Shown in pieces: positions 1-60,178 of a stretch of 60,178 bases of DNA. This DNA is from Romeriopsis navalis LEGE 11480 (GTDB lineage: Bacteria; Cyanobacteriota; Cyanobacteriia; Leptolyngbyales; Leptolyngbyaceae). How positions within the stretch are numbered: the stretch's first letter is position 1; the number at the start of each line of letters is the position of its first letter. The notes beneath the pieces are model-generated. The model was given only the letters and a program-made list of their open reading frames with translations. It was not told where the DNA came from and searched no databases. A program made the position numbers and the translations under genes. The DNA lies in the NCBI RefSeq assembly GCF_015207035.1, contig NZ_JADEXQ010000026.1, positions 1 through 60,178 of the forward strand, written 5' to 3'.

Positions 1-1001
1 ATGCCCAAGTCCTCGATGACCTGGGCACCCTCTTAGGGGATGAAGTAGCACAGGAAGGCAACTTTATTATCGAAACTGGACTTGATCCCCGGATGCAGCA
101 GCAGGCCGAAAAGATCTTACTGAATAGCGTTAACACCACGGGCGCAAGCATCGGTTTCTCCCAAGGGGCAATTACAACGCTGAACTACCGCACCGGCGAG
201 ATCATGGCCATGGTGGGCGGGAAAGACTATAACGAAAATCAATTTAACCGGGCGAGCCAAGCTGAACGCCAAACCGGTTCGACCTTCAAAATCTTTGCCT
301 ACACCACAGCCTTAGAAAAAGGTATTTCCCCCGGCACTGCCTACTCCTGTGGTGCATTGGTCTGGCAAGGGCAGCAGTACGGGGGCGGCTGCGGCGGCGG
401 CAGTATGGATTTCTACAGTGGCGTGGCCCGTTCCTCGAACCCCGTCGCCCTGCGCGTTGCCAAAGCAGTAGGCTTGAATTCCGTGATTCAAACGGCCCGC
501 CGCATGGGCCTCACTTCAAAGCTGGAAGCCGTACCCGGTTTGGTGCTGGGACAAAGTAGCTCCAGTTTATTGGAGATGACCGCTGCCTTTGGGGTATTGG
601 GCAATGGTGGCGTAAAAATGCCGGTGCGGACAATTCGCCGGGTTTGGGATAGCAACACCTGCAAAGACCGCCAGAACTTCAAAACCTGTCGCTTGGTATT
701 TGATGCGGCGGACGAAGCCGGGACACCAGTGCTCCAGGCTTCGACGGCCAATACAATGACCACCCTACTGCGAGGCGTAGTGACAAATGGCACGGGAGGT
801 AGCGCCGCGATCGGCCGTGACGAAGTCGGCAAAACTGGCACAACCAACAATGGTGTGGATTTGTGGTTTATCGGCTATGTCCCGAGTCGAGAAATTGTCA
901 CAGGTGTCTGGCTCGGGAACGACAATAATCAGCCGACTTCTGGCAGTAGCGCCCAAGCCGCTCAGCTATGGGGAAAATATATGGCCCAAGCCCTGAAATA
1001 G
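1..1001 (+). CDS. Class A penicillin-binding protein, C-terminal part (truncated by window edge)
   Basis: The reading frame is open from base 3 and ends at TAG 999-1001, so only the C-terminal transpeptidase part of a bifunctional peptidoglycan synthase is seen. The three penicillin-binding motifs are present in order: STFK with the acyl-enzyme serine near base 279, SSN near base 432, and KTGTT near base 831. The in-frame stretch before the first ATG (IIETGLDPRMQQQAE) is the usual start of the transpeptidase domain in PBP1a-type proteins; the glycosyltransferase domain would lie off the window. It cross-links peptide stems in the periplasm. Family certain; exact PBP class inferred from the domain border. 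Confidence 0.92.
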   Translation, partial: AQVLDDLGTLLGDEVAQEGNFIIETGLDPRMQQQAEKILLNSVNTTGASIGFSQGAITTLNYRTGEIMAMVGGKDYNENQFNRASQAERQTGSTFKIFAYTTALEKGISPGTAYSCGALVWQGQQYGGGCGGGSMDFYSGVARSSNPVALRVAKAVGLNSVIQTARRMGLTSKLEAVPGLVLGQSSSSLLEMTAAFGVLGNGGVKMPVRTIRRVWDSNTCKDRQNFKTCRLVFDAADEAGTPVLQASTANTMTTLLRGVVTNGTGGSAAIGRDEVGKTGTTNNGVDLWFIGYVPSREIVTGVWLGNDNNQPTSGSSAQAAQLWGKYMAQALK

Positions 1002-1305
1002 CCCCTGAAATTTGATCAGCAAAAACTAATGTAAAGTGTTCTTAACAAAACTCCAAATTTGTTGCCGAATCGCATCGGGTAGGATTACCAGTTTTTACTT
1101 TTAACTCGGTAATAAAAAACACGGTGAGCGCACCCAGCCTGATTGTGGCCAAAACGGCATTAAGGCGCATTGTCAAGGAATGCTGAGATTTCCACTGATC
1201 TGCATTGCGCTGGCTTTATCAGTAAGGCCTGATACGGGTTTCAATTGTCAGACCGAAGAATGCGATTAATTCGCCTCTACCTTAAGACAGATTGTTTACC
1301 CAGGG
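1002..1305. other. Intergenic, no gene seen
   Basis: About 300 bases without a convincing reading frame, RNA gene or clear terminator hairpin. It probably holds the promoter of the next gene. Confidence 0.5.
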
Positions 1306-1755
1306 ATGAGAAGATTTAATGAATATATTAAAGATCGGTTTTACTTCATCCTGTGCATCAGATGCTTTTTTGACATGAATAACTTCCATGGGTTGGGATT
1401 CCACAAAGCGAATTTGCTTCGTAGTTCAGAACATCGACAGACTTGGCCGTCGGATATGGAGTTAGCGGTTGCACAGGGACTGCTGTCTCAAATCCCACCG
1501 GAACGTGTGGGCTTGAACGGCGAGTATGATCATTCGGGTCTGGCCAAGCGCGTGCAGTTAGCGTTACAACAGAAGTTCGATGCGACGATCGTGGCACAAC
1601 TGGAGATTGCCCAGCGCGGCAAGGTTGTGATTATTAGTGGTAAATCATTGGATGATTTACAGGTCCGTCAGATGACAAAAATTGCCCTAGAAATTGATGG
1701 GGCCGATTTTGTCGAAATCTTTGGTACAGCACCCGCGCTACAGCAAGTTGCTTAG
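1306..1755 (+). CDS. BON-domain-like small protein
   Basis: The frame reads 149 residues, but the first 50 look unlike protein of this family. An internal ATG at 1456 gives a compact 99-residue product and is the more likely start. Its C-terminal two thirds (GLAKRVQLAL to ADFVEIFG) fit the alpha-beta pattern of BON domains: a helix with paired leucines, a strand ending in VVIISGK, a second helix, and a final V-E-I-F strand. BON domains typically bind membranes or partner proteins. No signal peptide is visible from the later start. Assignment is by pattern only. Confidence 0.55.
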   Translation: MRRFNEYIKDRFYFILCIRCFFDMNNFHGLGFHKANLLRSSEHRQTWPSDMELAVAQGLLSQIPPERVGLNGEYDHSGLAKRVQLALQQKFDATIVAQLEIAQRGKVVIISGKSLDDLQVRQMTKIALEIDGADFVEIFGTAPALQQVA

Positions 1756-1872
1756 GATTTGAGGGGTGCAGAGTTGGCACGGATTGAACCGGCCAAGTCG
1801 CTGCCAAATCAATGAATTAATGAGACGTCGTTCTCCGTGAATCAGCGGTCCACAGCCATTCGGTTTGGACAA

Positions 1873-2487
1873 TCAGTTTTGCACAACTGGGTGTTGACCA
1901 TAGTAAGGCAATACCGTTGACCAGTTAGGTTGGTGTCCGGCCTGCCATTGTGCGTGGGCGATCGCTAAAAGGTTGGGCGCATAGCGGCCCTGCTCGGCGA
2001 TCGCTGTAATTTTTGGCAACGGCGCCCGCTGCGCTAGCTGCTGGGCCCAGTCATCCGGTTGTAATACTTGATCCGGGAATATGCTGTGGTATTGAGCCGG
2101 AGCCTGGCGACAGTAGATTGCAGCATAAATTGCCCCCCGCTGAGCAGGCATGTCAATGGCAATTTGATCGAGTTCGGCCATCTGCGCATCAGCGATCGCC
2201 ATCAGGCTAGAGATACCAAACAGTGGAATGTTTAGTTGTTGGGCCAGGGTCCGCCCCAGAACCACACCTAAGCGCGTGCCGGTAAATCCACCTGGCCCGA
2301 TCGCCACCGTCACAAAGGCTAAATCAGTCCACATTTGCGGCGGCAGGAATGAGGCAAGGCGATCGTGCATTTGCGTTGACGATTCCCGCCCGAGATTCCA
2401 GGCAGCCGCCCGCTGATCACCATGGAAATTATCCAGCGCAAAACCGAGTTCAGGACTGCTGGTGTGGATTGCAAGGCCGTAGGTCAT
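1873..2487 (-). CDS. tsaB: tRNA threonylcarbamoyladenosine biosynthesis protein TsaB
   Basis: The 204-residue protein has the ASKHA fold signature of TsaB: an N-terminal AIHTSSPELGFAL strand-turn, then VTVAIGPGGFTGTRLGVVLGRTLA at about residues 60-84, the family hallmark. TsaB is the non-catalytic partner of TsaD in the complex that adds threonylcarbamoyl to A37 of ANN-decoding tRNAs. The length is slightly short of typical TsaB (about 220-230), mainly at the C-terminus. It is followed on the same strand by the DUF3593/DUF2499 genes upstream. Two HIP1 octamers fall inside the gene. Confidence 0.93.
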   Translation of the reverse strand: MTYGLAIHTSSPELGFALDNFHGDQRAAAWNLGRESSTQMHDRLASFLPPQMWTDLAFVTVAIGPGGFTGTRLGVVLGRTLAQQLNIPLFGISSLMAIADAQMAELDQIAIDMPAQRGAIYAAIYCRQAPAQYHSIFPDQVLQPDDWAQQLAQRAPLPKITAIAEQGRYAPNLLAIAHAQWQAGHQPNWSTVLPYYGQHPVVQN

Positions 2488-2498
2488 AGGAAAACGTT

Positions 2499-2801
2499 CT
2501 AGGATTCAGTGCGATTCGATTTGGCAGCGCGGATGGCTTGTTGGAAGCCAATCACAACAAAAATATTGGTCAACGTCAAGAAGGACTCGGCGCTACCATG
2601 CAGCCAATCCACATTCGCAAGCTCCGCATTGTAAACAGTTTTCGCATAGATTCCGGCCGGAATTGTGACCCCGACAAAGACCAGGAGCAAGTAAAACCCG
2701 ATTAACGCACCTTTCGGCGTTTGTTGGGATTTGGTCATAAACCAGAGAAATCCCAGGTATGGAAAGAGCGATAGGGCAAATAGGGTTTCTTTGTTCATCA
2801 T
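2499..2801 (-). CDS. DUF3593 membrane protein
   Basis: A small hydrophobic protein with three predicted membrane segments (LFALSLFPYLGFLWFM, ALIGFYLLLVFVGVTIPAGIYA, FLTLTNIFVVIGFQ). The pattern LFALSLFPYLGFLWF is typical of the cyanobacterial/plastid DUF3593 family. The ATG pair at 2801/2798 is preferred over an upstream start at 2816 because family members begin just before the LFALS segment. It lies next to a DUF2499 gene on the same strand, a pairing seen in many cyanobacteria. Function unknown. Confidence 0.8.
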   Translation of the reverse strand: MMNKETLFALSLFPYLGFLWFMTKSQQTPKGALIGFYLLLVFVGVTIPAGIYAKTVYNAELANVDWLHGSAESFLTLTNIFVVIGFQQAIRAAKSNRTES

Positions 2802-2890
2802 GCAATAAGCAGGCAATGGTAGTACTGGCGATATTTCGTGCGGATGGTGAGCCCGGCGGCATCAGTCAGATTGGATAGCGGCAACGGGGA

Positions 2891-3199
2891 TTAGCCTTGC
2901 GTCGAAGGCGTCGCATTTTTCCAGATCCACCAAGCCGCTGCCATCATGGTGCAGTTGCCGATCAAAGTCGTCGCCGCTTGGAGCGTTACCAGCCAGTCAA
3001 GCTGAACGGCATTGTCGAAGAAGTGCCAAGTACAGGCACACATGGCGCTGATTAAGGCCGGCAACATTCCCCAGGAAAGGGCGCGCCAAGCGGGACGCTG
3101 GGTGACCGTGGCAAACTGCCAAATCAAAACGATCGCCGCAATCCATTCGATCACACTCGAAATATGAATTACCCAAGTGGGAATCGATAGTGCGTGCAT
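2891..3199 (-). CDS. DUF2499 membrane protein
   Basis: A 102-residue membrane protein. It begins MHALSIPTWVIHISSVIEW and contains the CACTWHFFDN stretch typical of DUF2499, with hydrophobic segments around residues 8-26, 40-58 and 70-92. It lies directly upstream of the DUF3593 gene on the same strand. The two are probably co-transcribed and may form one membrane complex, but no biochemical role is known to me. Confidence 0.8.
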   Translation of the reverse strand: MHALSIPTWVIHISSVIEWIAAIVLIWQFATVTQRPAWRALSWGMLPALISAMCACTWHFFDNAVQLDWLVTLQAATTLIGNCTMMAAAWWIWKNATPSTQG

Positions 3200-3258
3200 A
3201 GCGCCAAGCTCAGTTTTATTGCGTTTCCTATCCTACCAAGTTCCTTGTTTGCCGAGGC

Positions 3259-3283
3259 AATTCTCAATTCTCAATTCTCAATT
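3259..3283. repeat. 7-bp tandem repeat AATTCTC x3
   Basis: Three perfect copies of AATTCTC followed by AATT, framed by GGC on the left and GCC on the right so the outer ends (GGCAATT/AATTGCC) are inverted. It sits between the DUF2499 start and csaB, in the divergent promoter region, and could change length by slippage. Confidence 0.7.
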
Positions 3284-3352
3284 GCCCATCTGGCCCGTAA
3301 AATTCAAAGGGACGATCGTCCAAGCTGATTGAGCATTTTTGTAGGGGCAGCA

Positions 3353-4387
3353 ATGAAACGAGCGGTACTTTGCGGGTACTACGGCATGGGCAATGGTGGT
3401 GATGAGGCATTACTGGCAACATTGCTGCAAATGCTACCGCCAACCGTTGAACCGATCGTCCTCTCCAAAACACCGACGCTGACCGCCCGACGCTATCAGG
3501 TCGAAGCCGTCGATCGTTGGAATTTATTGGCCATCATGGGCGCATTTCGCCGGGCGGATGTGTTTATCTGGGGCGGGGGCAGTTTAGTTCAAGACGTATC
3601 GAGCCAGATAAGTCCGCTATACTACCTGGGCTTGATGCAACTAGCGCAGCTGATGGGACTGCAAACGATCGCTTGGGCCCAGGGAATTGGCCCCTTACAC
3701 AGTCAATTGAACCGCCGCTTGACCCGAGGGGTATTGCGTAAATGTATCGCGGTGAGTGTGCGCGATCAAGGCTCCGCTGACTTGCTCACAGGATGGGGCA
3801 TTACGCATACATTGGCACCGGACCCTGTATGGGCCATGGAGACTAACTCAGCGGTTCGATCCGTGCAGCCCGACCTGGCAGTGGCGGTGAATCTACGCCA
3901 ACATCGGACATTGACGCCGGAACGCCTAGCGGTACTCACCCAAGCACTCATAGAATTCCAGCAAACATCCCGCGCAAAGATGCTCCTCGTCCCGTTTCAG
4001 ATGAGCTTAGATTTGGATTTGGGGCTGGCCTTGCAACAACAATTACCGGGGAGTGAACTGGTGCAGTTGGAAGATCCAGAAGACTTGCGAATGCTGTTCG
4101 ATCGCGTCGATCTGGCGATCGTCATGCGCCTGCACGGACTGATTATGGCAGCCGCTGCGGGTTGTCGCTGCTTTGCCTTGAGTTATGACCCCAAAGTGAC
4201 ACAGGTGGCGACCACCTTAGGCTTACCGTTGTCCGAACTGGGGACACTGCCGACCGATGCGACCTATTTTGTGCAGGCGTGGCAGGATTTGGCTTTAGCC
4301 CAGGGCTTAAGCCGTGATCAACGACAGAAATTGACGCACCAAGCCCAGCAGCATCAGACACTATTGGCAACCGCCTTGGCGGGTTAA
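3353..4387 (+). CDS. csaB: Polysaccharide pyruvyl transferase CsaB
   Basis: CsaB adds pyruvate ketals to cell-wall polysaccharide; pyruvylated polymer can anchor S-layer proteins with SLH domains. The N-terminus AVLCGYYGMGNGGDEALLATLLQML and the WGGGSLVQDVSS motif near residue 80 are family signatures, and RLHGLIMAAAAGC near the end marks the second Rossmann-like lobe. The ATG at 3353 has an AGGGG ribosome site 7 bases ahead; the earlier TTG at 3329 has none. Length 344 residues, normal for the family. It converges with the zinc-ribbon gene. Confidence 0.92.
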   Translation: MKRAVLCGYYGMGNGGDEALLATLLQMLPPTVEPIVLSKTPTLTARRYQVEAVDRWNLLAIMGAFRRADVFIWGGGSLVQDVSSQISPLYYLGLMQLAQLMGLQTIAWAQGIGPLHSQLNRRLTRGVLRKCIAVSVRDQGSADLLTGWGITHTLAPDPVWAMETNSAVRSVQPDLAVAVNLRQHRTLTPERLAVLTQALIEFQQTSRAKMLLVPFQMSLDLDLGLALQQQLPGSELVQLEDPEDLRMLFDRVDLAIVMRLHGLIMAAAAGCRCFALSYDPKVTQVATTLGLPLSELGTLPTDATYFVQAWQDLALAQGLSRDQRQKLTHQAQQHQTLLATALAG

Positions 4388-4400
4388 AGCGAGTCAATCC

Positions 4401-4739
4401 CTAGCGCATCATGCTCGCCAAGAGCAGCAGGCCCAAGACCACAGCCACAGTGATCACGAGTTGATTCGACGATCGGGGTTGTCTGGCCCCGGGGCGGTGA
4501 ATTTCCGCAATCTGATGCTTCACATCCTGGTACAACGTGCAATCTTGGGCATGGGGTCGTTTGTCATAGTTGCAGGAATCATCCACATGGTACGTACAAG
4601 TCACACAGAGCGCCACCTCGCCCGTTGCCCGATGCAATTCGATCCCTGGATGACCGAAGGCTTTGAGTTCCGCCCCACAGGTTTTGCATTTGACATCGGT
4701 AGCGTTAACGGTGCGTCCACAGCGAAAACATTGCGGCAT
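4401..4739 (-). CDS. Zinc-ribbon protein with C-terminal membrane anchor
   Basis: About 112 residues. The N-terminus has a CxxC...CxxC zinc ribbon (CFRCGRTVNATDVKCKTC). A second cysteine-rich stretch follows (CVTCTYHVDDSCNYDKRPHAQDC), and a single C-terminal hydrophobic helix ends the protein (LVITVAVVLGLLLLASMMR). This suggests a tail-anchored protein with the zinc ribbon in the cytoplasm. The ATG at 4739 is chosen because the ribbon starts directly after it. No function can be assigned. Confidence 0.75.
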   Translation of the reverse strand: MPQCFRCGRTVNATDVKCKTCGAELKAFGHPGIELHRATGEVALCVTCTYHVDDSCNYDKRPHAQDCTLYQDVKHQIAEIHRPGARQPRSSNQLVITVAVVLGLLLLASMMR

Positions 4740-4896
4740 CGATCGCACATCCTGAACGACTAGTCAGCCTCTCTATCCTATGTAAGAACGACAGGGCAAC
4801 GCCAGCAAGGCTCGAAATCTTAACGCACGTCAGACACAATGGCCACTTAGGCCAGACATAATTTGGCAAACATTGCGGCACCCACATGTCCCAGAC

Positions 4897-4932
4897 AAAA
4901 ATCCCGTCATCATCAATTTGATAATGACGGGA
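4897..4932 (-). terminator. Rho-independent terminator of psaK
   Basis: Arms TCCCGTCAT (4902-4910) and ATGACGGGA (4924-4932) are perfect complements. Read on the minus strand the hairpin is followed by a run of five T. It lies about 30 bases past the psaK stop codon. Confidence 0.88.
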
Positions 4933-4963
4933 CTGAATCAACAGCGCTGAAGCAATTAAGCGT

Positions 4964-5227
4964 TTAGAGAATGCCTTTGCTGGCCAAACCCAAGATCGCA
5001 CCAAAGCCAATGATGTGGCCCAAGCTAGTTGTGGCCAATAGTGCAGGCAAGCCCATGCCACCAAACATTTCCGGCATTGGCAATGCGGGGGGCTTACTGG
5101 GTGTACCCATAAATGCTTTACCCAGGGCGATCGCCAAGATATTGCAACCCACCATCACAGCCCCAACTGCCGGCGTCCAAGCAGCTGTCGTCGGAATATC
5201 ACCAGCAACCGCAAGCAAAGTCAACAT
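4964..5227 (-). CDS. psaK: Photosystem I reaction centre subunit PsaK
   Basis: An 87-residue protein with two membrane helices (AVGAVMVGCNILAIALGKAF and LPALLATTSLGHIIGFGAIL) joined by a short proline-rich loop, the PsaK architecture. PsaK sits at the edge of photosystem I, binds chlorophyll, and is a contact point for phycobilisome or IsiA antennae. An AGGAG ribosome site lies about 10 bases before the ATG. A 12-bp palindrome CGGAAATTTCCG (5252-5263) lies just upstream. The gene follows a rod-linker gene on the same strand with a roughly 100-base gap. Confidence 0.95.
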   Translation of the reverse strand: MLTLLAVAGDIPTTAAWTPAVGAVMVGCNILAIALGKAFMGTPSKPPALPMPEMFGGMGLPALLATTSLGHIIGFGAILGLASKGIL

Positions 5228-5325
5228 TGTTCTCTCTCCTAAATTTGAGCTCGGAAATTTCCGATGTAATTGTCTGTCACCACGGGTTCGTGCAAACCCA
5301 TGGCAACGGTTGTATCAATCGCGCC

Positions 5326-5976
5326 TTAAAGGTGTAAAAGGGTCGACGCGGCAATCCGCACCAATTCGATTACACCGGCTACGATCAAGACTGAACCAGC
5401 ATTTTGGACCAACTTCGGGGGCATGCGGCCTTCCCAACGGAACGTGCTGCCGAAGTAATCTTCGATCGCGATGCCATCGCCGGTGTAGCGCTTTGTGCTT
5501 TGCTCCTTCGGCAAGGCAGGCAAGTTTTGATCGCTGGTAAAAAGTCGGAGTGAGCGACGACTCGGCACGGCATCATCACCGAAAGCAGCAGTATACTCAG
5601 CTGAATTTGTGAGCTTTGTGGCAAAGGCATTCAAGCCCTCAGAGGCCAACAGTGAACTCCACTGGAATTTCTCCGTCTGCTCCGGCGGCCGGCCAAGCAC
5701 CCGCTCAAAGCACAACTGCACAAAATGGTAATTGCTGTTTACGCCTAAAATATAATCGCGGTACATTTCACCACAGAGCAACTCACGCACCATTTCACGG
5801 GTGTTAAGTCGACCGTCAATGTAAGCCGAATCCAGCGACGCATCCCGGAAGAAATCAAAATTTCGATTTTCTTTGAATAATTGACGGTAAATGCCTTCTA
5901 AGGCCGCCGCCCGATCGACAAAAGCCAACCGCACTGGATTAGCCATTAAACTGGGGTTTGGGGATAGCGTATTCAT
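5326..5976 (-). CDS. Phycobilisome rod-linker protein with C-terminal membrane segment (CpcL-like)
   Basis: About 216 residues. The central part fits the Pbs-linker domain (YRQLFKENRNFDFF, REMVRELLCGEMYRDYIL, VQLCFERVLGRPP), which plugs phycocyanin hexamers. The C-terminus ends in a hydrophobic stretch (NAGSVLIVAGVIELVRIAAS), as in CpcL/CpcG2, where it anchors core-less rods in the thylakoid beside photosystem I. It is shorter than usual CpcG/CpcL (about 230-250) and lacks the usual CpcG N-terminus. The ATG at 5976 has AGAGG 7 bases ahead and is preferred over 5991. Its position upstream of psaK supports a photosystem I antenna role, which is an inference. Confidence 0.8.
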   Translation of the reverse strand: MNTLSPNPSLMANPVRLAFVDRAAALEGIYRQLFKENRNFDFFRDASLDSAYIDGRLNTREMVRELLCGEMYRDYILGVNSNYHFVQLCFERVLGRPPEQTEKFQWSSLLASEGLNAFATKLTNSAEYTAAFGDDAVPSRRSLRLFTSDQNLPALPKEQSTKRYTGDGIAIEDYFGSTFRWEGRMPPKLVQNAGSVLIVAGVIELVRIAASTLLHL

Positions 5977-5994
5977 TAAAGTACCTCTCAAAAT

Positions 5995-6014
5995 TAGGAC
6001 AGTGCAAAGTCCTA
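5995..6014. promoter_or_regulatory. Short inverted repeat in the linker leader
   Basis: TAGGAC and GTCCTA are separated by 8 bases, about 20 bases upstream of the linker start codon. It could be a leader hairpin or an operator; nothing shows which. Confidence 0.35.
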
Positions 6015-6515
6015 AGACTTGTAATGACAGTTGAAATGGTTGAGTTAATCAGCGCTAGTAACGTCGGTGAACCGGCATTACGGCACAGCGAAACTCAGGC
6101 CGCCGCTTGATTTCGGCTTAAAACGCTACTGACCAATCGCGGTGAAGCTCAAGGCCAGTGACAAATTAACCAAAAATTGCGAAACCTGCGGGTCTCAAAC
6201 GGAGAACCCAATATACTGGCGGACATCCCAATCCTCGAAAGTCATGGCCGATCGCGCTCACTAAATAAAATAGGCCAATAGGCGATCGTACCTATCGAAA
6301 TTTGGGACAAAGCAATAAAATTCAAAACTTACCGGGTCAATACTCATATTTGAAATTCTGGTTTTATCCCCCAAATACTTCGCAGAATTCCTGCTAATAA
6401 ACCGTCTCAGCCATATTAATTAAATTATTTTTATTGTTAAGTTTGTTCGCAAAATGTGAACAAACCCATGTAGAAACGATTGACTTTAACTAATGCTATG
6501 CATTGAAAACTAGGA
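6015..6515. other. Intergenic, promoter side of the linker gene
   Basis: About 500 bases with no supported gene. The stretch is AT-rich near 6290-6460 and lies between the linker promoter and the 3' end of the TIGR03792 gene, so it probably contains the linker promoter and leader. Confidence 0.5.
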
Positions 6516-6848
6516 CTAGTCTGCCATTGGTCGCTGGCTGCTGATTGAACCATCGGCAAGCGGTTGATATTCATTCGCCGCAATAATGTCGAATGATCGC
6601 CCCAGGTTCTGCCGAAATTCTTGCTCAACCGCAGCCAACGCCGTGGGGGCGATCGCTTTCCACTGCTGCCGGGATTGCCAATGAATCAGTAAGGTTAGTT
6701 CATCGGGTTTTGCCGGATTGCGCCAAATTTGCTTCCCAACGTATCCCGGCTGCTGGGCTAAGAAGTGCGTCCAGATGGCAGTATCAGCCGCAATAAAGCG
6801 CTCATGCCAGTCCGCTGGTACCATCAGCGTCAGCCATTCAATCACCAT
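6516..6848 (-). CDS. TIGR03792 family protein (dimeric alpha-beta barrel)
   Basis: A 110-residue protein starting MVIEWLTLMVP, with FIAADTAIWTHFLAQQPGYVGKQIW and LTLLIHWQSRQQWKAI. This is the pattern of the cyanobacterial TIGR03792 family, related to antibiotic-biosynthesis-monooxygenase-type ferredoxin-like barrels. Such proteins usually form dimers around a small hydrophobic pocket. No catalytic role is known to me. It stands alone on its strand. Confidence 0.78.
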   Translation of the reverse strand: MVIEWLTLMVPADWHERFIAADTAIWTHFLAQQPGYVGKQIWRNPAKPDELTLLIHWQSRQQWKAIAPTALAAVEQEFRQNLGRSFDIIAANEYQPLADGSISSQRPMAD

Positions 6849-7048
6849 AAAAATTCGCCTGATTGATCCTGCTCGGTCGCAACGTTCGGTAATCCGATGG
6901 GACAGCCGAACGGCATTTCACTCATCATTTTGACAGAATAGTTAGGGAATTGACGATCGAAGCGGTGTATCTCATCCGTAATGGCCTCGTCATTTTCCAA
7001 TGAGCGCATATTTTCGTTGATTTAAAACTGCTGCACTTAAGGCATTCC

Positions 7049-7369
7049 ATGGATAACAACAACTGGCTTAACCAACTGCTGATGCTCGGGGTCGGCACCA
7101 CATCCATCGCCGCTGAGCGATTCAAAGCCGTCAGTGAGGAGTGGGTCCGCGAAGGCAAACTCAATCCGGAGCAAGCAGCGGGTTTTGTGAATGACCTGAT
7201 GAAGCAAATGCAAACGAATCAAGGCGATGTCGAAGCTCAGTTTCAACGCCAGATTCGCAACATCATGCAGGATATGGGGGTAGCGCGCCAGTCGGAAGTC
7301 GATGAGCTGCGCGGTCGCATCGATCGCCTAGAGCGACAAATCCGCGAATTAGAGAATAAACGTTGGTAA
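7049..7369 (+). CDS. Phasin-like coiled-coil protein
   Basis: A 106-residue helical protein. Residues 1-60 (LGVGTTSIAAERFKAVSEEWVREGKLNPEQAAGFVNDLMKQ) fit the short phasin-superfamily proteins of cyanobacteria. Residues 65-106 form a clear heptad coiled coil (VDELRGRIDRLERQIRELENKRW). These proteins are annotated as polyhydroxyalkanoate-synthesis regulators, but no pha genes are nearby, so the role here is open. Confidence 0.7.
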   Translation: MDNNNWLNQLLMLGVGTTSIAAERFKAVSEEWVREGKLNPEQAAGFVNDLMKQMQTNQGDVEAQFQRQIRNIMQDMGVARQSEVDELRGRIDRLERQIRELENKRW

Positions 7370-7492
7370 TGGCCCGTGGATCATTCGAGCATTCGATCCG
7401 TGTAGTACCAGTAACACAATTAGCACCTCGGGTTACTAGAATAAACATAGTTTAGTCCGGCACTTCACGGTGCAGCGGATACGTTATTCAGC

Positions 7493-9421
7493 TTGAGCGT
7501 GGGACGATATAGTGTGGTTCGAGGATCAGTCGTGGAACTAGATTTGCCGCAAATTGAGGCCCGTAAGCAGACTTTAGAAGCGGCGCGGGTCGAACTGAAG
7601 CAGCATTTTGTCGGGATTGATGACATCATCGACGATCTGTTGGACTACATTCAGATTTGGTATCTGATGCCCGAAATTCTCAGTCGCCCCATCATCATCA
7701 ATTTATGGGGCATGACCGGTGTCGGTAAGACGGATCTCGTGCGGCGATTGGTGAAATGTCTGAATTTTCAAGATCGCTTTACCGAAATTGAGTTGAGCAA
7801 TGTCGATTCAACGGCATGGCAAACATCGGTTTCAGAGATATTAGAGAGCAATAATATCAATGACGGCGAAAGCGCGATCGTGCTTTTCGACGAAATTCAG
7901 CGGTTCAATACACTGAATCCGGATGGCTCGCCGATTCAAACCACCAAGTTTGCCGATTTTTGGGAATTGCTGAGCGACGGTAAATTGTCCAAGCGAGAGA
8001 AGGTTGATCTCGATCATTACTTGCAGGACTATTTGTTTCAGCAGCGAGAACAGAAGCGGCAGCGTGATCGGGGCCAGGCAACGGGGGAAGAGGAATCCCA
8101 CTTAGGTCTGTATGAAGCGCAGCAGCTCAAGGATATGCTGAAGCTCGATCATGACATTCTCGATATTGCCGATATGTCGCGCTGGCAAATGATTGAGAAG
8201 TTGCAGCAGGCAAAGCGCAAGAAGCAAATTTATGAGCCGATCGACCATGCCAAAACCCTGGTAATCATCAGCGGTAATTTGGATGAAGCCTTTTCGATGG
8301 CAACGCAAACATCGGAGTCGGATATTGATGCCGATATTTTCCATGCGTTTACCCAAAAAATCACGCTGGTTGATGTCAAGAATGCCCTGAGTCGGAAGTT
8401 CCGACCGGAACAGGTGGCTCGGTTCGGCAACATTCACTTAATCTATAAAAGTCTCAAGAAGACAGACTTTGAGCGGCTGATTGAACAAGAAATCCAATCG
8501 ATCGCCGATAAAACCCAAGACAAGTTTGGAGTTGTTATTCATATTGACCATTCAATTCATCAATTGATTTATCGCAACGGTGTATTTCCGGTACAAGGCG
8601 TTCGGCCCGTATTTTCGAGCGTAGTTGACATCTTAGAAACGAATCTGTCGAAGTTTCTCTTTGCCGCATTGCTCAATCATCAGAAAACAATTGATATCAC
8701 CTATGATTTTACGACAGCGGAAGTTGTGGCAATCATTGGCTCAATGACGCAACGACTGCCCTTTACCGGACAAGTTGATAAAATTCGTCAGAGTAATCTG
8801 CAAGATACGGTGACGAATATCAGTGTGCATGAATCAGGACATGCATTGGCCTATATGGTGCTGTTCGGACTGGCCCCATTACAGTTGAAATCAAAATTGG
8901 CCGATAGCTATGCAGCTGGCTTCACCTTTCCACATCAAATTCACGAAACCCGTGATACGTTAGTGCACAAAATCAAGATTTATCTTGCGGGTGGCTTGGC
9001 TGAGGAATTAGTGTTTGGCGCAGGGCTCGCCTCGATCGGGCGCGGCCACGATCGGCAACAAGTGACAACTTTGGCAGCAGAGTATGTGCGACGTTATGGG
9101 TTCGACCCAAAGTACCAGGCCAATTATGCAATGGATGAGGCTTACGAGCTAAATAAGTTTACGACCGATCGCACAATTGAAAAAATGATTGCGCGATTGG
9201 TTAAAGAAACAGTGGAATTATTAAAACAGTATCAACCATTATTGCATGATTTATCTTGGCAACTCGCAGCGACGGGGAGTCTAGAAGCATCACAAGCAGC
9301 AGCAATCGCGTTAAAGCACAATTTGACCGTGCAAGTTCGCGAAGAAGGGTTTCTCCATATTCCGAACTATCATCAAATTTTGCAGGAAGGGCTGTCATTG
9401 CCGGACACCGAGCAGGGATGA
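7493..9421 (+). CDS. AAA+ ATPase fused to FtsH-type (M41) metalloprotease, soluble
   Basis: A 642-residue protein joining two modules. Residues 35-400 are an AAA+ domain of ClpA/ClpB type: Walker A GMTGVGKT at 73-80, Walker B IVLFDE ending at D133-E134, and a ClpB-like C-terminal stretch FPVQGVRPVFSSVVDI near 365. An insertion of roughly 150-250 is charged and probably coiled. Residues 435-600 are an M41 peptidase: zinc motif HESGH (446-450), AGGLAEELVFG (499-509), and GRGHDRQQVTTLAAEYV with the probable third ligand D520. No membrane helix is seen, unlike FtsH. The start is uncertain because only TTG/GTG codons are available. It overlaps the next gene by ATGA. Confidence 0.85.
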   Translation: MSVGRYSVVRGSVVELDLPQIEARKQTLEAARVELKQHFVGIDDIIDDLLDYIQIWYLMPEILSRPIIINLWGMTGVGKTDLVRRLVKCLNFQDRFTEIELSNVDSTAWQTSVSEILESNNINDGESAIVLFDEIQRFNTLNPDGSPIQTTKFADFWELLSDGKLSKREKVDLDHYLQDYLFQQREQKRQRDRGQATGEEESHLGLYEAQQLKDMLKLDHDILDIADMSRWQMIEKLQQAKRKKQIYEPIDHAKTLVIISGNLDEAFSMATQTSESDIDADIFHAFTQKITLVDVKNALSRKFRPEQVARFGNIHLIYKSLKKTDFERLIEQEIQSIADKTQDKFGVVIHIDHSIHQLIYRNGVFPVQGVRPVFSSVVDILETNLSKFLFAALLNHQKTIDITYDFTTAEVVAIIGSMTQRLPFTGQVDKIRQSNLQDTVTNISVHESGHALAYMVLFGLAPLQLKSKLADSYAAGFTFPHQIHETRDTLVHKIKIYLAGGLAEELVFGAGLASIGRGHDRQQVTTLAAEYVRRYGFDPKYQANYAMDEAYELNKFTTDRTIEKMIARLVKETVELLKQYQPLLHDLSWQLAATGSLEASQAAAIALKHNLTVQVREEGFLHIPNYHQILQEGLSLPDTEQG

Positions 9422-9945
9422 GTCACATCGCATCGGGCTACCGTATACGCCTGGCCGAGTTAAGTGATTTAGCACAATTACCCGCGATCGAGCAGGCCGC
9501 CGCGCAGCAGTTTCAGGCAACCCCCTACAGCTTTATTGCCGATTTAGCACCGATGTCGATGTCGCGTCTGCATCAGTTGTGGTCGGCCGGAAAAATTTGG
9601 CTCGTGATTGATGCGATGGAGAGTCCCGTGGGGTTTGCAATCATCAAGTTTTGGGATGAGCTGATTTATCTCCACGAAATTGATGTGCATCCGCGCCATA
9701 CATGCCAGGGACTTGGACGTGCGTTAGTCGAAACCATCTGCGATTGGGGGAAATTGCAGAATTATCAGGCAGTCGTATTGTCAACGTTTCAAGATATCCC
9801 CTGGAATGGCGCATTTTATGCAAAATGTGGGTTTCAAATGATTCCCCAAATGGAATTATCACCGCAGTTACAGCAGGTCCGCGCACAAGAAGTCATGGCC
9901 GGATTGCCAATCCAGCAACGTATCTGTATGCGGCGGCACCTGTGA
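9418..9945 (+). CDS. GNAT family N-acetyltransferase
   Basis: A 175-residue GNAT protein. The acetyl-CoA-binding motif A is seen as IYLHEIDVHPRHTCQGLGRALVETI, and the C-terminal lobe as WNGAFYAKCGFQ. Its ATG overlaps the TGA of the AAA-M41 protease gene (ATGA, 9418-9421), so the two are translationally coupled and probably work together. The substrate cannot be predicted; acetylation of the protease or of its targets is only a possibility. Confidence 0.85.
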   Translation: MSHIASGYRIRLAELSDLAQLPAIEQAAAQQFQATPYSFIADLAPMSMSRLHQLWSAGKIWLVIDAMESPVGFAIIKFWDELIYLHEIDVHPRHTCQGLGRALVETICDWGKLQNYQAVVLSTFQDIPWNGAFYAKCGFQMIPQMELSPQLQQVRAQEVMAGLPIQQRICMRRHL

Positions 9946-10116
9946 GGGCAACTACCAGAATCACTCTAGAAGTCAGAGAATTCCCATAATTTGGGCTTTA
10001 TCGCGAAATGTCACGTTTTTTGGGCAATATGAATATAACCTGACCCCGATTTTCCGAATCGGGTAATGGCCAAAGTATTCCAACCGTGCTGACTTACCCT
10101 TTGAGGCAATTAACCG

Positions 10117-10578
10117 ATGAAGCGTCGCATCACCCCAATCGCATTTACTGGACTCATATTGCTGACCCTAGGCACCACAGCCTGCGGCCAGAGTCGCAAA
10201 GTCCAATGTCAGCGCATCGGCCAGGTCGTCAATGCAACGTCTTTGCAATTTACCGCGAGTCGTGGGTTTACAACGGGGATCGCGGCCGCGAAAAAAGCTG
10301 CCGCCGATTTGAACCGGATGAAACTCGACGATCGGAAACTGAGCAATTTGCGTTCACATATGGCAGCGGGGTTTCAGAAAGTCGAGAAGACCGCAGAAGC
10401 GATGGCGGAAGTTGCGGATGCGCAAGGTTCAGTCCTGATTACGCCACAGACTAAACCCATTTCTCAGCAATATACGGCGGCAATGCAAAACTTGAGTAAA
10501 GTGGTCAACGCCTCCCAAACCTACTGCACCAGTGGCACAGCCCCGCAAGAACTAACCGATAAAGCCGCGACAATTTAG
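10117..10578 (+). CDS. Putative lipoprotein, tandem copy 1
   Basis: A 153-residue protein with a signal sequence (MKRRITPIAFTGLILLTLGTTAC) ending in a lipobox-like TTAC at residues 20-23, so it is probably lipid-anchored in the periplasm. The rest is helical and alanine-rich, with CQRIGQVVNATS near the N-terminus and a C-terminal YCTSG. The next gene is a paralogue with the same cysteine positions. No known family was recognised. Confidence 0.75.
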   Translation: MKRRITPIAFTGLILLTLGTTACGQSRKVQCQRIGQVVNATSLQFTASRGFTTGIAAAKKAAADLNRMKLDDRKLSNLRSHMAAGFQKVEKTAEAMAEVADAQGSVLITPQTKPISQQYTAAMQNLSKVVNASQTYCTSGTAPQELTDKAATI

Positions 10579-10695
10579 GGTGGAGCTGACGATCGTTATT
10601 TTGATGAGTGGTATCACAGCGATCAGCAAGCGCAGTAGCAAATGTGCGAATAAGTAAGCAGTACTTAAATTTCACACCGGCGTTGAGGACGTTGT

Positions 10696-11184
10696 ATGCT
10701 GCGCCTGATCGCATTTTTTAATGACTTGAGCGTCGTCAGAGGGTTTGGATTAATTAGTTTAGTCGGGCTGACCACAACTTGCCAGACCGTACCACAATCC
10801 GTCAGCCAAGCAGTGCGGGCGGCGGAATGTGAGCAAATTGCCGATGTGATTAATACCAACTCCGCCCACATGCTAGCCCAACCAGGGTTGCAGCACAGTG
10901 GCGAGGCGGCTAAGACAACAGCGCTCGCATTAGCAGCGCTAGACTTGAACGATCAGCAATTACATGATTTCCGCACACATATTGCATCGGTCTATCATCA
11001 GGTTCAAGTCACTGGCCAAGCCATGGCAAAACTGACACAGCAAAGCGATCGTATCCAGCGCAACGATCAAACGCAGCCGATTATTGAACGCCATACTCAG
11101 GCCATGAATACCTTGAGTGAAGCAATTACGGCAAAACATTTCTACTGTAATGATTGGCGATCGCCACAATCAGAACTGAGCTAA
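10696..11184 (+). CDS. Putative lipoprotein-like paralogue, tandem copy 2
   Basis: A 162-residue protein that aligns over its length with the preceding gene: CEQIADVINTNS against CQRIGQVVNATS, LNDQQLHDFRTHIA against LDDRKLSNLRSHMA, and FYCND against TYCTS. The N-terminal segment is hydrophobic (GFGLISLVGLTTTCQTV) with a poor lipobox (TTTC), so lipidation is less certain. The gap between the copies is 117 bases. It is evidently a local tandem duplication; function unknown. Confidence 0.75.
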   Translation: MLRLIAFFNDLSVVRGFGLISLVGLTTTCQTVPQSVSQAVRAAECEQIADVINTNSAHMLAQPGLQHSGEAAKTTALALAALDLNDQQLHDFRTHIASVYHQVQVTGQAMAKLTQQSDRIQRNDQTQPIIERHTQAMNTLSEAITAKHFYCNDWRSPQSELS

Positions 11185-11214
11185 GCCGCACCAATTGAAC
11201 GGTCCAACGGCAGT

Positions 11215-12285
11215 CTAAGGTTTACGCGCTTTTTGACGTTGGGCCACCACATTATCACCGCGCTGGAACGTGCGCCAAGAGTCGCGGAGATATTTTGGTG
11301 CAGGATGTTTGGTGTCGTAAATCGTGATGACATTGGTCAATTCCCGGTTGGCGGATTTGAGGATCTTATTCCCTTTAGCTAGGCCCACCGAAGTGCCACC
11401 ATCAAGATTCATGGCTTCATAATTCCCAAGATAACCCATAATTTCGGCTTCTTTGCGCAGGGTAACCGGGGTCAGGAAGGTGACGAGCATCAGCTGCTGA
11501 CCATGCTTGGGATAGCCGATCGCCACTCGGAGAGCTTTACCCTCCATCATCCGCCGATCGGTGAAGCCTTCTGATCGGGGCGCCAGATTCACTTTCCCAC
11601 GCCGCAGTAGCCGGGGACCAGCAGTAATCGAAAACCAATGCTGCTGCCACTTGGGTTTGCCTTCTGTCCGGGCCGTGACCATTTCAGGCCGGTTGCCGAT
11701 GCGCAGCCCTAGGGTGGTGCCGTAATTTTCCCAGGGACTGTATTTGAGGAAGCGTCCACCGGACACCATATTACCCATGACTCGCTTCTGCTTATCCATG
11801 CTGAAGAAAGTACCACTGACGGTGACAGCGGCGCGGTGACGCCGCACCATCTTAATAAATTGTTCGTCACCCTTCGTGACTTTGCTGCTATTGGCTTGTT
11901 TGGCATTGTGGGCTAACCCAACGCCTAGGAAAATTTCGGGATCAGTAAGGTCGATCAAGCTCAGATAAATCTGCTCACCGGCAATTTTGCGGTGGCCGAT
12001 CGGAATCGGTCGGGCCGAGGAAAACTTCTGGGGTAGCGCGATCGCCCCATTTGCGGTTTGAGCCGCAGCAACTTTGGTATTGCTCGCAATGGGGATCGGT
12101 AAATCCCGCAGATTGGCCGTCGGCCGCTCACCCACCCCCGCCAGTTGATTGGCCAACCATAAACCGCCGGTAATTAAACAAATGCTGCTAGCCAGTGGAA
12201 CTACCCATTCCGTAAAGTGATGTGGCGCTCGTTTACCCATTCCGTTTGCTCTTGTACTGCTCTTAATCATGCCCGTTTTTGACAC
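11215..12285 (-). CDS. Phosphodiester glycosidase (NAGPA-type) family protein, membrane-anchored
   Basis: A 356-residue protein with one N-terminal hydrophobic segment (VVPLASSICLITGGLWLANQLAG), giving a periplasmic catalytic domain. The NAGPA-type fold is shown by TVSGTFFSMDKQKRVMGNMVSGG, ITAGPRLLRRGK and the hallmark AMNLDGGTSVGL near residue 300. The family removes N-acetylglucosamine from phosphodiester-linked substrates, and bacterial members act on wall or exopolysaccharide. It converges with the lipoprotein pair. Confidence 0.88.
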   Translation of the reverse strand: MSKTGMIKSSTRANGMGKRAPHHFTEWVVPLASSICLITGGLWLANQLAGVGERPTANLRDLPIPIASNTKVAAAQTANGAIALPQKFSSARPIPIGHRKIAGEQIYLSLIDLTDPEIFLGVGLAHNAKQANSSKVTKGDEQFIKMVRRHRAAVTVSGTFFSMDKQKRVMGNMVSGGRFLKYSPWENYGTTLGLRIGNRPEMVTARTEGKPKWQQHWFSITAGPRLLRRGKVNLAPRSEGFTDRRMMEGKALRVAIGYPKHGQQLMLVTFLTPVTLRKEAEIMGYLGNYEAMNLDGGTSVGLAKGNKILKSANRELTNVITIYDTKHPAPKYLRDSWRTFQRGDNVVAQRQKARKP

Positions 12286-12495
12286 TGGAATCCAGGTTAA
12301 TTCTGCAAATCACCGCCTGGCCGGAATGCTTATGCGATCACTTTTCAAATTCAATTAAAAATCAACTTCCGCTCAGTGGGATTTTCAATATTTTGGGAAA
12401 AGAAAATAGCGATCGTGATGCCTCTCTCCATGTCTAACAAACGAATTAAGCAATCGCCCAGGGTATTGGGCAAAGGTTTAATAAAACCACCAGAA

Positions 12496-12687
12496 TTATG
12501 AAACTTTGACACATACTAAATGGCTCGCTTTAGAATCGCCTTTTCCGATCAAGATCGGGACTTTTGAAACATATGTTGACACACCGTTAGAAAATGTCAT
12601 GGCTTCTACATCTAAAGCCATAATTTCACGAATGGCTTCCCCGATTAGCGAGATGGTCCCACTCAAAATAGGGCTGTATTCGTTCAA
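12496..12687 (-). pseudogene. Possible small gene or gene remnant
   Basis: A 63-residue frame with a balanced, protein-like composition (SGTISLIGEAIREIMALDVEAM, then FSNGVSTYVSKVPILIGKG). It starts with TTG, has no good ribosome site, and has a stop just upstream. It could be the last part of a decayed gene or a chance frame. A plus-strand frame of similar length overlaps it and looks less protein-like. Confidence 0.25.
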
Positions 12688-13130
12688 TTAGTAGGGTTTA
12701 CAGGTTTTACATGGGCAGTTGGTCATCAAAGCTTAACGCAAATTCCGACCTGCCGGGTGCGGCTAAATCCACTTGACTTTAATCACGATTTGGTATGTTT
12801 ACGCCATATCAAATATTCGATGCTGATGCCGTCACAACGTTGCGCAAGCGCAGGCTGTCATGCACGCTAATTCGCTAGTCTAAATTCACCAATTAGGTGG
12901 GGTGCCGAGCGGCTAGAGGCATGGCAGCCAATTAAGTCGTTAAAGTGTCATAAAAAAGTCGTTAAGTATGATGCTGGGGTGATTTTAGTTGTCCGATAAA
13001 CTAACTGGGCTGCCATAAAATTAAGTCGATACCGCGATTAACCCAAAAGTCCGGAATTAGCCAGTCCATTCACAAATCATCAAAGGAATAATGTTGATAA
13101 TGCTCCGCTGATTGCTATGTGCAATCGATC

Positions 13131-13171
13131 AACTTGGCTGATTCGGGACAGATTGCCCGATCAGCCAAGTT
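13131..13171. other. Strong hairpin inside the gene-free stretch
   Basis: Arms of 17 bases (13131-13147) and 16 bases (13156-13171) pair completely apart from one bulged T, with an 8-base loop. The arms read AACTTGGCTGAT... and ...ATCAGCCAAGTT. No T-run follows on either side, so it is not a plain terminator. It may be part of an RNA or a protein-binding site. Confidence 0.6.
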
Positions 13172-13808
13172 ATCTAAGCCATTTGGCGGAGAGACAGCTC
13201 ACTAGGGTGCTGTTTTCACAGGCTTTTAAACCACGTGGGTCGTCCATCCAGATGAATTAACGGTCCCAGGATGGCCACGGTTTATCGTGACTTCACAGAA
13301 ATCAGGCATATCCGCGATCAATTTCCATCAGGCCTTATGCGATGGCGATGCCGAAAACCCAAAACTGTCAGGGGAATATCGGTCTTATTGTGGCGATCGA
13401 CACTCCACAATTGATTGCTGCCATGATCAGCAAGTTTGAAAAAACGGTAAATCTATAGGCAATCACGTGCAGAATTCAAAACATCTATGATATTTTTTAG
13501 TCGTCAGGAAAATTTCTGGTTAAGTTGCTAAATTCCGCTGATAAGCCTTGAAGTTACCCCCTGTCTACAACTTATGGGTTAGGGCGGCAAATATGAATCG
13601 GGCTGCAGTGTGAGCTAGTCACCATTGCCTCAGTCGGGGCGTAGTGATATTAGTCAATTTTCCAGCAAGGGCTTATTTACCAATCTTCAATCACGTCAAA
13701 CTTTGTGGGTGTACCCGAACAGTCGTCGGGGAGATGCTGCGGGTTTAATTAAGCGATCGCGGCCCTTGACCGCCGATCGTCGAAGTCTTAAATGGTATTT
13801 GGTGGGTT

Positions 13809-14684
13809 ATGGTTGTTTTGAATCAGCTTTTACTTCGATCAGCATTGGTGGGCTGTGGGTTGATCACCAGTGGTTGGCTCGGGGCCTCAAGCGCGACAGC
13901 GGCTTCGATTAGAGGGCATGCGCTATACGCCCCAGGCGCCGTGGTAGACCATCATGACGACCTGCATGACGACACGCATGAACCCGAGTCCTTCACACTA
14001 CTTGGGGAGAAATGGGGTGACAGTCAAGTTCGGGGGACGCCTGGAGGAACTGTGACCTATAGCTATATGCCAACGGGCGTGAGTTGTAATGCAGAAGTAG
14101 CGCCGGAAGACCGCGACGAAAATCCCTGTAGCACGACTGCACTGGCTGATTTTATGCCAACTAATTTTATGGCCGAAATCGATCGCGCCTTTGCGGTGTG
14201 GGAAGCGGTGGCAAATATTCAGTTTCAGCAGGTCGTCGATGATGGCTCGGCGTTTAATACCTCGGGAGCAGTCGCCGATATTCGATTAGCGGGGCATGTA
14301 TTTGATGGCGCGTTTGGGGTCTTAGCCCATGCTTTTGCGCCCCGTGCTGGCGCACCCTCGTTTGCGGGCGATATCCACTTTGATATCAGCGAAACCTGGA
14401 AAATCGGGTTTGGTGGTCCTGGCTTCGATATTTTTCAGGTGACAGCCCATGAAATTGGCCATGCGATCGGCCTTGATCATACAGAAGTGGATAACGCGCT
14501 GATGGCACCGTTCTACAGTGAAGCATTTCGGGGGCCGCAGGCAGATGATATTGCGGGGGCACGCGCCCTCTATGGTCCCAATCCCGCGTCTATCCCAACG
14601 CCAGCAATGCTACCAGGGTTGATGGGATTTGGCCTGGGAATTTGGCGGAAGCGGCGGCGCAGTGCGGCAGCGGTGCAAGTCTAG
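13809..14684 (+). CDS. Secreted matrixin-type zinc metalloprotease with PTPA-CTERM sorting tail
   Basis: A 291-residue protein. Residues 1-32 are a signal peptide ending in ATAA. The catalytic motif HEIGHAIGLDH is at 214-224 with the Met-turn ALMAP at 230-234, the metzincin/matrixin signature. The C-terminus has PTPA (263-266), then a hydrophobic helix and KRRR, the cyanobacterial PTPA variant of PEP-CTERM sorting signals handled by exosortase. A histidine- and aspartate-rich patch (DHHDDLHDDTHEPE, about 47-60) follows the signal and could bind metal. It is probably exported and sorted to the surface; substrate unknown. Confidence 0.88.
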   Translation: MVVLNQLLLRSALVGCGLITSGWLGASSATAASIRGHALYAPGAVVDHHDDLHDDTHEPESFTLLGEKWGDSQVRGTPGGTVTYSYMPTGVSCNAEVAPEDRDENPCSTTALADFMPTNFMAEIDRAFAVWEAVANIQFQQVVDDGSAFNTSGAVADIRLAGHVFDGAFGVLAHAFAPRAGAPSFAGDIHFDISETWKIGFGGPGFDIFQVTAHEIGHAIGLDHTEVDNALMAPFYSEAFRGPQADDIAGARALYGPNPASIPTPAMLPGLMGFGLGIWRKRRRSAAAVQV

Positions 14685-14778
14685 CGGTCTGTAAAACTGA
14701 GCATCGAATCCAGAAACAAGTGATGTGCAAGCGTGAACAACCCCAAGCCCGCGCGAATCCGTATTAAGGTATTAGGGG

Positions 14779-15402
14779 TTGATTCATGGTGAATTTAGAT
14801 TGACTGTCAACACGCTACTCCCGCGCATTCGATTTTTACAAACGCCCACATCCGATGCCTGGGTTGAGCAGTCCCTCGCACATATGGACACCATATTGCT
14901 CGACCACTCTCACTGTGAGCGCAAAGCCGCTGGAGTGGCGCTGAATATTATGTTTCGCTATCCGGCGGAGACCAAGCTGGTGCGGCAACTGACGACGATC
15001 GCCCAGGAAGAGCTAGAGCATTTCGATCAAGTCAATCAAATTATGGCGGACCGGGGCATTCCCATGGCCCCGCTGCAACCGCCGCCCTACGGTGCGGCAT
15101 TAAATAAGCAAATCCGCCGTTATGAACCAGAGCGGCGGCTGGATACCTTGTTAGTGTCAGGCTTAATCGAGGCCCGCAGTCATGAACGCCTGGGACTATT
15201 GGGTGAACATTGCCCTGATCCAGAACTGGCCGCCTTCTATCGCAGTCTGATGGCTTCGGAGGCGCGGCACTATGGGGTGTACTGGGTACTCGCTGACGAA
15301 GCTTACGATCGCGCCATCGTGATGCAGCGCCTGGAAGAACTGGCCGCCGTCGAAAGCGAAATTCTCGCGACTTTGCATCCCCAACCGCGTGTGCATAGCT
15401 AA
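14779..15402 (+). CDS. miaE: tRNA-(ms2io6A)-hydroxylase MiaE
   Basis: A 207-residue di-iron ferritin-like protein. Metal ligands are suggested by SHCERKAAG (about 55-63), EELEHFDQVNQI (about 77-88), EARSHERL and EARHYGVYW near the C-terminal half, the repeated ExxH pattern of MiaE. The enzyme hydroxylates the isopentenyl group of ms2i6A at position 37 of tRNA. The start is TTG at 14779 or TTG at 14800, as there is no ATG before the conserved core. A GNAT gene follows after 17 bases, suggesting co-transcription. Confidence 0.87.
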   Translation: MIHGEFRLTVNTLLPRIRFLQTPTSDAWVEQSLAHMDTILLDHSHCERKAAGVALNIMFRYPAETKLVRQLTTIAQEELEHFDQVNQIMADRGIPMAPLQPPPYGAALNKQIRRYEPERRLDTLLVSGLIEARSHERLGLLGEHCPDPELAAFYRSLMASEARHYGVYWVLADEAYDRAIVMQRLEELAAVESEILATLHPQPRVHS

Positions 15403-15419
15403 CCGCCACCATCAAATCC

Positions 15420-15929
15420 ATGCAAACGACTTATCGTGATTTTCAAGTCCGGGATTGGCAGCCGGCCGATCGTCAAGCGGCGGCCACAGTCATTCGTTCC
15501 GTACTTGCGGAGTATGGCTTAGGGTGGGAACCCAGCGGGGCCGATCAAGATGTGATGCAGGTGGAGCAAGCCTACTTGCAGATGGGCGGTCAGTTTTGGG
15601 TCGTGGAAAATGGGGGCCAAATTATCGGGACGGCCGCCTATTATCCAATTACGCGGGGTGATCAGGCGGTGGAGATTCGCAAAATGTACTTACTCCCGGC
15701 GGCGCGCGGTCAGGGCTTAGGTCGGTTTTTACTGGCGCAGTTAGAACAGACGATCGTGGCGGCGGGCTATCGGGAAATTTGGATTGAAACGGCCACCGTA
15801 TTGCGCGCCGCCGTGCGGCTCTATGAGCAGTCAGGATATCAGCCCGCGACCGGGGTGGAAACCGATCGCTGTGATCGGATTTATTGCAAACGGATGATGC
15901 CGCTTAATGTCAGCGCTGAGCGCGGTTAA
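15420..15929 (+). CDS. GNAT family N-acetyltransferase
   Basis: A 169-residue GNAT protein with motif A EIRKMYLLPAARGQGLGRFLLAQLEQ, then IWIETATVLRAAVRLYEQSGYQP. The ARGQGLGRFLL stretch is the acetyl-CoA pyrophosphate loop. It lies 17 bases after miaE and is probably in the same operon. Substrate unknown. Confidence 0.87.
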   Translation: MQTTYRDFQVRDWQPADRQAAATVIRSVLAEYGLGWEPSGADQDVMQVEQAYLQMGGQFWVVENGGQIIGTAAYYPITRGDQAVEIRKMYLLPAARGQGLGRFLLAQLEQTIVAAGYREIWIETATVLRAAVRLYEQSGYQPATGVETDRCDRIYCKRMMPLNVSAERG

Positions 15930-16507
15930 CTGGGGGTTCCCCGGAGATGACGCAATTAATTCAGTAAAACTACGAAGTTATCCGAGATGACTTCCGAGTT
16001 TTTAACGAGGTGACTCTGGTTACAGCGGGTCAAAATAGGTTTGTAAGGGGTATTGCCAAAAGTTCTGTTTTCGATTCAGTCAGATCTTGGTGCTTCGCAG
16101 CGGCTCATCTCCAACTAACATGCCCGCTGCTGAAATACAGAACAACCAAATGTGATGCCCAATTACCGGTATCGCGACAAGCTAACTTCACCGCACTGCA
16201 TTTCAGGGATTTACCATTCAGGGATACACGATCGCCAGTAAGGGTTGCGATCGGGCCGATTGATTTCAATCGGATTATTTGGGGTTTGGCTCGATGTTTG
16301 AGGCCGACCCGTAATTTTGAGCACACATCCAGATTTCCTCGTTAATCGACAAATTGTGTTGTCCGATAAGTTGCAACCAATACCGTTGATTACTGTCGCG
16401 GGGCGCTGGTTTACCGTTGACAGGATATGTCGCGGTAGCTGCCTTTGACTGATGCTCACCTTGCCCCAGTACTCCTTGCGCTACAACCATTTGCAGCAAG
16501 CTAAGCC
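15930..16507. other. Intergenic before pixG, no gene seen
   Basis: Only short frames on both strands, none with family resemblance. Likely contains the pixG promoter. Confidence 0.45.
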
Positions 16508-17701
16508 ATGAATCCAGAGATGACCAAGTTGACCCATGACCTGATGGCTCTCTCCCAGCAACGTGCCACTGGAGAGCTTGTCGTTCGATATAAAAATGAA
16601 GCGGTACCGGCGTGGAAACTGTATTTCTACATGGGCCGACTTGTCTATGCCACAGGGGGCAGTCACTCGGTGCGCCGTTGGTATCGTGCCATGAAGCAAC
16701 ATTGTCCCGAGTTGCTCAATAGCGGTTGGCTGAATGACTCAGCGGCCACCGAGCAACCGTGGGAAGTTGATTTGCTCAACCAAATGGTGGCTCAGAATTT
16801 AATCACCACAGCCCAAGCCAAGTTAATCACCCAAAGTATTGTCCAAGAGGTGATGTTTGCGCTGATTGAAGAGCGATTCCTGACCAGTCAATGGAAGCCC
16901 AACGTCAAAATCGCCCAGCATAGCGCGTTCCTATCGGTAGAACAGGTGATTACTGATGCGCAGAAGATGCGCGATGGTTGGCGGGGATCGGGACTGGGCT
17001 ATTTACAAGATTGGATGGTCCAGTTTTCCCCGGATCTTGCCCCCATTCTCAAGAGCCCCCCAAACCTGGCATCCCAGGTTTCCCAAGCAACATTCCAAAG
17101 TATGATTCGACTTTTGCAGGGGAAGTTAACCCTGTGGGATGTGTCGTTACACATGCGGCGTCCCTTAGCCGATGTGATGCGGGTGTTGATGCCATTTATC
17201 CGCCAAGGCGTGATTGAGCTGCAAAATATCCCCGATGTGCCCGCCCCTTGTGCGGTGCCAATGGCAAGCGATCCGCTGCTCTCGAGTCAGCCGAAGTCAT
17301 TGATCGCTTGTATCGATGATAGTCCGGCGATCGGACAGATTATGGAGTCAATTTTGACCCCCCAGGGTTACGAAGTACTATCGATTCTCAATCCCTTGCA
17401 AGGCATTAGCATTTTGCTGGAGCGCAAGCCAGATTTGATTTTCCTCGACTTGGTGATGCCCAATACGAACGGCTATGAGCTATGCACGTTCCTGCGGAAA
17501 ACCACTTCGTTCCAGGAAACCCCGATTATTATTTTGACGGGTAACGATGGCGTGATCGATCGCGTGCGGGCCAAACTTACAGGCGCATCGGAGTTCTTAG
17601 GTAAGCCACCAGAACCACAAAAGGTATTGCAAACAGTGCAAAAACATCTCGGGGGTGAGGTATCTGAAACAGCCACTGATAGCGGCTATGCGGTAATTTA
17701 A
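16508..17701 (+). CDS. pixG: PatA-type response regulator PixG
   Basis: A 397-residue protein. Residues 1-240 form the PatA/DUF4388-like N-terminal region (LMALSQQRATGELVV, YFYMGRLVYATGG). Residues 265-385 are a CheY-like receiver with acidic pocket IDDS, the phosphoacceptor D314 in FLDLVMPN, and the K of FLGKPP. PixG and its relatives (PilG-like regulators, PatA) act with type IV pili in phototaxis. It opens the pix block but has its own perfect terminator, so it can be transcribed apart from pixHIJL. Confidence 0.88.
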   Translation: MNPEMTKLTHDLMALSQQRATGELVVRYKNEAVPAWKLYFYMGRLVYATGGSHSVRRWYRAMKQHCPELLNSGWLNDSAATEQPWEVDLLNQMVAQNLITTAQAKLITQSIVQEVMFALIEERFLTSQWKPNVKIAQHSAFLSVEQVITDAQKMRDGWRGSGLGYLQDWMVQFSPDLAPILKSPPNLASQVSQATFQSMIRLLQGKLTLWDVSLHMRRPLADVMRVLMPFIRQGVIELQNIPDVPAPCAVPMASDPLLSSQPKSLIACIDDSPAIGQIMESILTPQGYEVLSILNPLQGISILLERKPDLIFLDLVMPNTNGYELCTFLRKTTSFQETPIIILTGNDGVIDRVRAKLTGASEFLGKPPEPQKVLQTVQKHLGGEVSETATDSGYAVI

Positions 17702-17755
17702 GCCAAGCGTATTTGCCTGGGATGGGCAATTCGGCATTGGTCATCCAGTCAGTCC

Positions 17756-17808
17756 TCAGCGTTGGTGTCGTAATGATGTGATCATTACGACACCAACGCT
17801 GATTTTTT
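17756..17808 (+). terminator. Perfect rho-independent terminator after pixG
   Basis: Two 22-base arms (17756-17777 and 17781-17802) are perfect complements with a GTG loop, followed by six T (17803-17808). One of the strongest terminators in the window. Confidence 0.95.
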
Positions 17809-18237
17809 ATGGCGGTGGCCTTAACGCCGATCGCCATAATTAGCCGATATCTTGATCAGCAACCAAGCGGTGAGTTTCTATGTATGTTTCCGGATCTTTA
17901 CCATTAAAGACTACCGGCAACAATCAATTTTCCGTGATCTTAAGGACGGTGAAACAAGGGTGAATGTCCTGATACACAGGGCTTTTACTGTAGGTATTAG
18001 TAGTTGGAGATCAGCAGTTTCCTAGGGTAATGAACTGTTGATTGGTGAAGGATTATCGAAGCGTTTTGATCACGAGAATCTGAATTGAGAAATCTTAGTT
18101 GAGAGATCTCATTTGATCGTTGACGTCTGGGCTTGTAGATACCCCCGCGTTTCCGGTTCAGGCCCGTAGCAGGTTGCACGGTGTGCTTGGACCTTGGCCA
18201 TTAAATTTACTGTTTTAATTGAATCGGAGAAACTTGC
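17809..18237. other. Intergenic before pixH, promoter region
   Basis: About 430 bases without a gene between a strong terminator and pixH, so pixHIJL must be transcribed from a promoter here. No specific element was recognised. Confidence 0.5.
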
Positions 18238-18600
18238 ATGGCAACGGTTCTTGTGGTTGATGATACCTTGACGGAAATCGAAATCATCACGAAGACGCTT
18301 CAGGCGGCTGGCTTTTCCACCATTACTGCGAATAGCAGTGAAGTCGCCAAATTAAAAATCAATGAGCAGCGCCCCGATGCGATCGTGCTCGACATTGTCT
18401 TACCCGGCGAAAGTGGTTTTGAACTTTGCCGCGAACTCAAAGACGATCCGGCAACTTCAACGATTCCGGTGATTTTGTGTTCCACCAAAGATAGTGAAAT
18501 GGATAAGTTTTGGGGCCTGAAACAAGGGGCAGCATCCTATTTGACGAAGCCAATTGTCGGCGAAGATTTGGTCCGCACGATGCAGGCTCTCGTGAAATAA
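18238..18600 (+). CDS. pixH: CheY-like response regulator PixH
   Basis: A 120-residue stand-alone receiver domain: acidic pocket VVDD at 6-9, phosphoacceptor D52 in IVLDIVLPGESG, and the conserved K in YLTKPI. In the pix pathway PixH receives phosphate from PixL and opposes or tunes PixG. It lies 30 bases ahead of pixI. Confidence 0.9.
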   Translation: MATVLVVDDTLTEIEIITKTLQAAGFSTITANSSEVAKLKINEQRPDAIVLDIVLPGESGFELCRELKDDPATSTIPVILCSTKDSEMDKFWGLKQGAASYLTKPIVGEDLVRTMQALVK

Positions 18601-18630
18601 TCCGAATCCCATAATCATCGAGGTAGATGG

Positions 18631-19119
18631 ATGACAAATGTCGCATCCCCCCCCGAAACCCAGAATTTTCTGAGTTTTTCGGTCAACTCACAGGTTGCTG
18701 GCTTACTTCCCTCCTTGCAGTTGGTGGAAGTCCTGTCGGTGACAACCGAATCGATTGTGCCAATTTCGGGCACGGCGGAAGCGGTAATGGGGGTTTGTAA
18801 TTGGCGCGGTGAAGTTCTTTGGCTGATTGATGTGGGGGCCACGCTGCAAGCCGGTCGCCTCTGTGATCATAATTTGCTCTTACCGCAATACAACGTGATT
18901 ATCGCGAAATCACCCCAAGGTCCGGTTGGACTTGTGGTCGAAACTGTCGGCCAAATGTGTTGGGTTGATCCGAATGATGTCGCACCAGCACCACCATTGG
19001 GGCAAACCCCAACGGCGTCGCTGCCACCGCTGCCCTATTTGCAGGGCTATTGGCAGTCGCCAGAGCAGTCAGAAATCTTTGCAATCCTCGATCTCGAGCG
19101 CCTGCTGCAAGCCCTCTAG
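18631..19119 (+). CDS. pixI: CheW-like adaptor PixI
   Basis: A 162-residue CheW-domain protein ([60 protein letters not shown]). CheW proteins couple the receptor to the CheA kinase, here PixJ to PixL. It is placed between pixH and pixJ, the order known from Synechocystis. Confidence 0.9.
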
Positions 19120-19184
19120 CTGCTAAAACTGCACTTTTCCATTCGCATTGCTCACTGTTTGAATTTCTAAGGACTATTGTTGCC

Positions 19185-22016
19185 ATGATGTCGCCAAATG
19201 ATAATCAGCCCGAAATGAATCCCCAAGATGCGGCCCTAGACGCAGCTGCCCCAACGGAGCTCGATCCGCAATTAGTTGGGAAGTTTGCGGAAACAGCCAC
19301 CGCCGAAGCAACGGTCGTTGAGCCACCCTTGGATACACCGACGCGGATTGCACCGAAGTTGAATCTGCGGACGAAAGCGACCATTTTAGCCGTGTTGCTG
19401 GGCACAGTGCCGATCGCGACGGTTGGTGGTATTGGCTTTTTGGCGGCAAACAATACCCTCGACAAACAGATCAATCAACAGCATAAAGCTGAGACGGATG
19501 AGCTGATTGATAAAGTCAACCGCTTTATCTTTGAGCGCTATGGTGATATTCAGATTATTGCGCAGCAATCGGTATTTGCAGAACCGGCGAAGGGGGATGC
19601 CGCCGCCAAGTCAAAGGTCAAAAAGCAGGCAGTCTTAGAGACATTTAAGAAAACCTATGGGGTTTACGATAGCATTGCCTTTTTCGATACGCGCGGTAAT
19701 GTGCTCGCCCAAACCTCGGGGGATAAGTTAAAGAATCACGCCGATCGTGCGTATTTCCAAGAAGTGATCAAAACCGGTGAGCCCGTTGTTGGCCAACCGA
19801 TGCAGTCGAAGTCTTCTGGCAAATGGTCCGTCCACTTTGCCGCGCCAGTGATCAATCCCAATACCAAGCAGGTCGTGGGCGTTGTCCGTTCACGATTGCC
19901 CATTACGACATTGAAGACGATTACCTTAACCTTTAATAAGGACTATCAATTCTTCAATGAAGATGGCACCATCTTCTTGTCAAATGGCGATAAGTTACCC
20001 GCCAGTAAAATTCAGGAAATTTTTGCGACCATTCCGAAGCCTTCGGCAATGCAGTCCACCGCCCCGACAATTGCGCGGGCAAATAATGATTCCCGCGATA
20101 AACTCTTGGGCTATGCCACCACCCGGCCGCTCCAAAGCATGCCCAACTTAAATTGGGGCGTGGCTTATACGGAAGATAAGGATAAAGCCTTCCAAGCCGT
20201 CATCGATTTGGCCTCGGCGCTGGGATTGGGCACCATCGCCACGGGTGTGATTGTCTCCACGATCGCCATTGCTTTAGTCTCACGCACCACGAAATCACTC
20301 CAAGCAGCAACCGATGCCGTTGAGAAAATCGGTCAAGGGGATCTCGATACACGTTTAGAAGTCGATCGCCAAGACGAGTTTGGGCGATTGGGCGAGAACA
20401 TCAACGAGATGGTTGAACAGCTCCAAGTTGTCTTGGCCAAACAAGCACAACAGGCGAAGTATGCGCAAATTGTCAACCAGATTGTCAGTGAGCTACGGGG
20501 TTCGCTGAAACGGGAGGATATTCTGACTACAGCGACAACATCGTTGCTGCAGCACCTCGAGACCGATCGAGTCGTCGTCTATAACTTCCACGATGATTTT
20601 AATGGCACCGTCATCGCCGAAGCGGTGAAGCCAGAATACCGCCCAATTTTGCATGAAGTTGTCCAAGATCCTTTCCGCGAGGGTCTGATCGAAGAGTATC
20701 GCCAGGGCCGTGTGCGGGCTATGAATGACATTGTGGCCGAGAACTTGACCCAGTGTCATGCAGAACTGCTGGCCGCCTTCCAAATTCGTGCCAGTGTCGT
20801 AGCGCCACTGATGCAAGAAGGTGAATTGGTGGGCTTACTCTGTGCCCATGAATGTGGTGGACCGCGCCAGTGGCAGACCGAAGAGGTGGAGATGTTTAGC
20901 CAAGTCGCCATACAGGTCGGTTATGCCCTAGAGCAAGCACATCTGTTGAACTATGCTGAAACCGCTCGCTTGGAAGCACGGCAGGAAGCCGATGCCCGCA
21001 CCCAAGAGCAAAAGGATCAAAAAGAAATGCTCCAACGGCGGGCCTTAGAGCTACTGATGGAAGTCGACCCAGTCTCCCAAGGTGACTTGACGATTCGGGC
21101 CAAGGTGACACCGGATGAAATGGGGACGATCGCCGATTCCTATAATTCGATTATTCGGTCCCTGCGACAGTTGGTTGTGGATGTGCAAGGGGCAACGGAG
21201 ACGGTGGCTCAAACCGCATCGAGTAATGAATCCTCGGTACAACAGCTATCGGAAGAAGCACGACAGCAAATGACCGCCATTACGGCAGCGCTGTTGCAGG
21301 TGCAGGAAACCGTAGAATCGGTGAAAGGTGTTACAACCCGCGCCGTTGAAGCAGAACAAGGAGTCAAACTGGCCGCTGCCGCGATTGCTGACGGTGACAT
21401 CGCGATGAACAAAACAGTGGAAGGAATCTCAACGATTCGTGAAACCGTTTCGGAAACCGCGAAGAAAGTGAAGCGCCTGGGTGAAGCCTCCCAGAAGATC
21501 TCGAAGGTGGTCAACCTGATTAACGGTTTCGCGGCACAGACCAACTTGCTCGCACTCAATGCAGCAATTGAAGCCGCCCGTGCAGGTGAAGAAGGTCGGG
21601 GTTTCGCCGTGGTTGCAGAAGAAGTGCGTTCCCTAGCCCAGCAGTCGTCGTCCGCCACCGAGGAAATCGAACAGTTAGTCGAAGAGATCCAGACCCAAAC
21701 CAATGAAGTGGTCCTAGCTATGGAAGCCGGTACAGAGCAGGTCGTCGAAGGGACGCAGATGGTGGAAGAAACCCGCAGCAAGCTGAACGAAATCACCTCG
21801 GTGAGTTCGACGATTCAGCGCTTGATTGGCGAAATCACCGAAGCGACAGCGGTACAAACACAGGCTTACGAAACCGTAAGTCAGACGATGGAGCAGGTGG
21901 CAACGATCGCCGATGATAGCTCCAAGCAGTCTGACGATGTGGCGAAATCCTTCTCCCGCCTACTCGATGTAGCCGACGCATTGCAAGTGAGTGTAGCCCA
22001 GTTTAAGGTCAGCTAA
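19185..22016 (+). CDS. pixJ: Methyl-accepting photoreceptor PixJ-like
   Basis: A 943-residue protein from the ATG at 19185; the upstream part of the frame overlaps pixI and is not used. Order: cytoplasmic N-terminus, membrane segment ([22 protein letters not shown]), periplasmic Cache-like domain, second membrane segment ([17 protein letters not shown]), HAMP, one GAF domain, a second HAMP-like region and a methyl-accepting signalling tip ([31 protein letters not shown]). The GAF keeps the bilin-attachment Cys-His (C524-H525), but where DXCF-type GAFs have a second cysteine it reads QDPF (494-497). AAGGA precedes the start. It should signal light direction to PixL. Confidence 0.88.
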
Positions 22017-22035
22017 CTGCCGGTCCTGTTTCATC

Positions 22036-22073
22036 GCTAGGAGCGTCGTGGAACCATCACACGGGCTCCTAGC
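22036..22073. other. Hairpin between pixJ and pixL
   Basis: Nine-base arms GCTAGGAGC (22036-22044) and GCTCCTAGC (22065-22073) with a 20-base loop and no T-run. A second small hairpin lies at 22113-22130. These may protect or attenuate the message between pixJ and pixL. Confidence 0.5.
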
Positions 22074-22187
22074 ACTGACCATTTAACATGATTTGTCAGC
22101 CTCATGTTGCCGTTCGGTTTGCCGACCGAATGATGTCTACTTCGTTCTGCCGCGCACCCCAACCATATCGCCATTGTTAGTTGTCTT

Positions 22188-25100
22188 ATGTTGAGCTTCG
22201 ACTCTGAGATTCAAGATCAGGCTTATCAGTTTTTTGTCCAGGAAGCCGTCGAGTTTCTGCAAATCCTGGAAACTGGTTTGATTGATCTAACGCAAGATCA
22301 CAGTACCCCTAAAGTCCACGAACTGATGCGCGCGGCCCACTCGATTAAGGGTGGTGCAGCAAGTATTGGTTTGAATAGCATTAAGCAACTGGCCTATCAG
22401 TTGGAAGATTGCTTGCGGGCACTGTACCAAGATACGGTGGTGGTCGATACAGAACTCGAAGACTTACTGCTCCAAGCCTTTGATTGTTTGCAGGGGCCAT
22501 TGCTTCAGCAGGTTGAAACCGGCGAACATGATGAGGAAGCCGCGTTAGCGGCGGCGGAGCCCGTCTATATTGCCTTGGTCGAGCGTCTGGGCGAGGCGCT
22601 AGAGCAAGTTGACGCCGCCATGCCAACTTCAGCCGAACTGGGGATTGATATTGTCCAAGCAATTTTTGCGGGCGATGTGCAGAATGGGATTCAACGGATT
22701 GAGCAGGTGCTCTCAAATCCGAATCAGCAGGAACTCGTGGGGGAAATTCGGGCCCAAGCGGAAGTTTTTGTCGGCGTGGGGGAATTAGTCAACTTACCCG
22801 GCTGGGTGTCGATCGCCCAAGCCATCTTAGCGGCGATTCAGCAGTCCCCGGACCAGGCACGACAGATTGCCGAAATTGCCACCGTTGATTTGAAAGCCGC
22901 CCAAAAAATTGTGCTGGATGGCGATCGCGTAACGGGCGGCGCACCGAGTACGGCGTTGCTGGCCTATAGCGGCGATCCGGCTGAGGCCCCCGCGGCGGAA
23001 TTACCAACGCCCACGGCACCCGAAGTTGAGGAAGTATCACCGCAGACCTTCGATACCTTTGATAATGCCGAACGAATTGCAGCCGCGGCCACGGTCTTTG
23101 AGGAAATCCCAATTGCCTCAATGTCCGAAGACCCAATCGATTTTGAGGCACTGCCGACGGAACAGCTAGATGAGCTGTTTGGGTTGGCGATGGACCCACT
23201 GGATGACTTTTTTGCGGCGGAGCAGGCGTCGATGCCCACGGTGGATCCCGTATTGGATCAACCGGATGAAGTTACGACTGACGCGCTGGACTTCGCAGCG
23301 GAAACGCCACCGATCGACAATACATCGGAGTCCATGCTCGCGGTGGATATTCCGGCACCACCACTACCGGCGGACGCCACACCCTTGGCCGCGCTGCCGA
23401 CAGATGAGGCCATTTCTTCGGATGATTTTGCGAATTTAGATGCGTTCTTTGATTTAGCGCTGACCGATGAGCCGCTACCTCTTACCGATGCGCCCTTTGA
23501 TTTGTCGCAGGATTTGATGGCCGATGCACCGACTCCAGAGGCGTCGGAACCATCAGAATTGGAGGCAACAAATCCGATCGAGCACAGTGCGGCAGAATCG
23601 ATCGAGCCTGCATCGGAGTCGATCGAACTCGCACAATCAACAGTTGCGATTCCACTGCCGCCACCATTAGAGACAGAAACCGCAGCCCTCCCCGTACAAG
23701 TTGAATTCCCATCATCACCAATAACACCGCTGGCAACACCGGCCAGTGACATTACCAGTGACACAACCGATGCGCCTGCGGACCCAGAAGATGCAACCCT
23801 AGAAACTGCAACCGCCGCACCAGAAAGCCTGGATACAATGATTTATCATTTGGTCGATCAACCCGATGATGTCATCGCCCAGATCGCAGCAGAGACAGCT
23901 CCAACCGCCACAGTGACGCCAGAGCTGGAAGCGGACAATGCGGCATCAGTTGCACCGCCGGTACCAGTTGCGCCTGCAACGGTGCGTGACACGGCTGAGG
24001 CGAATCGGGTTGAAGCAGAAGCGCAGAATTTAGCATCGCTGTCACTCAATGCCACAGTGCCGGAACAAGCGGTGGCGCTGCCGCTAGCAGCAGATGCATC
24101 CGTCGATACCCAGATTCAGAATTTGCTGGATAATGCCGATCGTGGGGTTTATCACGAACCGCCCCGTAGCGTTAATCGATCGACAACCACAATTAAACGC
24201 CGCCCTGCGAATGCCGCCGCCAGTTCCAATAACGTCGTGCGAGTCGATTTGGCCCGCCTAGAGCAAATCAATAATCGGGTAGGCGCGATGGTGACACAGG
24301 AAAATGCCACCATGCTGCAAAACCAGCAATTGCAAATGACCGCCAAGGTAATGCTGCAACGCTTTACCCAATTTGAAGAAATTGCCCGCCAGATTGGCAC
24401 CTGGAGTGACCAATCACAAAAGCAACGCGCAAATCTGAAACAACAACAGCAGCAAGTCGTTCAGCCAGCCGCAAGCACCGATTCGACATGGCAGGATGAC
24501 TTCGATCCATTGCAGATGGATACCTATGGTGAACTGTATGGCTTCGCCCAGGAAATGCTAGAACTGATGGCGCAGATCGGCGAAGGAATGCGCGACATCA
24601 GTCAAATTAGTCAGCAAGCCGTCAGCAGTCAACAGAAGCAACAACAGACGCTCAAACAAATTCGGGATGACTTACTCTGGGCCCGCATGTTGCCGTTGGG
24701 AGATTTATTGCAACGGTTTCCCCGCATGATGCGTGACCTGTCAAACCGCTATGGTAAACCCGTCAAGCTGGACTTATCCGGGACCCATACGCTGGTGGAC
24801 AAATCGATCTTGCAGAGTCTCTACGATCCCATGGTACATTTACTGCGCAATGGATTTGACCATGGCATTGAGTCACCCGAAGAACGACTGGCACAGGATA
24901 AACCGGCCCAGGCGACGATCGCCATTCGGGCCTATCATCGCGGGAACCAAACCTATATCGAAATTGCCGATGATGGCCGGGGGATTGACCCAGAACGGAT
25001 TCGGGCCAAAATCATTGAGCATGAACTGTTAACCACCGCCGAAGCGGAGCGGCTATCGGCCCAAGAGATTTACCAATACTTATTTGCTGCTGGCTTTTCG

Positions 25101-26150
25101 ACAGCGGGCAAGGTGAGTGAATTATCCGGTCGCGGAGTGGGATTAGATGCGGTTAAGTCCCAAGTGACCAGTCTCAAAGGATCGGTATCGGTCGCGTCCC
25201 AAATGGGCGAAGGCACCACATTTACGCTGCAATTGCCATTGACCTTAACCGTGGCCTCGTTGCTCGTATTTACGGTGCAGAACTGTATGATGGCGGCCCC
25301 GATCGATGCACTCAAAGCGATTATTTCCGTACCGAAGCGCCACATCCAAATGCAACAGGGGCGGAAAATCTATCACTGGGATGGCCAGCCCGTACCACTC
25401 TGTCCGCGCAGTCAGTTTTTGAATGCTTATCCGCTGCCCCGGCAAATGCCCGACGAATTTAAAGCAATGCCGTTGCCCAAGGATGAGATGGTGACGTTAT
25501 TAGTGATTGAGCTAGCGGATCGGCAAGTAATGGGCCTGGCTGCCGATCAGATTTTGCAGGAGCAGGAACTGGCGATTAAGCCCTTTGGGAAGGCGATTTC
25601 GGCCCCACATTATTTCTATGGCTGCACCATCCTGGGAAATGGCTTACTCGTACCAGTTTTGGATGTCCAAGCATTAGCTAAGCCAGAAACCCTGGTCCCC
25701 AAACCCATTGCCCACGAATCCCTTTCCCTGGACGATATTCGCGATCGCTCGACGATGACCGGCGTGGCAATCGATCGCACACCGGTGATTTTGGTCGTGG
25801 ACGATTCCCTCACGACACGACAAACTCTCGCCCTGACACTGCAAAAAGCGGGTTACCGGGTCTTACAAGCTAAAGATGGGCGGGAAGGCTTGGAGCAAGT
25901 AGAGCGCGAACCGGATATTCAAGCCGTCTTCTCTGATGTGGAAATGCCGCGCATGAACGGGTTTGAGTTCCTGGGACAATGTCGTCAGAAATATACCAAG
26001 GAACAACTCCCGATTATTATGCTGACCTCCCGTGGCGGTGATAAACATCGCCAAATTGCCAAATTTATGGGGGCGAATGAATATCTGACGAAGCCCTATC
26101 TGGCAGTCGATATCCTCAAGAGTTTGGAAGCTGTGCTACCCCAGAAATAA
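22188..26150 (+). CDS. pixL: Hybrid CheA histidine kinase PixL
   Basis: A 1320-residue protein. The Hpt domain has the phosphorylated H51 in RAAHSIKGGA. Residues about 270-650 are a very long acidic, proline- and alanine-rich linker. Then come a dimerisation region and an ATPase domain (LLRNGFDHGIESPEER near 885, ADDGRGID near 927, GRGVGLDAVK near 983), a CheW domain (about 1035-1190), and a receiver with acidic pocket at D1205-D1206 and D1250 in FSDVEMP. PixL takes the PixJ signal and passes phosphate to PixG/PixH. Several long antisense frames in the linker are artefacts of its composition. Confidence 0.93.
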   Translation: MLSFDSEIQDQAYQFFVQEAVEFLQILETGLIDLTQDHSTPKVHELMRAAHSIKGGAASIGLNSIKQLAYQLEDCLRALYQDTVVVDTELEDLLLQAFDCLQGPLLQQVETGEHDEEAALAAAEPVYIALVERLGEALEQVDAAMPTSAELGIDIVQAIFAGDVQNGIQRIEQVLSNPNQQELVGEIRAQAEVFVGVGELVNLPGWVSIAQAILAAIQQSPDQARQIAEIATVDLKAAQKIVLDGDRVTGGAPSTALLAYSGDPAEAPAAELPTPTAPEVEEVSPQTFDTFDNAERIAAAATVFEEIPIASMSEDPIDFEALPTEQLDELFGLAMDPLDDFFAAEQASMPTVDPVLDQPDEVTTDALDFAAETPPIDNTSESMLAVDIPAPPLPADATPLAALPTDEAISSDDFANLDAFFDLALTDEPLPLTDAPFDLSQDLMADAPTPEASEPSELEATNPIEHSAAESIEPASESIELAQSTVAIPLPPPLETETAALPVQVEFPSSPITPLATPASDITSDTTDAPADPEDATLETATAAPESLDTMIYHLVDQPDDVIAQIAAETAPTATVTPELEADNAASVAPPVPVAPATVRDTAEANRVEAEAQNLASLSLNATVPEQAVALPLAADASVDTQIQNLLDNADRGVYHEPPRSVNRSTTTIKRRPANAAASSNNVVRVDLARLEQINNRVGAMVTQENATMLQNQQLQMTAKVMLQRFTQFEEIARQIGTWSDQSQKQRANLKQQQQQVVQPAASTDSTWQDDFDPLQMDTYGELYGFAQEMLELMAQIGEGMRDISQISQQAVSSQQKQQQTLKQIRDDLLWARMLPLGDLLQRFPRMMRDLSNRYGKPVKLDLSGTHTLVDKSILQSLYDPMVHLLRNGFDHGIESPEERLAQDKPAQATIAIRAYHRGNQTYIEIADDGRGIDPERIRAKIIEHELLTTAEAERLSAQEIYQYLFAAGFSTAGKVSELSGRGVGLDAVKSQVTSLKGSVSVASQMGEGTTFTLQLPLTLTVASLLVFTVQNCMMAAPIDALKAIISVPKRHIQMQQGRKIYHWDGQPVPLCPRSQFLNAYPLPRQMPDEFKAMPLPKDEMVTLLVIELADRQVMGLAADQILQEQELAIKPFGKAISAPHYFYGCTILGNGLLVPVLDVQALAKPETLVPKPIAHESLSLDDIRDRSTMTGVAIDRTPVILVVDDSLTTRQTLALTLQKAGYRVLQAKDGREGLEQVEREPDIQAVFSDVEMPRMNGFEFLGQCRQKYTKEQLPIIMLTSRGGDKHRQIAKFMGANEYLTKPYLAVDILKSLEAVLPQK

Positions 26151-26208
26151 ATTATCTGACGCGTGCATCTGACGCAATCCCTGAATCATTCATTGTCTGA
26201 CTCGCTCT

Positions 26209-26718
26209 ATGTTTACCACTCATCCTCAATCCCGTAGTCGTCGTGCCCAAGTGAAGGTGCCCTTAATGGTGGTGCGCTTTCCGACGTTGCATTTGGCCTT
26301 TGATATGGCCCAATTGCAGCAGGTCATCCCCATGCCGGTGGTGGAATACAATGCCACACAGCTACTGGGTTTAGCGATGGTGGATCTGGGCCAGACGGAG
26401 GTCCCAGATCAGCGCAAGGTGATTGTGGTGGACTTGCATCGCAAGCTCTATGATGCCAGCCTCGATCAGCCCAGTCATTTACTGCTGTTTAAGGGAAATA
26501 ATGGCCTGTTGTATGGGGTGCCCGTGGCAACGTTACCGGAAATTGTGCCGATCGACGCCGATTTATTGCTTGATCAAGAAGATGATGTCGCGGATCGCCA
26601 AGTCGTCGGGATTACCCGCCAAGTCGTGAAACTCCCAGGTCCCGGCGGTGAGCGGACGCTATTTGTGGTTGAGGCGAATAGTTTGGCCCAGGAAGTTCGC
26701 AATTTAGCCGGTGGCTAA
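26209..26718 (+). CDS. CheW-domain protein, extra copy
   Basis: A 169-residue CheW-like protein (LMVVRFPTLHLAFDMAQLQQVIPMP, GLAMVDLGQ, KVIVVDLHRKL, GVPVATLPEIVPID). It lies 58 bases after pixL and is probably in the same operon. It is distinct from PixI and could be a second adaptor, or a CheV-like tuner without a receiver. Reference pix loci as I recall them do not end with such a gene. Confidence 0.78.
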   Translation: MFTTHPQSRSRRAQVKVPLMVVRFPTLHLAFDMAQLQQVIPMPVVEYNATQLLGLAMVDLGQTEVPDQRKVIVVDLHRKLYDASLDQPSHLLLFKGNNGLLYGVPVATLPEIVPIDADLLLDQEDDVADRQVVGITRQVVKLPGPGGERTLFVVEANSLAQEVRNLAGG

Positions 26719-26731
26719 GATACGCGGCAGT

Positions 26732-26752
26732 GATCGGCAGGACTAGCCGATC
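26732..26752. other. Hairpin after the chemotaxis block
   Basis: Arms GATCGGC and GCCGATC with a 7-base loop, 14 bases past the CheW stop. There is no clear T-run; a possible weak terminator. Confidence 0.4.
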
Positions 26753-26832
26753 GGGAAATTCGATTGTAAGCTCTAGGGAGACCCCGCCACACTGTGTGGT
26801 TGGGGCATTATTTGTTTGTCTTTAGGGTATTT

Positions 26833-27771
26833 ATGAATCGTTTGCTCCGATGGCGATCGCGATGGAAATTGATGATGCCACGCCGACCAAAATCGACCAA
26901 CACCAAAGTGCGGATTCGCAACCAAGATGGCCGGCTGCAATTTCAAGGCGGTGATCACTGGCGAGATTATCTGCGCGATCCCTATCATCTTATGTTGACG
27001 ATTCCCTGGCCGGGATTTGTGGGGTTAGTCGCGGTCGCCTATATTGTGGTGAATGCGCTGTTTGCTTGTCTGTATTTGCTCCAGCCCGGCAGCTTAAAGG
27101 GATCGGATGGCTCCTTTGCCGAAGCATTTTTCTTCAGCGTCCAAACCTTGGCATCAATCGGCTACGGCGCTATTTATCCGCAGACGACCTATGCCGGAAT
27201 TTTGATGACGATCGAAGCGATCTTAAGCTTGTTAGCGATCGCCGTGATTACCGGCTTAGCCTTTGCGCGGTTTGCCAAACCAACGGCACGCATTATGTTT
27301 AGCCGCTATGCCGTTGTCGCCCCCTACAACGGCATGCCGACCTTGATGTTTCGGGCAGCAAATCAGCGCCAAAACTTGATCTTAGAAGCCCAAGCAAAGG
27401 TCTATCTAGCCCGCGATGAAATCACACAAGAAGGCGTCCCCTTTCGCCGGATTTACGATCTAAATTTAGTGCGAGAAGTCAATCCTCGCTTTAGTTTGAC
27501 CTGGAATGTGATGCATCCCATCGATCGCACCAGTCCGCTGTATGGACTCACGGCAGAGCAATGGGAGACTAGCTTCTCCCAAATCCTCGTGACGCTGATG
27601 GGCCTCGATGAAACGGTGGCCTACGATATTCATGTACGACATGTCTATGGCCTGATGGATGTGCTATGGAATCACCGGCTCGCAAATGTGATGCAGTGGA
27701 CGGAGTCAGGCGATCGCTATATTGAATACGCCAAGTTTGACGCGGTTGAGCCGATTGATCCAAAGGCTTGA
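26833..27771 (+). CDS. Inward-rectifier (KirBac-type) potassium channel
   Basis: A 312-residue protein from the ATG at 26833 (AGGG just upstream). It has two membrane helices (GFVGLVAVAYIVVNALFACLYLL and AGILMTIEAILSLLAIAVITGLAFARF) around a pore loop with filter SIGYG, and a C-terminal immunoglobulin-like domain with the Kir pattern (RAANQRQNLILEAQAKVYLAR, WNVMHPIDRTSPLYGLT). KirBac channels conduct K+ and are gated by lipids and pH. Located after the phototaxis genes, but a functional link is not shown. Confidence 0.9.
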   Translation: MNRLLRWRSRWKLMMPRRPKSTNTKVRIRNQDGRLQFQGGDHWRDYLRDPYHLMLTIPWPGFVGLVAVAYIVVNALFACLYLLQPGSLKGSDGSFAEAFFFSVQTLASIGYGAIYPQTTYAGILMTIEAILSLLAIAVITGLAFARFAKPTARIMFSRYAVVAPYNGMPTLMFRAANQRQNLILEAQAKVYLARDEITQEGVPFRRIYDLNLVREVNPRFSLTWNVMHPIDRTSPLYGLTAEQWETSFSQILVTLMGLDETVAYDIHVRHVYGLMDVLWNHRLANVMQWTESGDRYIEYAKFDAVEPIDPKA

Positions 27772-27885
27772 CGCTAGGGGGCATTCAGCGTTGATAATTA
27801 AGGGGTCCTGGGACAAAATAATCGAGCATCACTGTTCAAGTTTGGCCCCGGAGCAATTGACTCGACACATCACCGTGACATTGCT

Positions 27886-29166
27886 ATGCATCCGAATATT
27901 TGGCATCCCTTCACCCAAGCCAAAACTGCGCCAGAACCGTTGAAGGTCAAGTCCGCCCAAGGCATTTGGCTCACCTTAGAAGACGAACGGCAGGTGATGG
28001 ATTGTATTTCAAGTTGGTGGGTGAATACCCATGGGCATGCCCATCCCCAAATTGCTGAGGCAATTTATCAGCAAGCCTTAAAGATGGAGCATGTGATTTT
28101 TGGCGGGTTTACCCACGACCCGGCGGAGCAGTTTGCCGAGCAATTAGTCCCCCATTTACCACCCGGGCTGACCCGCGTCTTTTTCTCGGATAATGGTTCG
28201 ACGTCGGTGGAGGTGGCCCTGAAGATGGCCTACCAATATTGGCGCAATCTACATCAACCGCGATCGACCTTTATGGCGTTTGACGGTGGGTATCACGGTG
28301 ATACATTTGGGACGATGGCCGTGGGTAGCCGCTCGATCTTCTCAGCGGTATTCCGGGATATGTTATTCGAGATTGAATACGTTGACTTTCCGGCCACCTA
28401 TATCGGCGACGCAGCAGCGGCTCAAACGGCAGCAACGGCGCTCGAAAAAATCGAGTCAGAACTCAAAACCCAGCGTGATCGATATGCCGGAATCATCATT
28501 GAGCCCTTGGTCCAAGGTGCCGGTGGGATGCGGATGTGTCGGCCAGATTTTTTGCAGGGGTTGCGAAAATTATGCGATGACTATGACGTATTGCTGATCT
28601 TTGATGAAGTGATGACGGGCTTTGGACGGACGGGCCATTGGTTCGCGAGCGATCGAGCAGCCATTGCCCCTGATATTATGTGTCTTTCGAAGGGCATTAC
28701 CGGTGGGTTTCTACCGTTTGCGGCGACGGTTTGCAGTGAAAAAATCTATGCGGCATTTTATAGTGATGACCCATTGAAAACGCTGTACCACGGCCATAGT
28801 TATACGGCGAATCCCTTGGGGTGTGCTGCGGCGATCGCGTCATTAAAACTGATGCAGGAGAACCAACCCAAGTTTGCCGCCATGGAAGCCTTGCATCAGC
28901 AACATTGTCAACAATTAATCATGCATCCCCGCGTCGAACAGTTACGCATTATGGGCACCATCATGGCCTTCGATGTTGTGACACCCAGTAAACCAGGATA
29001 TTTGAATACCGTCGGGCGGCAAATTCGAGATCAGGCCATCGATCGCGGCTTACTCCTGCGCCCCTTAGGCAATGTCTTATATTTACTGCCGCCCTACTGC
29101 ATCACGGAGGAGGAGTTAGCCATGGTGTATCAGGCAATTACTGAGATTTTGGATGGTTTGGCATGA
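27886..29166 (+). CDS. bioA: Adenosylmethionine-8-amino-7-oxononanoate aminotransferase
   Basis: A 426-residue PLP enzyme that makes 7,8-diaminopelargonate in biotin synthesis with SAM as amino donor. Seen: IWHPFTQ at the N-terminus, ISSWWVNTHGHAHP, FSDNGSTSVEVALKMA, GGYHGDTFGTMAVG, IFDEVMTGFGRTG, and the PLP lysine in CLSKGITGG. The IWHPFTQ and SSWW motifs point to BioA rather than other class III transaminases. No bioF, bioD or bioB is in the window. It overlaps the next gene by ATGA. Confidence 0.94.
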   Translation: MHPNIWHPFTQAKTAPEPLKVKSAQGIWLTLEDERQVMDCISSWWVNTHGHAHPQIAEAIYQQALKMEHVIFGGFTHDPAEQFAEQLVPHLPPGLTRVFFSDNGSTSVEVALKMAYQYWRNLHQPRSTFMAFDGGYHGDTFGTMAVGSRSIFSAVFRDMLFEIEYVDFPATYIGDAAAAQTAATALEKIESELKTQRDRYAGIIIEPLVQGAGGMRMCRPDFLQGLRKLCDDYDVLLIFDEVMTGFGRTGHWFASDRAAIAPDIMCLSKGITGGFLPFAATVCSEKIYAAFYSDDPLKTLYHGHSYTANPLGCAAAIASLKLMQENQPKFAAMEALHQQHCQQLIMHPRVEQLRIMGTIMAFDVVTPSKPGYLNTVGRQIRDQAIDRGLLLRPLGNVLYLLPPYCITEEELAMVYQAITEILDGLA

Positions 29167-29744
29167 GTTCGATGCAACGCTGGTTTATCGCTTTGCTGCC
29201 GCCGATTGAGATGCAAGATTATGCCAATCAAGTACGGCAGCATTTTGCCGATCATTATGCCAGCCGGAAGGCGTTCAACTCACCACCACACATTACCTTA
29301 CAGCCCCCATTTGACTGGGAAATGGCGCGCCGGGATGCATTAATTACCAGTCTGACAACGTTCGCCCATACCCAAGCTCCAGTCCCTGTGACGTTACCGG
29401 GATTTGGCGCATTTCCACCGCGAGTCATTTTTATTGATGTGGTGCGATCGTGCGAGTTGTTGGCCTTACAGCAGCAGTTGATGCAACATTGTGTCATGGA
29501 GTTGAATATCCGTCACCCATCGCCGGAACGCCCCTTTGCGCCACATATGACGGTGGCCTTTCGCGATCTGACCAAAGCGAATTTCCATCAGGCATGGCCA
29601 AAATTTGAGCATCAGCCCTTGGTGTTAACGAACGCGGATAATCACCAGTATCAATTTGCGGCATCGTCGATCACCCTACTGCAACATGATGGCCAACGAT
29701 GGCAGGTTGATTGTGATCTAGCGCTGCGCTGCGGCGCGCGATGA
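29163..29744 (+). CDS. 2H phosphoesterase / 2'-5' RNA ligase family protein
   Basis: A 193-residue protein with the two HxT signatures of the 2H family: PPHITL near residue 42 and APHMTV near 123. Such enzymes cleave or join 2'-5' or cyclic phosphodiesters of RNA or nucleotides. The start codon overlaps the bioA stop (ATGA, 29163-29166), so it is translationally coupled to bioA, with no obvious metabolic reason. Confidence 0.88.
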   Translation: MSSMQRWFIALLPPIEMQDYANQVRQHFADHYASRKAFNSPPHITLQPPFDWEMARRDALITSLTTFAHTQAPVPVTLPGFGAFPPRVIFIDVVRSCELLALQQQLMQHCVMELNIRHPSPERPFAPHMTVAFRDLTKANFHQAWPKFEHQPLVLTNADNHQYQFAASSITLLQHDGQRWQVDCDLALRCGAR

Positions 29745-30123
29745 ATCCATTGAGGCGACATTGCAAGGCCAGCCAGCGGCACATGGCGCAAACGGCGAAT
29801 CGGAATGATGCAGGCGTGGAAATCCACGCTCCCACAAATCAGTAATTATGATTATGTGAAACTATGGAAACAGCCAAAATCGTGAAAAAACCGGGCTTGC
29901 AGAAATGCGGATGACACATTGCAAGCGCTACCGAATTCCACTGAATTTTCGAAATATCAAACAGATATAAATATTCGCTGATTACATCAATTACAGCTTC
30001 GGATAGCATTGGTTTATCAAGTCGAACTTTGCCGTCTGTTTATTCAGGCGAGAGACTTTGAAATCACGCTGGGCTGCATCAACTACTTCTGTAAAACTCG
30101 CTTATTTGTCAGCCATCGAATTT
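29745..30123. other. Intergenic, no gene seen
   Basis: About 380 bases without a supported gene; AT-rich near 29940-29990. Probably contains the promoter of the PEP-CTERM gene. Confidence 0.45.
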
Positions 30124-30783
30124 ATGAAAATGTATGTTTCGGCTGCCACTATTGTATGTGGTATCAGTTTGTCAGCGTTGTTCGCATCCGCCGCTCAAGC
30201 CTATCAACTCAATGCTGATTTGGATTGCACTGATGGGTTTATCACGGGCTACAGTAAGTGCTCTGGTGCTTACAAGTTAGGCCGTGGTGAAAATGATGTG
30301 ACGAACGGTAGCGCCACGAATATTGTCACCCAAATCCTCAACGAAGAGGATGTATTTGAGGTGGGTGGCGATTGGAAGTTTGGAAACAAATTTGATGGTG
30401 ATCTATCGAGCCAAAATAATGACGATGGATTTAGTGTTGCTGGCCTCAATACAAAGTCCGGGAGTTTCAGCTTTAGTGAACTTGATTTAGCTAAAACCGA
30501 TTTAGCCATTAGCCTCAAGTCGGCCAAGGGCTTTAGCCTTTATTATGTTGCGGCGGGCAGTATCACCGATCCAGAAGCGATTCAATGGAATACCGCGGGA
30601 ACAAGTGTCAATAAAAAGGGGAACGGCAAAGCCTTATCGCACATTTCTTACTATACGCGGATTATCGAGGCCCCGGCGTTAGCTGACCAAATCAGACGGG
30701 TTCCAGAACCGGCAACAATATCCGCACTCCTGGCGGTTGGGACAATGGCCATTATGCGCCAGAAGCGCAAACAAGGTTCCTAG
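30124..30783 (+). CDS. Secreted PEP-CTERM protein of unknown function
   Basis: About 219 residues from the ATG at 30124. A signal peptide (MYVSAATIVCGISLSALFASAAQA) is followed by a region rich in S, G, N and D without catalytic motifs. The C-terminus has PEPATISALLAVGTMAIMRQKRK, a PEP-CTERM sorting signal: PEP motif, hydrophobic helix, basic tail. Exosortase would process it for the cell surface or exopolysaccharide. Two cysteines near the N-terminus (DCTDGFITGYSKC) may form a disulphide. It ends with a strong hairpin. Confidence 0.83.
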   Translation: MKMYVSAATIVCGISLSALFASAAQAYQLNADLDCTDGFITGYSKCSGAYKLGRGENDVTNGSATNIVTQILNEEDVFEVGGDWKFGNKFDGDLSSQNNDDGFSVAGLNTKSGSFSFSELDLAKTDLAISLKSAKGFSLYYVAAGSITDPEAIQWNTAGTSVNKKGNGKALSHISYYTRIIEAPALADQIRRVPEPATISALLAVGTMAIMRQKRKQGS

Positions 30784-30798
30784 CAAACCAATATGACT

Positions 30799-30837
30799 GG
30801 TGCTCAATCGCCGATCAGCATGATTCGATTGAGCACC
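30799..30837. terminator. Hairpin after PEP-CTERM gene
   Basis: Perfect 12-base arms GGTGCTCAATCG (30799-30810) and CGATTGAGCACC (30826-30837), 15-base loop, 15 bases after the stop. The T-run is absent, so termination is likely but not certain. Confidence 0.65.
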
Positions 30838-31886
30838 GCTAGGAATTACAATCGCCGATGAATCAACGATGGCAGATTTCACCGAGAATCGGTGAGCGAT
30901 CAAACGACCGACGCCTATATTCGAAATAATCCCGCGAAACAGAGTAGTTTCCTGCTGATGAGCGATCGATTAGCCTCCAGCCGATTCCTGGATCTTCGCC
31001 GGATATGTCAACGATCGCGCAACCAGTAAGCGACCTCCATGGGCGAAGGTGTTGCCACTCCAAAATTTACACCGTCTGTTAGCGAATACGAGTGCTGTTG
31101 ATGATGACGATCGCTCAAGCCTAAGATTAGCGCTGAATACTCAAATTTTCTCCCTTTATCCTGACTATTCAGGTGTTATCTATGCAAAATCCTGGGTACA
31201 GTTAGTTAGTTGTCAATGGGATGAAAATTGATATGGCGCATTAAGCCGCTCGATTCAATTCGCATTACGCGTGACTATCATTGGGTGCGTCAAGAGTCCA
31301 TCATGAGGCAAACAATATTAGATAAGTGCCGTAAATTACATCGAGTTGATTCTCTAGCTTTTCTCCTTTTCTGGTCAAAATAAGGCATATACAAGATGTG
31401 ATTTAGTTGTGGAAAATCACCTTTGAGGCGCAACTTTACTAATGATTCAGCCTCTGTGATATCAACTAGATTTTCCATTTTTGGAACAGCAATTGAGTGG
31501 AATTTAATCAATTCCACTGGTGGCAGATTGCAATTTAAGCCGCCTCTTCTGCCCGAATCAATCGGATGTAGAGAGCAGCTTATAGCAATCAGCAGGCTGG
31601 TTGCTATAAGCTGTCATCGGATTAGATTGCCGGTATACGGATAGATCGAAGATTATCAGGTGAGGTGTCATCATCTGCCAACAAACGATGATTTAATTAG
31701 GCAATTTCAGTGATTTCCCCCCTAGAAAAATCAGATCTAAACTCCGCATAATCAATTCAACAAGTCAGCTATTTTTCAAGCATCTACCATCTATATCGCG
31801 AATGCGTTGGGAATAGAAATTGACACTTCTCATCAGCTTTCAACCCAGTTCCATTGGCTAAATGTTAATTTTGCGTTAGAGAGATT
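30838..31886. other. 1 kb gene-free region upstream of the pap-like block
   Basis: No supported gene. A hairpin with perfect 13-base arms lies at 31576-31588 and 31601-31613 (CAGCTTATAGCAA / TTGCTATAAGCTG). A short minus-strand frame (31290-31517) looks faintly protein-like but has no support. The last 200 bases are AT-rich and should contain the promoter and leader of the pentapeptide gene. Confidence 0.5.
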
Positions 31887-32786
31887 ATGTCCACCAATCA
31901 AATGGTGTCGATGACGTCAGGGGAAAATACTCCGACGGAATTGACTAGTTCAACGATGCTATGCGATCAGTATCAGTCTGGAGCACGGGACTTTAGCGAT
32001 CGTGATTTCTGCGGGTTTAGCTTGCATTCAAGCTGCCTCAGTTATGCTAATTTTCGCCGTTCAAAGTTAAAGCAGGTCAACCTGCAAGATGCCGACTTGC
32101 GTGGCATTGATCTGAGTGAAACCGATCTCAGCCGGAGTAATCTTCAAAATACGGATCTGCGTGGTGCAGCCTTAGACAATGCAATGCTATTTATGGCGTC
32201 ATTAGACGGCGCAAATTTGCAAGGGGCTGATTTGAGTGGCGCATCCCTCGATATCACGACGTTAAATCAGGCAAATCTCCAAGGGGCTAATCTCTGTGGC
32301 ACCTATTTATGTGGGATGGATCTAAGTCAAGTTGATTTGCGCGGTGCTTATTTTGATAATAAGACTCAGTTCGATGCGGATTTTGATCCTGCTAGCGTGG
32401 GCATGCGTTCGGAAATCACCATCAGCATTGATGATATCGTCGCCCATTTTAATCGGTTGAGTAAATGTGCTAGTCGGTATTTGGGGCATACGATCGCTCT
32501 AAAGTACTGGGAAAAATCTCGCTACCAGAATCGACATATTGCCGCATTTCACTTCAATCCTACCGGTCAGTTTAGTTACTCAGGGCCATCCGATCGTGCC
32601 GCTAGCTTTTTGCAGTTGAAATGGGCACAACTATGGACAAATCGCTTTGTTGGAAATTGTGCTGTTGTTTTTCAAGATTTTCCCAACATTCTTGAACGTA
32701 ATCAGTTGTTATTGATTGGCCTAGAGTCGATAACGATTGTCAATACCGATGATTCTACCGGGAAATCTATGGCGATCTTTGGGTAA
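31887..32786 (+). CDS. Pentapeptide-repeat protein with uncharacterised C-terminal domain, paralogue 1
   Basis: A 299-residue protein. Residues 30-170 are pentapeptide repeats (A[DN]LxG pattern, e.g. DLRGIDLSETDLSRSNL), forming a right-handed beta-helix. Residues 175-285 are a separate mixed domain (MRSEITISIDDIVAHFNRL, LKYWEKSRYQNRHIAAF, QLKWAQLWTNRFVGNCAVV) shared with the paralogues at 40345 and 41851; I do not recognise it. It stands 71 bases upstream of the V4R gene. In the third paralogue the same two parts are continuous, so this protein is expected to work with the V4R protein next door. Confidence 0.85.
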   Translation: MSTNQMVSMTSGENTPTELTSSTMLCDQYQSGARDFSDRDFCGFSLHSSCLSYANFRRSKLKQVNLQDADLRGIDLSETDLSRSNLQNTDLRGAALDNAMLFMASLDGANLQGADLSGASLDITTLNQANLQGANLCGTYLCGMDLSQVDLRGAYFDNKTQFDADFDPASVGMRSEITISIDDIVAHFNRLSKCASRYLGHTIALKYWEKSRYQNRHIAAFHFNPTGQFSYSGPSDRAASFLQLKWAQLWTNRFVGNCAVVFQDFPNILERNQLLLIGLESITIVNTDDSTGKSMAIFG

Positions 32787-32793
32787 CTCTAAT

Positions 32794-32810
32794 AATGGGT
32801 CCCACCCATT
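32794..32810 (+). promoter_or_regulatory. Small hairpin between pentapeptide and V4R genes
   Basis: Arms AATGGGT and ACCCATT with a CCC loop, 8 bases after the stop, followed a little later by seven A. It may attenuate read-through or stabilise the message. Confidence 0.45.
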
Positions 32811-32857
32811 GAACACAAAAAAATCAAACTGTTCATGAATCATTCTTAGGAAGTCAC

Positions 32858-33580
32858 ATGCTGAATATGCAAGCTGATACGACCGCGCGGCTTGAATTAA
32901 CGTTACCAATGCCAGGGAGTTCATTACCCAAACAACAATATCCGCAAAAGCACCACCACTATCGCTTTGAAGACTTCTTCGCCTTTCAAGCGAAACAAGG
33001 TACGATCACCGACTGGAACGGCGCACGCAATATCTTCGCCGGGGAAGATTTCATCCTGGCGCTGATTCAAGGCCTCGAACAAGAAGTCGGTAATGCATCA
33101 AGTGTCCTGATGTACGACCTCGGCAAAGCCTGGGGCCAAAAAGACTTTGGCACCTTCAAGCAGTGGTTTGAAACCGAGTACGAATTTAGTATCAGTGAAG
33201 CCCAACTCCCCTTCGTCCTCGAAGCCTGGTGGTGGCCATTCACCACACAAGGTTGGGGCACTTGGGAAGTTGACCTCGAAGAACAAGCAAACGGATTCCT
33301 CTTCATCAGTATCTTTGATTCCGCTGTCGCACGTACCCTCGGTAATGTCGGCAAACCCGTTTGTCATCTCTACGCTGGACTATTCGCCGGCTTCTTCAGT
33401 CAACTCGTCAAGCAGGAACTCGGCTGTATCGAGATTCAGTGCTATGCCATGGGCGAAACCTATTGCAAGTTCCTCCTCGGTAAGAAAGACCGGATTGATG
33501 CGGCTACCTTCTGGCAAACCGAAGGCGCCACAGTTCGCGATATTGAGTCCCGATTGCAGCAGGGAGAGTATCTCAAGTAA
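32858..33580 (+). CDS. V4R-domain protein (Slr0144-like)
   Basis: A 240-residue protein. After a variable N-terminus it has HYRFEDFFAFQ (about 35-45), a conserved body, and a C-terminal V4R signature with cysteines: GCIEIQCYAMGETYCKFLLG. V4R domains bind small hydrophobic ligands or metal. As recalled, Slr0144 of Synechocystis, first gene of the slr0144-slr0152 photosystem II assembly operon, is of this kind. About 80 percent of residues match the second half of the protein at 41851. Its stop overlaps the next ATG (TAATG), so the two are coupled. Confidence 0.82.
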   Translation: MLNMQADTTARLELTLPMPGSSLPKQQYPQKHHHYRFEDFFAFQAKQGTITDWNGARNIFAGEDFILALIQGLEQEVGNASSVLMYDLGKAWGQKDFGTFKQWFETEYEFSISEAQLPFVLEAWWWPFTTQGWGTWEVDLEEQANGFLFISIFDSAVARTLGNVGKPVCHLYAGLFAGFFSQLVKQELGCIEIQCYAMGETYCKFLLGKKDRIDAATFWQTEGATVRDIESRLQQGEYLK

Positions 33581-33945
33581 TGCAACACGAAGTATTACAG
33601 CGGCAATCAGTGCGGGATTGTTTTGCGGGATTTGCTTGGCAAGGGGTGAATACCGCGGCCCCAATCATCCGTGAAATCACCCTGAAATCGTCCTGGAAAA
33701 CCGCTTCGGTCCAAGACTTCTTTGGTCAGTATAACTGGACGGGTTGTGCCCCCATTCAACCAGCGATTTCATTGGATACAGAAGATCTGACATCCGTCTC
33801 CGTCCGATCACCAGTCAAGCAATTTTTTGATTGTTTTATGTGGTCCGGACAGCCACATATTGCGCCACAGCCAATTCCTGGCAATGAACATCAAGTATCG
33901 CCCGATCGTGATTTCAAATTGTCCAACTTCGCCGATTTATTCTAA
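33580..33945 (+). CDS. Small protein with three aromatic repeats (Slr0145-like)
   Basis: A 121-residue protein built of three copies of a 13-residue motif: SVRDCFAGFAWQG (10-22), SVQDFFGQYNWTG (43-55) and PVKQFFDCFMWSG (78-90), with 33-35 residue spacing. The linkers are proline-rich and probably disordered. It ends in LSNFADLF. The motif looks like an amphipathic docking helix, so the protein could be a three-site scaffold for the pap complex. The role is inferred; only the placement after the V4R gene suggests equivalence to Slr0145. Confidence 0.75.
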   Translation: MQHEVLQRQSVRDCFAGFAWQGVNTAAPIIREITLKSSWKTASVQDFFGQYNWTGCAPIQPAISLDTEDLTSVSVRSPVKQFFDCFMWSGQPHIAPQPIPGNEHQVSPDRDFKLSNFADLF

Positions 33946-33950
33946 GCACC

Positions 33951-34460
33951 ATGATGAACTCTGAATTTCAAGCATTGATCAACGATGCTGAAGACCACTA
34001 TCTCCAATCCCAGGAACTGCGGCAGCTAAAGCAGCAACTCGAAAGTTTACCGGCGCGGTTGGCCGCTTACGAAGTCCTACGCGATCGGGAGTTAGAAGTA
34101 TTTCAGGCGGTCGCGGATGAACTCCAAGCGGAGTTTGCGAATCTCCCGACATCCCTGATTAATCGGGCATTGGAGAATGGTTTGGCAATTTTGCGATGTG
34201 GGGCCATGGCCATGCTCCAGAATAATCCTGAACACGTCCAGAAACGACTATTAGATTGGTTGCCAGAACAGGTCAAAGCCTATGACTTGGTTGCCGTCGA
34301 AGATCAGATGCTGCAATTGTTGCAAGCACAGTTGACGAAGCGGATTGAATCCGTACATGTTGCACAGATCCAGCCCTACATTGAGCAAGTCCGTCTGGCA
34401 TTGGTTAGTGAGACCCCGGCCAGCAAGCGCGCTCAAGCACCAGCAATGGCGCTCGGTTAG
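33951..34460 (+). CDS. Phycobiliprotein-fold protein without chromophore cysteine (Slr0146-like)
   Basis: A 169-residue all-helical protein. The pattern (LPARLAAYEVLRDRELEVFQAV, LRCGAMAMLQNNPEHVQKRLLDWLPEQVKAYD) resembles a phycobiliprotein subunit, but the position of the bilin-binding cysteine reads MLQNNPEHV, so no bilin is expected there. It starts 5 bases after the previous stop, hence the same operon. It could pair with the other phycobiliprotein-like protein at 35918. The comparison with Slr0146 rests on gene order. Confidence 0.65.
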   Translation: MMNSEFQALINDAEDHYLQSQELRQLKQQLESLPARLAAYEVLRDRELEVFQAVADELQAEFANLPTSLINRALENGLAILRCGAMAMLQNNPEHVQKRLLDWLPEQVKAYDLVAVEDQMLQLLQAQLTKRIESVHVAQIQPYIEQVRLALVSETPASKRAQAPAMALG

Positions 34461-34546
34461 TCCAAAATTTGCCAGGACTACGACCCAAGAATTGGTTCAG
34501 ACGACTGGGATTCACACACTACGTTAAATAGAGGAAGATTAAACCA

Positions 34547-35266
34547 ATGGCTTCTGTTGCGGATTTACTCAAGAATAAACCCCAATTACCGGGAAATTTC
34601 TTTGCCTACGATGCCTATGTTCAAGCCGACATTGAGCTCGGCATGATGAAAAATCGCCAAGGGGCACGCTTGCTGGCACTGCCGGAGAGTCTAGTAAATG
34701 TGTTGTACTCGGGATTAGAGTACGAGTTGGGCGGGGCAGCGGGCTTTGTCCTATTTCAATGCGGCTATCAGTGGGGTAAAACGTTCTACCGCCGGTTTGT
34801 GACCGAGGTCAGCGAATATTATGGTCAGCCAGTGGCTGAGATGCCCACATTAGAATTTGTCCAATGTTTGCAGCAATGCTGGCAAACCTGTGGGTGGGGA
34901 CGCATTGAACTGAGCTTTGATCACCACGATCAAGGCTTTCTCGTCGTCACAGTCCAGAACTCAGCCTTCACCCAAGGCCGAGAAAATAACAATCGCCCCC
35001 AATGTGAAATTGAGTCGGGGTTGTTGAGTGCGTTCTTTAGCCAACTCACTGGACAACCTTTGCATAGTGTCCAAACAGCTTGTGAGTCGCTCGGGGCGCC
35101 CGAGAACTGGTTTGTATTGGGCTTAGCCGATCGACTCAAACCCGCAGAAGCCTGGCTCGAAGAAGGACAGGACCATGCCACGATCATGCAACGCCTGTTG
35201 ACTCAAAGCCCGTCGGGTTCGGTGCCATCATCCACCGAGTCACCAACGACGACGACAGTCAGCTAA
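34547..35266 (+). CDS. Second V4R-domain protein (Slr0147-like)
   Basis: A 239-residue protein with the same overall layout as the V4R protein at 32858: FFAYDAYVQADIELGMMKNRQGARLLALPESLVNVLYSGLEYELG, then WQTCGWGRIELSFDHHDQGFLVVTVQNSAF, then SGLLSAFFSQLTGQPLHSVQTACESLG. The terminal cysteine pattern is changed: TACESLGAPENWFVLG has lost the last cysteine, so ligand or metal binding may differ. The C-terminus is Ser/Thr/Pro-rich. Probably dimerises or pairs with the first V4R protein. Confidence 0.8.
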   Translation: MASVADLLKNKPQLPGNFFAYDAYVQADIELGMMKNRQGARLLALPESLVNVLYSGLEYELGGAAGFVLFQCGYQWGKTFYRRFVTEVSEYYGQPVAEMPTLEFVQCLQQCWQTCGWGRIELSFDHHDQGFLVVTVQNSAFTQGRENNNRPQCEIESGLLSAFFSQLTGQPLHSVQTACESLGAPENWFVLGLADRLKPAEAWLEEGQDHATIMQRLLTQSPSGSVPSSTESPTTTTVS

Positions 35267-35354
35267 GGCGAGATTGATCCCCGAATGAGCCGTTAATTGC
35301 TCAAATAACGCCGACTCCCAATATTAACGATTCATACAGTGAGGCACAAACCCC

Positions 35355-35843
35355 GTGGCTAAGACAATTCAACTCGACCCGATCGGCACGCAAACCTCCG
35401 TCCAAACCAATGACAATATTTTGTCAGCGTTACTTGGTACGGATTTGCAAGTCTCCCATGAATGTGGCGGCCGGGGTCGTTGTGCAACTTGTCATGTGTT
35501 CATCAAGGAAGGGATGGAAAACCTTTCACCGATGAGCCGCCGCGAGCAACAAACGCTGGAAGTGATCACGACTTGCAATATGCAGTCGCGGTTAGCTTGC
35601 CAGACCCGTGTCTTGGATGAAGGGGTGGTGGTACAGTTACCCGCCGGTACGTACCTGAATGAAGTCGATGATCTCGATGCGTTGATTGGTCGTCGGGCCC
35701 AGGAGAAAATCTTGCATCCGTTGAACGGTACCGTTCTGGTTGAGCAAAATAAACTGATTACCCGCTCAGTGGTGAATGAACTCGCCGCCACCCGTTCCGA
35801 GGTAGGTAAGTACCTTGCCAACTCTGGATCAGCCACCGAGTAA
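35355..35843 (+). CDS. 2Fe-2S ferredoxin (Slr0148-like)
   Basis: A 162-residue protein starting with GTG at 35355. Cluster cysteines C37, C43, C46 and C82 follow C-x5-C-x2-C-x35-C, the adrenodoxin-like rather than plant-PetF spacing, within HECGGRGRCATCHVFI and RLACQTRV. Residues about 100-162 are an extra tail not needed for the cluster. In the pap operon a ferredoxin of this kind is assumed to give redox control or electron supply during photosystem II assembly. The electron partner is unknown. Confidence 0.87.
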   Translation: MAKTIQLDPIGTQTSVQTNDNILSALLGTDLQVSHECGGRGRCATCHVFIKEGMENLSPMSRREQQTLEVITTCNMQSRLACQTRVLDEGVVVQLPAGTYLNEVDDLDALIGRRAQEKILHPLNGTVLVEQNKLITRSVVNELAATRSEVGKYLANSGSATE

Positions 35844-35917
35844 TCCCGGGCACGAGTGTTGCAGAGCAGATTTTTGAGGCATGTATTGCCAGTATTTTTA
35901 GTAAAAGGAATTGAACT

Positions 35918-36385
35918 ATGTTGAGTCAGCTTGCCCGGTTAAGTGTTGAGGCGGATGGGCGCTATGCAACAGCGTCAGAGCTGCAGTTTTTGAAAGATTA
36001 TCTCGCCACGGCCGATCAGCGGATGAGTGCCTATGAGAAAATCCGCGACAATGAAGTGCAAATCATGATCGATATGGAAACACAATCGCGGTTAGCCGAT
36101 GCGAATGTCTTCCAGAAAGGTGAGCGAGATGTGACTCAAGTTTGCCGTCGCGATCGCAAGCAATTATTGCAATGCTCCGCCGCCGCCATGCTCATTGATG
36201 ATTTGGATCGGTTGCGTGATGGGTTGCTGCTATGGCAGAGCACGATCGTCCGGGCCTTGAAAGATGAGCAAGCATCCCAAGTCGTTTGTCGCGTCTTGCC
36301 GCACGTCATGCAGGCACATTTAACAGAAGCCGAAGCTGAACTGATGAAACCCGTGTTGCGCCTGAACCAAGCCCTATTGAATTAA
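35918..36385 (+). CDS. Allophycocyanin-like protein without chromophore cysteine (Slr0149-like)
   Basis: A 155-residue phycobiliprotein-fold protein. It has the N-terminal helices (LSQLARLSVEADGRYATASELQFLKDYL), AYEKIRDNEVQ, and RRDRKQLLQCSAAAMLIDDLDRLRDGLLLW. In bilin-carrying subunits the last stretch reads about C-L-R-D-x-x-Y; here the cysteine position is not conserved, so a bilin is unlikely. AAGGA precedes the ATG. Such proteins could imitate antenna subunits to hold phycobilisome or photosystem II intermediates; this is inference. Confidence 0.78.
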   Translation: MLSQLARLSVEADGRYATASELQFLKDYLATADQRMSAYEKIRDNEVQIMIDMETQSRLADANVFQKGERDVTQVCRRDRKQLLQCSAAAMLIDDLDRLRDGLLLWQSTIVRALKDEQASQVVCRVLPHVMQAHLTEAEAELMKPVLRLNQALLN

Positions 36386-36464
36386 GTCTTTCGTCAAGTT
36401 GTCCGAAAGCCGCCATCTTGAAAACCCATTCAATCATCGTTCTCACATTCAATCATCATTCACA

Positions 36465-37319
36465 ATGGAACCTGAAATGCAACCATTAGACGTACAACCA
36501 GCCGCACAATTGTCCAATCCATCGGCCGCACCATCCGGTTCCTGGATGGATAGCCTCGAAATCGTTTCTGTGGTGGTTTCTCTCGGTAGCTCCGTCGCCT
36601 TGGCCGCAATGCAACAAGCCGCTTTAGCGACAATTCCCTTGTCCTTTACAGCCGCCCTCAATTTAGCCAATCGTAAGCGGTTGATGAATGCCATGGCACA
36701 GTCGCAACAGGCAGCAACCGCCCAACTCGTATCCCAGGCAACCCAGCATCAGCAACGCTTGGATGATTTGACTCAATCATTCGAGACACGGTCATCGTCC
36801 GTCACCGCACAGTTTACGGAGATGCAAACGCTCAGCACCGAATTTAAGCAACAACTGCAGGCGCTTGAGGCCAAAGATACGGACATTGAAACCGTCCTTG
36901 AAAAGCTACGTGAGATCGATCGTTGTACCCAAGCAATCCGCACAAATCCCAAAGCGGCTGACTTCTTCTTCCAACGGGGTCAAGTGCGCCAAAGTCTGTC
37001 CCGCATGGAAGACAACCGGATCGCGATCGAAGACTATACCCAGGCGATCAAACTGGAGCCGACTTTCGCGAAAGCCTATTTTAACCGTGGCTTCCTCCGC
37101 GCCGAATTGGGTGAAAAGCGTCAAGCCGGTGAAGATTTGCGGATGGCGGCTAAGTGCTATTTTGACCAAGGTCAAATGGATAGTTATGCCGAAGCCAAAC
37201 AGTTGAGTGAGCAGGTTTACGCCAACACTGAAGCGCCAACGGATGAGTCGACCAGTCTGCCAGGCAATGAGGCAGACCCAGTGGCACCCAAATTGTTGGT
37301 GTCAGATTTATTTAGTTAA
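36465..37319 (+). CDS. TPR membrane protein (Slr0151-like)
   Basis: About 284 residues from the ATG at 36465; the longer frame from 36399 adds a TTG start without support. It has a hydrophobic segment (VSVVVSLGSSVALAAMQQAAL), then a helical coiled-coil region (QATQHQQRLDDLTQSFETR), then two to three TPR units (FFFQRGQVRQSL..., AYFNRGFLRAELGEKRQAG...). Slr0151 of Synechocystis is a TPR protein needed for efficient photosystem II repair and thylakoid organisation. The C-terminus (LLVSDLFS) resembles the tail of the 33580 protein. It ends the operon before a strong terminator. Confidence 0.82.
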   Translation: MEPEMQPLDVQPAAQLSNPSAAPSGSWMDSLEIVSVVVSLGSSVALAAMQQAALATIPLSFTAALNLANRKRLMNAMAQSQQAATAQLVSQATQHQQRLDDLTQSFETRSSSVTAQFTEMQTLSTEFKQQLQALEAKDTDIETVLEKLREIDRCTQAIRTNPKAADFFFQRGQVRQSLSRMEDNRIAIEDYTQAIKLEPTFAKAYFNRGFLRAELGEKRQAGEDLRMAAKCYFDQGQMDSYAEAKQLSEQVYANTEAPTDESTSLPGNEADPVAPKLLVSDLFS

Positions 37320-37392
37320 ATTTGGGCAATGGTTCATGCCGCCATAAAAGCGCATGCAGGCCACAAGCCGTCAATATTTGCTTAATCGGATT

Positions 37393-37426
37393 ACGGGTAG
37401 AACCGCCTTGGCTCTACCCGTTTTTT
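37393..37426 (+). terminator. Terminator of the pap-like operon
   Basis: Arms ACGGGTAGA (37393-37401) and TCTACCCGT (37413-37421), short loop, followed by a T-run to 37426. It lies 73 bases after the TPR gene. Confidence 0.92.
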
Positions 37427-37479
37427 GTGGCCAATCGCGGCAATACAGACATAGAACAGCGTGACGCCATACGGTTGAG

Positions 37480-38211
37480 TTAGACCAGAAGTCCGATCAG
37501 CCGTAGCAACCCGGGCAACATCACCGCCGTAATTAAGGCGGAAAGCGCCATCGCCAGCCCGGCAAACGCGCCCATTTCCGAACTGATCTGAAATGCGCGA
37601 GCGGTGCCAATCCCATGGGCCGTGAGTCCCATAGCAATACCGCGAATACTGTCATCGTTAATCCGCAGCAGACTTAATAATTGTGTGCCACCGAGGGCCC
37701 CAATAATGCCCGTCGTGACGACTAATGCCGCGGTAAGTGAGGGCAAGCCGCCAATCTGTTCGGAAATTCCCATCGCGACCGGTGCCGTCACTGATTTCGG
37801 GGCCAGGGATAATTGCGTCAGGTAACTAGCCCCAAAGAGTTGGGCGATCGCCACTGAAGTTAAGGCCCCAGTTGTGACACCCGCAATCAGGGCAATCAGG
37901 ACGGGCAACCAGATCCGCCGCAACTTCGCAAACTGTTGATGTAATGGCACAGCGAGGGCGACCGTTGCCGGTCCCAGGAGAAAATGAATAAACTTGCCGC
38001 CTTCAAAATAAGCCGCATAGGACGTATCCGTCACGATGAGACAGAGAACCAAACAGCCCACCGCTGTCACCACAGGATTGAGTGCGGGGTGATAATTCGT
38101 ATAAACGTAGAGTCGATGGGCCAAACTGTAGGCAACTAAAGTCATCGTCAGCCCCAATAGGGGAGATGTGGCAAGATAAACCCAAATTTTCGCGAGATCC
38201 GGATCAAGCAT
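37480..38211 (-). CDS. lrgB: LrgB family membrane protein
   Basis: A 243-residue protein with several membrane segments and the LrgB core (GPATVALAVPLHQQFAKLRR, LAPKSVTAPVAMGISEQIGGLPSLTAALVVTTGIIGA, RGIAMGLTAHGIGTARAFQ). It overlaps lrgA by 8 bases. LrgAB homologues in plants are fused in PLGG1, the plastid glycolate/glycerate carrier, and cyanobacterial LrgAB may move glycolate or pyruvate rather than act as an antiholin. It converges with the pap-like operon. Confidence 0.9.
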   Translation of the reverse strand: MLDPDLAKIWVYLATSPLLGLTMTLVAYSLAHRLYVYTNYHPALNPVVTAVGCLVLCLIVTDTSYAAYFEGGKFIHFLLGPATVALAVPLHQQFAKLRRIWLPVLIALIAGVTTGALTSVAIAQLFGASYLTQLSLAPKSVTAPVAMGISEQIGGLPSLTAALVVTTGIIGALGGTQLLSLLRINDDSIRGIAMGLTAHGIGTARAFQISSEMGAFAGLAMALSALITAVMLPGLLRLIGLLV

Positions 38212-38572
38212 GATGGTGACCCCACTTATTCTGGAATCGCTGGATGCCCACCATAACGATCGCTGTCGTCGCCATTGTGATCATGGTACTCAACAGCAGG
38301 GTAATCGTGATCGGCAGCCATTCATGGGTGAGGCGATTAAAGTGCACAATAATCCCCACACCAGCAGGAACAAACAGTAGCGACAAATGACTCAAGAGTG
38401 TGGTTGAAGCCATCTCGATCGCGGCCATCGATGGTCGGCGGAGGCTCAGGGTAAGAAAGAGCAGAAACATGCCAATGACTGGCCCTGGTAAGGCGATCGG
38501 GAGGAGTTGTGCAGCAACTTCGCCAATCAGCTCATAAATCAGCAGAATCGTGATGCCATTGATGAAAATCAT
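38204..38572 (-). CDS. lrgA: LrgA/CidA family membrane protein
   Basis: The family start MIFINGITILLIYELIGEV is at the ATG at 38572, giving about 122 residues; an ATG at 38626 would add 18 polar residues and has no visible ribosome site. Four membrane segments, with ALPGPVIGMFLLFLTL typical of CidA/LrgA. It pairs with LrgB (overlapping stop/start), likely forming one transporter complex for small organic acids. Confidence 0.88.
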   Translation of the reverse strand: MIFINGITILLIYELIGEVAAQLLPIALPGPVIGMFLLFLTLSLRRPSMAAIEMASTTLLSHLSLLFVPAGVGIIVHFNRLTHEWLPITITLLLSTMITMATTAIVMVGIQRFQNKWGHHHA

Positions 38573-38709
38573 ACGATACTTATCGGCCTCGTTATAAATC
38601 GTTGAGCTTCGTCGATCGTTTGTCATGAATTGAATCGATCGGCTGAGTGCAGTATAACGAGCGCCGCCGGTCTGGTGGGGGATGATTTTTCGGTTAGTTG
38701 ATCATATAA

Positions 38710-38739
38710 AACAGCACGCTAACCGGTTAGCGTGCTGTT
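38710..38739 (-). terminator. 30-bp perfect palindrome, terminator of the acyltransferase gene
   Basis: A perfect 30-base palindrome centred on CCGG. Read on the minus strand it lies 27 bases after the acyltransferase stop and is followed by TTTTAT. On the plus strand no T-run follows. Confidence 0.85.
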
Positions 38740-38766
38740 GACTAATTGAATAGATGTACTATCTAG

Positions 38767-39873
38767 TTATTGCGCGGTGGCCCGGTTTGATTGGCGCCCA
38801 AGATACCAGCGTAAACCTTTGTTATAGCTACTCTGAAGAGCATAACTCAGCGCAAAAATCACCGGAATGCCCAGCCCCAGAATAAAACCTGACTGGATAT
38901 ATGATTTGGTGCCCCAGATATTTGCCATCATCGACCAGACTGGCCGATGGAGCAGAAAAATGCCAAAGGAAGCGAAGGATAGTTGTTTGAAACAAGTGGC
39001 TAAGTAGCTCGGGACTGCGATGGACCGACAAACTTTGAGGATCGTGAAGTGGAGCGGCAGAATTGCCATAATCGCCAGGGCAGTCTGCAAACTATCCAGG
39101 GCAAAGTTACCACTTTGGAAAATGCCCCCGAATTGGGTTGCACTATAGAGCAAGGCACTGCTACTAATTGCCGAGATGATCAGGGCGATCGGCGTCTTCA
39201 ACCGTTCAAAGTCGGATTGATATTCGGCGTAGAGCATTCCGATCGAGAAATACACTAAGTACCCCCCAAACCCCTGAATCATCAACGATTTCCCCGCCAA
39301 CACCGGTACAAAATTCAACCCACTAATCACACCGAGCATCAGCCCCAAGACAAGACCAAACGTTTTGGCTTGACTAACCCAACGGCGCAAGATGAGAAAG
39401 AGACCGTAGTAGCAAACTAAATTACTAACAAACCAAATGGTGTTGTAGTTGTCCTGAATCATATTCGGCACGATCGATTGCAAGCATAGGGCATGAATCA
39501 CAAAGTTGCCGACCGACGGTAATGTCTTACGCAGATAGGGATAGGAAGTGAAGGAAAATAAAACGATCGTCAGCAAGTACATCGGATAAATCCGGAGCAA
39601 ACGATTGCGAATAAAATCCCACGCTGGCTCTGTCCGTTTTGACTTGGTCAGTTTGAAGCCGGACATGAGGAAGAATCCCCCCACGGCAAACTGTTGCAAG
39701 ATTTTGTTGAGACCAAGACTATAGGGATTAAAGAAGCGGTGGGTGATTTCCCAAATATAGTCTTTGGTGTAATTAACGTGGTGTAGGGATAAGACGGTGA
39801 TTAGACAAGCGACCGTGAGCCAAATCATCGGGTCGATCGTCACTGGCGATCGGTCAGAAACATTACGCGTCAT
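38767..39873 (-). CDS. Acyltransferase family 3 (OafA-like) membrane protein
   Basis: A 368-residue multi-spanning protein (about ten membrane segments) with family 3 features: LSLHHVNYTKD near the N-terminus, FAVGGFFLMSGFKLT, RNRLLRIYPMYLL, and FGIFLLHRPVWS near the end. These enzymes O-acylate exported sugars or lipids. It is flanked by its own terminator and a long promoter region. Substrate unknown. Confidence 0.88.
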   Translation of the reverse strand: MTRNVSDRSPVTIDPMIWLTVACLITVLSLHHVNYTKDYIWEITHRFFNPYSLGLNKILQQFAVGGFFLMSGFKLTKSKRTEPAWDFIRNRLLRIYPMYLLTIVLFSFTSYPYLRKTLPSVGNFVIHALCLQSIVPNMIQDNYNTIWFVSNLVCYYGLFLILRRWVSQAKTFGLVLGLMLGVISGLNFVPVLAGKSLMIQGFGGYLVYFSIGMLYAEYQSDFERLKTPIALIISAISSSALLYSATQFGGIFQSGNFALDSLQTALAIMAILPLHFTILKVCRSIAVPSYLATCFKQLSFASFGIFLLHRPVWSMMANIWGTKSYIQSGFILGLGIPVIFALSYALQSSYNKGLRWYLGRQSNRATAQ

Positions 39874-40344
39874 GCTGGTTGGGAAAACTAAGAACAGTGG
39901 TGATTCTGGGTTTAGTATGGCCAGAGTTGATCGCAGTTACGCTCAGGGAAATCACGTCATTCTCGGTCGTTAGTTTAGTCAACCGTGACTGAGGCTGAAA
40001 CCGTTTGGGGCAATTTGAGCAATTTGAGCGGCGCACACCAAGCAGGCTTACTGATGAGATTGGAATGACATCGGGTATTTCGGTCGTGGTTCTACGGACA
40101 GCAGAATTTTCGCTCACAACAGATTTATGTAATTGCCCCCTACGAGAGATAGCGCACAATCGGGCAAATTTGGAGATGAGTAAGATTAAACGAATATATA
40201 AAAGTTAAGGCTTGAGGCGAAGGTGAAGCAGTTACGCCGCAGATACTTCACCCTACCCGATTGGAATAAGGCTTGGAAGTCCGAGCCTTACAGGAGCTAC
40301 GGCATCGTCCCGATATTTGATAATTAGCTTTTTGTTGGGGAATT
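39874..40344. other. Intergenic, divergent promoters
   Basis: About 470 bases between divergent genes, no gene seen. A short doubled AATTTGAGC lies at about 40013-40030. Presumably contains both promoters. Confidence 0.45.
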
Positions 40345-41187
40345 ATGACTATCCACCATCATATGTTTGCTGTGAGAGAGGCACCGCAGCCAGCAGAATC
40401 TGACGATGAATTACAGTTACAGGATTACTATGCCGCGGGAGAACGTGACTTTTCCGATCGTGATTTATGTGGGATCGAAGTCAATACTGATTGTCTGAGT
40501 TATGCGCGGTTTCGACGATCGAAGCTGAAGCAAGTTAACTTACAGGATATGGACTTACGTGGTGTTGATCTGAGTGAGGCGAATCTCAGCCGCAGTAATT
40601 TGAATCATGCAGATCTGCGTGGTGCGGCTTTGAATAATGGCATATTTTTCCTCACCTCATTTAATGGTGCAAATTTACAAGGTGCCGATTTAAGCGGTGC
40701 TTCCCTGGATATCACCGACTTAGAGCAGGCTAATCTCCAAGGCGCAAACCTATGTGGAGCATATCTGCGAGGACTGGATTTGAGTCAAGTCAATTTGCAG
40801 GGCGCTTATTTTGATCCAAAAACACAGTTTGATCGAACTTTCGATCCCTTAGCGGCAGGCATGCAGCAAGACGTCCAAACGACGATGGATGATTTAGTCT
40901 TGCATTTCAATCAGTTGAGTCAATGTGCAACACGCTACCTCGGCGACATGATCGTTGCGAAATATTGGGCACAGACGCAGGTAAATAATCGGTACTTAGC
41001 CGCATTAGAAATAACCGCAGCAAATCAATTTAGCTACGCAGGGCCAGCCCAAGACCCAGCTAATTTACATCAGCTGAAATGGGCACAACTGTGGATCAAT
41101 CGCTTTCTGGGTAGTTGCTCACTGATTGTCCAAGACTTACCCAATATCGCTGAGCAGAAAAATTTACTAGTGGTTTCGGCTGGTTAA
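40345..41187 (+). CDS. Pentapeptide-repeat protein with uncharacterised C-terminal domain, paralogue 2
   Basis: A 280-residue protein with the same two parts as the 31887 gene: pentapeptide beta-helix (about 25-160; LSYARFRRSKLKQVNLQDMDLRGVDL) and the unknown C-terminal domain (MDDLVLHFNQLSQCATRYLG, HQLKWAQLWINRFLGSCSLIVQDLPNI). It has no V4R gene behind it, ends shortly after the domain, and is followed by a 660-base gap. It may compete with or replace paralogue 1 in the same complex. Confidence 0.85.
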   Translation: MTIHHHMFAVREAPQPAESDDELQLQDYYAAGERDFSDRDLCGIEVNTDCLSYARFRRSKLKQVNLQDMDLRGVDLSEANLSRSNLNHADLRGAALNNGIFFLTSFNGANLQGADLSGASLDITDLEQANLQGANLCGAYLRGLDLSQVNLQGAYFDPKTQFDRTFDPLAAGMQQDVQTTMDDLVLHFNQLSQCATRYLGDMIVAKYWAQTQVNNRYLAALEITAANQFSYAGPAQDPANLHQLKWAQLWINRFLGSCSLIVQDLPNIAEQKNLLVVSAG

Positions 41188-41850
41188 ATACTTTGCTTGC
41201 TCCCACGTTGAAACTAGATCAAACTCAAGACTTAAGCAATCATTTGGTGGTGATGGGGTCATCGGTTGGGAATACTTTTACAGTAATCAGCCATCGCGCA
41301 TCCGATTGAGCTTACGACCGCTTCAGAATCTACCCTTGGCAATTCACATAATTAATCTGAGATCAGAGACGATCGAGGACACGAATCACCTTTGATACAC
41401 CATTCATTAGCATGCGGAAAATCACGTCTCCAGCTTGATCTCAAATCGATTGCTACAGACTACACAGGGATATCTTAGTTAATGCAGATTTTTGGTACCA
41501 TCATGACATGAGAGCCGATGAACAGGAAGGGGCACAGGACGTGCATCATCCGTAGAGTTACTAGAATTTGGCATTCCCAAAAAGATATAGACAATCCGCT
41601 TTTTAAGCAATAAGGGCACAATTTCAGTCTTGCTTTCCCATAAATTCACCTTTTCATGATTGTTGAGTTTTTGTGTCTTTCACGGAATGGTTAAGAATAA
41701 ATTAAGGCATATTAAAAACATGTCAGTCAAGTATTTACAAACACATTCTTGCGCTACTTGGTCGCAGAAGACAATTATGCACCTTGCAAAAAACGATTTG
41801 CGTTGCACTCCAATTCCAAGTTCTTGAGATTCCTCGTAGGAGATACGATA
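41188..41850. other. Gene-free, promoter of the fusion gene
   Basis: 660 bases with no supported gene. The plus frame is open from 41749, but the AGGAG ribosome site at about 41838-41842 and the ATG at 41851 mark the real start. A long leader suggests separate regulation of the fusion gene. Confidence 0.5.
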
Positions 41851-43551
41851 ATGCCCGATTCTGCTGTTGCCTTGCCAGTAACCAATCAAGCCATTGAATT
41901 ATTATCATCTCGATACCAGTCAGGGGAACGGGACTTTGCTGACTACGATTGTGCCGAACTCAATCTACGTGCAACTTCTTTCAGTTATGCCAGTTTTCGC
42001 CGATCTAAGTTAAGACTGCTAGATTGGCGCGATTCAAATCTGCGCGGCATTGATCTCAGTGATACCAATCTCAGCCGCAGCCACTTAGAAAATGCCGATT
42101 TACGAGGGGCAGCGCTCGATAATTCCATGTTATTCATGGCATCACTTGACGGCGTGAACTTACAGGGAGCTGATTTGAGCGATGCCTCGCTTGACCTGAC
42201 AACTGTCGATCATGCTGATCTGCGAGGAGCAAATTTACGGGGAGCTTACCTATGTGGGATTGACTTAAGTCAGGCCAATCTCGAAAATGCTTACTTTGAC
42301 AATCGCACCCAATTTGACCAACAATTCGATCCAATTAGTGCGGGCATGCGTACGGATATCACCGTGACGGTAGATGATCTGGTTGCCGGACTGAATCAGA
42401 TTACCCATTGTACGAGCCAATACATCGAGCAGCCCCTGATCTTAGAACATTGGGAAAAAGCCCGGTTTGCAAATCGACATTTAGCCGGATTTTCGTTTGA
42501 TGCAGCGGGGCAAGTTGTTTATACGGGGAACGCCACAGAATCAGCGAGTTTTCTCCAACTCAAATGGTTGCAGCTTTGGATTAATAAATTCATGGGTAAC
42601 TGCGCATTAACTTATTCCGAGTTGCCTTACATTATTCAGCAAGACCATTTATTGGTATTAACCTGGGAAGCTCAAGGTCACAATCAAGAACACATTGACA
42701 GTGTTGCTAGTCCGAATGCCAATACTGCTATTTTTGGTGAATCTTTGGCTCCGGCCAATGCCACCAACCCGCTAGAGACTGAGGCATTACTGACGGTGAA
42801 TCGTCAAACAGGCGAAAGTTCAATCCCAACGGCGCAATCCGCATCGATCGCCACAGTCGCAGCAACCTTAACGCGATCGCCAGAAGTCGTCGTCCCCCCG
42901 CACCAATATCCGAAAAAGAAGCCACATTATCGATTTGACGACTTCTTCGCCTTTCAATCAGCTCAAGGTACGGTGAAAGATTGGCATGGGGCACGGAATA
43001 TTTTTGCCGGTGAAGACTTTATCCTGGCGCTGATTCAAGGGTTTGAACAAGAAGTGGGGCAGGCGTCTTCGCTCTTGATGTATGACTTAGGTAAAGCTTG
43101 GGGCGCACGCGATTTTCAGGTATTCAAGTCCTGGTTTGAAGCAGAATTCGCGATGGACATTGGTCAATGTCCATTGCCCGTAGTCCTCGAAGCCTGGTGG
43201 TGGCCGTTCACAACGCAAGGTTGGGGCACTTGGGAGGTAGATCTCAAGGAACAGGCCAATGGCTTCCTATTTATTAAAATCTTCGACTCGGCCGTGGCCC
43301 GGACCCTCGGCAACGTCGGGAAGCCAGTATGTCATCTCTACGCCGGGCTGTTTGCCGGATTTTTCAGTCAGCTGGTGAAGCAAGACCTCGGCTGCATTGA
43401 GCTTCAGTGCTACGCCATGGGTGACACATACTGTAAATTCTTAGTCGGCAAAAAGGAACGGGTCGATGCGGCAACGTTCTGGCAAACCGAAGGTGCAACA
43501 GCACGGGACATTGAAATGCGATTACAGCAGGAAGAAGCGCTAACGGCGTAA
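41851..43551 (+). CDS. Pentapeptide-repeat / V4R fusion protein, paralogue 3
   Basis: A 566-residue protein joining, in one chain, the pentapeptide helix (about 20-160), the unknown domain (VTVDDLVAGLNQITHC, LQLKWLQLWINKFMGNCAL), a variable linker of about 80 residues (begins NTAIFGESLAPANATN, contains many A, T and S), and a V4R domain starting at HYRFDDFFAFQ. The V4R half closely matches the separate protein at 32858 (e.g. EAWWWPFTTQGWGTWEVDL identical) and keeps the cysteines GCIELQCYAMGDTYCKF. Paralogue 1 ends at AIFG, exactly where this linker begins. The start is set by an AGGAG site. Confidence 0.9.
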   Translation: MPDSAVALPVTNQAIELLSSRYQSGERDFADYDCAELNLRATSFSYASFRRSKLRLLDWRDSNLRGIDLSDTNLSRSHLENADLRGAALDNSMLFMASLDGVNLQGADLSDASLDLTTVDHADLRGANLRGAYLCGIDLSQANLENAYFDNRTQFDQQFDPISAGMRTDITVTVDDLVAGLNQITHCTSQYIEQPLILEHWEKARFANRHLAGFSFDAAGQVVYTGNATESASFLQLKWLQLWINKFMGNCALTYSELPYIIQQDHLLVLTWEAQGHNQEHIDSVASPNANTAIFGESLAPANATNPLETEALLTVNRQTGESSIPTAQSASIATVAATLTRSPEVVVPPHQYPKKKPHYRFDDFFAFQSAQGTVKDWHGARNIFAGEDFILALIQGFEQEVGQASSLLMYDLGKAWGARDFQVFKSWFEAEFAMDIGQCPLPVVLEAWWWPFTTQGWGTWEVDLKEQANGFLFIKIFDSAVARTLGNVGKPVCHLYAGLFAGFFSQLVKQDLGCIELQCYAMGDTYCKFLVGKKERVDAATFWQTEGATARDIEMRLQQEEALTA

Positions 43552-43896
43552 TTAGCATGGCACGATCGGTAGCAACTCGATTTACGATCAAGTCGCCGCC
43601 GATCGTGTTGCGTAAGATCGCAACTCCACCATATTTCATGCTTCCACCATATTTCATGGCCGCCACAGCAGCGCTGAAGCGCAATCAACATCGATTTGAC
43701 AGATTATCAGATGCGACCTTGTGAGTATCAGATTGATTTATCTCAGGATGCGGTATTCCTAACGGCATAGGGCACAATGGAAGCGGCTAAATTTGCCGGC
43801 AGCCAGAATTTGGTTGACGGATTGGATCGATTGAGGGGGGTTCCCCCTGACATCGATCGCAATTAAGCCGATTGATTGGTGCGAGTCCCTGGCGTG
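43552..43896. other. Intergenic with repeats before the kinase gene
   Basis: Holds a hairpin with arms CACGATCGG (43561-43569) and CCGATCGTG (43599-43607), a 16-base direct repeat (43625-43640 and 43643-43658, unit ending TATTTCATG), and a GGGGG/CCCCC hairpin near 43835-43850. No gene. Confidence 0.6.
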
Positions 43897-45504
43897 ATGG
43901 CAATGTCGAAACTGATCCATACAAAATACCGAATTTTAGGACAAGTTGGCCAAGGTCAGTTTGCCCAGGTTTTTTGTGGTGTTGACCGTGGAACTGGGAC
44001 GATCGTCGCTCTGAAAAAGCTCAACCTTCAGCGATCGCCAGCCAATCAGTTTCTCCATGAATTAAACCTACTAACCCGCTTGCGTCATCCAAATATTGTG
44101 CAGTTTTATGCACTGGACTATGATGCGACGGGCCGTTATCTAATTACGGATTATTGTGCGGGTGGAACCTTACGAGATTTAATGGAATCGGCATACCCAC
44201 TGCGATTAACCCAATGTCTTGATGTGATTATCGATGTTCTACAGGGCTTGGCCCATGCCCATGCGGGCGGTGTAATTCATTGTGACTTGAAACCGGAAAA
44301 TATTTTATTAGCACCAGTGGCCACGGGGTGGTCGGCGCGAATTGCGGATTTTGGGGTGTCGCGATTGATGGAAGATATGGTAGCCCGTGGGGCCACAGCA
44401 ATGCCGCAGGGCTCCCCGGCTTATATGGCACCGGAATCCTATTACCAGCAGTATTCCTATGCGTCGGATTTGTATGCAGTAGGAATTCTCCTATTTGAAC
44501 TGGTCGTGGGGCAACGGCCGTTTTCCGGCAGGCCCGGGGAGCTCATGGGGGCACATTTAAATCAACCGCTAGTGATGCCCGATTCGGTGCCCTTTGCATT
44601 GCGCTCTATTATCACGACAGCGTTGCAGAAGTTACCCCAGCGACGATTTGATTCCGCATCAGCGATGCTCAAGTCAGTCCGACTGGCAGCAGAGATTTTA
44701 CAAGCAACGCAGCCGGAGACATTATCGGGAGTTATTGAGTCACACCCCATCGCAGGCCACCCGCCAAAGCTCGATTTTCAGGCATGTTCGCAGAGGCCCG
44801 TGGATCAAGTGGCAACCGAACATAGTGGATTAAGCACGATCGACCCAGAAGGAAAATGGCGCGCCGTGACGCAGCCGATCGCAACGGCAGATCGTACTGT
44901 TGATGCAGCCAATACGGCCAGTCATACATTTCAGATTTTGCGCTTACCGGGACATGCGCCAGTGCATATGGCGCAGGACTGGCCGCAGCCCGAGCAGTTG
45001 ATCGCCTTAGACCAACGGCATGGATTAGCGATTCTGCCGGACTTGGAGAACCGATCGCCCAATTATCGGACGTGGCGGTTGTTCAATCGACGGGGTGGCT
45101 TTGTTGATTATTGTCGGTTACCGGCGACTGTCGGACCGCTAGTTTGCCATCAGCATGAGCCATATGGGGTGTTGACAATTTCTATAGGCGATCCGCAGGT
45201 GGCGCTATTAATTGATCTCAAACCCCTAAAAGTCAGACGCCTAACCTTCGATTTTGCCCCGGACTGCTTAGTGGCGATGGACTGTGGCTATGCATTAGCA
45301 AATCGATCGGGTCAACTGCTGATCCTGGATGAGGCAGGGGAACCCCTGAGCCAGTGTCAACTATTTGATGACTCAGAGCGTGAATTGATCAGCATCACCG
45401 CATTAGACCCAAACCAATTAGCGATTGTGACGGATGTGGGTACGAAGCATTTTCGATCGGTGATTGATGTAGCGCAATTACTCCCGACTGAGGTAGCTGA
45501 CTGA
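43897..45504 (+). CDS. Serine/threonine protein kinase, SpkG-like (Slr0152-like)
   Basis: About 535 residues. The kinase domain covers roughly 5-270: glycine loop GQVGQGQFAQVF, catalytic lysine in VALKKL, HCDLKPEN (catalytic loop, with C in place of R, so probably RD-independent), DFGVSR, and APESY. The C-terminal half (270-535) lacks membrane segments and looks like a beta-rich repeat domain (LRLPGHAPVHMA, GLAILPDLENRSPNY). In Synechocystis the kinase SpkG closes the pap operon. Here it follows the pentapeptide-V4R fusion, at the second locus. Start taken at the ATG near 43897. Confidence 0.87.
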   Translation: MAMSKLIHTKYRILGQVGQGQFAQVFCGVDRGTGTIVALKKLNLQRSPANQFLHELNLLTRLRHPNIVQFYALDYDATGRYLITDYCAGGTLRDLMESAYPLRLTQCLDVIIDVLQGLAHAHAGGVIHCDLKPENILLAPVATGWSARIADFGVSRLMEDMVARGATAMPQGSPAYMAPESYYQQYSYASDLYAVGILLFELVVGQRPFSGRPGELMGAHLNQPLVMPDSVPFALRSIITTALQKLPQRRFDSASAMLKSVRLAAEILQATQPETLSGVIESHPIAGHPPKLDFQACSQRPVDQVATEHSGLSTIDPEGKWRAVTQPIATADRTVDAANTASHTFQILRLPGHAPVHMAQDWPQPEQLIALDQRHGLAILPDLENRSPNYRTWRLFNRRGGFVDYCRLPATVGPLVCHQHEPYGVLTISIGDPQVALLIDLKPLKVRRLTFDFAPDCLVAMDCGYALANRSGQLLILDEAGEPLSQCQLFDDSERELISITALDPNQLAIVTDVGTKHFRSVIDVAQLLPTEVAD

Positions 45505-45726
45505 TACCGACTCAACCAATGTTGTGTCAAAGATATATTGCGCTGTGCGGATCGTGGGTGAGCGATCGCGAAAAGCTAAATAAATAGACTAACGTGTCGT
45601 GCTCAAGATTTTTCTATCGCGACGGCATATGTTGCGCTGCTCAATCGTTACGAATTTAGAGGAAGCACCCGCTTGTGAATGGCAAGGAACTGCTTCCTTC
45701 AACCCATGATGAGGCAAGGAGTTCCC

Positions 45727-47604
45727 ATGAAAAACAGCATTTTAGCAAGTTCAATTGCGCTTGGCGTTATGACATCACTGGCGGCAGTCAGTCCGACGAT
45801 GGCAGCGAATATTGACGATCCCAATAGCGTTGCTTGGTCATCGATTCGGGGATATAGCAGTGCTGATTTTGGCAAATATTTTCAGCAGAAAAAAGCGCAG
45901 GGTTATCGAGTGATTGACCTTGAGGTTGATCGAATTGGCGGGAAGACCCGCTACTCCGCCGTCTGGCAATACAACAGTGATAAACGCGGTTGGGCCAGCT
46001 ATCGCAATATGACAAATGCGCAATTTAGTCAGCGTTGGAAAGATTTTCGCAAACAAGGCTATCGACTGATTGATCAAGAGTCTTACAAAATTGGTGGTAA
46101 GCGATTGTACGCCGGGGTGTGGGTACAGAACAAAGAAAATACCCCCTGGGTTTCCTATCGCAATGTCGATAGTGCTGCGTTTTCCAAGCGGTTTAAGACC
46201 TACCAGAAGCAGGGTTACCGCATGGTGGACGTAGAAGCCTATCCCAGTGGGAGTAAGACGCTGTACTCGGCAATTTGGGTCAAGAATCAGCCAAATTTGG
46301 GTTGGGCAGAATATCGGAATATGTCAGCTTCTAGCTATGCCAAAAGGTTCAAAGATTTTCAAAAGCAAGGTTATCGTGTCGCGGATTTAGAATCCTATCG
46401 TCAGGGTGGTCGCCAAAAGTATGCCGCGATCTGGGTGAAGAATACCAACGGTCGGGGCTGGGCGGCCCGGCGGGATATGAGTGCGACGTGGTTTGGGAAT
46501 TATTGGAAGACTTACCGGGATCAGGGCTATCGCTTAGTTGACTTTGAAGCCTACCCGACAATCGGTGGAACACGCTATGCGGGCGTCTGGCGACAGAATA
46601 ATGATCGCCGCAATTGGTCAGGCCGAACCGGGGTAGACCAAGCGATCGCCGCATATAAAAAACGCAATGGCTTGCCAGGCATCAGCGTCGTGATTCAAAA
46701 GCACGGTAAGACGCTCTATGCACGTGGGTTTGGCTATGCCGATACGATCAAAAAGAAGGTGGCACATGCGGATACAATTTATCGCTTAGCCTCGGTGAGT
46801 AAGCCGATCACAGGTTTGTTAGCAATGCGTCAGGTCGAACAACGGCGGCTGAATCTTGATGCCCCAACCCGGCGTTATCTGCCCAGTATGCCGGGGTTCC
46901 ATACCCACAAAATTCGCCAGTTGATGAATCATCAGTCGGGAATTTGTCATTATGCGGAGTGTGGTAGTGGGTGGCGTGGTCAGACTTTCAACACTGCCTT
47001 CGCCGCCATCCAGAAGTATGAGAAGCAGCCCTTGCTATTTACGCCGGGGACAAAGGTTGATTACAGCACCCATGCTTTTAGCGTATTAGCAGCGGTGTTG
47101 GAGAAGCGATCGGGGCGTTCCTATAGTGCTTTGTTTACCCGCGATATCACTAACCGTTTAGGGTTACCAACCCTCAGACCCGAGAATCGCAAGGTGAAAA
47201 ATGCGAATCGATCGTTGGTTTATAGTGGAGCGGTGCCGGTGCCAGCCGATAATTTGAGCTGGAAGTTTGCCGGGGGCGGGATTGAATCGTCGGCCGTTGA
47301 TTTAACCAAGCTTGGGACGAAGTTATTGCAAGGTCGGGTAATCTCTAATGCCAGCCGCACACAAATGTGGACAAACTCGACGTTGAATAACGGCAACCGC
47401 TCGGGATATGGATTGGTATGGAGCTTGGGTAGCCATCGTGGCAAGGCAATTGCTTCGCATGGCGGCGCCCAATTGGGCGCCCGATCACACTGGCGAATTT
47501 ATCGCAATGATGGCATCGTAATTTCGATTTTGTCGAATCGCAATAATGGCAATCCCAGTGGGTTAGCCGATCAGATTGGCACGATCGTCCTGAATGCGCG
47601 ATAG
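45727..47604 (+). CDS. Secreted tandem-repeat plus beta-lactamase-fold hydrolase (polyglycine-hydrolase-like)
   Basis: About 625 residues. A signal peptide (MKNSILASSIALGVMTSLAAVSPTMAA) is followed by five or six tandem repeats of about 50 residues, each with GYR[VL][IV]D.E and Y[AS]A.WV.N, ending in W. Then comes a serine beta-lactamase-fold domain: SVSK with S356-K359, a YST motif, and HGGAQLG near the C-terminus. Repeats of this kind joined to a class C-type domain are known from fungal polyglycine hydrolases. AAGGAG lies 5 bases before the ATG. Substrate unknown; probably a peptidase acting outside the cell. Confidence 0.85.
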   Translation: MKNSILASSIALGVMTSLAAVSPTMAANIDDPNSVAWSSIRGYSSADFGKYFQQKKAQGYRVIDLEVDRIGGKTRYSAVWQYNSDKRGWASYRNMTNAQFSQRWKDFRKQGYRLIDQESYKIGGKRLYAGVWVQNKENTPWVSYRNVDSAAFSKRFKTYQKQGYRMVDVEAYPSGSKTLYSAIWVKNQPNLGWAEYRNMSASSYAKRFKDFQKQGYRVADLESYRQGGRQKYAAIWVKNTNGRGWAARRDMSATWFGNYWKTYRDQGYRLVDFEAYPTIGGTRYAGVWRQNNDRRNWSGRTGVDQAIAAYKKRNGLPGISVVIQKHGKTLYARGFGYADTIKKKVAHADTIYRLASVSKPITGLLAMRQVEQRRLNLDAPTRRYLPSMPGFHTHKIRQLMNHQSGICHYAECGSGWRGQTFNTAFAAIQKYEKQPLLFTPGTKVDYSTHAFSVLAAVLEKRSGRSYSALFTRDITNRLGLPTLRPENRKVKNANRSLVYSGAVPVPADNLSWKFAGGGIESSAVDLTKLGTKLLQGRVISNASRTQMWTNSTLNNGNRSGYGLVWSLGSHRGKAIASHGGAQLGARSHWRIYRNDGIVISILSNRNNGNPSGLADQIGTIVLNAR

Positions 47605-47637
47605 GGGTCCATCGCGTTTGTGATGCATATGGCCTGA

Positions 47638-47756
47638 CTCAAGGTGCGGGGTTCAACTCCCACCTTGAGCTGAAACTCAAGGCACATCGCCCAAGTCCGT
47701 TTTAACGGACTGAAAAAAGCGAGCATGGGTCTTTAAACCCGTTTACACGGGTTTAA
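47638..47756. repeat. Cluster of REP-like hairpins
   Basis: Three hairpins in a row: CTCAAGGTG/CACCTTGAG (47638-47669), AGTCCGT/ACGGACT with TTTA loop (47694-47711, followed by AAAAAA), and a 10-base stem TTAAACCCGT/ACGGGTTTAA with TTAC loop (47733-47756). They sit between convergent genes and may serve as terminators. The similar stem style suggests a dispersed intergenic repeat. Confidence 0.65.
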
Positions 47757-47844
47757 GCTGTGAGTCTCGAAGTTCAGTCCGGGATGGGAGTCGGGCGCAG
47801 TTACGTCAATCGATGGAAGGGTAGCAATCTAGCAAAATACGCAG

Positions 47845-48348
47845 CTATAAGGCGACGCCGGGCATAAAGGGAATATCGGTGGGACCGAGGTCAAGATTGA
47901 GCTGTGAGAGGAGGGTCGTAATTTGGCCGCGATGGTGGGTTTGATGGTTGAACATATGCGTGACGATCGTCCAGTTAGGCACCGTCCGCGTCTGGCCATC
48001 GACTTTGCTGGTGTAGGTAATCAATGCCTCTAACCAGTCAGGGGAGAGGGCCGTTGACCAGGCAATCAGCCGCCGATCAACGAGAATTCGTTCTTGCCAA
48101 AGTTCGGTAAAGTCGGAGTGCCGATCGATGCCGAAGTCAGGCATTTCCTCGGGGTATCCGGTAAACCGAGAAAGAAAGGCTAAATCGCCATATAGTAAGT
48201 GATTGAGGGTGCGATGAATCGAGCCAAAAAACGCGCCCATATTGCGTTTGCGCTGTGCGTCAGGAATGGTATCACATAGTTGGTAGAGGCGTGTATTCAT
48301 CCATTGGTTGTAGCGTGACATGAGGTCGCAGTATTCAGTCGTCAGCAT
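47845..48348 (-). CDS. DinB family protein
   Basis: About 167 residues from ATG 48348; the longer frame runs into the upstream gene. It has a DinB four-helix pattern with metal-binding histidines: IHRTLNHLLYGD and HMFNHQTHHRGQITTLL. Members of the family bind zinc or nickel and some act in thiol-dependent transfer. It is the last of a minus-strand run of four small genes. Confidence 0.87.
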   Translation of the reverse strand: MLTTEYCDLMSRYNQWMNTRLYQLCDTIPDAQRKRNMGAFFGSIHRTLNHLLYGDLAFLSRFTGYPEEMPDFGIDRHSDFTELWQERILVDRRLIAWSTALSPDWLEALITYTSKVDGQTRTVPNWTIVTHMFNHQTHHRGQITTLLSQLNLDLGPTDIPFMPGVAL

Positions 48349-48383
48349 TCCAATACCATCGAGGGTCGCGTCAGTCTTTGATT

Positions 48384-48869
48384 TTACGTTGCTGGGGGAC
48401 GGCTTGGCATCCACTGCAAGTAGCAACGGTGGCCTTGGCGATCAATAATTGCGGCACCGAGGCGATCGTAGAACTGTAATCCCCGAGGATTGCGATCGTC
48501 GGCGGTCCAAGCCAAATGAGCACAATTATGGGATTGAGCGATTTGCGCCAGTTGCGCCATCAAGGCCGCACCCGCACCTTGGCTCCGCTGAGTCGCCTCG
48601 ACGAACAAATCATCGAGCCAAATACTCGGTTGTCCAGCGAAGGAAGAATAACGGAAACCATAGAGGGCAAAGCCGATTGCCTGATTGTGATATTCAGCCA
48701 ATAGCACCTGCGCAAATGAGGTTGGGCCAAACAGCGTTTGCTGAATCTTCGCAGGCGATGTCCCGAGGATGCCGGAATAGGCCCCAACTGAACGATCGAA
48801 CTCCGATTTCTTTTGGATAAACTGGTAAATCAACGCGACATCAGCGGGAGTCGCATCTCGGATATTCAT
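48384..48869 (-). CDS. GNAT family N-acetyltransferase
   Basis: A 161-residue GNAT protein beginning MNIRDATPADVALIYQFI, with WLDDLFVEATQRSQGAGAALMAQLAQIA (acetyl-CoA loop) and GLQFYDRLGAAIIDRQGHRCYL. This resembles spermidine/diamine-acetyltransferase-like members, but substrate is unknown. It lies 14 bases from the TfoX-type gene, suggesting an operon. Confidence 0.87.
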   Translation of the reverse strand: MNIRDATPADVALIYQFIQKKSEFDRSVGAYSGILGTSPAKIQQTLFGPTSFAQVLLAEYHNQAIGFALYGFRYSSFAGQPSIWLDDLFVEATQRSQGAGAALMAQLAQIAQSHNCAHLAWTADDRNPRGLQFYDRLGAAIIDRQGHRCYLQWMPSRPPAT

Positions 48870-48883
48870 ATATTTCGCGAAGA

Positions 48884-49222
48884 TTACTTGGGCTTCTTGG
48901 GTTTATACGATCGACGGGCCGCATCATAAGCACGTTGTCCCCAGAGTTCCGCTTGCGTCGCACTATCCATGATTTCTTCCGGGGCAAGATGATAGGACAT
49001 TTTCATCACTTTTCCCTTTTTGTCATATTCAAAGGCACCTAACTGCCGTTCCTCAAAGTAATGGATCGAGGCTTTATCCACCTTGAGGTACAGCGTGTCA
49101 TCAGCAATCAAGCCAAACATTAAACCATTGTGGTAGATGCCATGACCGCCAAACATTTTGCGCGACGTGATCGGGCCTAGGGGTGAAAAAATTTCTTTCA
49201 AGTGTTCCACGAATTCACTCAT
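48884..49222 (-). CDS. TfoX/Sxy N-terminal domain protein
   Basis: A 112-residue protein with TSRKMFGGHGIYHNGLMFGLIADDTLYLKVD, the core of the TfoX N-terminal domain, then AYDAARRSYKPKKPK. It lacks the C-terminal TfoX domain. Full TfoX controls competence in gamma-proteobacteria; single-domain cyanobacterial members have no known role. Confidence 0.87.
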   Translation of the reverse strand: MSEFVEHLKEIFSPLGPITSRKMFGGHGIYHNGLMFGLIADDTLYLKVDKASIHYFEERQLGAFEYDKKGKVMKMSYHLAPEEIMDSATQAELWGQRAYDAARRSYKPKKPK

Positions 49223-49303
49223 GGCTTTGGTTAACTGTAGTTTGAACTAATTGGTTCGAGTATAGCGAATGGCTTGATGCGGCGATTTACACGGCGTTGG
49301 GAT

Positions 49304-50263
49304 TTAATCAATTGTGATTTTAGTCAGCCATGCCGCATGGTGGGGATGCGCCCCAGCCAAAACGGTTTGCATCGCGGCCTGGAGCTTGCGGGTGATCGGT
49401 CGAGCTGTAGTAAATGTCTGGTTTTCGATCCGCAAGACGGGCGTAATCTGGGCGGCGGTGCCACAGAGAAATACTTCGTCCGCAATCACCAATTCGGATT
49501 TGTCTACGGGCTGCTCGATTACAGGAATGCCTTCCCCTCGTGCCAGCGTCATCACACTGTCACGGGTAATGCCTTCCAGAATATCTTGATCGATACTGGG
49601 CGTAATCAATTGCCCATTACGAACAATAAAAATATTCATCGCCGAGGCTTCGCTCACCTTGCCCTGGGAATTGAGCATAATCGCTTCATCAAATCCAGAT
49701 TCGATCGCCTCTGATTTCGCGAGGGCGGAGGCAATATAGGCAGCACTGCTTTTGCCGCGCAGGGGTTGGCTCCGATCTTCCTGCCGCGACCACGAACTAA
49801 TCCGGCAACGGACACCATCCCCCGACAAATATGCGTCCATTTCAACACCGTAGATCAGCAGGTCTTTGTCGATCGCATGGACGCGCGGGGCAATACCAAG
49901 ACTTGAGGTGTAAATCAGGGGACGGATATAAAACGGCTGCTGGGGGCGGTTTTGCTGAATGAAGTGGATGATGGTTGCCTGCAACTCGGCAGCCGTGACC
50001 GTGTAGTTGAGATATTTGGCACTGTGGCTGAGACGTTGACAGTGGGCATCGAGCCGGAAAACGCTCACGTGACCAGATTGACTCGGCCACCCGCGAATCC
50101 CCCCGAGGACGGCAGTGCCATAGTGCAAAGCATGGGTCGCGATGGAAATTTGGGCCTGCGCGAAAGGCACAAGTTTCCCTTGGAAATACGCCTGGGGCAA
50201 GAAGGTGAGTGACTGGGCCGCAGTGGGCGCAGCAATCGTTGAGGCGGTCATGGGCATCACCAT
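49304..50263 (-). CDS. ilvE: Branched-chain amino acid aminotransferase IlvE
   Basis: A 319-residue class IV PLP aminotransferase, the last step of valine, leucine and isoleucine synthesis. Seen: ATHALHYGTAVLGGIRGW, the PLP lysine in RGKSSAAYIASALAKSEA, EGITRDSVMTLA, and CGTAAQITPV. Several in-frame ATGs are available in the first codons. A 24-base perfect palindrome lies about 30 bases upstream. The divergent TrmB-type regulator could be its controller. Confidence 0.92.
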   Translation of the reverse strand: MVMPMTASTIAAPTAAQSLTFLPQAYFQGKLVPFAQAQISIATHALHYGTAVLGGIRGWPSQSGHVSVFRLDAHCQRLSHSAKYLNYTVTAAELQATIIHFIQQNRPQQPFYIRPLIYTSSLGIAPRVHAIDKDLLIYGVEMDAYLSGDGVRCRISSWSRQEDRSQPLRGKSSAAYIASALAKSEAIESGFDEAIMLNSQGKVSEASAMNIFIVRNGQLITPSIDQDILEGITRDSVMTLARGEGIPVIEQPVDKSELVIADEVFLCGTAAQITPVLRIENQTFTTARPITRKLQAAMQTVLAGAHPHHAAWLTKITID

Positions 50264-50594
50264 TTGTTGTGGATTGAAGATGCTTCAAATAATGACACCA
50301 CTAATTAGTGGTGTCAAATTTAAATTGTCAACTTTATGCTGAAAAGGACGTTTGAAGCAGCTCTAGGTAAGGCATTTTGAGACTGTCTGCCGTATTAGAA
50401 AATTAATGCTGCGGGACTGTCGCGCTTTGGCGGCAATTGCGAGAAATGATCGAATTCCTCAAGTTGTGAGCAGAATTGGGCGAAAATGATCCACCGATCG
50501 TTGCGACAGATCGATAATTCGGCCTTATCCTATGTGCCAGTGAATGAATGTTGTGGGCTGCCGATCGTCGGGAGCTTGTCTGAGGTGCTGAATT
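50264..50594. other. Divergent promoter region ilvE / TrmB-type gene
   Basis: About 330 bases without a gene between ilvE and the regulator. The palindrome at 50293-50316 is the main feature. Confidence 0.5.
50293..50316. promoter_or_regulatory. 24-bp perfect palindrome upstream of ilvE
   Basis: Half-site TGACACCACTAA is repeated exactly in inverted form with no spacer. At about 30 bases before the ilvE start it could be an operator or a leader hairpin; no T-run follows on the minus strand close enough for a terminator. Confidence 0.65.
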
Positions 50595-51404
50595 ATGAAT
50601 GATCAAAAAACGCTAGAAAGTCTGGGGAATCTGGGGCTCACGAAGTATGAGTCGGCGGTGTACCGGACTTTGTTGGAGCGTCAAGACTTTACGCCAACCC
50701 AGTTGGCCACGCGGGCTCAAGTGCCCCGACAGCGAATTTATGATGTGCTGTCTTCGTTGGTCGATCGCGGTTTATGTATCGAACGGCATTCCGGCAAGCA
50801 ACGACTGTTTAGTGCGGTGAATCCGGCAGTGGCATTACCGACGTTGTTGCAAACGAAGCAGGAACAGTTCGACGCAGAAATTACGCAGCAGAAACAGCAA
50901 GCAGAATTGATGGTCAAGGCGTTAGCACCGCTTTATGCCGCAGGTAATGACACCCAGGATCCGTTGGCATACATTGATGTGTTGTCCGAGCCGAATCGGA
51001 TCGTCGATCGGGGAGCGCAGTTGGCCGAATCGGTGGAGCAGAGTATTTGTGTATTCTTTACCCACCCATCACTGATGAGTTATGAGGATGGACTGAAACT
51101 GGTGAAAGGGCCGATCGATCGAGGGATTAGTTATCGATCGGTATATGAGAAAAGTATGTGGGAAGACCCCAGTAGCCGAGAATTTATTCAACAGTGCCAA
51201 GCATGGGGACAAGCAGTGCGGTTTGTGCCAGAGTTGCCGTTTAAGATGCAATTATTTGATGATCAGGTGACCTTATTATCGTTACAAGATCCATTGGCTG
51301 GTAATCCAAGTTTTACAGCTTTATGTGTGACTCATCCAGGATTAGCAAAGATGTTGCAGATTTCGTTTGAGGTGATGTGGCGATCGGGGGTCGAACAGTT
51401 ATAG
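50595..51404 (+). CDS. TrmB family transcriptional regulator
   Basis: A 269-residue protein. The N-terminal winged helix (LGNLGLTKYESAVYRTLLERQDFTPTQLATRAQVPRQRIYDVLSSLVDRGLC) is the TrmB signature. A coiled-coil linker (TKQEQFDAEITQQKQQAELM) follows, then an effector domain of phospholipase D-like fold (AQLAESVEQSICVFF, RGISYRSVYEK). TrmB proteins often sense sugars. Divergent to ilvE, so it may act on the palindrome in between. Confidence 0.87.
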   Translation: MNDQKTLESLGNLGLTKYESAVYRTLLERQDFTPTQLATRAQVPRQRIYDVLSSLVDRGLCIERHSGKQRLFSAVNPAVALPTLLQTKQEQFDAEITQQKQQAELMVKALAPLYAAGNDTQDPLAYIDVLSEPNRIVDRGAQLAESVEQSICVFFTHPSLMSYEDGLKLVKGPIDRGISYRSVYEKSMWEDPSSREFIQQCQAWGQAVRFVPELPFKMQLFDDQVTLLSLQDPLAGNPSFTALCVTHPGLAKMLQISFEVMWRSGVEQL

Positions 51405-51421
51405 CCTCTTCGATTGAAAGG

Positions 51422-51480
51422 AAAAGCATTCGGGGTATTCACCAGGCCATAATGCCTGATGTTATTTCCCGAATGCTTTT
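51422..51480. terminator. Bidirectional terminator between TrmB-type gene and gltD
   Basis: Outer arms AAAAGCATTCGGG (51422-51434) and CCCGAATGCTTTT (51468-51480) are perfect, with an inner stem CAGGC/GCCTG. T-runs occur in both directions (CTTTT on plus, CTTTTCCTTT on minus), and the two genes converge here. Confidence 0.88.
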
Positions 51481-51521
51481 GCTGAATAGATATCGTTTAA
51501 TCGTCCGGCGTGACAGCGAGT

Positions 51522-53009
51522 CTAGGGCAAATTCGTCACGCCCATAAGAAACTTATCGCAAGCCTTAGCCACACCGCGACCTTCATTGAAGGCCCAAACG
51601 ACAAGGCTCTGGCCACGCCGACAGTCGCCAGCGGCAAAGACACCGGGGATGCTAGTGGCATAATCGCCATGCTCCGCCTTGATATTGCTGCGACCATCGC
51701 GCTCTAGCCCCAAGCTCTCCAGCATCGGCTGCTCCGGCCCCAGGAAGCCCATTGCCAGTAAAACCAACTGCGCCGGAACGACTTTCTCCGTCCCTTCCAT
51801 GTGCTTAGGAATAAACCGACCTTCGGCGTTGCGCGTCCATTCGACTTCCACGGTATGCACCGCTTTGACATGACCTTTCTCATCACTTTCAAACTTTGTT
51901 GCCGTCGTGGTATATACCCGTGGGTCATCACCAAACCGCGCCGCCGACTCTTCTTGGCCATAGTCCAACTTATAGACCTTCGGCCATTCGGGCCAAGGAT
52001 TACTCTCAGCCCGCTCATCCGGCGCTTTGGGCATAATTTCCACTTGGGTCATGCTATTGCAACCGTGACGAATCGAGGTACCCACACAGTCAGTCCCCGT
52101 GTCACCCCCACCAATGATCACCACATCTTTGCCCGCTGCGGAGATAAAGCCTTCAACCGGTTCACCTTCATTCAAAACGGTTTTGGTATTGGCGGTGAGA
52201 AATTCCATCGCGAAGTGGATGCCAGTTGATTCGCGCCCTTCGATCGGCAAATCTCGGGGCTTCGTGGCACCGGTACAAAGCACCACGGCATCAAAGTCTT
52301 CGACCAATTGCTGGGCCGTCACGTCTTTACCAATTTCCGTATTGCAAACGAAATTCACGCCTTCCGCCACAAGCTGATCAAGGCGACGTTGCACCACCTC
52401 TTGCTTATCCAGCTTCATGTTAGGAATGCCATACATCAGCAGTCCACCGGGCCGATCGGCCCGTTCATAGACCGTCACCGTATGACCGGCTTGATTCAAC
52501 TGGGCCGCAGCGGATAATCCAGCGGGACCCGAACCGACGATCGCCACTTTTTTGCCAGTGCGCTTTTCGGGGGGATTGGGCGTAATCCAACCGTTTTCCC
52601 ACCCCTTATCGGCGATTGAGCATTCGATGTTCTTAATCGTCACGGGCGGATTGTTAATCCCCAACACGCAGGAACCCTCGCAGGGCGCGGGGCAAACCCG
52701 ACCCGTGAACTCGGGGAAATTGTTAGTGCGGTGTAGCCGATCGAGGGCTTCTTCCCACAGTCCCCGATAGATTAAGTCATTCCACTCGGGAATCAGGTTG
52801 TTGATTGGACAACCGCTGGCCATATTGTTGATCAACGTGCCGCTATGGCAGAAGGGGACACCACAGTCCATGCAGCGAGCGCCCTGTTGCCGCAGCCTTT
52901 CGTCGGGCAGGGGAACGTGAAATTCATCCCAGTTGCGAATCCGATCCTTGGGATCGAGGTCCGTGGGGAGTTCGCGCAGGAATTCGATAAAGCCGGTTGG
53001 TTTTCCCAT
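51522..53009 (-). CDS. gltD: Glutamate synthase small subunit GltD
   Basis: A 495-residue flavoprotein. The N-terminal 4Fe-4S region has [23 protein letters not shown] and [12 protein letters not shown]. The FAD site is [22 protein letters not shown] and the NADPH site [21 protein letters not shown]. It passes electrons from NADPH to the large subunit. It lies 87 bases after gltB with a hairpin between, so the two form an operon with possible polarity. Confidence 0.96.
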
Positions 53010-53052
53010 GATTTTGGTTATGTCTCAAATTGAATTAATGCTGAAATGCTGG

Positions 53053-53077
53053 TTCCCCCGGACTATTCGCGGGGGAG
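53053..53077 (-). other. Hairpin between gltB and gltD
   Basis: A GC-rich stem (CCCCC on one side, GGGGG on the other) with a short loop, inside the 87-base gap. It has no T-run; it may lower gltD expression or protect gltB mRNA. Confidence 0.5.
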
Positions 53078-53096
53078 GGAATGCGTCATCCGCCGG

Positions 53097-56000
53097 TTAA
53101 CCGCCCCCAATCCGCGCCACGTCTTGGGTGTTCTGCTCAAACGCCGCTGTTAATGCATCATCACCGCTAAGACCCGATGCGAGGGCATTACGCAATGCCT
53201 GCAAGACTCGTTTGTAATCCCGAGGAATCACCCGCACAAACTGCGGCAATGTCGCATCCCAATTCGCTAGCACCTGCTTGGCTTTATCACTTTGGGTAAA
53301 GTCCGCATGGTTTTGAATCAGTTGCTTCAGGTCAGCGATCTCTTCGGGATCTTCCATCTTTTCTAGATCGACCATTTCCGGATTACAGCGAGTGGCAAAG
53401 TCACCAGCTTCATCCAAGATGTAAGCCACGCCGCCGCTCATGCCAGCCGCAAAGTTGCGTCCGGTCTGACCCAGAATCACCACCTTACCGCCGGTCATAT
53501 ATTCGCAGCCGTGATCACCAACGGATTCAACAACGGTATTCACACCCGAGTTGCGAACGCAGAAGCGCTCACCCGCCATGCCACGAATGTAAGCCTCACC
53601 GCGCGTCGCACCATAGAAGGCGACGTTACCGGCAATGATGTTGTCCTCGGGTTTAAAGGTCGATCCCGCTGGGGGATAAACGATGATGCGACCGCCGCTT
53701 AAGCCTTTACCCAGGTAGTCGTTGGCATCGCCTTCGAGTTCGAGCGTCACGCCCTTCGGCACAAATGCCCCGAGGCTTTGGCCCGCACTGCCCTGGAAAT
53801 GCAGATGCACGGTATCATCCGGTAAACCTTCCCAGTGACGTTTGCTGATCTCGTTGCCGAGGATCGTGCCGACGACGCGATTGATATTCTTAATCGGCAG
53901 CGTGGCTTTGACTGGTTCGCCGTTTTCGATCGCCCCCTTACACAAATCCAACAACGTGGTCACATCCAACGACTTGTCGAGACCGTGATCCTGCGGCATC
54001 TGGCAATAGCGACCGACTTCCGGGCCAACTTCGGGCTGGTAGAGAATATTGGAGAGGTCAACGCCTTTGGCTTTCCAGTGATTCACCGCTTGGTCCGCTT
54101 GGAGAATATCGGTGCGCCCGACCATCTCCGTCAGCTTGCGGAAGCCCAGCTCCGCCATAATTTCCCGCACTTCCTGGGCGATGAATTTCATGAAGTTGGC
54201 CGCATGGGCTGGATCGCCTTTGAATTTGTCGCGCAGCTGGGGATCTTGGGTAGCAATTCCCACCGGGCAGGTATTCAGGTGGCAAACGCGCATCATGATG
54301 CAACCGAGAGACACCAGTGGTGCAGTCGAGAAACCGAATTCTTCGGCACCAAGTAAGGTAGCCATCACCACATCGCGGCCCGTTTTCATCTGACCATCGG
54401 TTTCGACAGCGATGCGTGATCGCAGGTTATTTAACACCAAAGTCTGATGGGTCTCCGCCAGACCCAATTCCCACGGCAGACCCGCATGCTTAATCGATGT
54501 CATCGGCGATGCGCCGGTGCCGCCGTCAAAGCCGGAAACCAGCACGACATCAGCGTGGGCCTTAGCCACACCGGCAGCGATCGTCCCCACACCCACTTCC
54601 GATACAAGTTTGACGCTGACCCGCGCTTCCCGGTTGGCGTTCTTCAAATCGTGAATCAGCTCCGCGAGATCCTCGATCGAATAGATATCGTGGTGCGGTG
54701 GTGGGGAAATCAAGCCCACGCCCGGTGTCGAGTGGCGCACCTTGGCAATCCAGGGATATACCTTTTTACCGGGTAGCTGACCGCCTTCACCGGGCTTGGC
54801 ACCCTGGGCCATTTTGATTTGGATTTCCCGCGCTTGGGACAGATACAGGCTAGTGACACCAAACCGACCGGAAGCCACTTGCTTAATTGCACTATTCTTC
54901 GAGTCGCCTTGATCGTTGGTCCAGGTGTAGCGTTCCACATCTTCGCCGCCTTCGCCGGTGTTGGACTTACCGCCGATACGATTCATGGCGATCGCCAACG
55001 TCTCATGGGCTTCCTTCGAGATTGAGCCGTAGCTCATGGCGCCCGTTTTAAACCGGCTCATGATGGCTTCGATCGGCTCGACTTCGTCAATCGGGATCGA
55101 TTCCCGCTGCTTAAATTTCAGCAATCCTCGCAGCGTAAAGTGCGTTTCGTTTTGGTCATTCACTAACTTGGTATATTTCTGGAACTGTTCATAGTTCTCA
55201 GTCCGTACCGCGCTTTGCAAGGTATGGATCGTTTCGGGGCTAAACAAGTGCTTCTCACCGTTGACGCGCCACTTGTAGTTACCACCCGCATCAAGGGTGG
55301 GATTTGCCACTTCGCGATCGGGATAAGCCTGTTGGTGACGCTTCAGCACTTCTTCCGCGAGGACACTAATGTCCACACCGGCAATTCGGGAAGCCGTCCA
55401 AGTAAAGTACTTATCAATCACGGAGTGGTTGAGGCCAATGGCTTCAAAGATTTGGGCGCCCCGGTAGCTCTGAATCGTCGAGATGCCGATTTTCGAGGCG
55501 ACCTTAATCACACCCTTAGTGGCGGCCTTGACGTAGTTCTTACAAGCTGTGGCATAGTCCACATCCACCAGCAAGTTTTGCTCAATCATTTCCTCGATCG
55601 TTTCAAACGCCAGGTAAGGATTGATGGCCCCACAGCCGTAACCGATCAGGGTAGCAAAGTGGTGGACTTCACGCGGCTCACCGGATTCGAGGACAATGCC
55701 GATCTTGGTGCGGGTGCCCTGACGAATCAAGTGGTGGTGGAGGCCGGAGACGGCTAACAATGCCGGAATTGCCGCATGGTCATGACTGATGCCACGATCC
55801 GACAGAATCACAATGTTGTGACCGTTGGAGATCGCCGCATCAACCTTGGAACAAATATCGGCGATGGCTTGTTCCAGACCAGTGACGCCGGATTGCGCCT
55901 CGAACAGCATCGAAACTGTAATGGTCTTGAAGTAGGAACTATCAAGCTGTTTTAACCGGGCCAGATCGGCATTCTTCAAAATCGGGGTAGGCAACTCAAC

Positions 56001-57677
56001 CAACCGGCAGCTTTCCGGTTGGGGATCAAGCAAGTTTTGCTCAGCGCCGATCGTCGTCACAGCGGATGTGATAATCGCTTCGCGAATCGAGTCGATCGGG
56101 GGATTCGTCACTTGGGCAAATAGCTGCTGGAAGTAATCGTAGAGCAGCTTGGGTTTATCCGACAGGACGGCCAGGGGCGTATCCGTACCCATGGCACCGA
56201 TCGCTTCCACCCCATTGCTGGCCATCGGCGTTAGCAAGACCCGCAAGTCTTCAAAGCTATAGCCAAAGGCTTGCTGACGTTGGGTGATATCGGCTTTATT
56301 ACTACCGACTGCATGGCCCTCGGGCAAGTCATTGAGACCAACAAGATTTTTGTTCAGCCATTCTTGGTAAGGATGCGCATTGATTACATCCCGCTTGACT
56401 TCTTCATCACTCAAGATGCGGCCCTGGTCCATATCGACCAAGAACATCCGGCCGGGCTGCAAACGACCTTTTTCTTTAACGTTCTCGGGGGCGATCGGCA
56501 ACACACCGGCTTCCGACGCCATGATCACCATGTCATCTTTGGTGACGTAATAGCGTGAGGGACGGAGTCCATTGCGATCGAGCACTGCACCCATCATGGT
56601 GCCATCGGTGAAGGCGATCGATGCCGGACCATCCCACGGTTCCATCATGCAGGCATGGTATTGGTAGAACGCTTTGCGCTCCGGACTCATGCCCTCATGA
56701 TTCGACCAGGGTTCAGGGACCATCATCATCATGGCATGGGGCAGCGACCGGCCCGCCAAGGTTAGCAATTCGAACGTGTTGTCGAAAATGCTGGAGTCAC
56801 TGCCTTCATTGTTGATGATCGGTTGGATTTTCTTGATGTCATCCCCGAACAACTCGGATTGCACCTGCGCTTGTCGCGCGTGCATCCAATTCATGTTACC
56901 GCGCAGCGTGTTGATTTCGCCATTATGCGCAATGTAACGATAAGGGTGCGATCGTTCCCAACTCGGGAAGGTATTCGTACTGAAGCGGGAATGCACCAGG
57001 GCCAAGGCACTCTCAAAGTCAGGGTCATGCAAATCAGGATAGAACGCGCCCACCTGGACCGGCATCAGCATGCCTTTGTAGACGATCGTCCGGCAGGAGA
57101 GACTGGAAATATACCAGTGCGAATTGTCCTGACTCACCGCATTGAACGCCAATTTACGAATCACAAATAGTTTGCGCTCGAAGGCCAGATCATCTTTCAT
57201 CGCCGGTGACCGGGCAATGAATACTTGCTGCATAAACGGTTCGCTGGACTTTGCCGTGTCTCCCAGCAAGCCATTATCGGTGGGAATATCGCGCCAACCG
57301 AGTACGGCCAATCCTTCGGCGGCCACGACCTGCTCAAACCGCTCTCGGGATTGGGCTCGCACCGCGGCATCCGGCGAGCCGTAGATCATACCCACGCCGT
57401 ACTGGCCCGCTGCGGGCAGATCAATCCCGATCGGGGCGGTCACTTTTTTGAGGAACTTATGGGGAACTTGTAGTAAGATTCCGGCCCCATCGCCTGTATT
57501 CGGCTCACAGCCACAGGCTCCCCGATGGTCCAGATTGAGCAAAATCGTCAGGCCATGTTCCACGATTTCGTGGGATTTCTTGCCATGCATCTGGACAATA
57601 AAACCGACACCACAGGCATCATGCTCAAATTGGGGATTGTATAAACCTTGGGCTGAGGGTAGGGAATTGTTGCTCAT
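53097..57677 (-). CDS. gltB: Glutamate synthase large subunit GltB
   Basis: About 1526 residues from the ATG at 57677; the earlier ATG at 57725 adds 16 residues absent from the family and is not preferred. The glutaminase nucleophile is the C of [10 protein letters not shown], exposed after processing. Then come the central domain, the FMN synthase domain ([37 protein letters not shown]), the 3Fe-4S cysteines in CHLNTCPVG, and the GXGXG beta-helix. GGTGG precedes the start. It converts glutamine plus 2-oxoglutarate to two glutamates. Pairing with GltD marks it as NADPH-type rather than ferredoxin-only. Confidence 0.96.
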
Positions 57678-58106
57678 GGCCACCTTAAATAGACTTTTGT
57701 GATGGGAAATTGCACACCGATCCAACGCCTAGCCGGGGCCAGACTGCTTGATGATGCTTTGATGCGTTGCTCTGAAGCGTCAACAAAGTGAGACGCGATT
57801 TGTTGCGTCTATACTTTTCATTGATTGTCTAATGGGAAATGAAGATCGGGGTAATGTCTTAACGAAAATGTCATATCTACGGACCGACCCTCGACGATCC
57901 CTCACAAAAATACAAATTCCTGCTAATAAAAGTTTGTAAATACTTACATTTATAAATTTTTACCGTTTTTCGGTATCGGTGGCGGTCAGTCCATAGTCGA
58001 ATGGGCGATGTCGTCTTCCCAAAAACGACATCGCCCATTTAGTTGGCTCACTTATAGCAACGTTGAAGCTGGAGTGCTGTGATGAGACAGAATCGATCGC
58101 ACGCGC
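57678..58106. other. Leader and promoter region of gltB, with hairpin
   Basis: About 430 bases, no gene. Contains an inverted repeat TGTAA-N4-TTACA (57935-57948) in an AT-rich stretch and a hairpin with perfect 15-base arms (58000-58014 and 58025-58039). A leader hairpin GACGC/GCGTC lies near 57790-57810. No good NtcA box (GTA-N8-TAC) was found. Confidence 0.55.
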
Positions 58107-58322
58107 TTAATAACTATCGTCATTTTTGCCGACGACCGTCATGCCAAGCAAGACATCGGCTTCGTTCAGCCGATCGGCGATCGCTTGCCGCCATTGCAAA
58201 TCAATTTCATTGTCAGCCAGGACATCGAGGGCCTGTTGCCGATATTGGGCGCTTTCGACTTTATCGACCTCGTCCAGATGATCGAGGCATTCATAGGTCG
58301 TTTCAAGAGCAGCTTTTGTCAT
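58107..58322 (-). CDS. Small hypothetical acidic protein
   Basis: A 71-residue protein (MTKAALETTYECLDHLDEVDKVES, then IDLQWRQAIADRLNEADVLLGM). A clear GAGGAAATTC ribosome site precedes the ATG, which supports a real gene. Helical, acidic, no membrane segment or known motif. It ends about 70 bases from a hairpin (58000-58039) that may terminate it. Confidence 0.65.
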   Translation of the reverse strand: MTKAALETTYECLDHLDEVDKVESAQYRQQALDVLADNEIDLQWRQAIADRLNEADVLLGMTVVGKNDDSY

Positions 58323-58684
58323 GAATTTCCTCTGTGAATGTAGCGGATGATCATGGCAGCTAGGTGAGTTGGCGGACTAAAGCTGGTTGCCCGAAGACGG
58401 TTCAGCTTAATCTCGAAGCAACACGACCGGGACTGCTGCGCGACTGATCGATTGAATTAACTTTATTAGTTCAATAGGTTTAACTAACTTGATCTAACTC
58501 GATTTTTTTCGACTTGTCCCGTGATGCTCGATCGAACTTGCGGTTTCTTTACACGTTTTAGGGAATTGAGGTGTTTCTTCACACTAAATGAGTGAGTACA
58601 TTTATGTGATTGTTAGGATGGTGCTTGGCCTTTGGAGCGCTATGCACGATCGGACGCAACCTTGCGGGTGAGGCTGAATTGGTT
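58323..58684. other. Intergenic, no gene seen
   Basis: About 360 bases between divergent genes; AT-rich at 58440-58520. Contains probable promoters only. The frame of the next gene is open from 58610, but only a TTG start is available there. Confidence 0.45.
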
Positions 58685-59623
58685 ATGACGAAGCAATTTC
58701 CCGATGTGCCGGGATCATTGACGGACGGATTGGCCTTGGGGCAGTGTGTGGCGACGTTATGGCAGAAATATTGGCAGGCAACGTTGACACCGAGTCCAGG
58801 ATTTACGGGTTGGTCGCTGGACGATCGTGATCCGCACGTAATTGAGCAATGGATGCCATTGTGGGAATGGCTCTATCAGCATTATTTCCGGGTGCAGGCC
58901 GATGGCTGGGAGCACGTCCCAGCAACTGGTCAGGTGATGCTGATTGGGTCACATAATGGGGGATTGGCAGCGCCGGACACGGTGATGATGACCTATGACT
59001 GGTTGCGCCGGTTTGGTCCGGAGCGAGCGGCATATGGGCTGATGGACCCGCGAATTTGGCAGGGCGCCCTGGGCACCGCCCAACTAGCGACGCAGATTGG
59101 CGCGGTACGGGCACATCCACGCATGGGCATCGCGGCATTAGAGCGGGGTGCGAGTGTGTTGATTTATCCCGGTGGGGCGCGGGATGTGTTCCGCCCTCAT
59201 CATCAACGCCATCAAGTGTGCCTGGGCGATAATCAGGGGTTTATCAAACTGGCGTTGCGCTATGAAGTGCCGATTATTCCGGCGATTTCCGTGGGGGCAC
59301 ATTCGACATTAGTGGTATTGGCGGATTTATATCCCTGGATGCAGCAGTTACATGAGCGCGGCTTGCCTTGGTATTTGGGGATTGATCCGACTGTGTTTCC
59401 AGTTTATCTGGGGTTGCCGTGGGGGTTAGCGATCGGACCCTGGCCGAATATTCCCTTACCAGTGCCAATGCAAACCCGTATCTGTCCGCCAATTACCTTT
59501 AAACACTATGGCCGGGCAGCATCACGCGATCGGGCTTACGTTGATGCTTGCCATCGGCAGGTGCAGGCAACGATGCAGGTAGAACTCGATCGCTTGGTGC
59601 AAGAGCGTCAAAGCTGGCTTTAG
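58685..59623 (+). CDS. PlsC/DGAT-like acyltransferase (Slr2103-like)
   Basis: About 312 residues from the ATG at 58685; a TTG at 58610 would add a hydrophobic 25-residue stretch (LGWCLAFGALCTIG) and remains possible. Acyltransferase motifs: GSHNGGLAAPD (a variant of HxxxxD) near residue 85, YPGGARDVFRP near 160, and IIPAISVGAH. The pattern resembles the DGAT/PES-type acyltransferases, of which Synechocystis Slr2103 is recalled to make acylplastoquinol or triacylglycerol. Substrate not provable from sequence. Confidence 0.82.
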   Translation: MTKQFPDVPGSLTDGLALGQCVATLWQKYWQATLTPSPGFTGWSLDDRDPHVIEQWMPLWEWLYQHYFRVQADGWEHVPATGQVMLIGSHNGGLAAPDTVMMTYDWLRRFGPERAAYGLMDPRIWQGALGTAQLATQIGAVRAHPRMGIAALERGASVLIYPGGARDVFRPHHQRHQVCLGDNQGFIKLALRYEVPIIPAISVGAHSTLVVLADLYPWMQQLHERGLPWYLGIDPTVFPVYLGLPWGLAIGPWPNIPLPVPMQTRICPPITFKHYGRAASRDRAYVDACHRQVQATMQVELDRLVQERQSWL

Positions 59624-59790
59624 CAACCATTGCACCGCAATTAGCACCGCAAGTATTTAGGCATTACCCCAGAACTGCGCGATTTATGAAAAATGGTTGG
59701 AGACGCAAGCCGCAGCGATGTATCTCCAACCTTGAGCTAAATCAATTGTTTAATCCGCAATTGCTAATTAGATTTTTTTGATCGGGCGAA

Positions 59791-60178
59791 TTACTTACGC
59801 CGACAGATGCGCAGATACACATCCGCAGCGGGCCATGCTTGGGGATACTTTTTGTAGCCCTTGCTAGCGTAACCGCTGGGGCAGCGGCGCAAATCCGATT
59901 TGTCTTTATCGCGATCGAGCCCACTGCGTGAGGTCTTACATTTCCTTGTGCCGCAAAGCAACGTTGAGGGTGGCTTGGGCTTCGGCTTGCGGCCTTTGCG
60001 ACAGCGACGCAAATAGACATCAGCAGCGGGCCAGATCTGCGGAAATTTCTTGTAGCCATTGGTATAGAAGCCAGTCGGACAGCGGCGCAAATCCGATTTA
60101 TCTTTATCGCGATCGAGATGGCTCCCCGTGTACGTACTACATTTCTTTGTGCCACAGTAGAGCAAATTGATCGATCGC
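59791..60178 (-). CDS. Cysteine-rich tandem-repeat protein, C-terminal part (truncated by window edge)
   Basis: The frame is open to the window end. Two copies of a roughly 57-residue unit are visible: YCGTKKCSTYTGSHLDRDKDKSDLRRCP... and LCGTRKCKTSRSGLDRDKDKSDLRRCP..., each ending in WPAADVYLR.CR. The LDRDKDKSDLRRCP part is an acidic DxDxD loop beside cysteines, like calcium-binding excalibur-type units. The units are joined by a basic, proline-rich linker (KGRKPKPKPPS). Probably exported with disulphides; more repeats may lie beyond the edge. Confidence 0.75.
   Translation of the reverse strand, partial: RSINLLYCGTKKCSTYTGSHLDRDKDKSDLRRCPTGFYTNGYKKFPQIWPAADVYLRRCRKGRKPKPKPPSTLLCGTRKCKTSRSGLDRDKDKSDLRRCPSGYASKGYKKYPQAWPAADVYLRICRRK

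Follow-up and report, generated by a model that had tools for sequence, protein, structure and literature searches.

What do the pentapeptide-repeat proteins encoded around a photosystem II assembly gene set contribute to that set, and what is the domain that closes them? The window analyzed here, 60,178 nucleotides of the Romeriopsis navalis LEGE 11480 contig NZ_JADEXQ010000026.1, carries three such genes at an extra pap cluster, one of them continuing in frame into a V4R domain. The function of the V4R proteins in the pap set is described as little known, and the set as affecting photosystem II assembly and repair (PMC13326532, PMC9145668).

Pentapeptide-CTD genes and the pap cluster of the window

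The three genes, p1 (31887–32786, 299 aa), p2 (40345–41187, 280 aa) and p3 (41851–43551, 566 aa from its ATG), all lie on the forward strand and were defined by ORF call and Pfam; for p3, the ORF list begins at an alternative TTG start (41749). Their pentapeptide repeats (PF00805) were matched at E-values of 8.6e-25, 2.7e-25 and 2.6e-19, respectively, with scores of 68.9–88.0 bits above a cut-off of 20.2. As anticipated in the initial annotation, the repeats are joined in all three to a common C-terminal domain of about 105 aa (hereafter CTD; 32403–32714, 40861–41181 and 42346–42672 by profile match) containing the LKW.QLW.N.F.G.C stretch, and the CTD of p1 was modeled by AF2 with a pLDDT of 87.4 and a pTM of 0.80. 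Judged from sequence, the likeness among the three proteins is far beyond chance: in a search of its own genome, p1 closely matched only p2 and p3 (both at E 5e-102 or better), and the hit ranked after them (E 7.8e-17) was confined to pentapeptide residues.

The p1 stop codon (32784–32786) is followed after 71 bp (32787–32857) by a slr0144-type V4R gene (V4RA, 240 aa, 32858–33580; Pfam V4R E 1.9e-23). In p3, the sequence TAIFG, equivalent to the terminal MAIFG of p1, leads instead into a linker and a V4RA-like part (42901–43548; PF02830, E 4.2e-23, 81.6 bits versus a cut-off of 31), which aligns with the 32858 protein over 236 positions at 76% identity and 85% similarity. The spacing and the approximately 80-percent-similar fused domain described initially were thus both confirmed.

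Downstream of V4RA, on the same strand, follow a slr0145-like gene with VxxFF..WxG-type repeats (33580–33945; no Pfam match, named from its position and from homologues in other pap sets), a slr0146-like phycobilisome-type globin (33951–34460; PF00502, E 1.4e-7), the slr0147-type V4R protein V4RB (34547–35266; Pfam V4R, E 6.5e-13), a slr0148-like 2Fe-2S ferredoxin (35355–35843; Fer2, E 2e-10), a slr0149-like phycobilisome-type globin (BBAG, 35918–36385; PF00502, E 4.5e-12) and a slr0151-like TPR protein (36399–37319; TPR_11, E 2e-10). A slr0152 (SpkG)-like Ser/Thr kinase (43876–45504; Pkinase, E 1.4e-49) begins a further 6.6 kb downstream of the TPR gene. The slr names are our own assignments, made from gene order and Pfam. 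Homology and gene order agree with the photosystem II assembly operon initially proposed to adjoin p1, and the order corresponds to that of Synechocystis pap (slr0144–slr0152). The window differs by the addition of the three pentapeptide-CTD genes, one fused to V4RA, by LrgA/LrgB and an acyltransferase between the TPR and kinase genes, and in that no second ferredoxin was seen at the place corresponding to slr0150 of Synechocystis, where a gap of 13 bp separates the slr0149-like gene from the TPR gene.

The Pap core, comprising two V4R proteins, the 2Fe-2S ferredoxin and phycobilisome-type globins, is reported to consist of interacting thylakoid proteins. Literature on Synechocystis links the set to the assembly and repair of photosystem II (PMC4853703, PMC9145668). 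A link to bilin-associated ancestors is drawn as well (PMC10151467), and a Slr0149-GFP pull-down is reported as validating Slr0144–Slr0149 interactions (PMC9880817). By analogy, photosystem II may be the client of the Romeriopsis system as well.

A mobile domain co-inherited with V4R proteins

The initial annotation left the C-terminal domain unrecognized, and it stayed so in every profile and structure library searched. No Pfam or NCBIfam family exceeded its cut-off on the CTD, whether in p1–p3 or in the further CTD proteins that were scanned; weaker matches to the CTD of individual proteins included DMAP1_like (E 0.0083, L021) and C2c1_helical (E 0.19, L108), both below cut-off. A profile search of the PDB returned four chance matches (E 0.37 or worse). 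Foldseek and VIA found no convincing solved structure for the CTD fold, which is not proof of a new fold; the best weak neighbor, the H-NOX fold (PDB 6bdd; VIA Z 4.4, rmsd 2.9 over 64 residues), found no support in Foldseek (E 4.2, probability 0.03). Kinship with another pap protein, unsupported by hhalign (at most 5.1% against seven families; 0.4% and 0.3% for V4RA, 0.2% for V4RB), was rejected. The repeat solenoid and N-terminal helix are those of pentapeptide repeat proteins (PF00805) of, for example, the HetL or Alr5209 type, from which the CTD sets p1–p3 apart; the matches to the NCBIfam HetL and Alr5209 models fall on repeat residues and below the model cut-offs. In the mostly open-access literature consulted on V4R and pentapeptide proteins, on pentapeptide proteins and photosystem II assembly, and on the slr0144 set, we saw no description of the CTD.

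In other cyanobacteria, the CTD also stands behind receiver-like, roadblock-like and helical N-termini, with hhalign values of 99.3–100% between CTD sets taken from behind different N-termini. The conserved unit is the CTD rather than the pairing with pentapeptide repeats seen in p1–p3, and is thus broader than initially described, the pentapeptide part being one N-terminus among several. The receiver-like N-terminus gave Response_reg matches in five of five proteins (E 7e-4 to 6e-3), all below the Pfam cut-off, and by eye shows Gly, again in all five, at the place where we take the phosphoacceptor Asp to lie; its identity as a true response regulator was unsupported on both counts. A second N-terminus that by eye resembled Roadblock/LC7 was likewise without support for that identity: Pfam matched Robl_LC7 in one protein, below cut-off (E 0.017), hhalign reached 0.8% with three true roadblock proteins, and a PDB profile search gave nothing but viral stem chains (E 0.05 or worse, regarded as chance matches).

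Using a 386-genome sample, in which at most the best 12 CTD and the best 15 V4R first-look candidates were scored per genome, so that absences are soft, we found the CTD in at least 41 genomes. V4R was present in 40 of these 41, versus at least 59 of the 386 overall (Fisher p 1e-38, without kinship correction); part of this co-occurrence comes from common descent. In the window's own family, both domains were matched in 38 of 42 genomes, two of which have broken CTD genes; two genomes had neither, and two, both incomplete, had V4R only. In one genome (G414), the CTD gene has decayed jointly with the ferredoxin, V4RA and kinase genes, all in broken pieces, and in another (G405) the CTD, ferredoxin and kinase genes are damaged and the V4R genes intact. 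In the 386-genome sample, 19 genomes, above all in f11, had V4R and no CTD match among the candidates scored, which indicates that a Pap core can exist without the CTD. The only CTD genome without V4R (G375) has a partial CTD match (E 8.7e-5) that is probably due to chance, though it was kept in the counts.

Adjacency to pap genes is also frequent. In 20 of the 41 CTD genomes, no more than 5 kb separates a CTD gene from a V4R gene, and in five more a CTD gene is found within 1 kb of a pap ferredoxin or globin. The remaining 16, including the seven f6 genomes and the three multi-copy f18 g28 genomes, have no CTD gene near pap genes, so other functions are conceivable for some of the CTD proteins. 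Counted by gene, 28 of the 64 CTD genes fetched are within 5 kb of V4R and 36 are not, against a chance expectation of about 0.3% per CTD gene (one cluster in 4.3 Mb). Two CTD matches that were not fetched (one each in G179 and G247) are more than 75 kb from V4R by coordinates.

In addition, genome contigs were scanned with V4RA, and 80 of the 299 V4RA loci found were kept as named loci. A CTD gene was present in 22 of the 80, and in 16 of the 58 kept loci with 2.5 kb or more of flanking sequence on each side; its position varied (upstream, divergent, after the kinase, or between TPR and kinase). The CTD was absent at E 1e-4 from 58 of the 80 kept loci, some of them short, and a looser search of these CTD-less loci gave one weak, uncounted piece (Laspinema L208, E 1.3e-4). 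Scanning the genome contigs with the three window CTDs as queries found no relative. Pentapeptide, roadblock-like, receiver-like and helical forms were each found beside pap genes, and Geminocystis has a p1 homologue whose gene neighbors V4RA. The survey thus found the CTD together with pap genes in other genomes, the opposite of the absence that the initial annotation had named as speaking against its module.

Origin of the p3 fusion

Among the matches listed, the p3-type fusion occurs in one of the 42 genomes of the window's family, and the only other V4R frames near 500 aa among the candidates scored in the 386-genome sample come from G004 and G018, neither of which belongs to the class. 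In the trees, the CTD of p3 is sister to that of p1 (support 100/91) and its V4R part is sister to the 32858 protein (support 99), so that p3 is most simply a copy of the adjacent gene pair in which the gap was lost; it probably arose by such a duplication, and for the same reason the fusion is not evidence independent of gene adjacency. The V4R part of p3 differs from the 32858 gene by a dN of 0.14 and a dS of about 2.6; with silent sites close to saturation and little change in the protein (ratio about 0.05), the fused V4R partner is old and has been retained. Folded as a single chain, p3 gave no predicted CTD–V4R docking (pTM 0.40, the CTD being badly modeled on 26 mixed rows). The initial argument that the two parts bind each other, drawn from the split p1/V4R pair and the fused p3, is right about both arrangements and weaker than claimed about binding, given the single genome, the sister copies and this model.

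A candidate adaptor role for the CTD proteins

We infer, and hold with somewhat better than even confidence, that the undescribed CTD is a largely helical domain for protein interactions whose function belongs with the Pap system, and that the Pap complex includes the CTD proteins as accessory adaptor subunits. The CTD would dock on the V4R/ferredoxin/globin core, which the interchangeable N-terminus would in turn tie to a site, client or signal. In Romeriopsis, the tie would be the pentapeptide solenoid, present in three copies at the extra cluster, one covalently joined to its V4R partner; elsewhere receiver-like, roadblock-like or helical domains would take its place. The conserved positions of the CTD include Y-L-G and W/F; no conserved residue indicates a partner. 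Of the undescribed assembly or repair module proposed initially, the domain and its pap co-occurrence hold, and the binding argument is the part that weakened.

That the CTD proteins instead regulate the pap genes or the SpkG-like kinase, through expression or phosphorylation, with the CTD as output and the N-terminus as sensor, appears unlikely, if the strongest of the competing readings. It would suit the weak receiver-like matches and the frequent placement of CTD genes as first gene, divergently or next to the kinase. The Gly in place of the phosphorylated Asp, however, makes a classical phosphorelay unlikely, no DNA-binding or catalytic domain exceeded the Pfam cut-off in the CTD proteins scanned, and regulation does not predict a fusion to the V4R protein itself.

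There is also a slim chance that p3 is a bystander, a read-through of the copied pair, and that the pentapeptide-CTD genes, with a separate function, are passengers of a horizontally acquired cluster. The sister relationships and rarity of the fusion are in its favor, and the V4RA tree places the window copy with two Thermosynechococcaceae records (87), within a clade that also includes Acaryochloris (89); the own-genome copy on contig C9 lies elsewhere in the tree, next to rows from the family and from Leptolyngbyaceae. The age of the V4R copies and the low protein change between them argue against it, and cross-family co-inheritance and the joint decay in G414 would go unexplained. Similarly improbable is a CTD acting as a general self-association or capping domain of several unrelated cyanobacterial proteins, with pap as one early host; the variety of N-termini and the 36 fetched genes distant from V4R would fit, but the near-constant presence of V4R in CTD genomes and the occurrence of all four forms beside pap genes do not.

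On the adaptor reading, the CTD probably supplies an accessory component that the photosystem-assembly machinery has been missing. More tentatively, with the odds somewhat against it, it may represent a widespread overlooked adaptor family, in which one conserved socket would plug a pentapeptide rod, dead receiver, roadblock-like or helical front end into a tetrapyrrole-handling V4R/ferredoxin/globin machine during photosystem biogenesis. The mobility of the CTD and its linkage to pap genes in other genomes go beyond what the initial annotation could see. A family co-inherited with V4R, sometimes lost with it and once fused to it offers a direct handle on the set, and the exchange of front ends makes the signal sensed by the Pap complex, or its placement, open to test. 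Within the Romeriopsis genome, a profile search added one more CTD, the fourth and a distant relative, on contig C128.

A C-terminal domain shared behind different N-termini

Three open frames of the window, p1 (31887-32786), p2 (40345-41187) and p3 (41851-43551), all encode pentapeptide repeats above the Pfam cut-off, followed by mutually alignable C-terminal parts of about 105 residues (hereafter CTD), as the initial annotation had described. The domain had been reported there as unrecognised, and indeed no Pfam match was obtained for the C-terminal parts of p1-p3 and no NCBIfam match for those of p1 and p3. The previously described distance of 71 bp separates p1 from a V4R gene (encoding the 32858 protein), which is followed by slr0145-like, globin, V4R, 2Fe-2S ferredoxin, globin and TPR genes, and a kinase gene is positioned after p3. 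Judged by homology and order, the genes after p1 represent the pap set; their individual slr names are presumptive assignments from order and Pfam. V4R was detected by Pfam in both p3 and the 32858 protein, and the two V4R parts are 76% identical and 85% similar, in agreement with the fusion and the approximately 80-percent similarity proposed for p3. The two globins (33951-34460 and 35918-36385) keep a cysteine at the bilin-binding CXRD place without the RD (counterparts CGAM and CSAA, placed by eye). Further along, 45679-47604 encodes a beta-lactamase-family protein with five polyglycine-hydrolase-like repeats (BTRD1) ahead of the beta-lactamase part.

In the AlphaFold2 model of the CTD (pLDDT 87.4, pTM 0.80), a short hairpin separates a first pair of helices from a second, and a Foldseek search of this model against the PDB returned no match at E 0.001. 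A likeness to H-NOX, the top VIA row (Z 4.4 over 64 residues), was unconvincing, and profile comparison with seven families of other pap proteins (at most 5.1%) showed the CTD to be a version of none of them.

With one window sequence as query, 39 genomes of an even, phylum-wide sample of 386 gave a CTD match; a 32-row profile (A1) raised this to 41, spread over 30 of 143 genera, and added another, distant copy, the fourth of the own genome. The domain occurs behind several N-termini: pentapeptide repeats, a domain opening like MKREVVQDFLNLPGIAGVAL, a helical type with the stretch SPMTRYYIRRLL and one variant, a receiver-like type with a weak Response_reg match in five of five proteins (E 7e-4 to 6e-3, below cut-off), and a further, acidic N-terminus in a Prochloron protein. 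Compared as profiles, the CTDs that follow the four main N-terminal types scored 99.3-100%, which identifies them as one domain. N-terminal labels on the CTD tree were assigned by simple text patterns that left five rows unlabelled; since at least two of these (L088 and L118) are clearly of known type, the 12 label changes counted are an overcount, and the starred branches force at least three changes for the helical type. A roadblock identity of the MKREVVQDFLNLPGIAGVAL-like N-terminus, suggested by eye, was unsupported by tests. Elsewhere in the own genome (L210 on C33, 887-2541), a three-gene cassette joins roadblock and small Ras-like GTPase genes to the gene of a protein without Pfam match (V4R-like by eye), and a similar cassette is present in G060.

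Co-inheritance, adjacency and joint loss with pap genes

V4R (PF02830) was present in 59 of the 386 genomes, a patchy pattern that fits the absence of the pap cluster from many cyanobacteria described in PMC10151467. All CTD genomes except one contained V4R (40/41; Fisher 1e-38, kinship uncorrected), the exception, G375, having a partial and doubtful CTD match. In 20 of the 41 genomes a CTD gene and a V4R gene are no more than 5 kb apart; in five more (G011, G027, G170, G215 and G286) a CTD gene is at most 1 kb from the pap ferredoxin or globin gene, and in 16 it is near neither. Of the 64 CTD genes retrieved, 28 have V4R no further than 5 kb away, and for 19 the distance is at most 1 kb. The association with pap genes elsewhere, for which a genome survey had been suggested, was thus found, and the original observation is right and broader than supposed.

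In a named survey of slr0144-type V4R (V4RA) matches, a CTD gene was present in 22 of the best 80 of 299 loci, and in 16 of the 58 kept loci with at least 2.5 kb on both sides. CTD-bearing loci include Geminocystis, Xenococcus PCC 7305, Chroococcus FPU101, Acaryochloris, Petrachloros, Aliterella and Prochloron, the CTD gene being directly upstream, divergent, past the kinase, or in the interval from TPR to kinase; in Cyanosarcina, two copies occupy this last slot, that of p2 and p3 in the window. No CTD was detected at E 1e-4 in the V4RA loci of Microcoleus, Planktothrix and Crocosphaera.

In the window's family, the CTD was matched in 38 and V4R in 40 of 42 genomes. G185 and G413 are without both, and G393 and G423, 69% and 85% complete, have V4R without CTD. 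Broken CTD genes account for two of the 38. G414 has its CTD, ferredoxin, V4RA, slr0145-like and kinase genes all in fragments; a single V4R match was found genome-wide, and the two stretches examined contained neither a second V4R gene nor a globin, V4RA lying near a contig end. In G405, damage affects CTD, ferredoxin and kinase, and both V4R genes are intact, which points to decay from the CTD side first, or against strict dependence.

A possible role of the CTD at the pap core

The Slr0144-Slr0149 proteins are reported to be thylakoid-located and interacting, with a pull-down through Slr0149 (PMC9880817); the pap operon is named after photosystem II assembly, and Slr0151 reportedly binds CP43 and D1 (PMC4853703). 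The cluster has been traced to bilin-reductase clusters with bilin-binding globins (PMC10151467), and Slr0144 and Slr0147 to a duplication, with little known of their V4R domain (PMC13326532). As the sole constant part of the CTD proteins, the CTD would be the part contacting the pap core, and the N-terminus may provide place or signal.

Within the fetched loci, slr0145-like proteins (33580-33945 in the window) carry one to four copies of a VxxFF(3-6)WxG-type motif resembling a repeated docking peptide. At least one copy is present in 90 of 98 such proteins, the window's included, and none was found among a further 723 pap and CTD proteins; the motif is rare in other ORFs, and a DLF-type tail closes several slr0145-like proteins. 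An slr0147-type V4R (V4RB) protein and an slr0146-like globin bear long acidic tails that are composed of repeats and span several hundred residues (L138:11604-14084, L168:11048-12550).

A second pap set and the origin of the p3 fusion

The own genome has a second pap set, with V4RB, globin, slr0145-like, V4RA and globin genes on contig C9 and a roadblock-like-CTD gene followed by a ferredoxin gene on C128. In the V4RA tree (SH-aLRT only), the V4R parts of the 32858 protein and p3 pair as sisters (99), joined by two Thermosynechococcaceae records (87); the C9 copy falls outside this part of the tree, beside family and Leptolyngbyaceae rows. Because of this placement, the window set was probably acquired. 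The CTD tree, built on few columns and with many forks open, joins p1 and p3 as sisters (100/91), then p2 (100/99), among pentapeptide-type CTDs of other cyanobacteria, e.g. Geminocystis.

Most simply, p3 would derive from a duplicated p1-V4RA pair in which the gap was lost; at the DNA level, the p3 linker does not clearly resemble the p1-V4RA gap. Divergence between the two V4R copies (pS 0.73, dS about 2.6, dN 0.14) indicates that the fusion is not young. The initial annotation had taken the split and fused forms as evidence for binding: the fusion is real, and p3 is probably a copied pair, the fused form occurring in one of 42 family genomes among the matches listed. The p3 fold (pTM 0.40) weighs neither for nor against CTD docking, since most of the CTD was modelled at block-mean pLDDT 31-51. 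The case linking the CTD to pap genes draws its strength from co-inheritance, from the several forms of adjacency and from joint loss; its Rosetta-stone step is weak. In the 386-genome sample, V4R frames with lengths of 493 and 496 aa occur in G004 and G018, genomes of another class.
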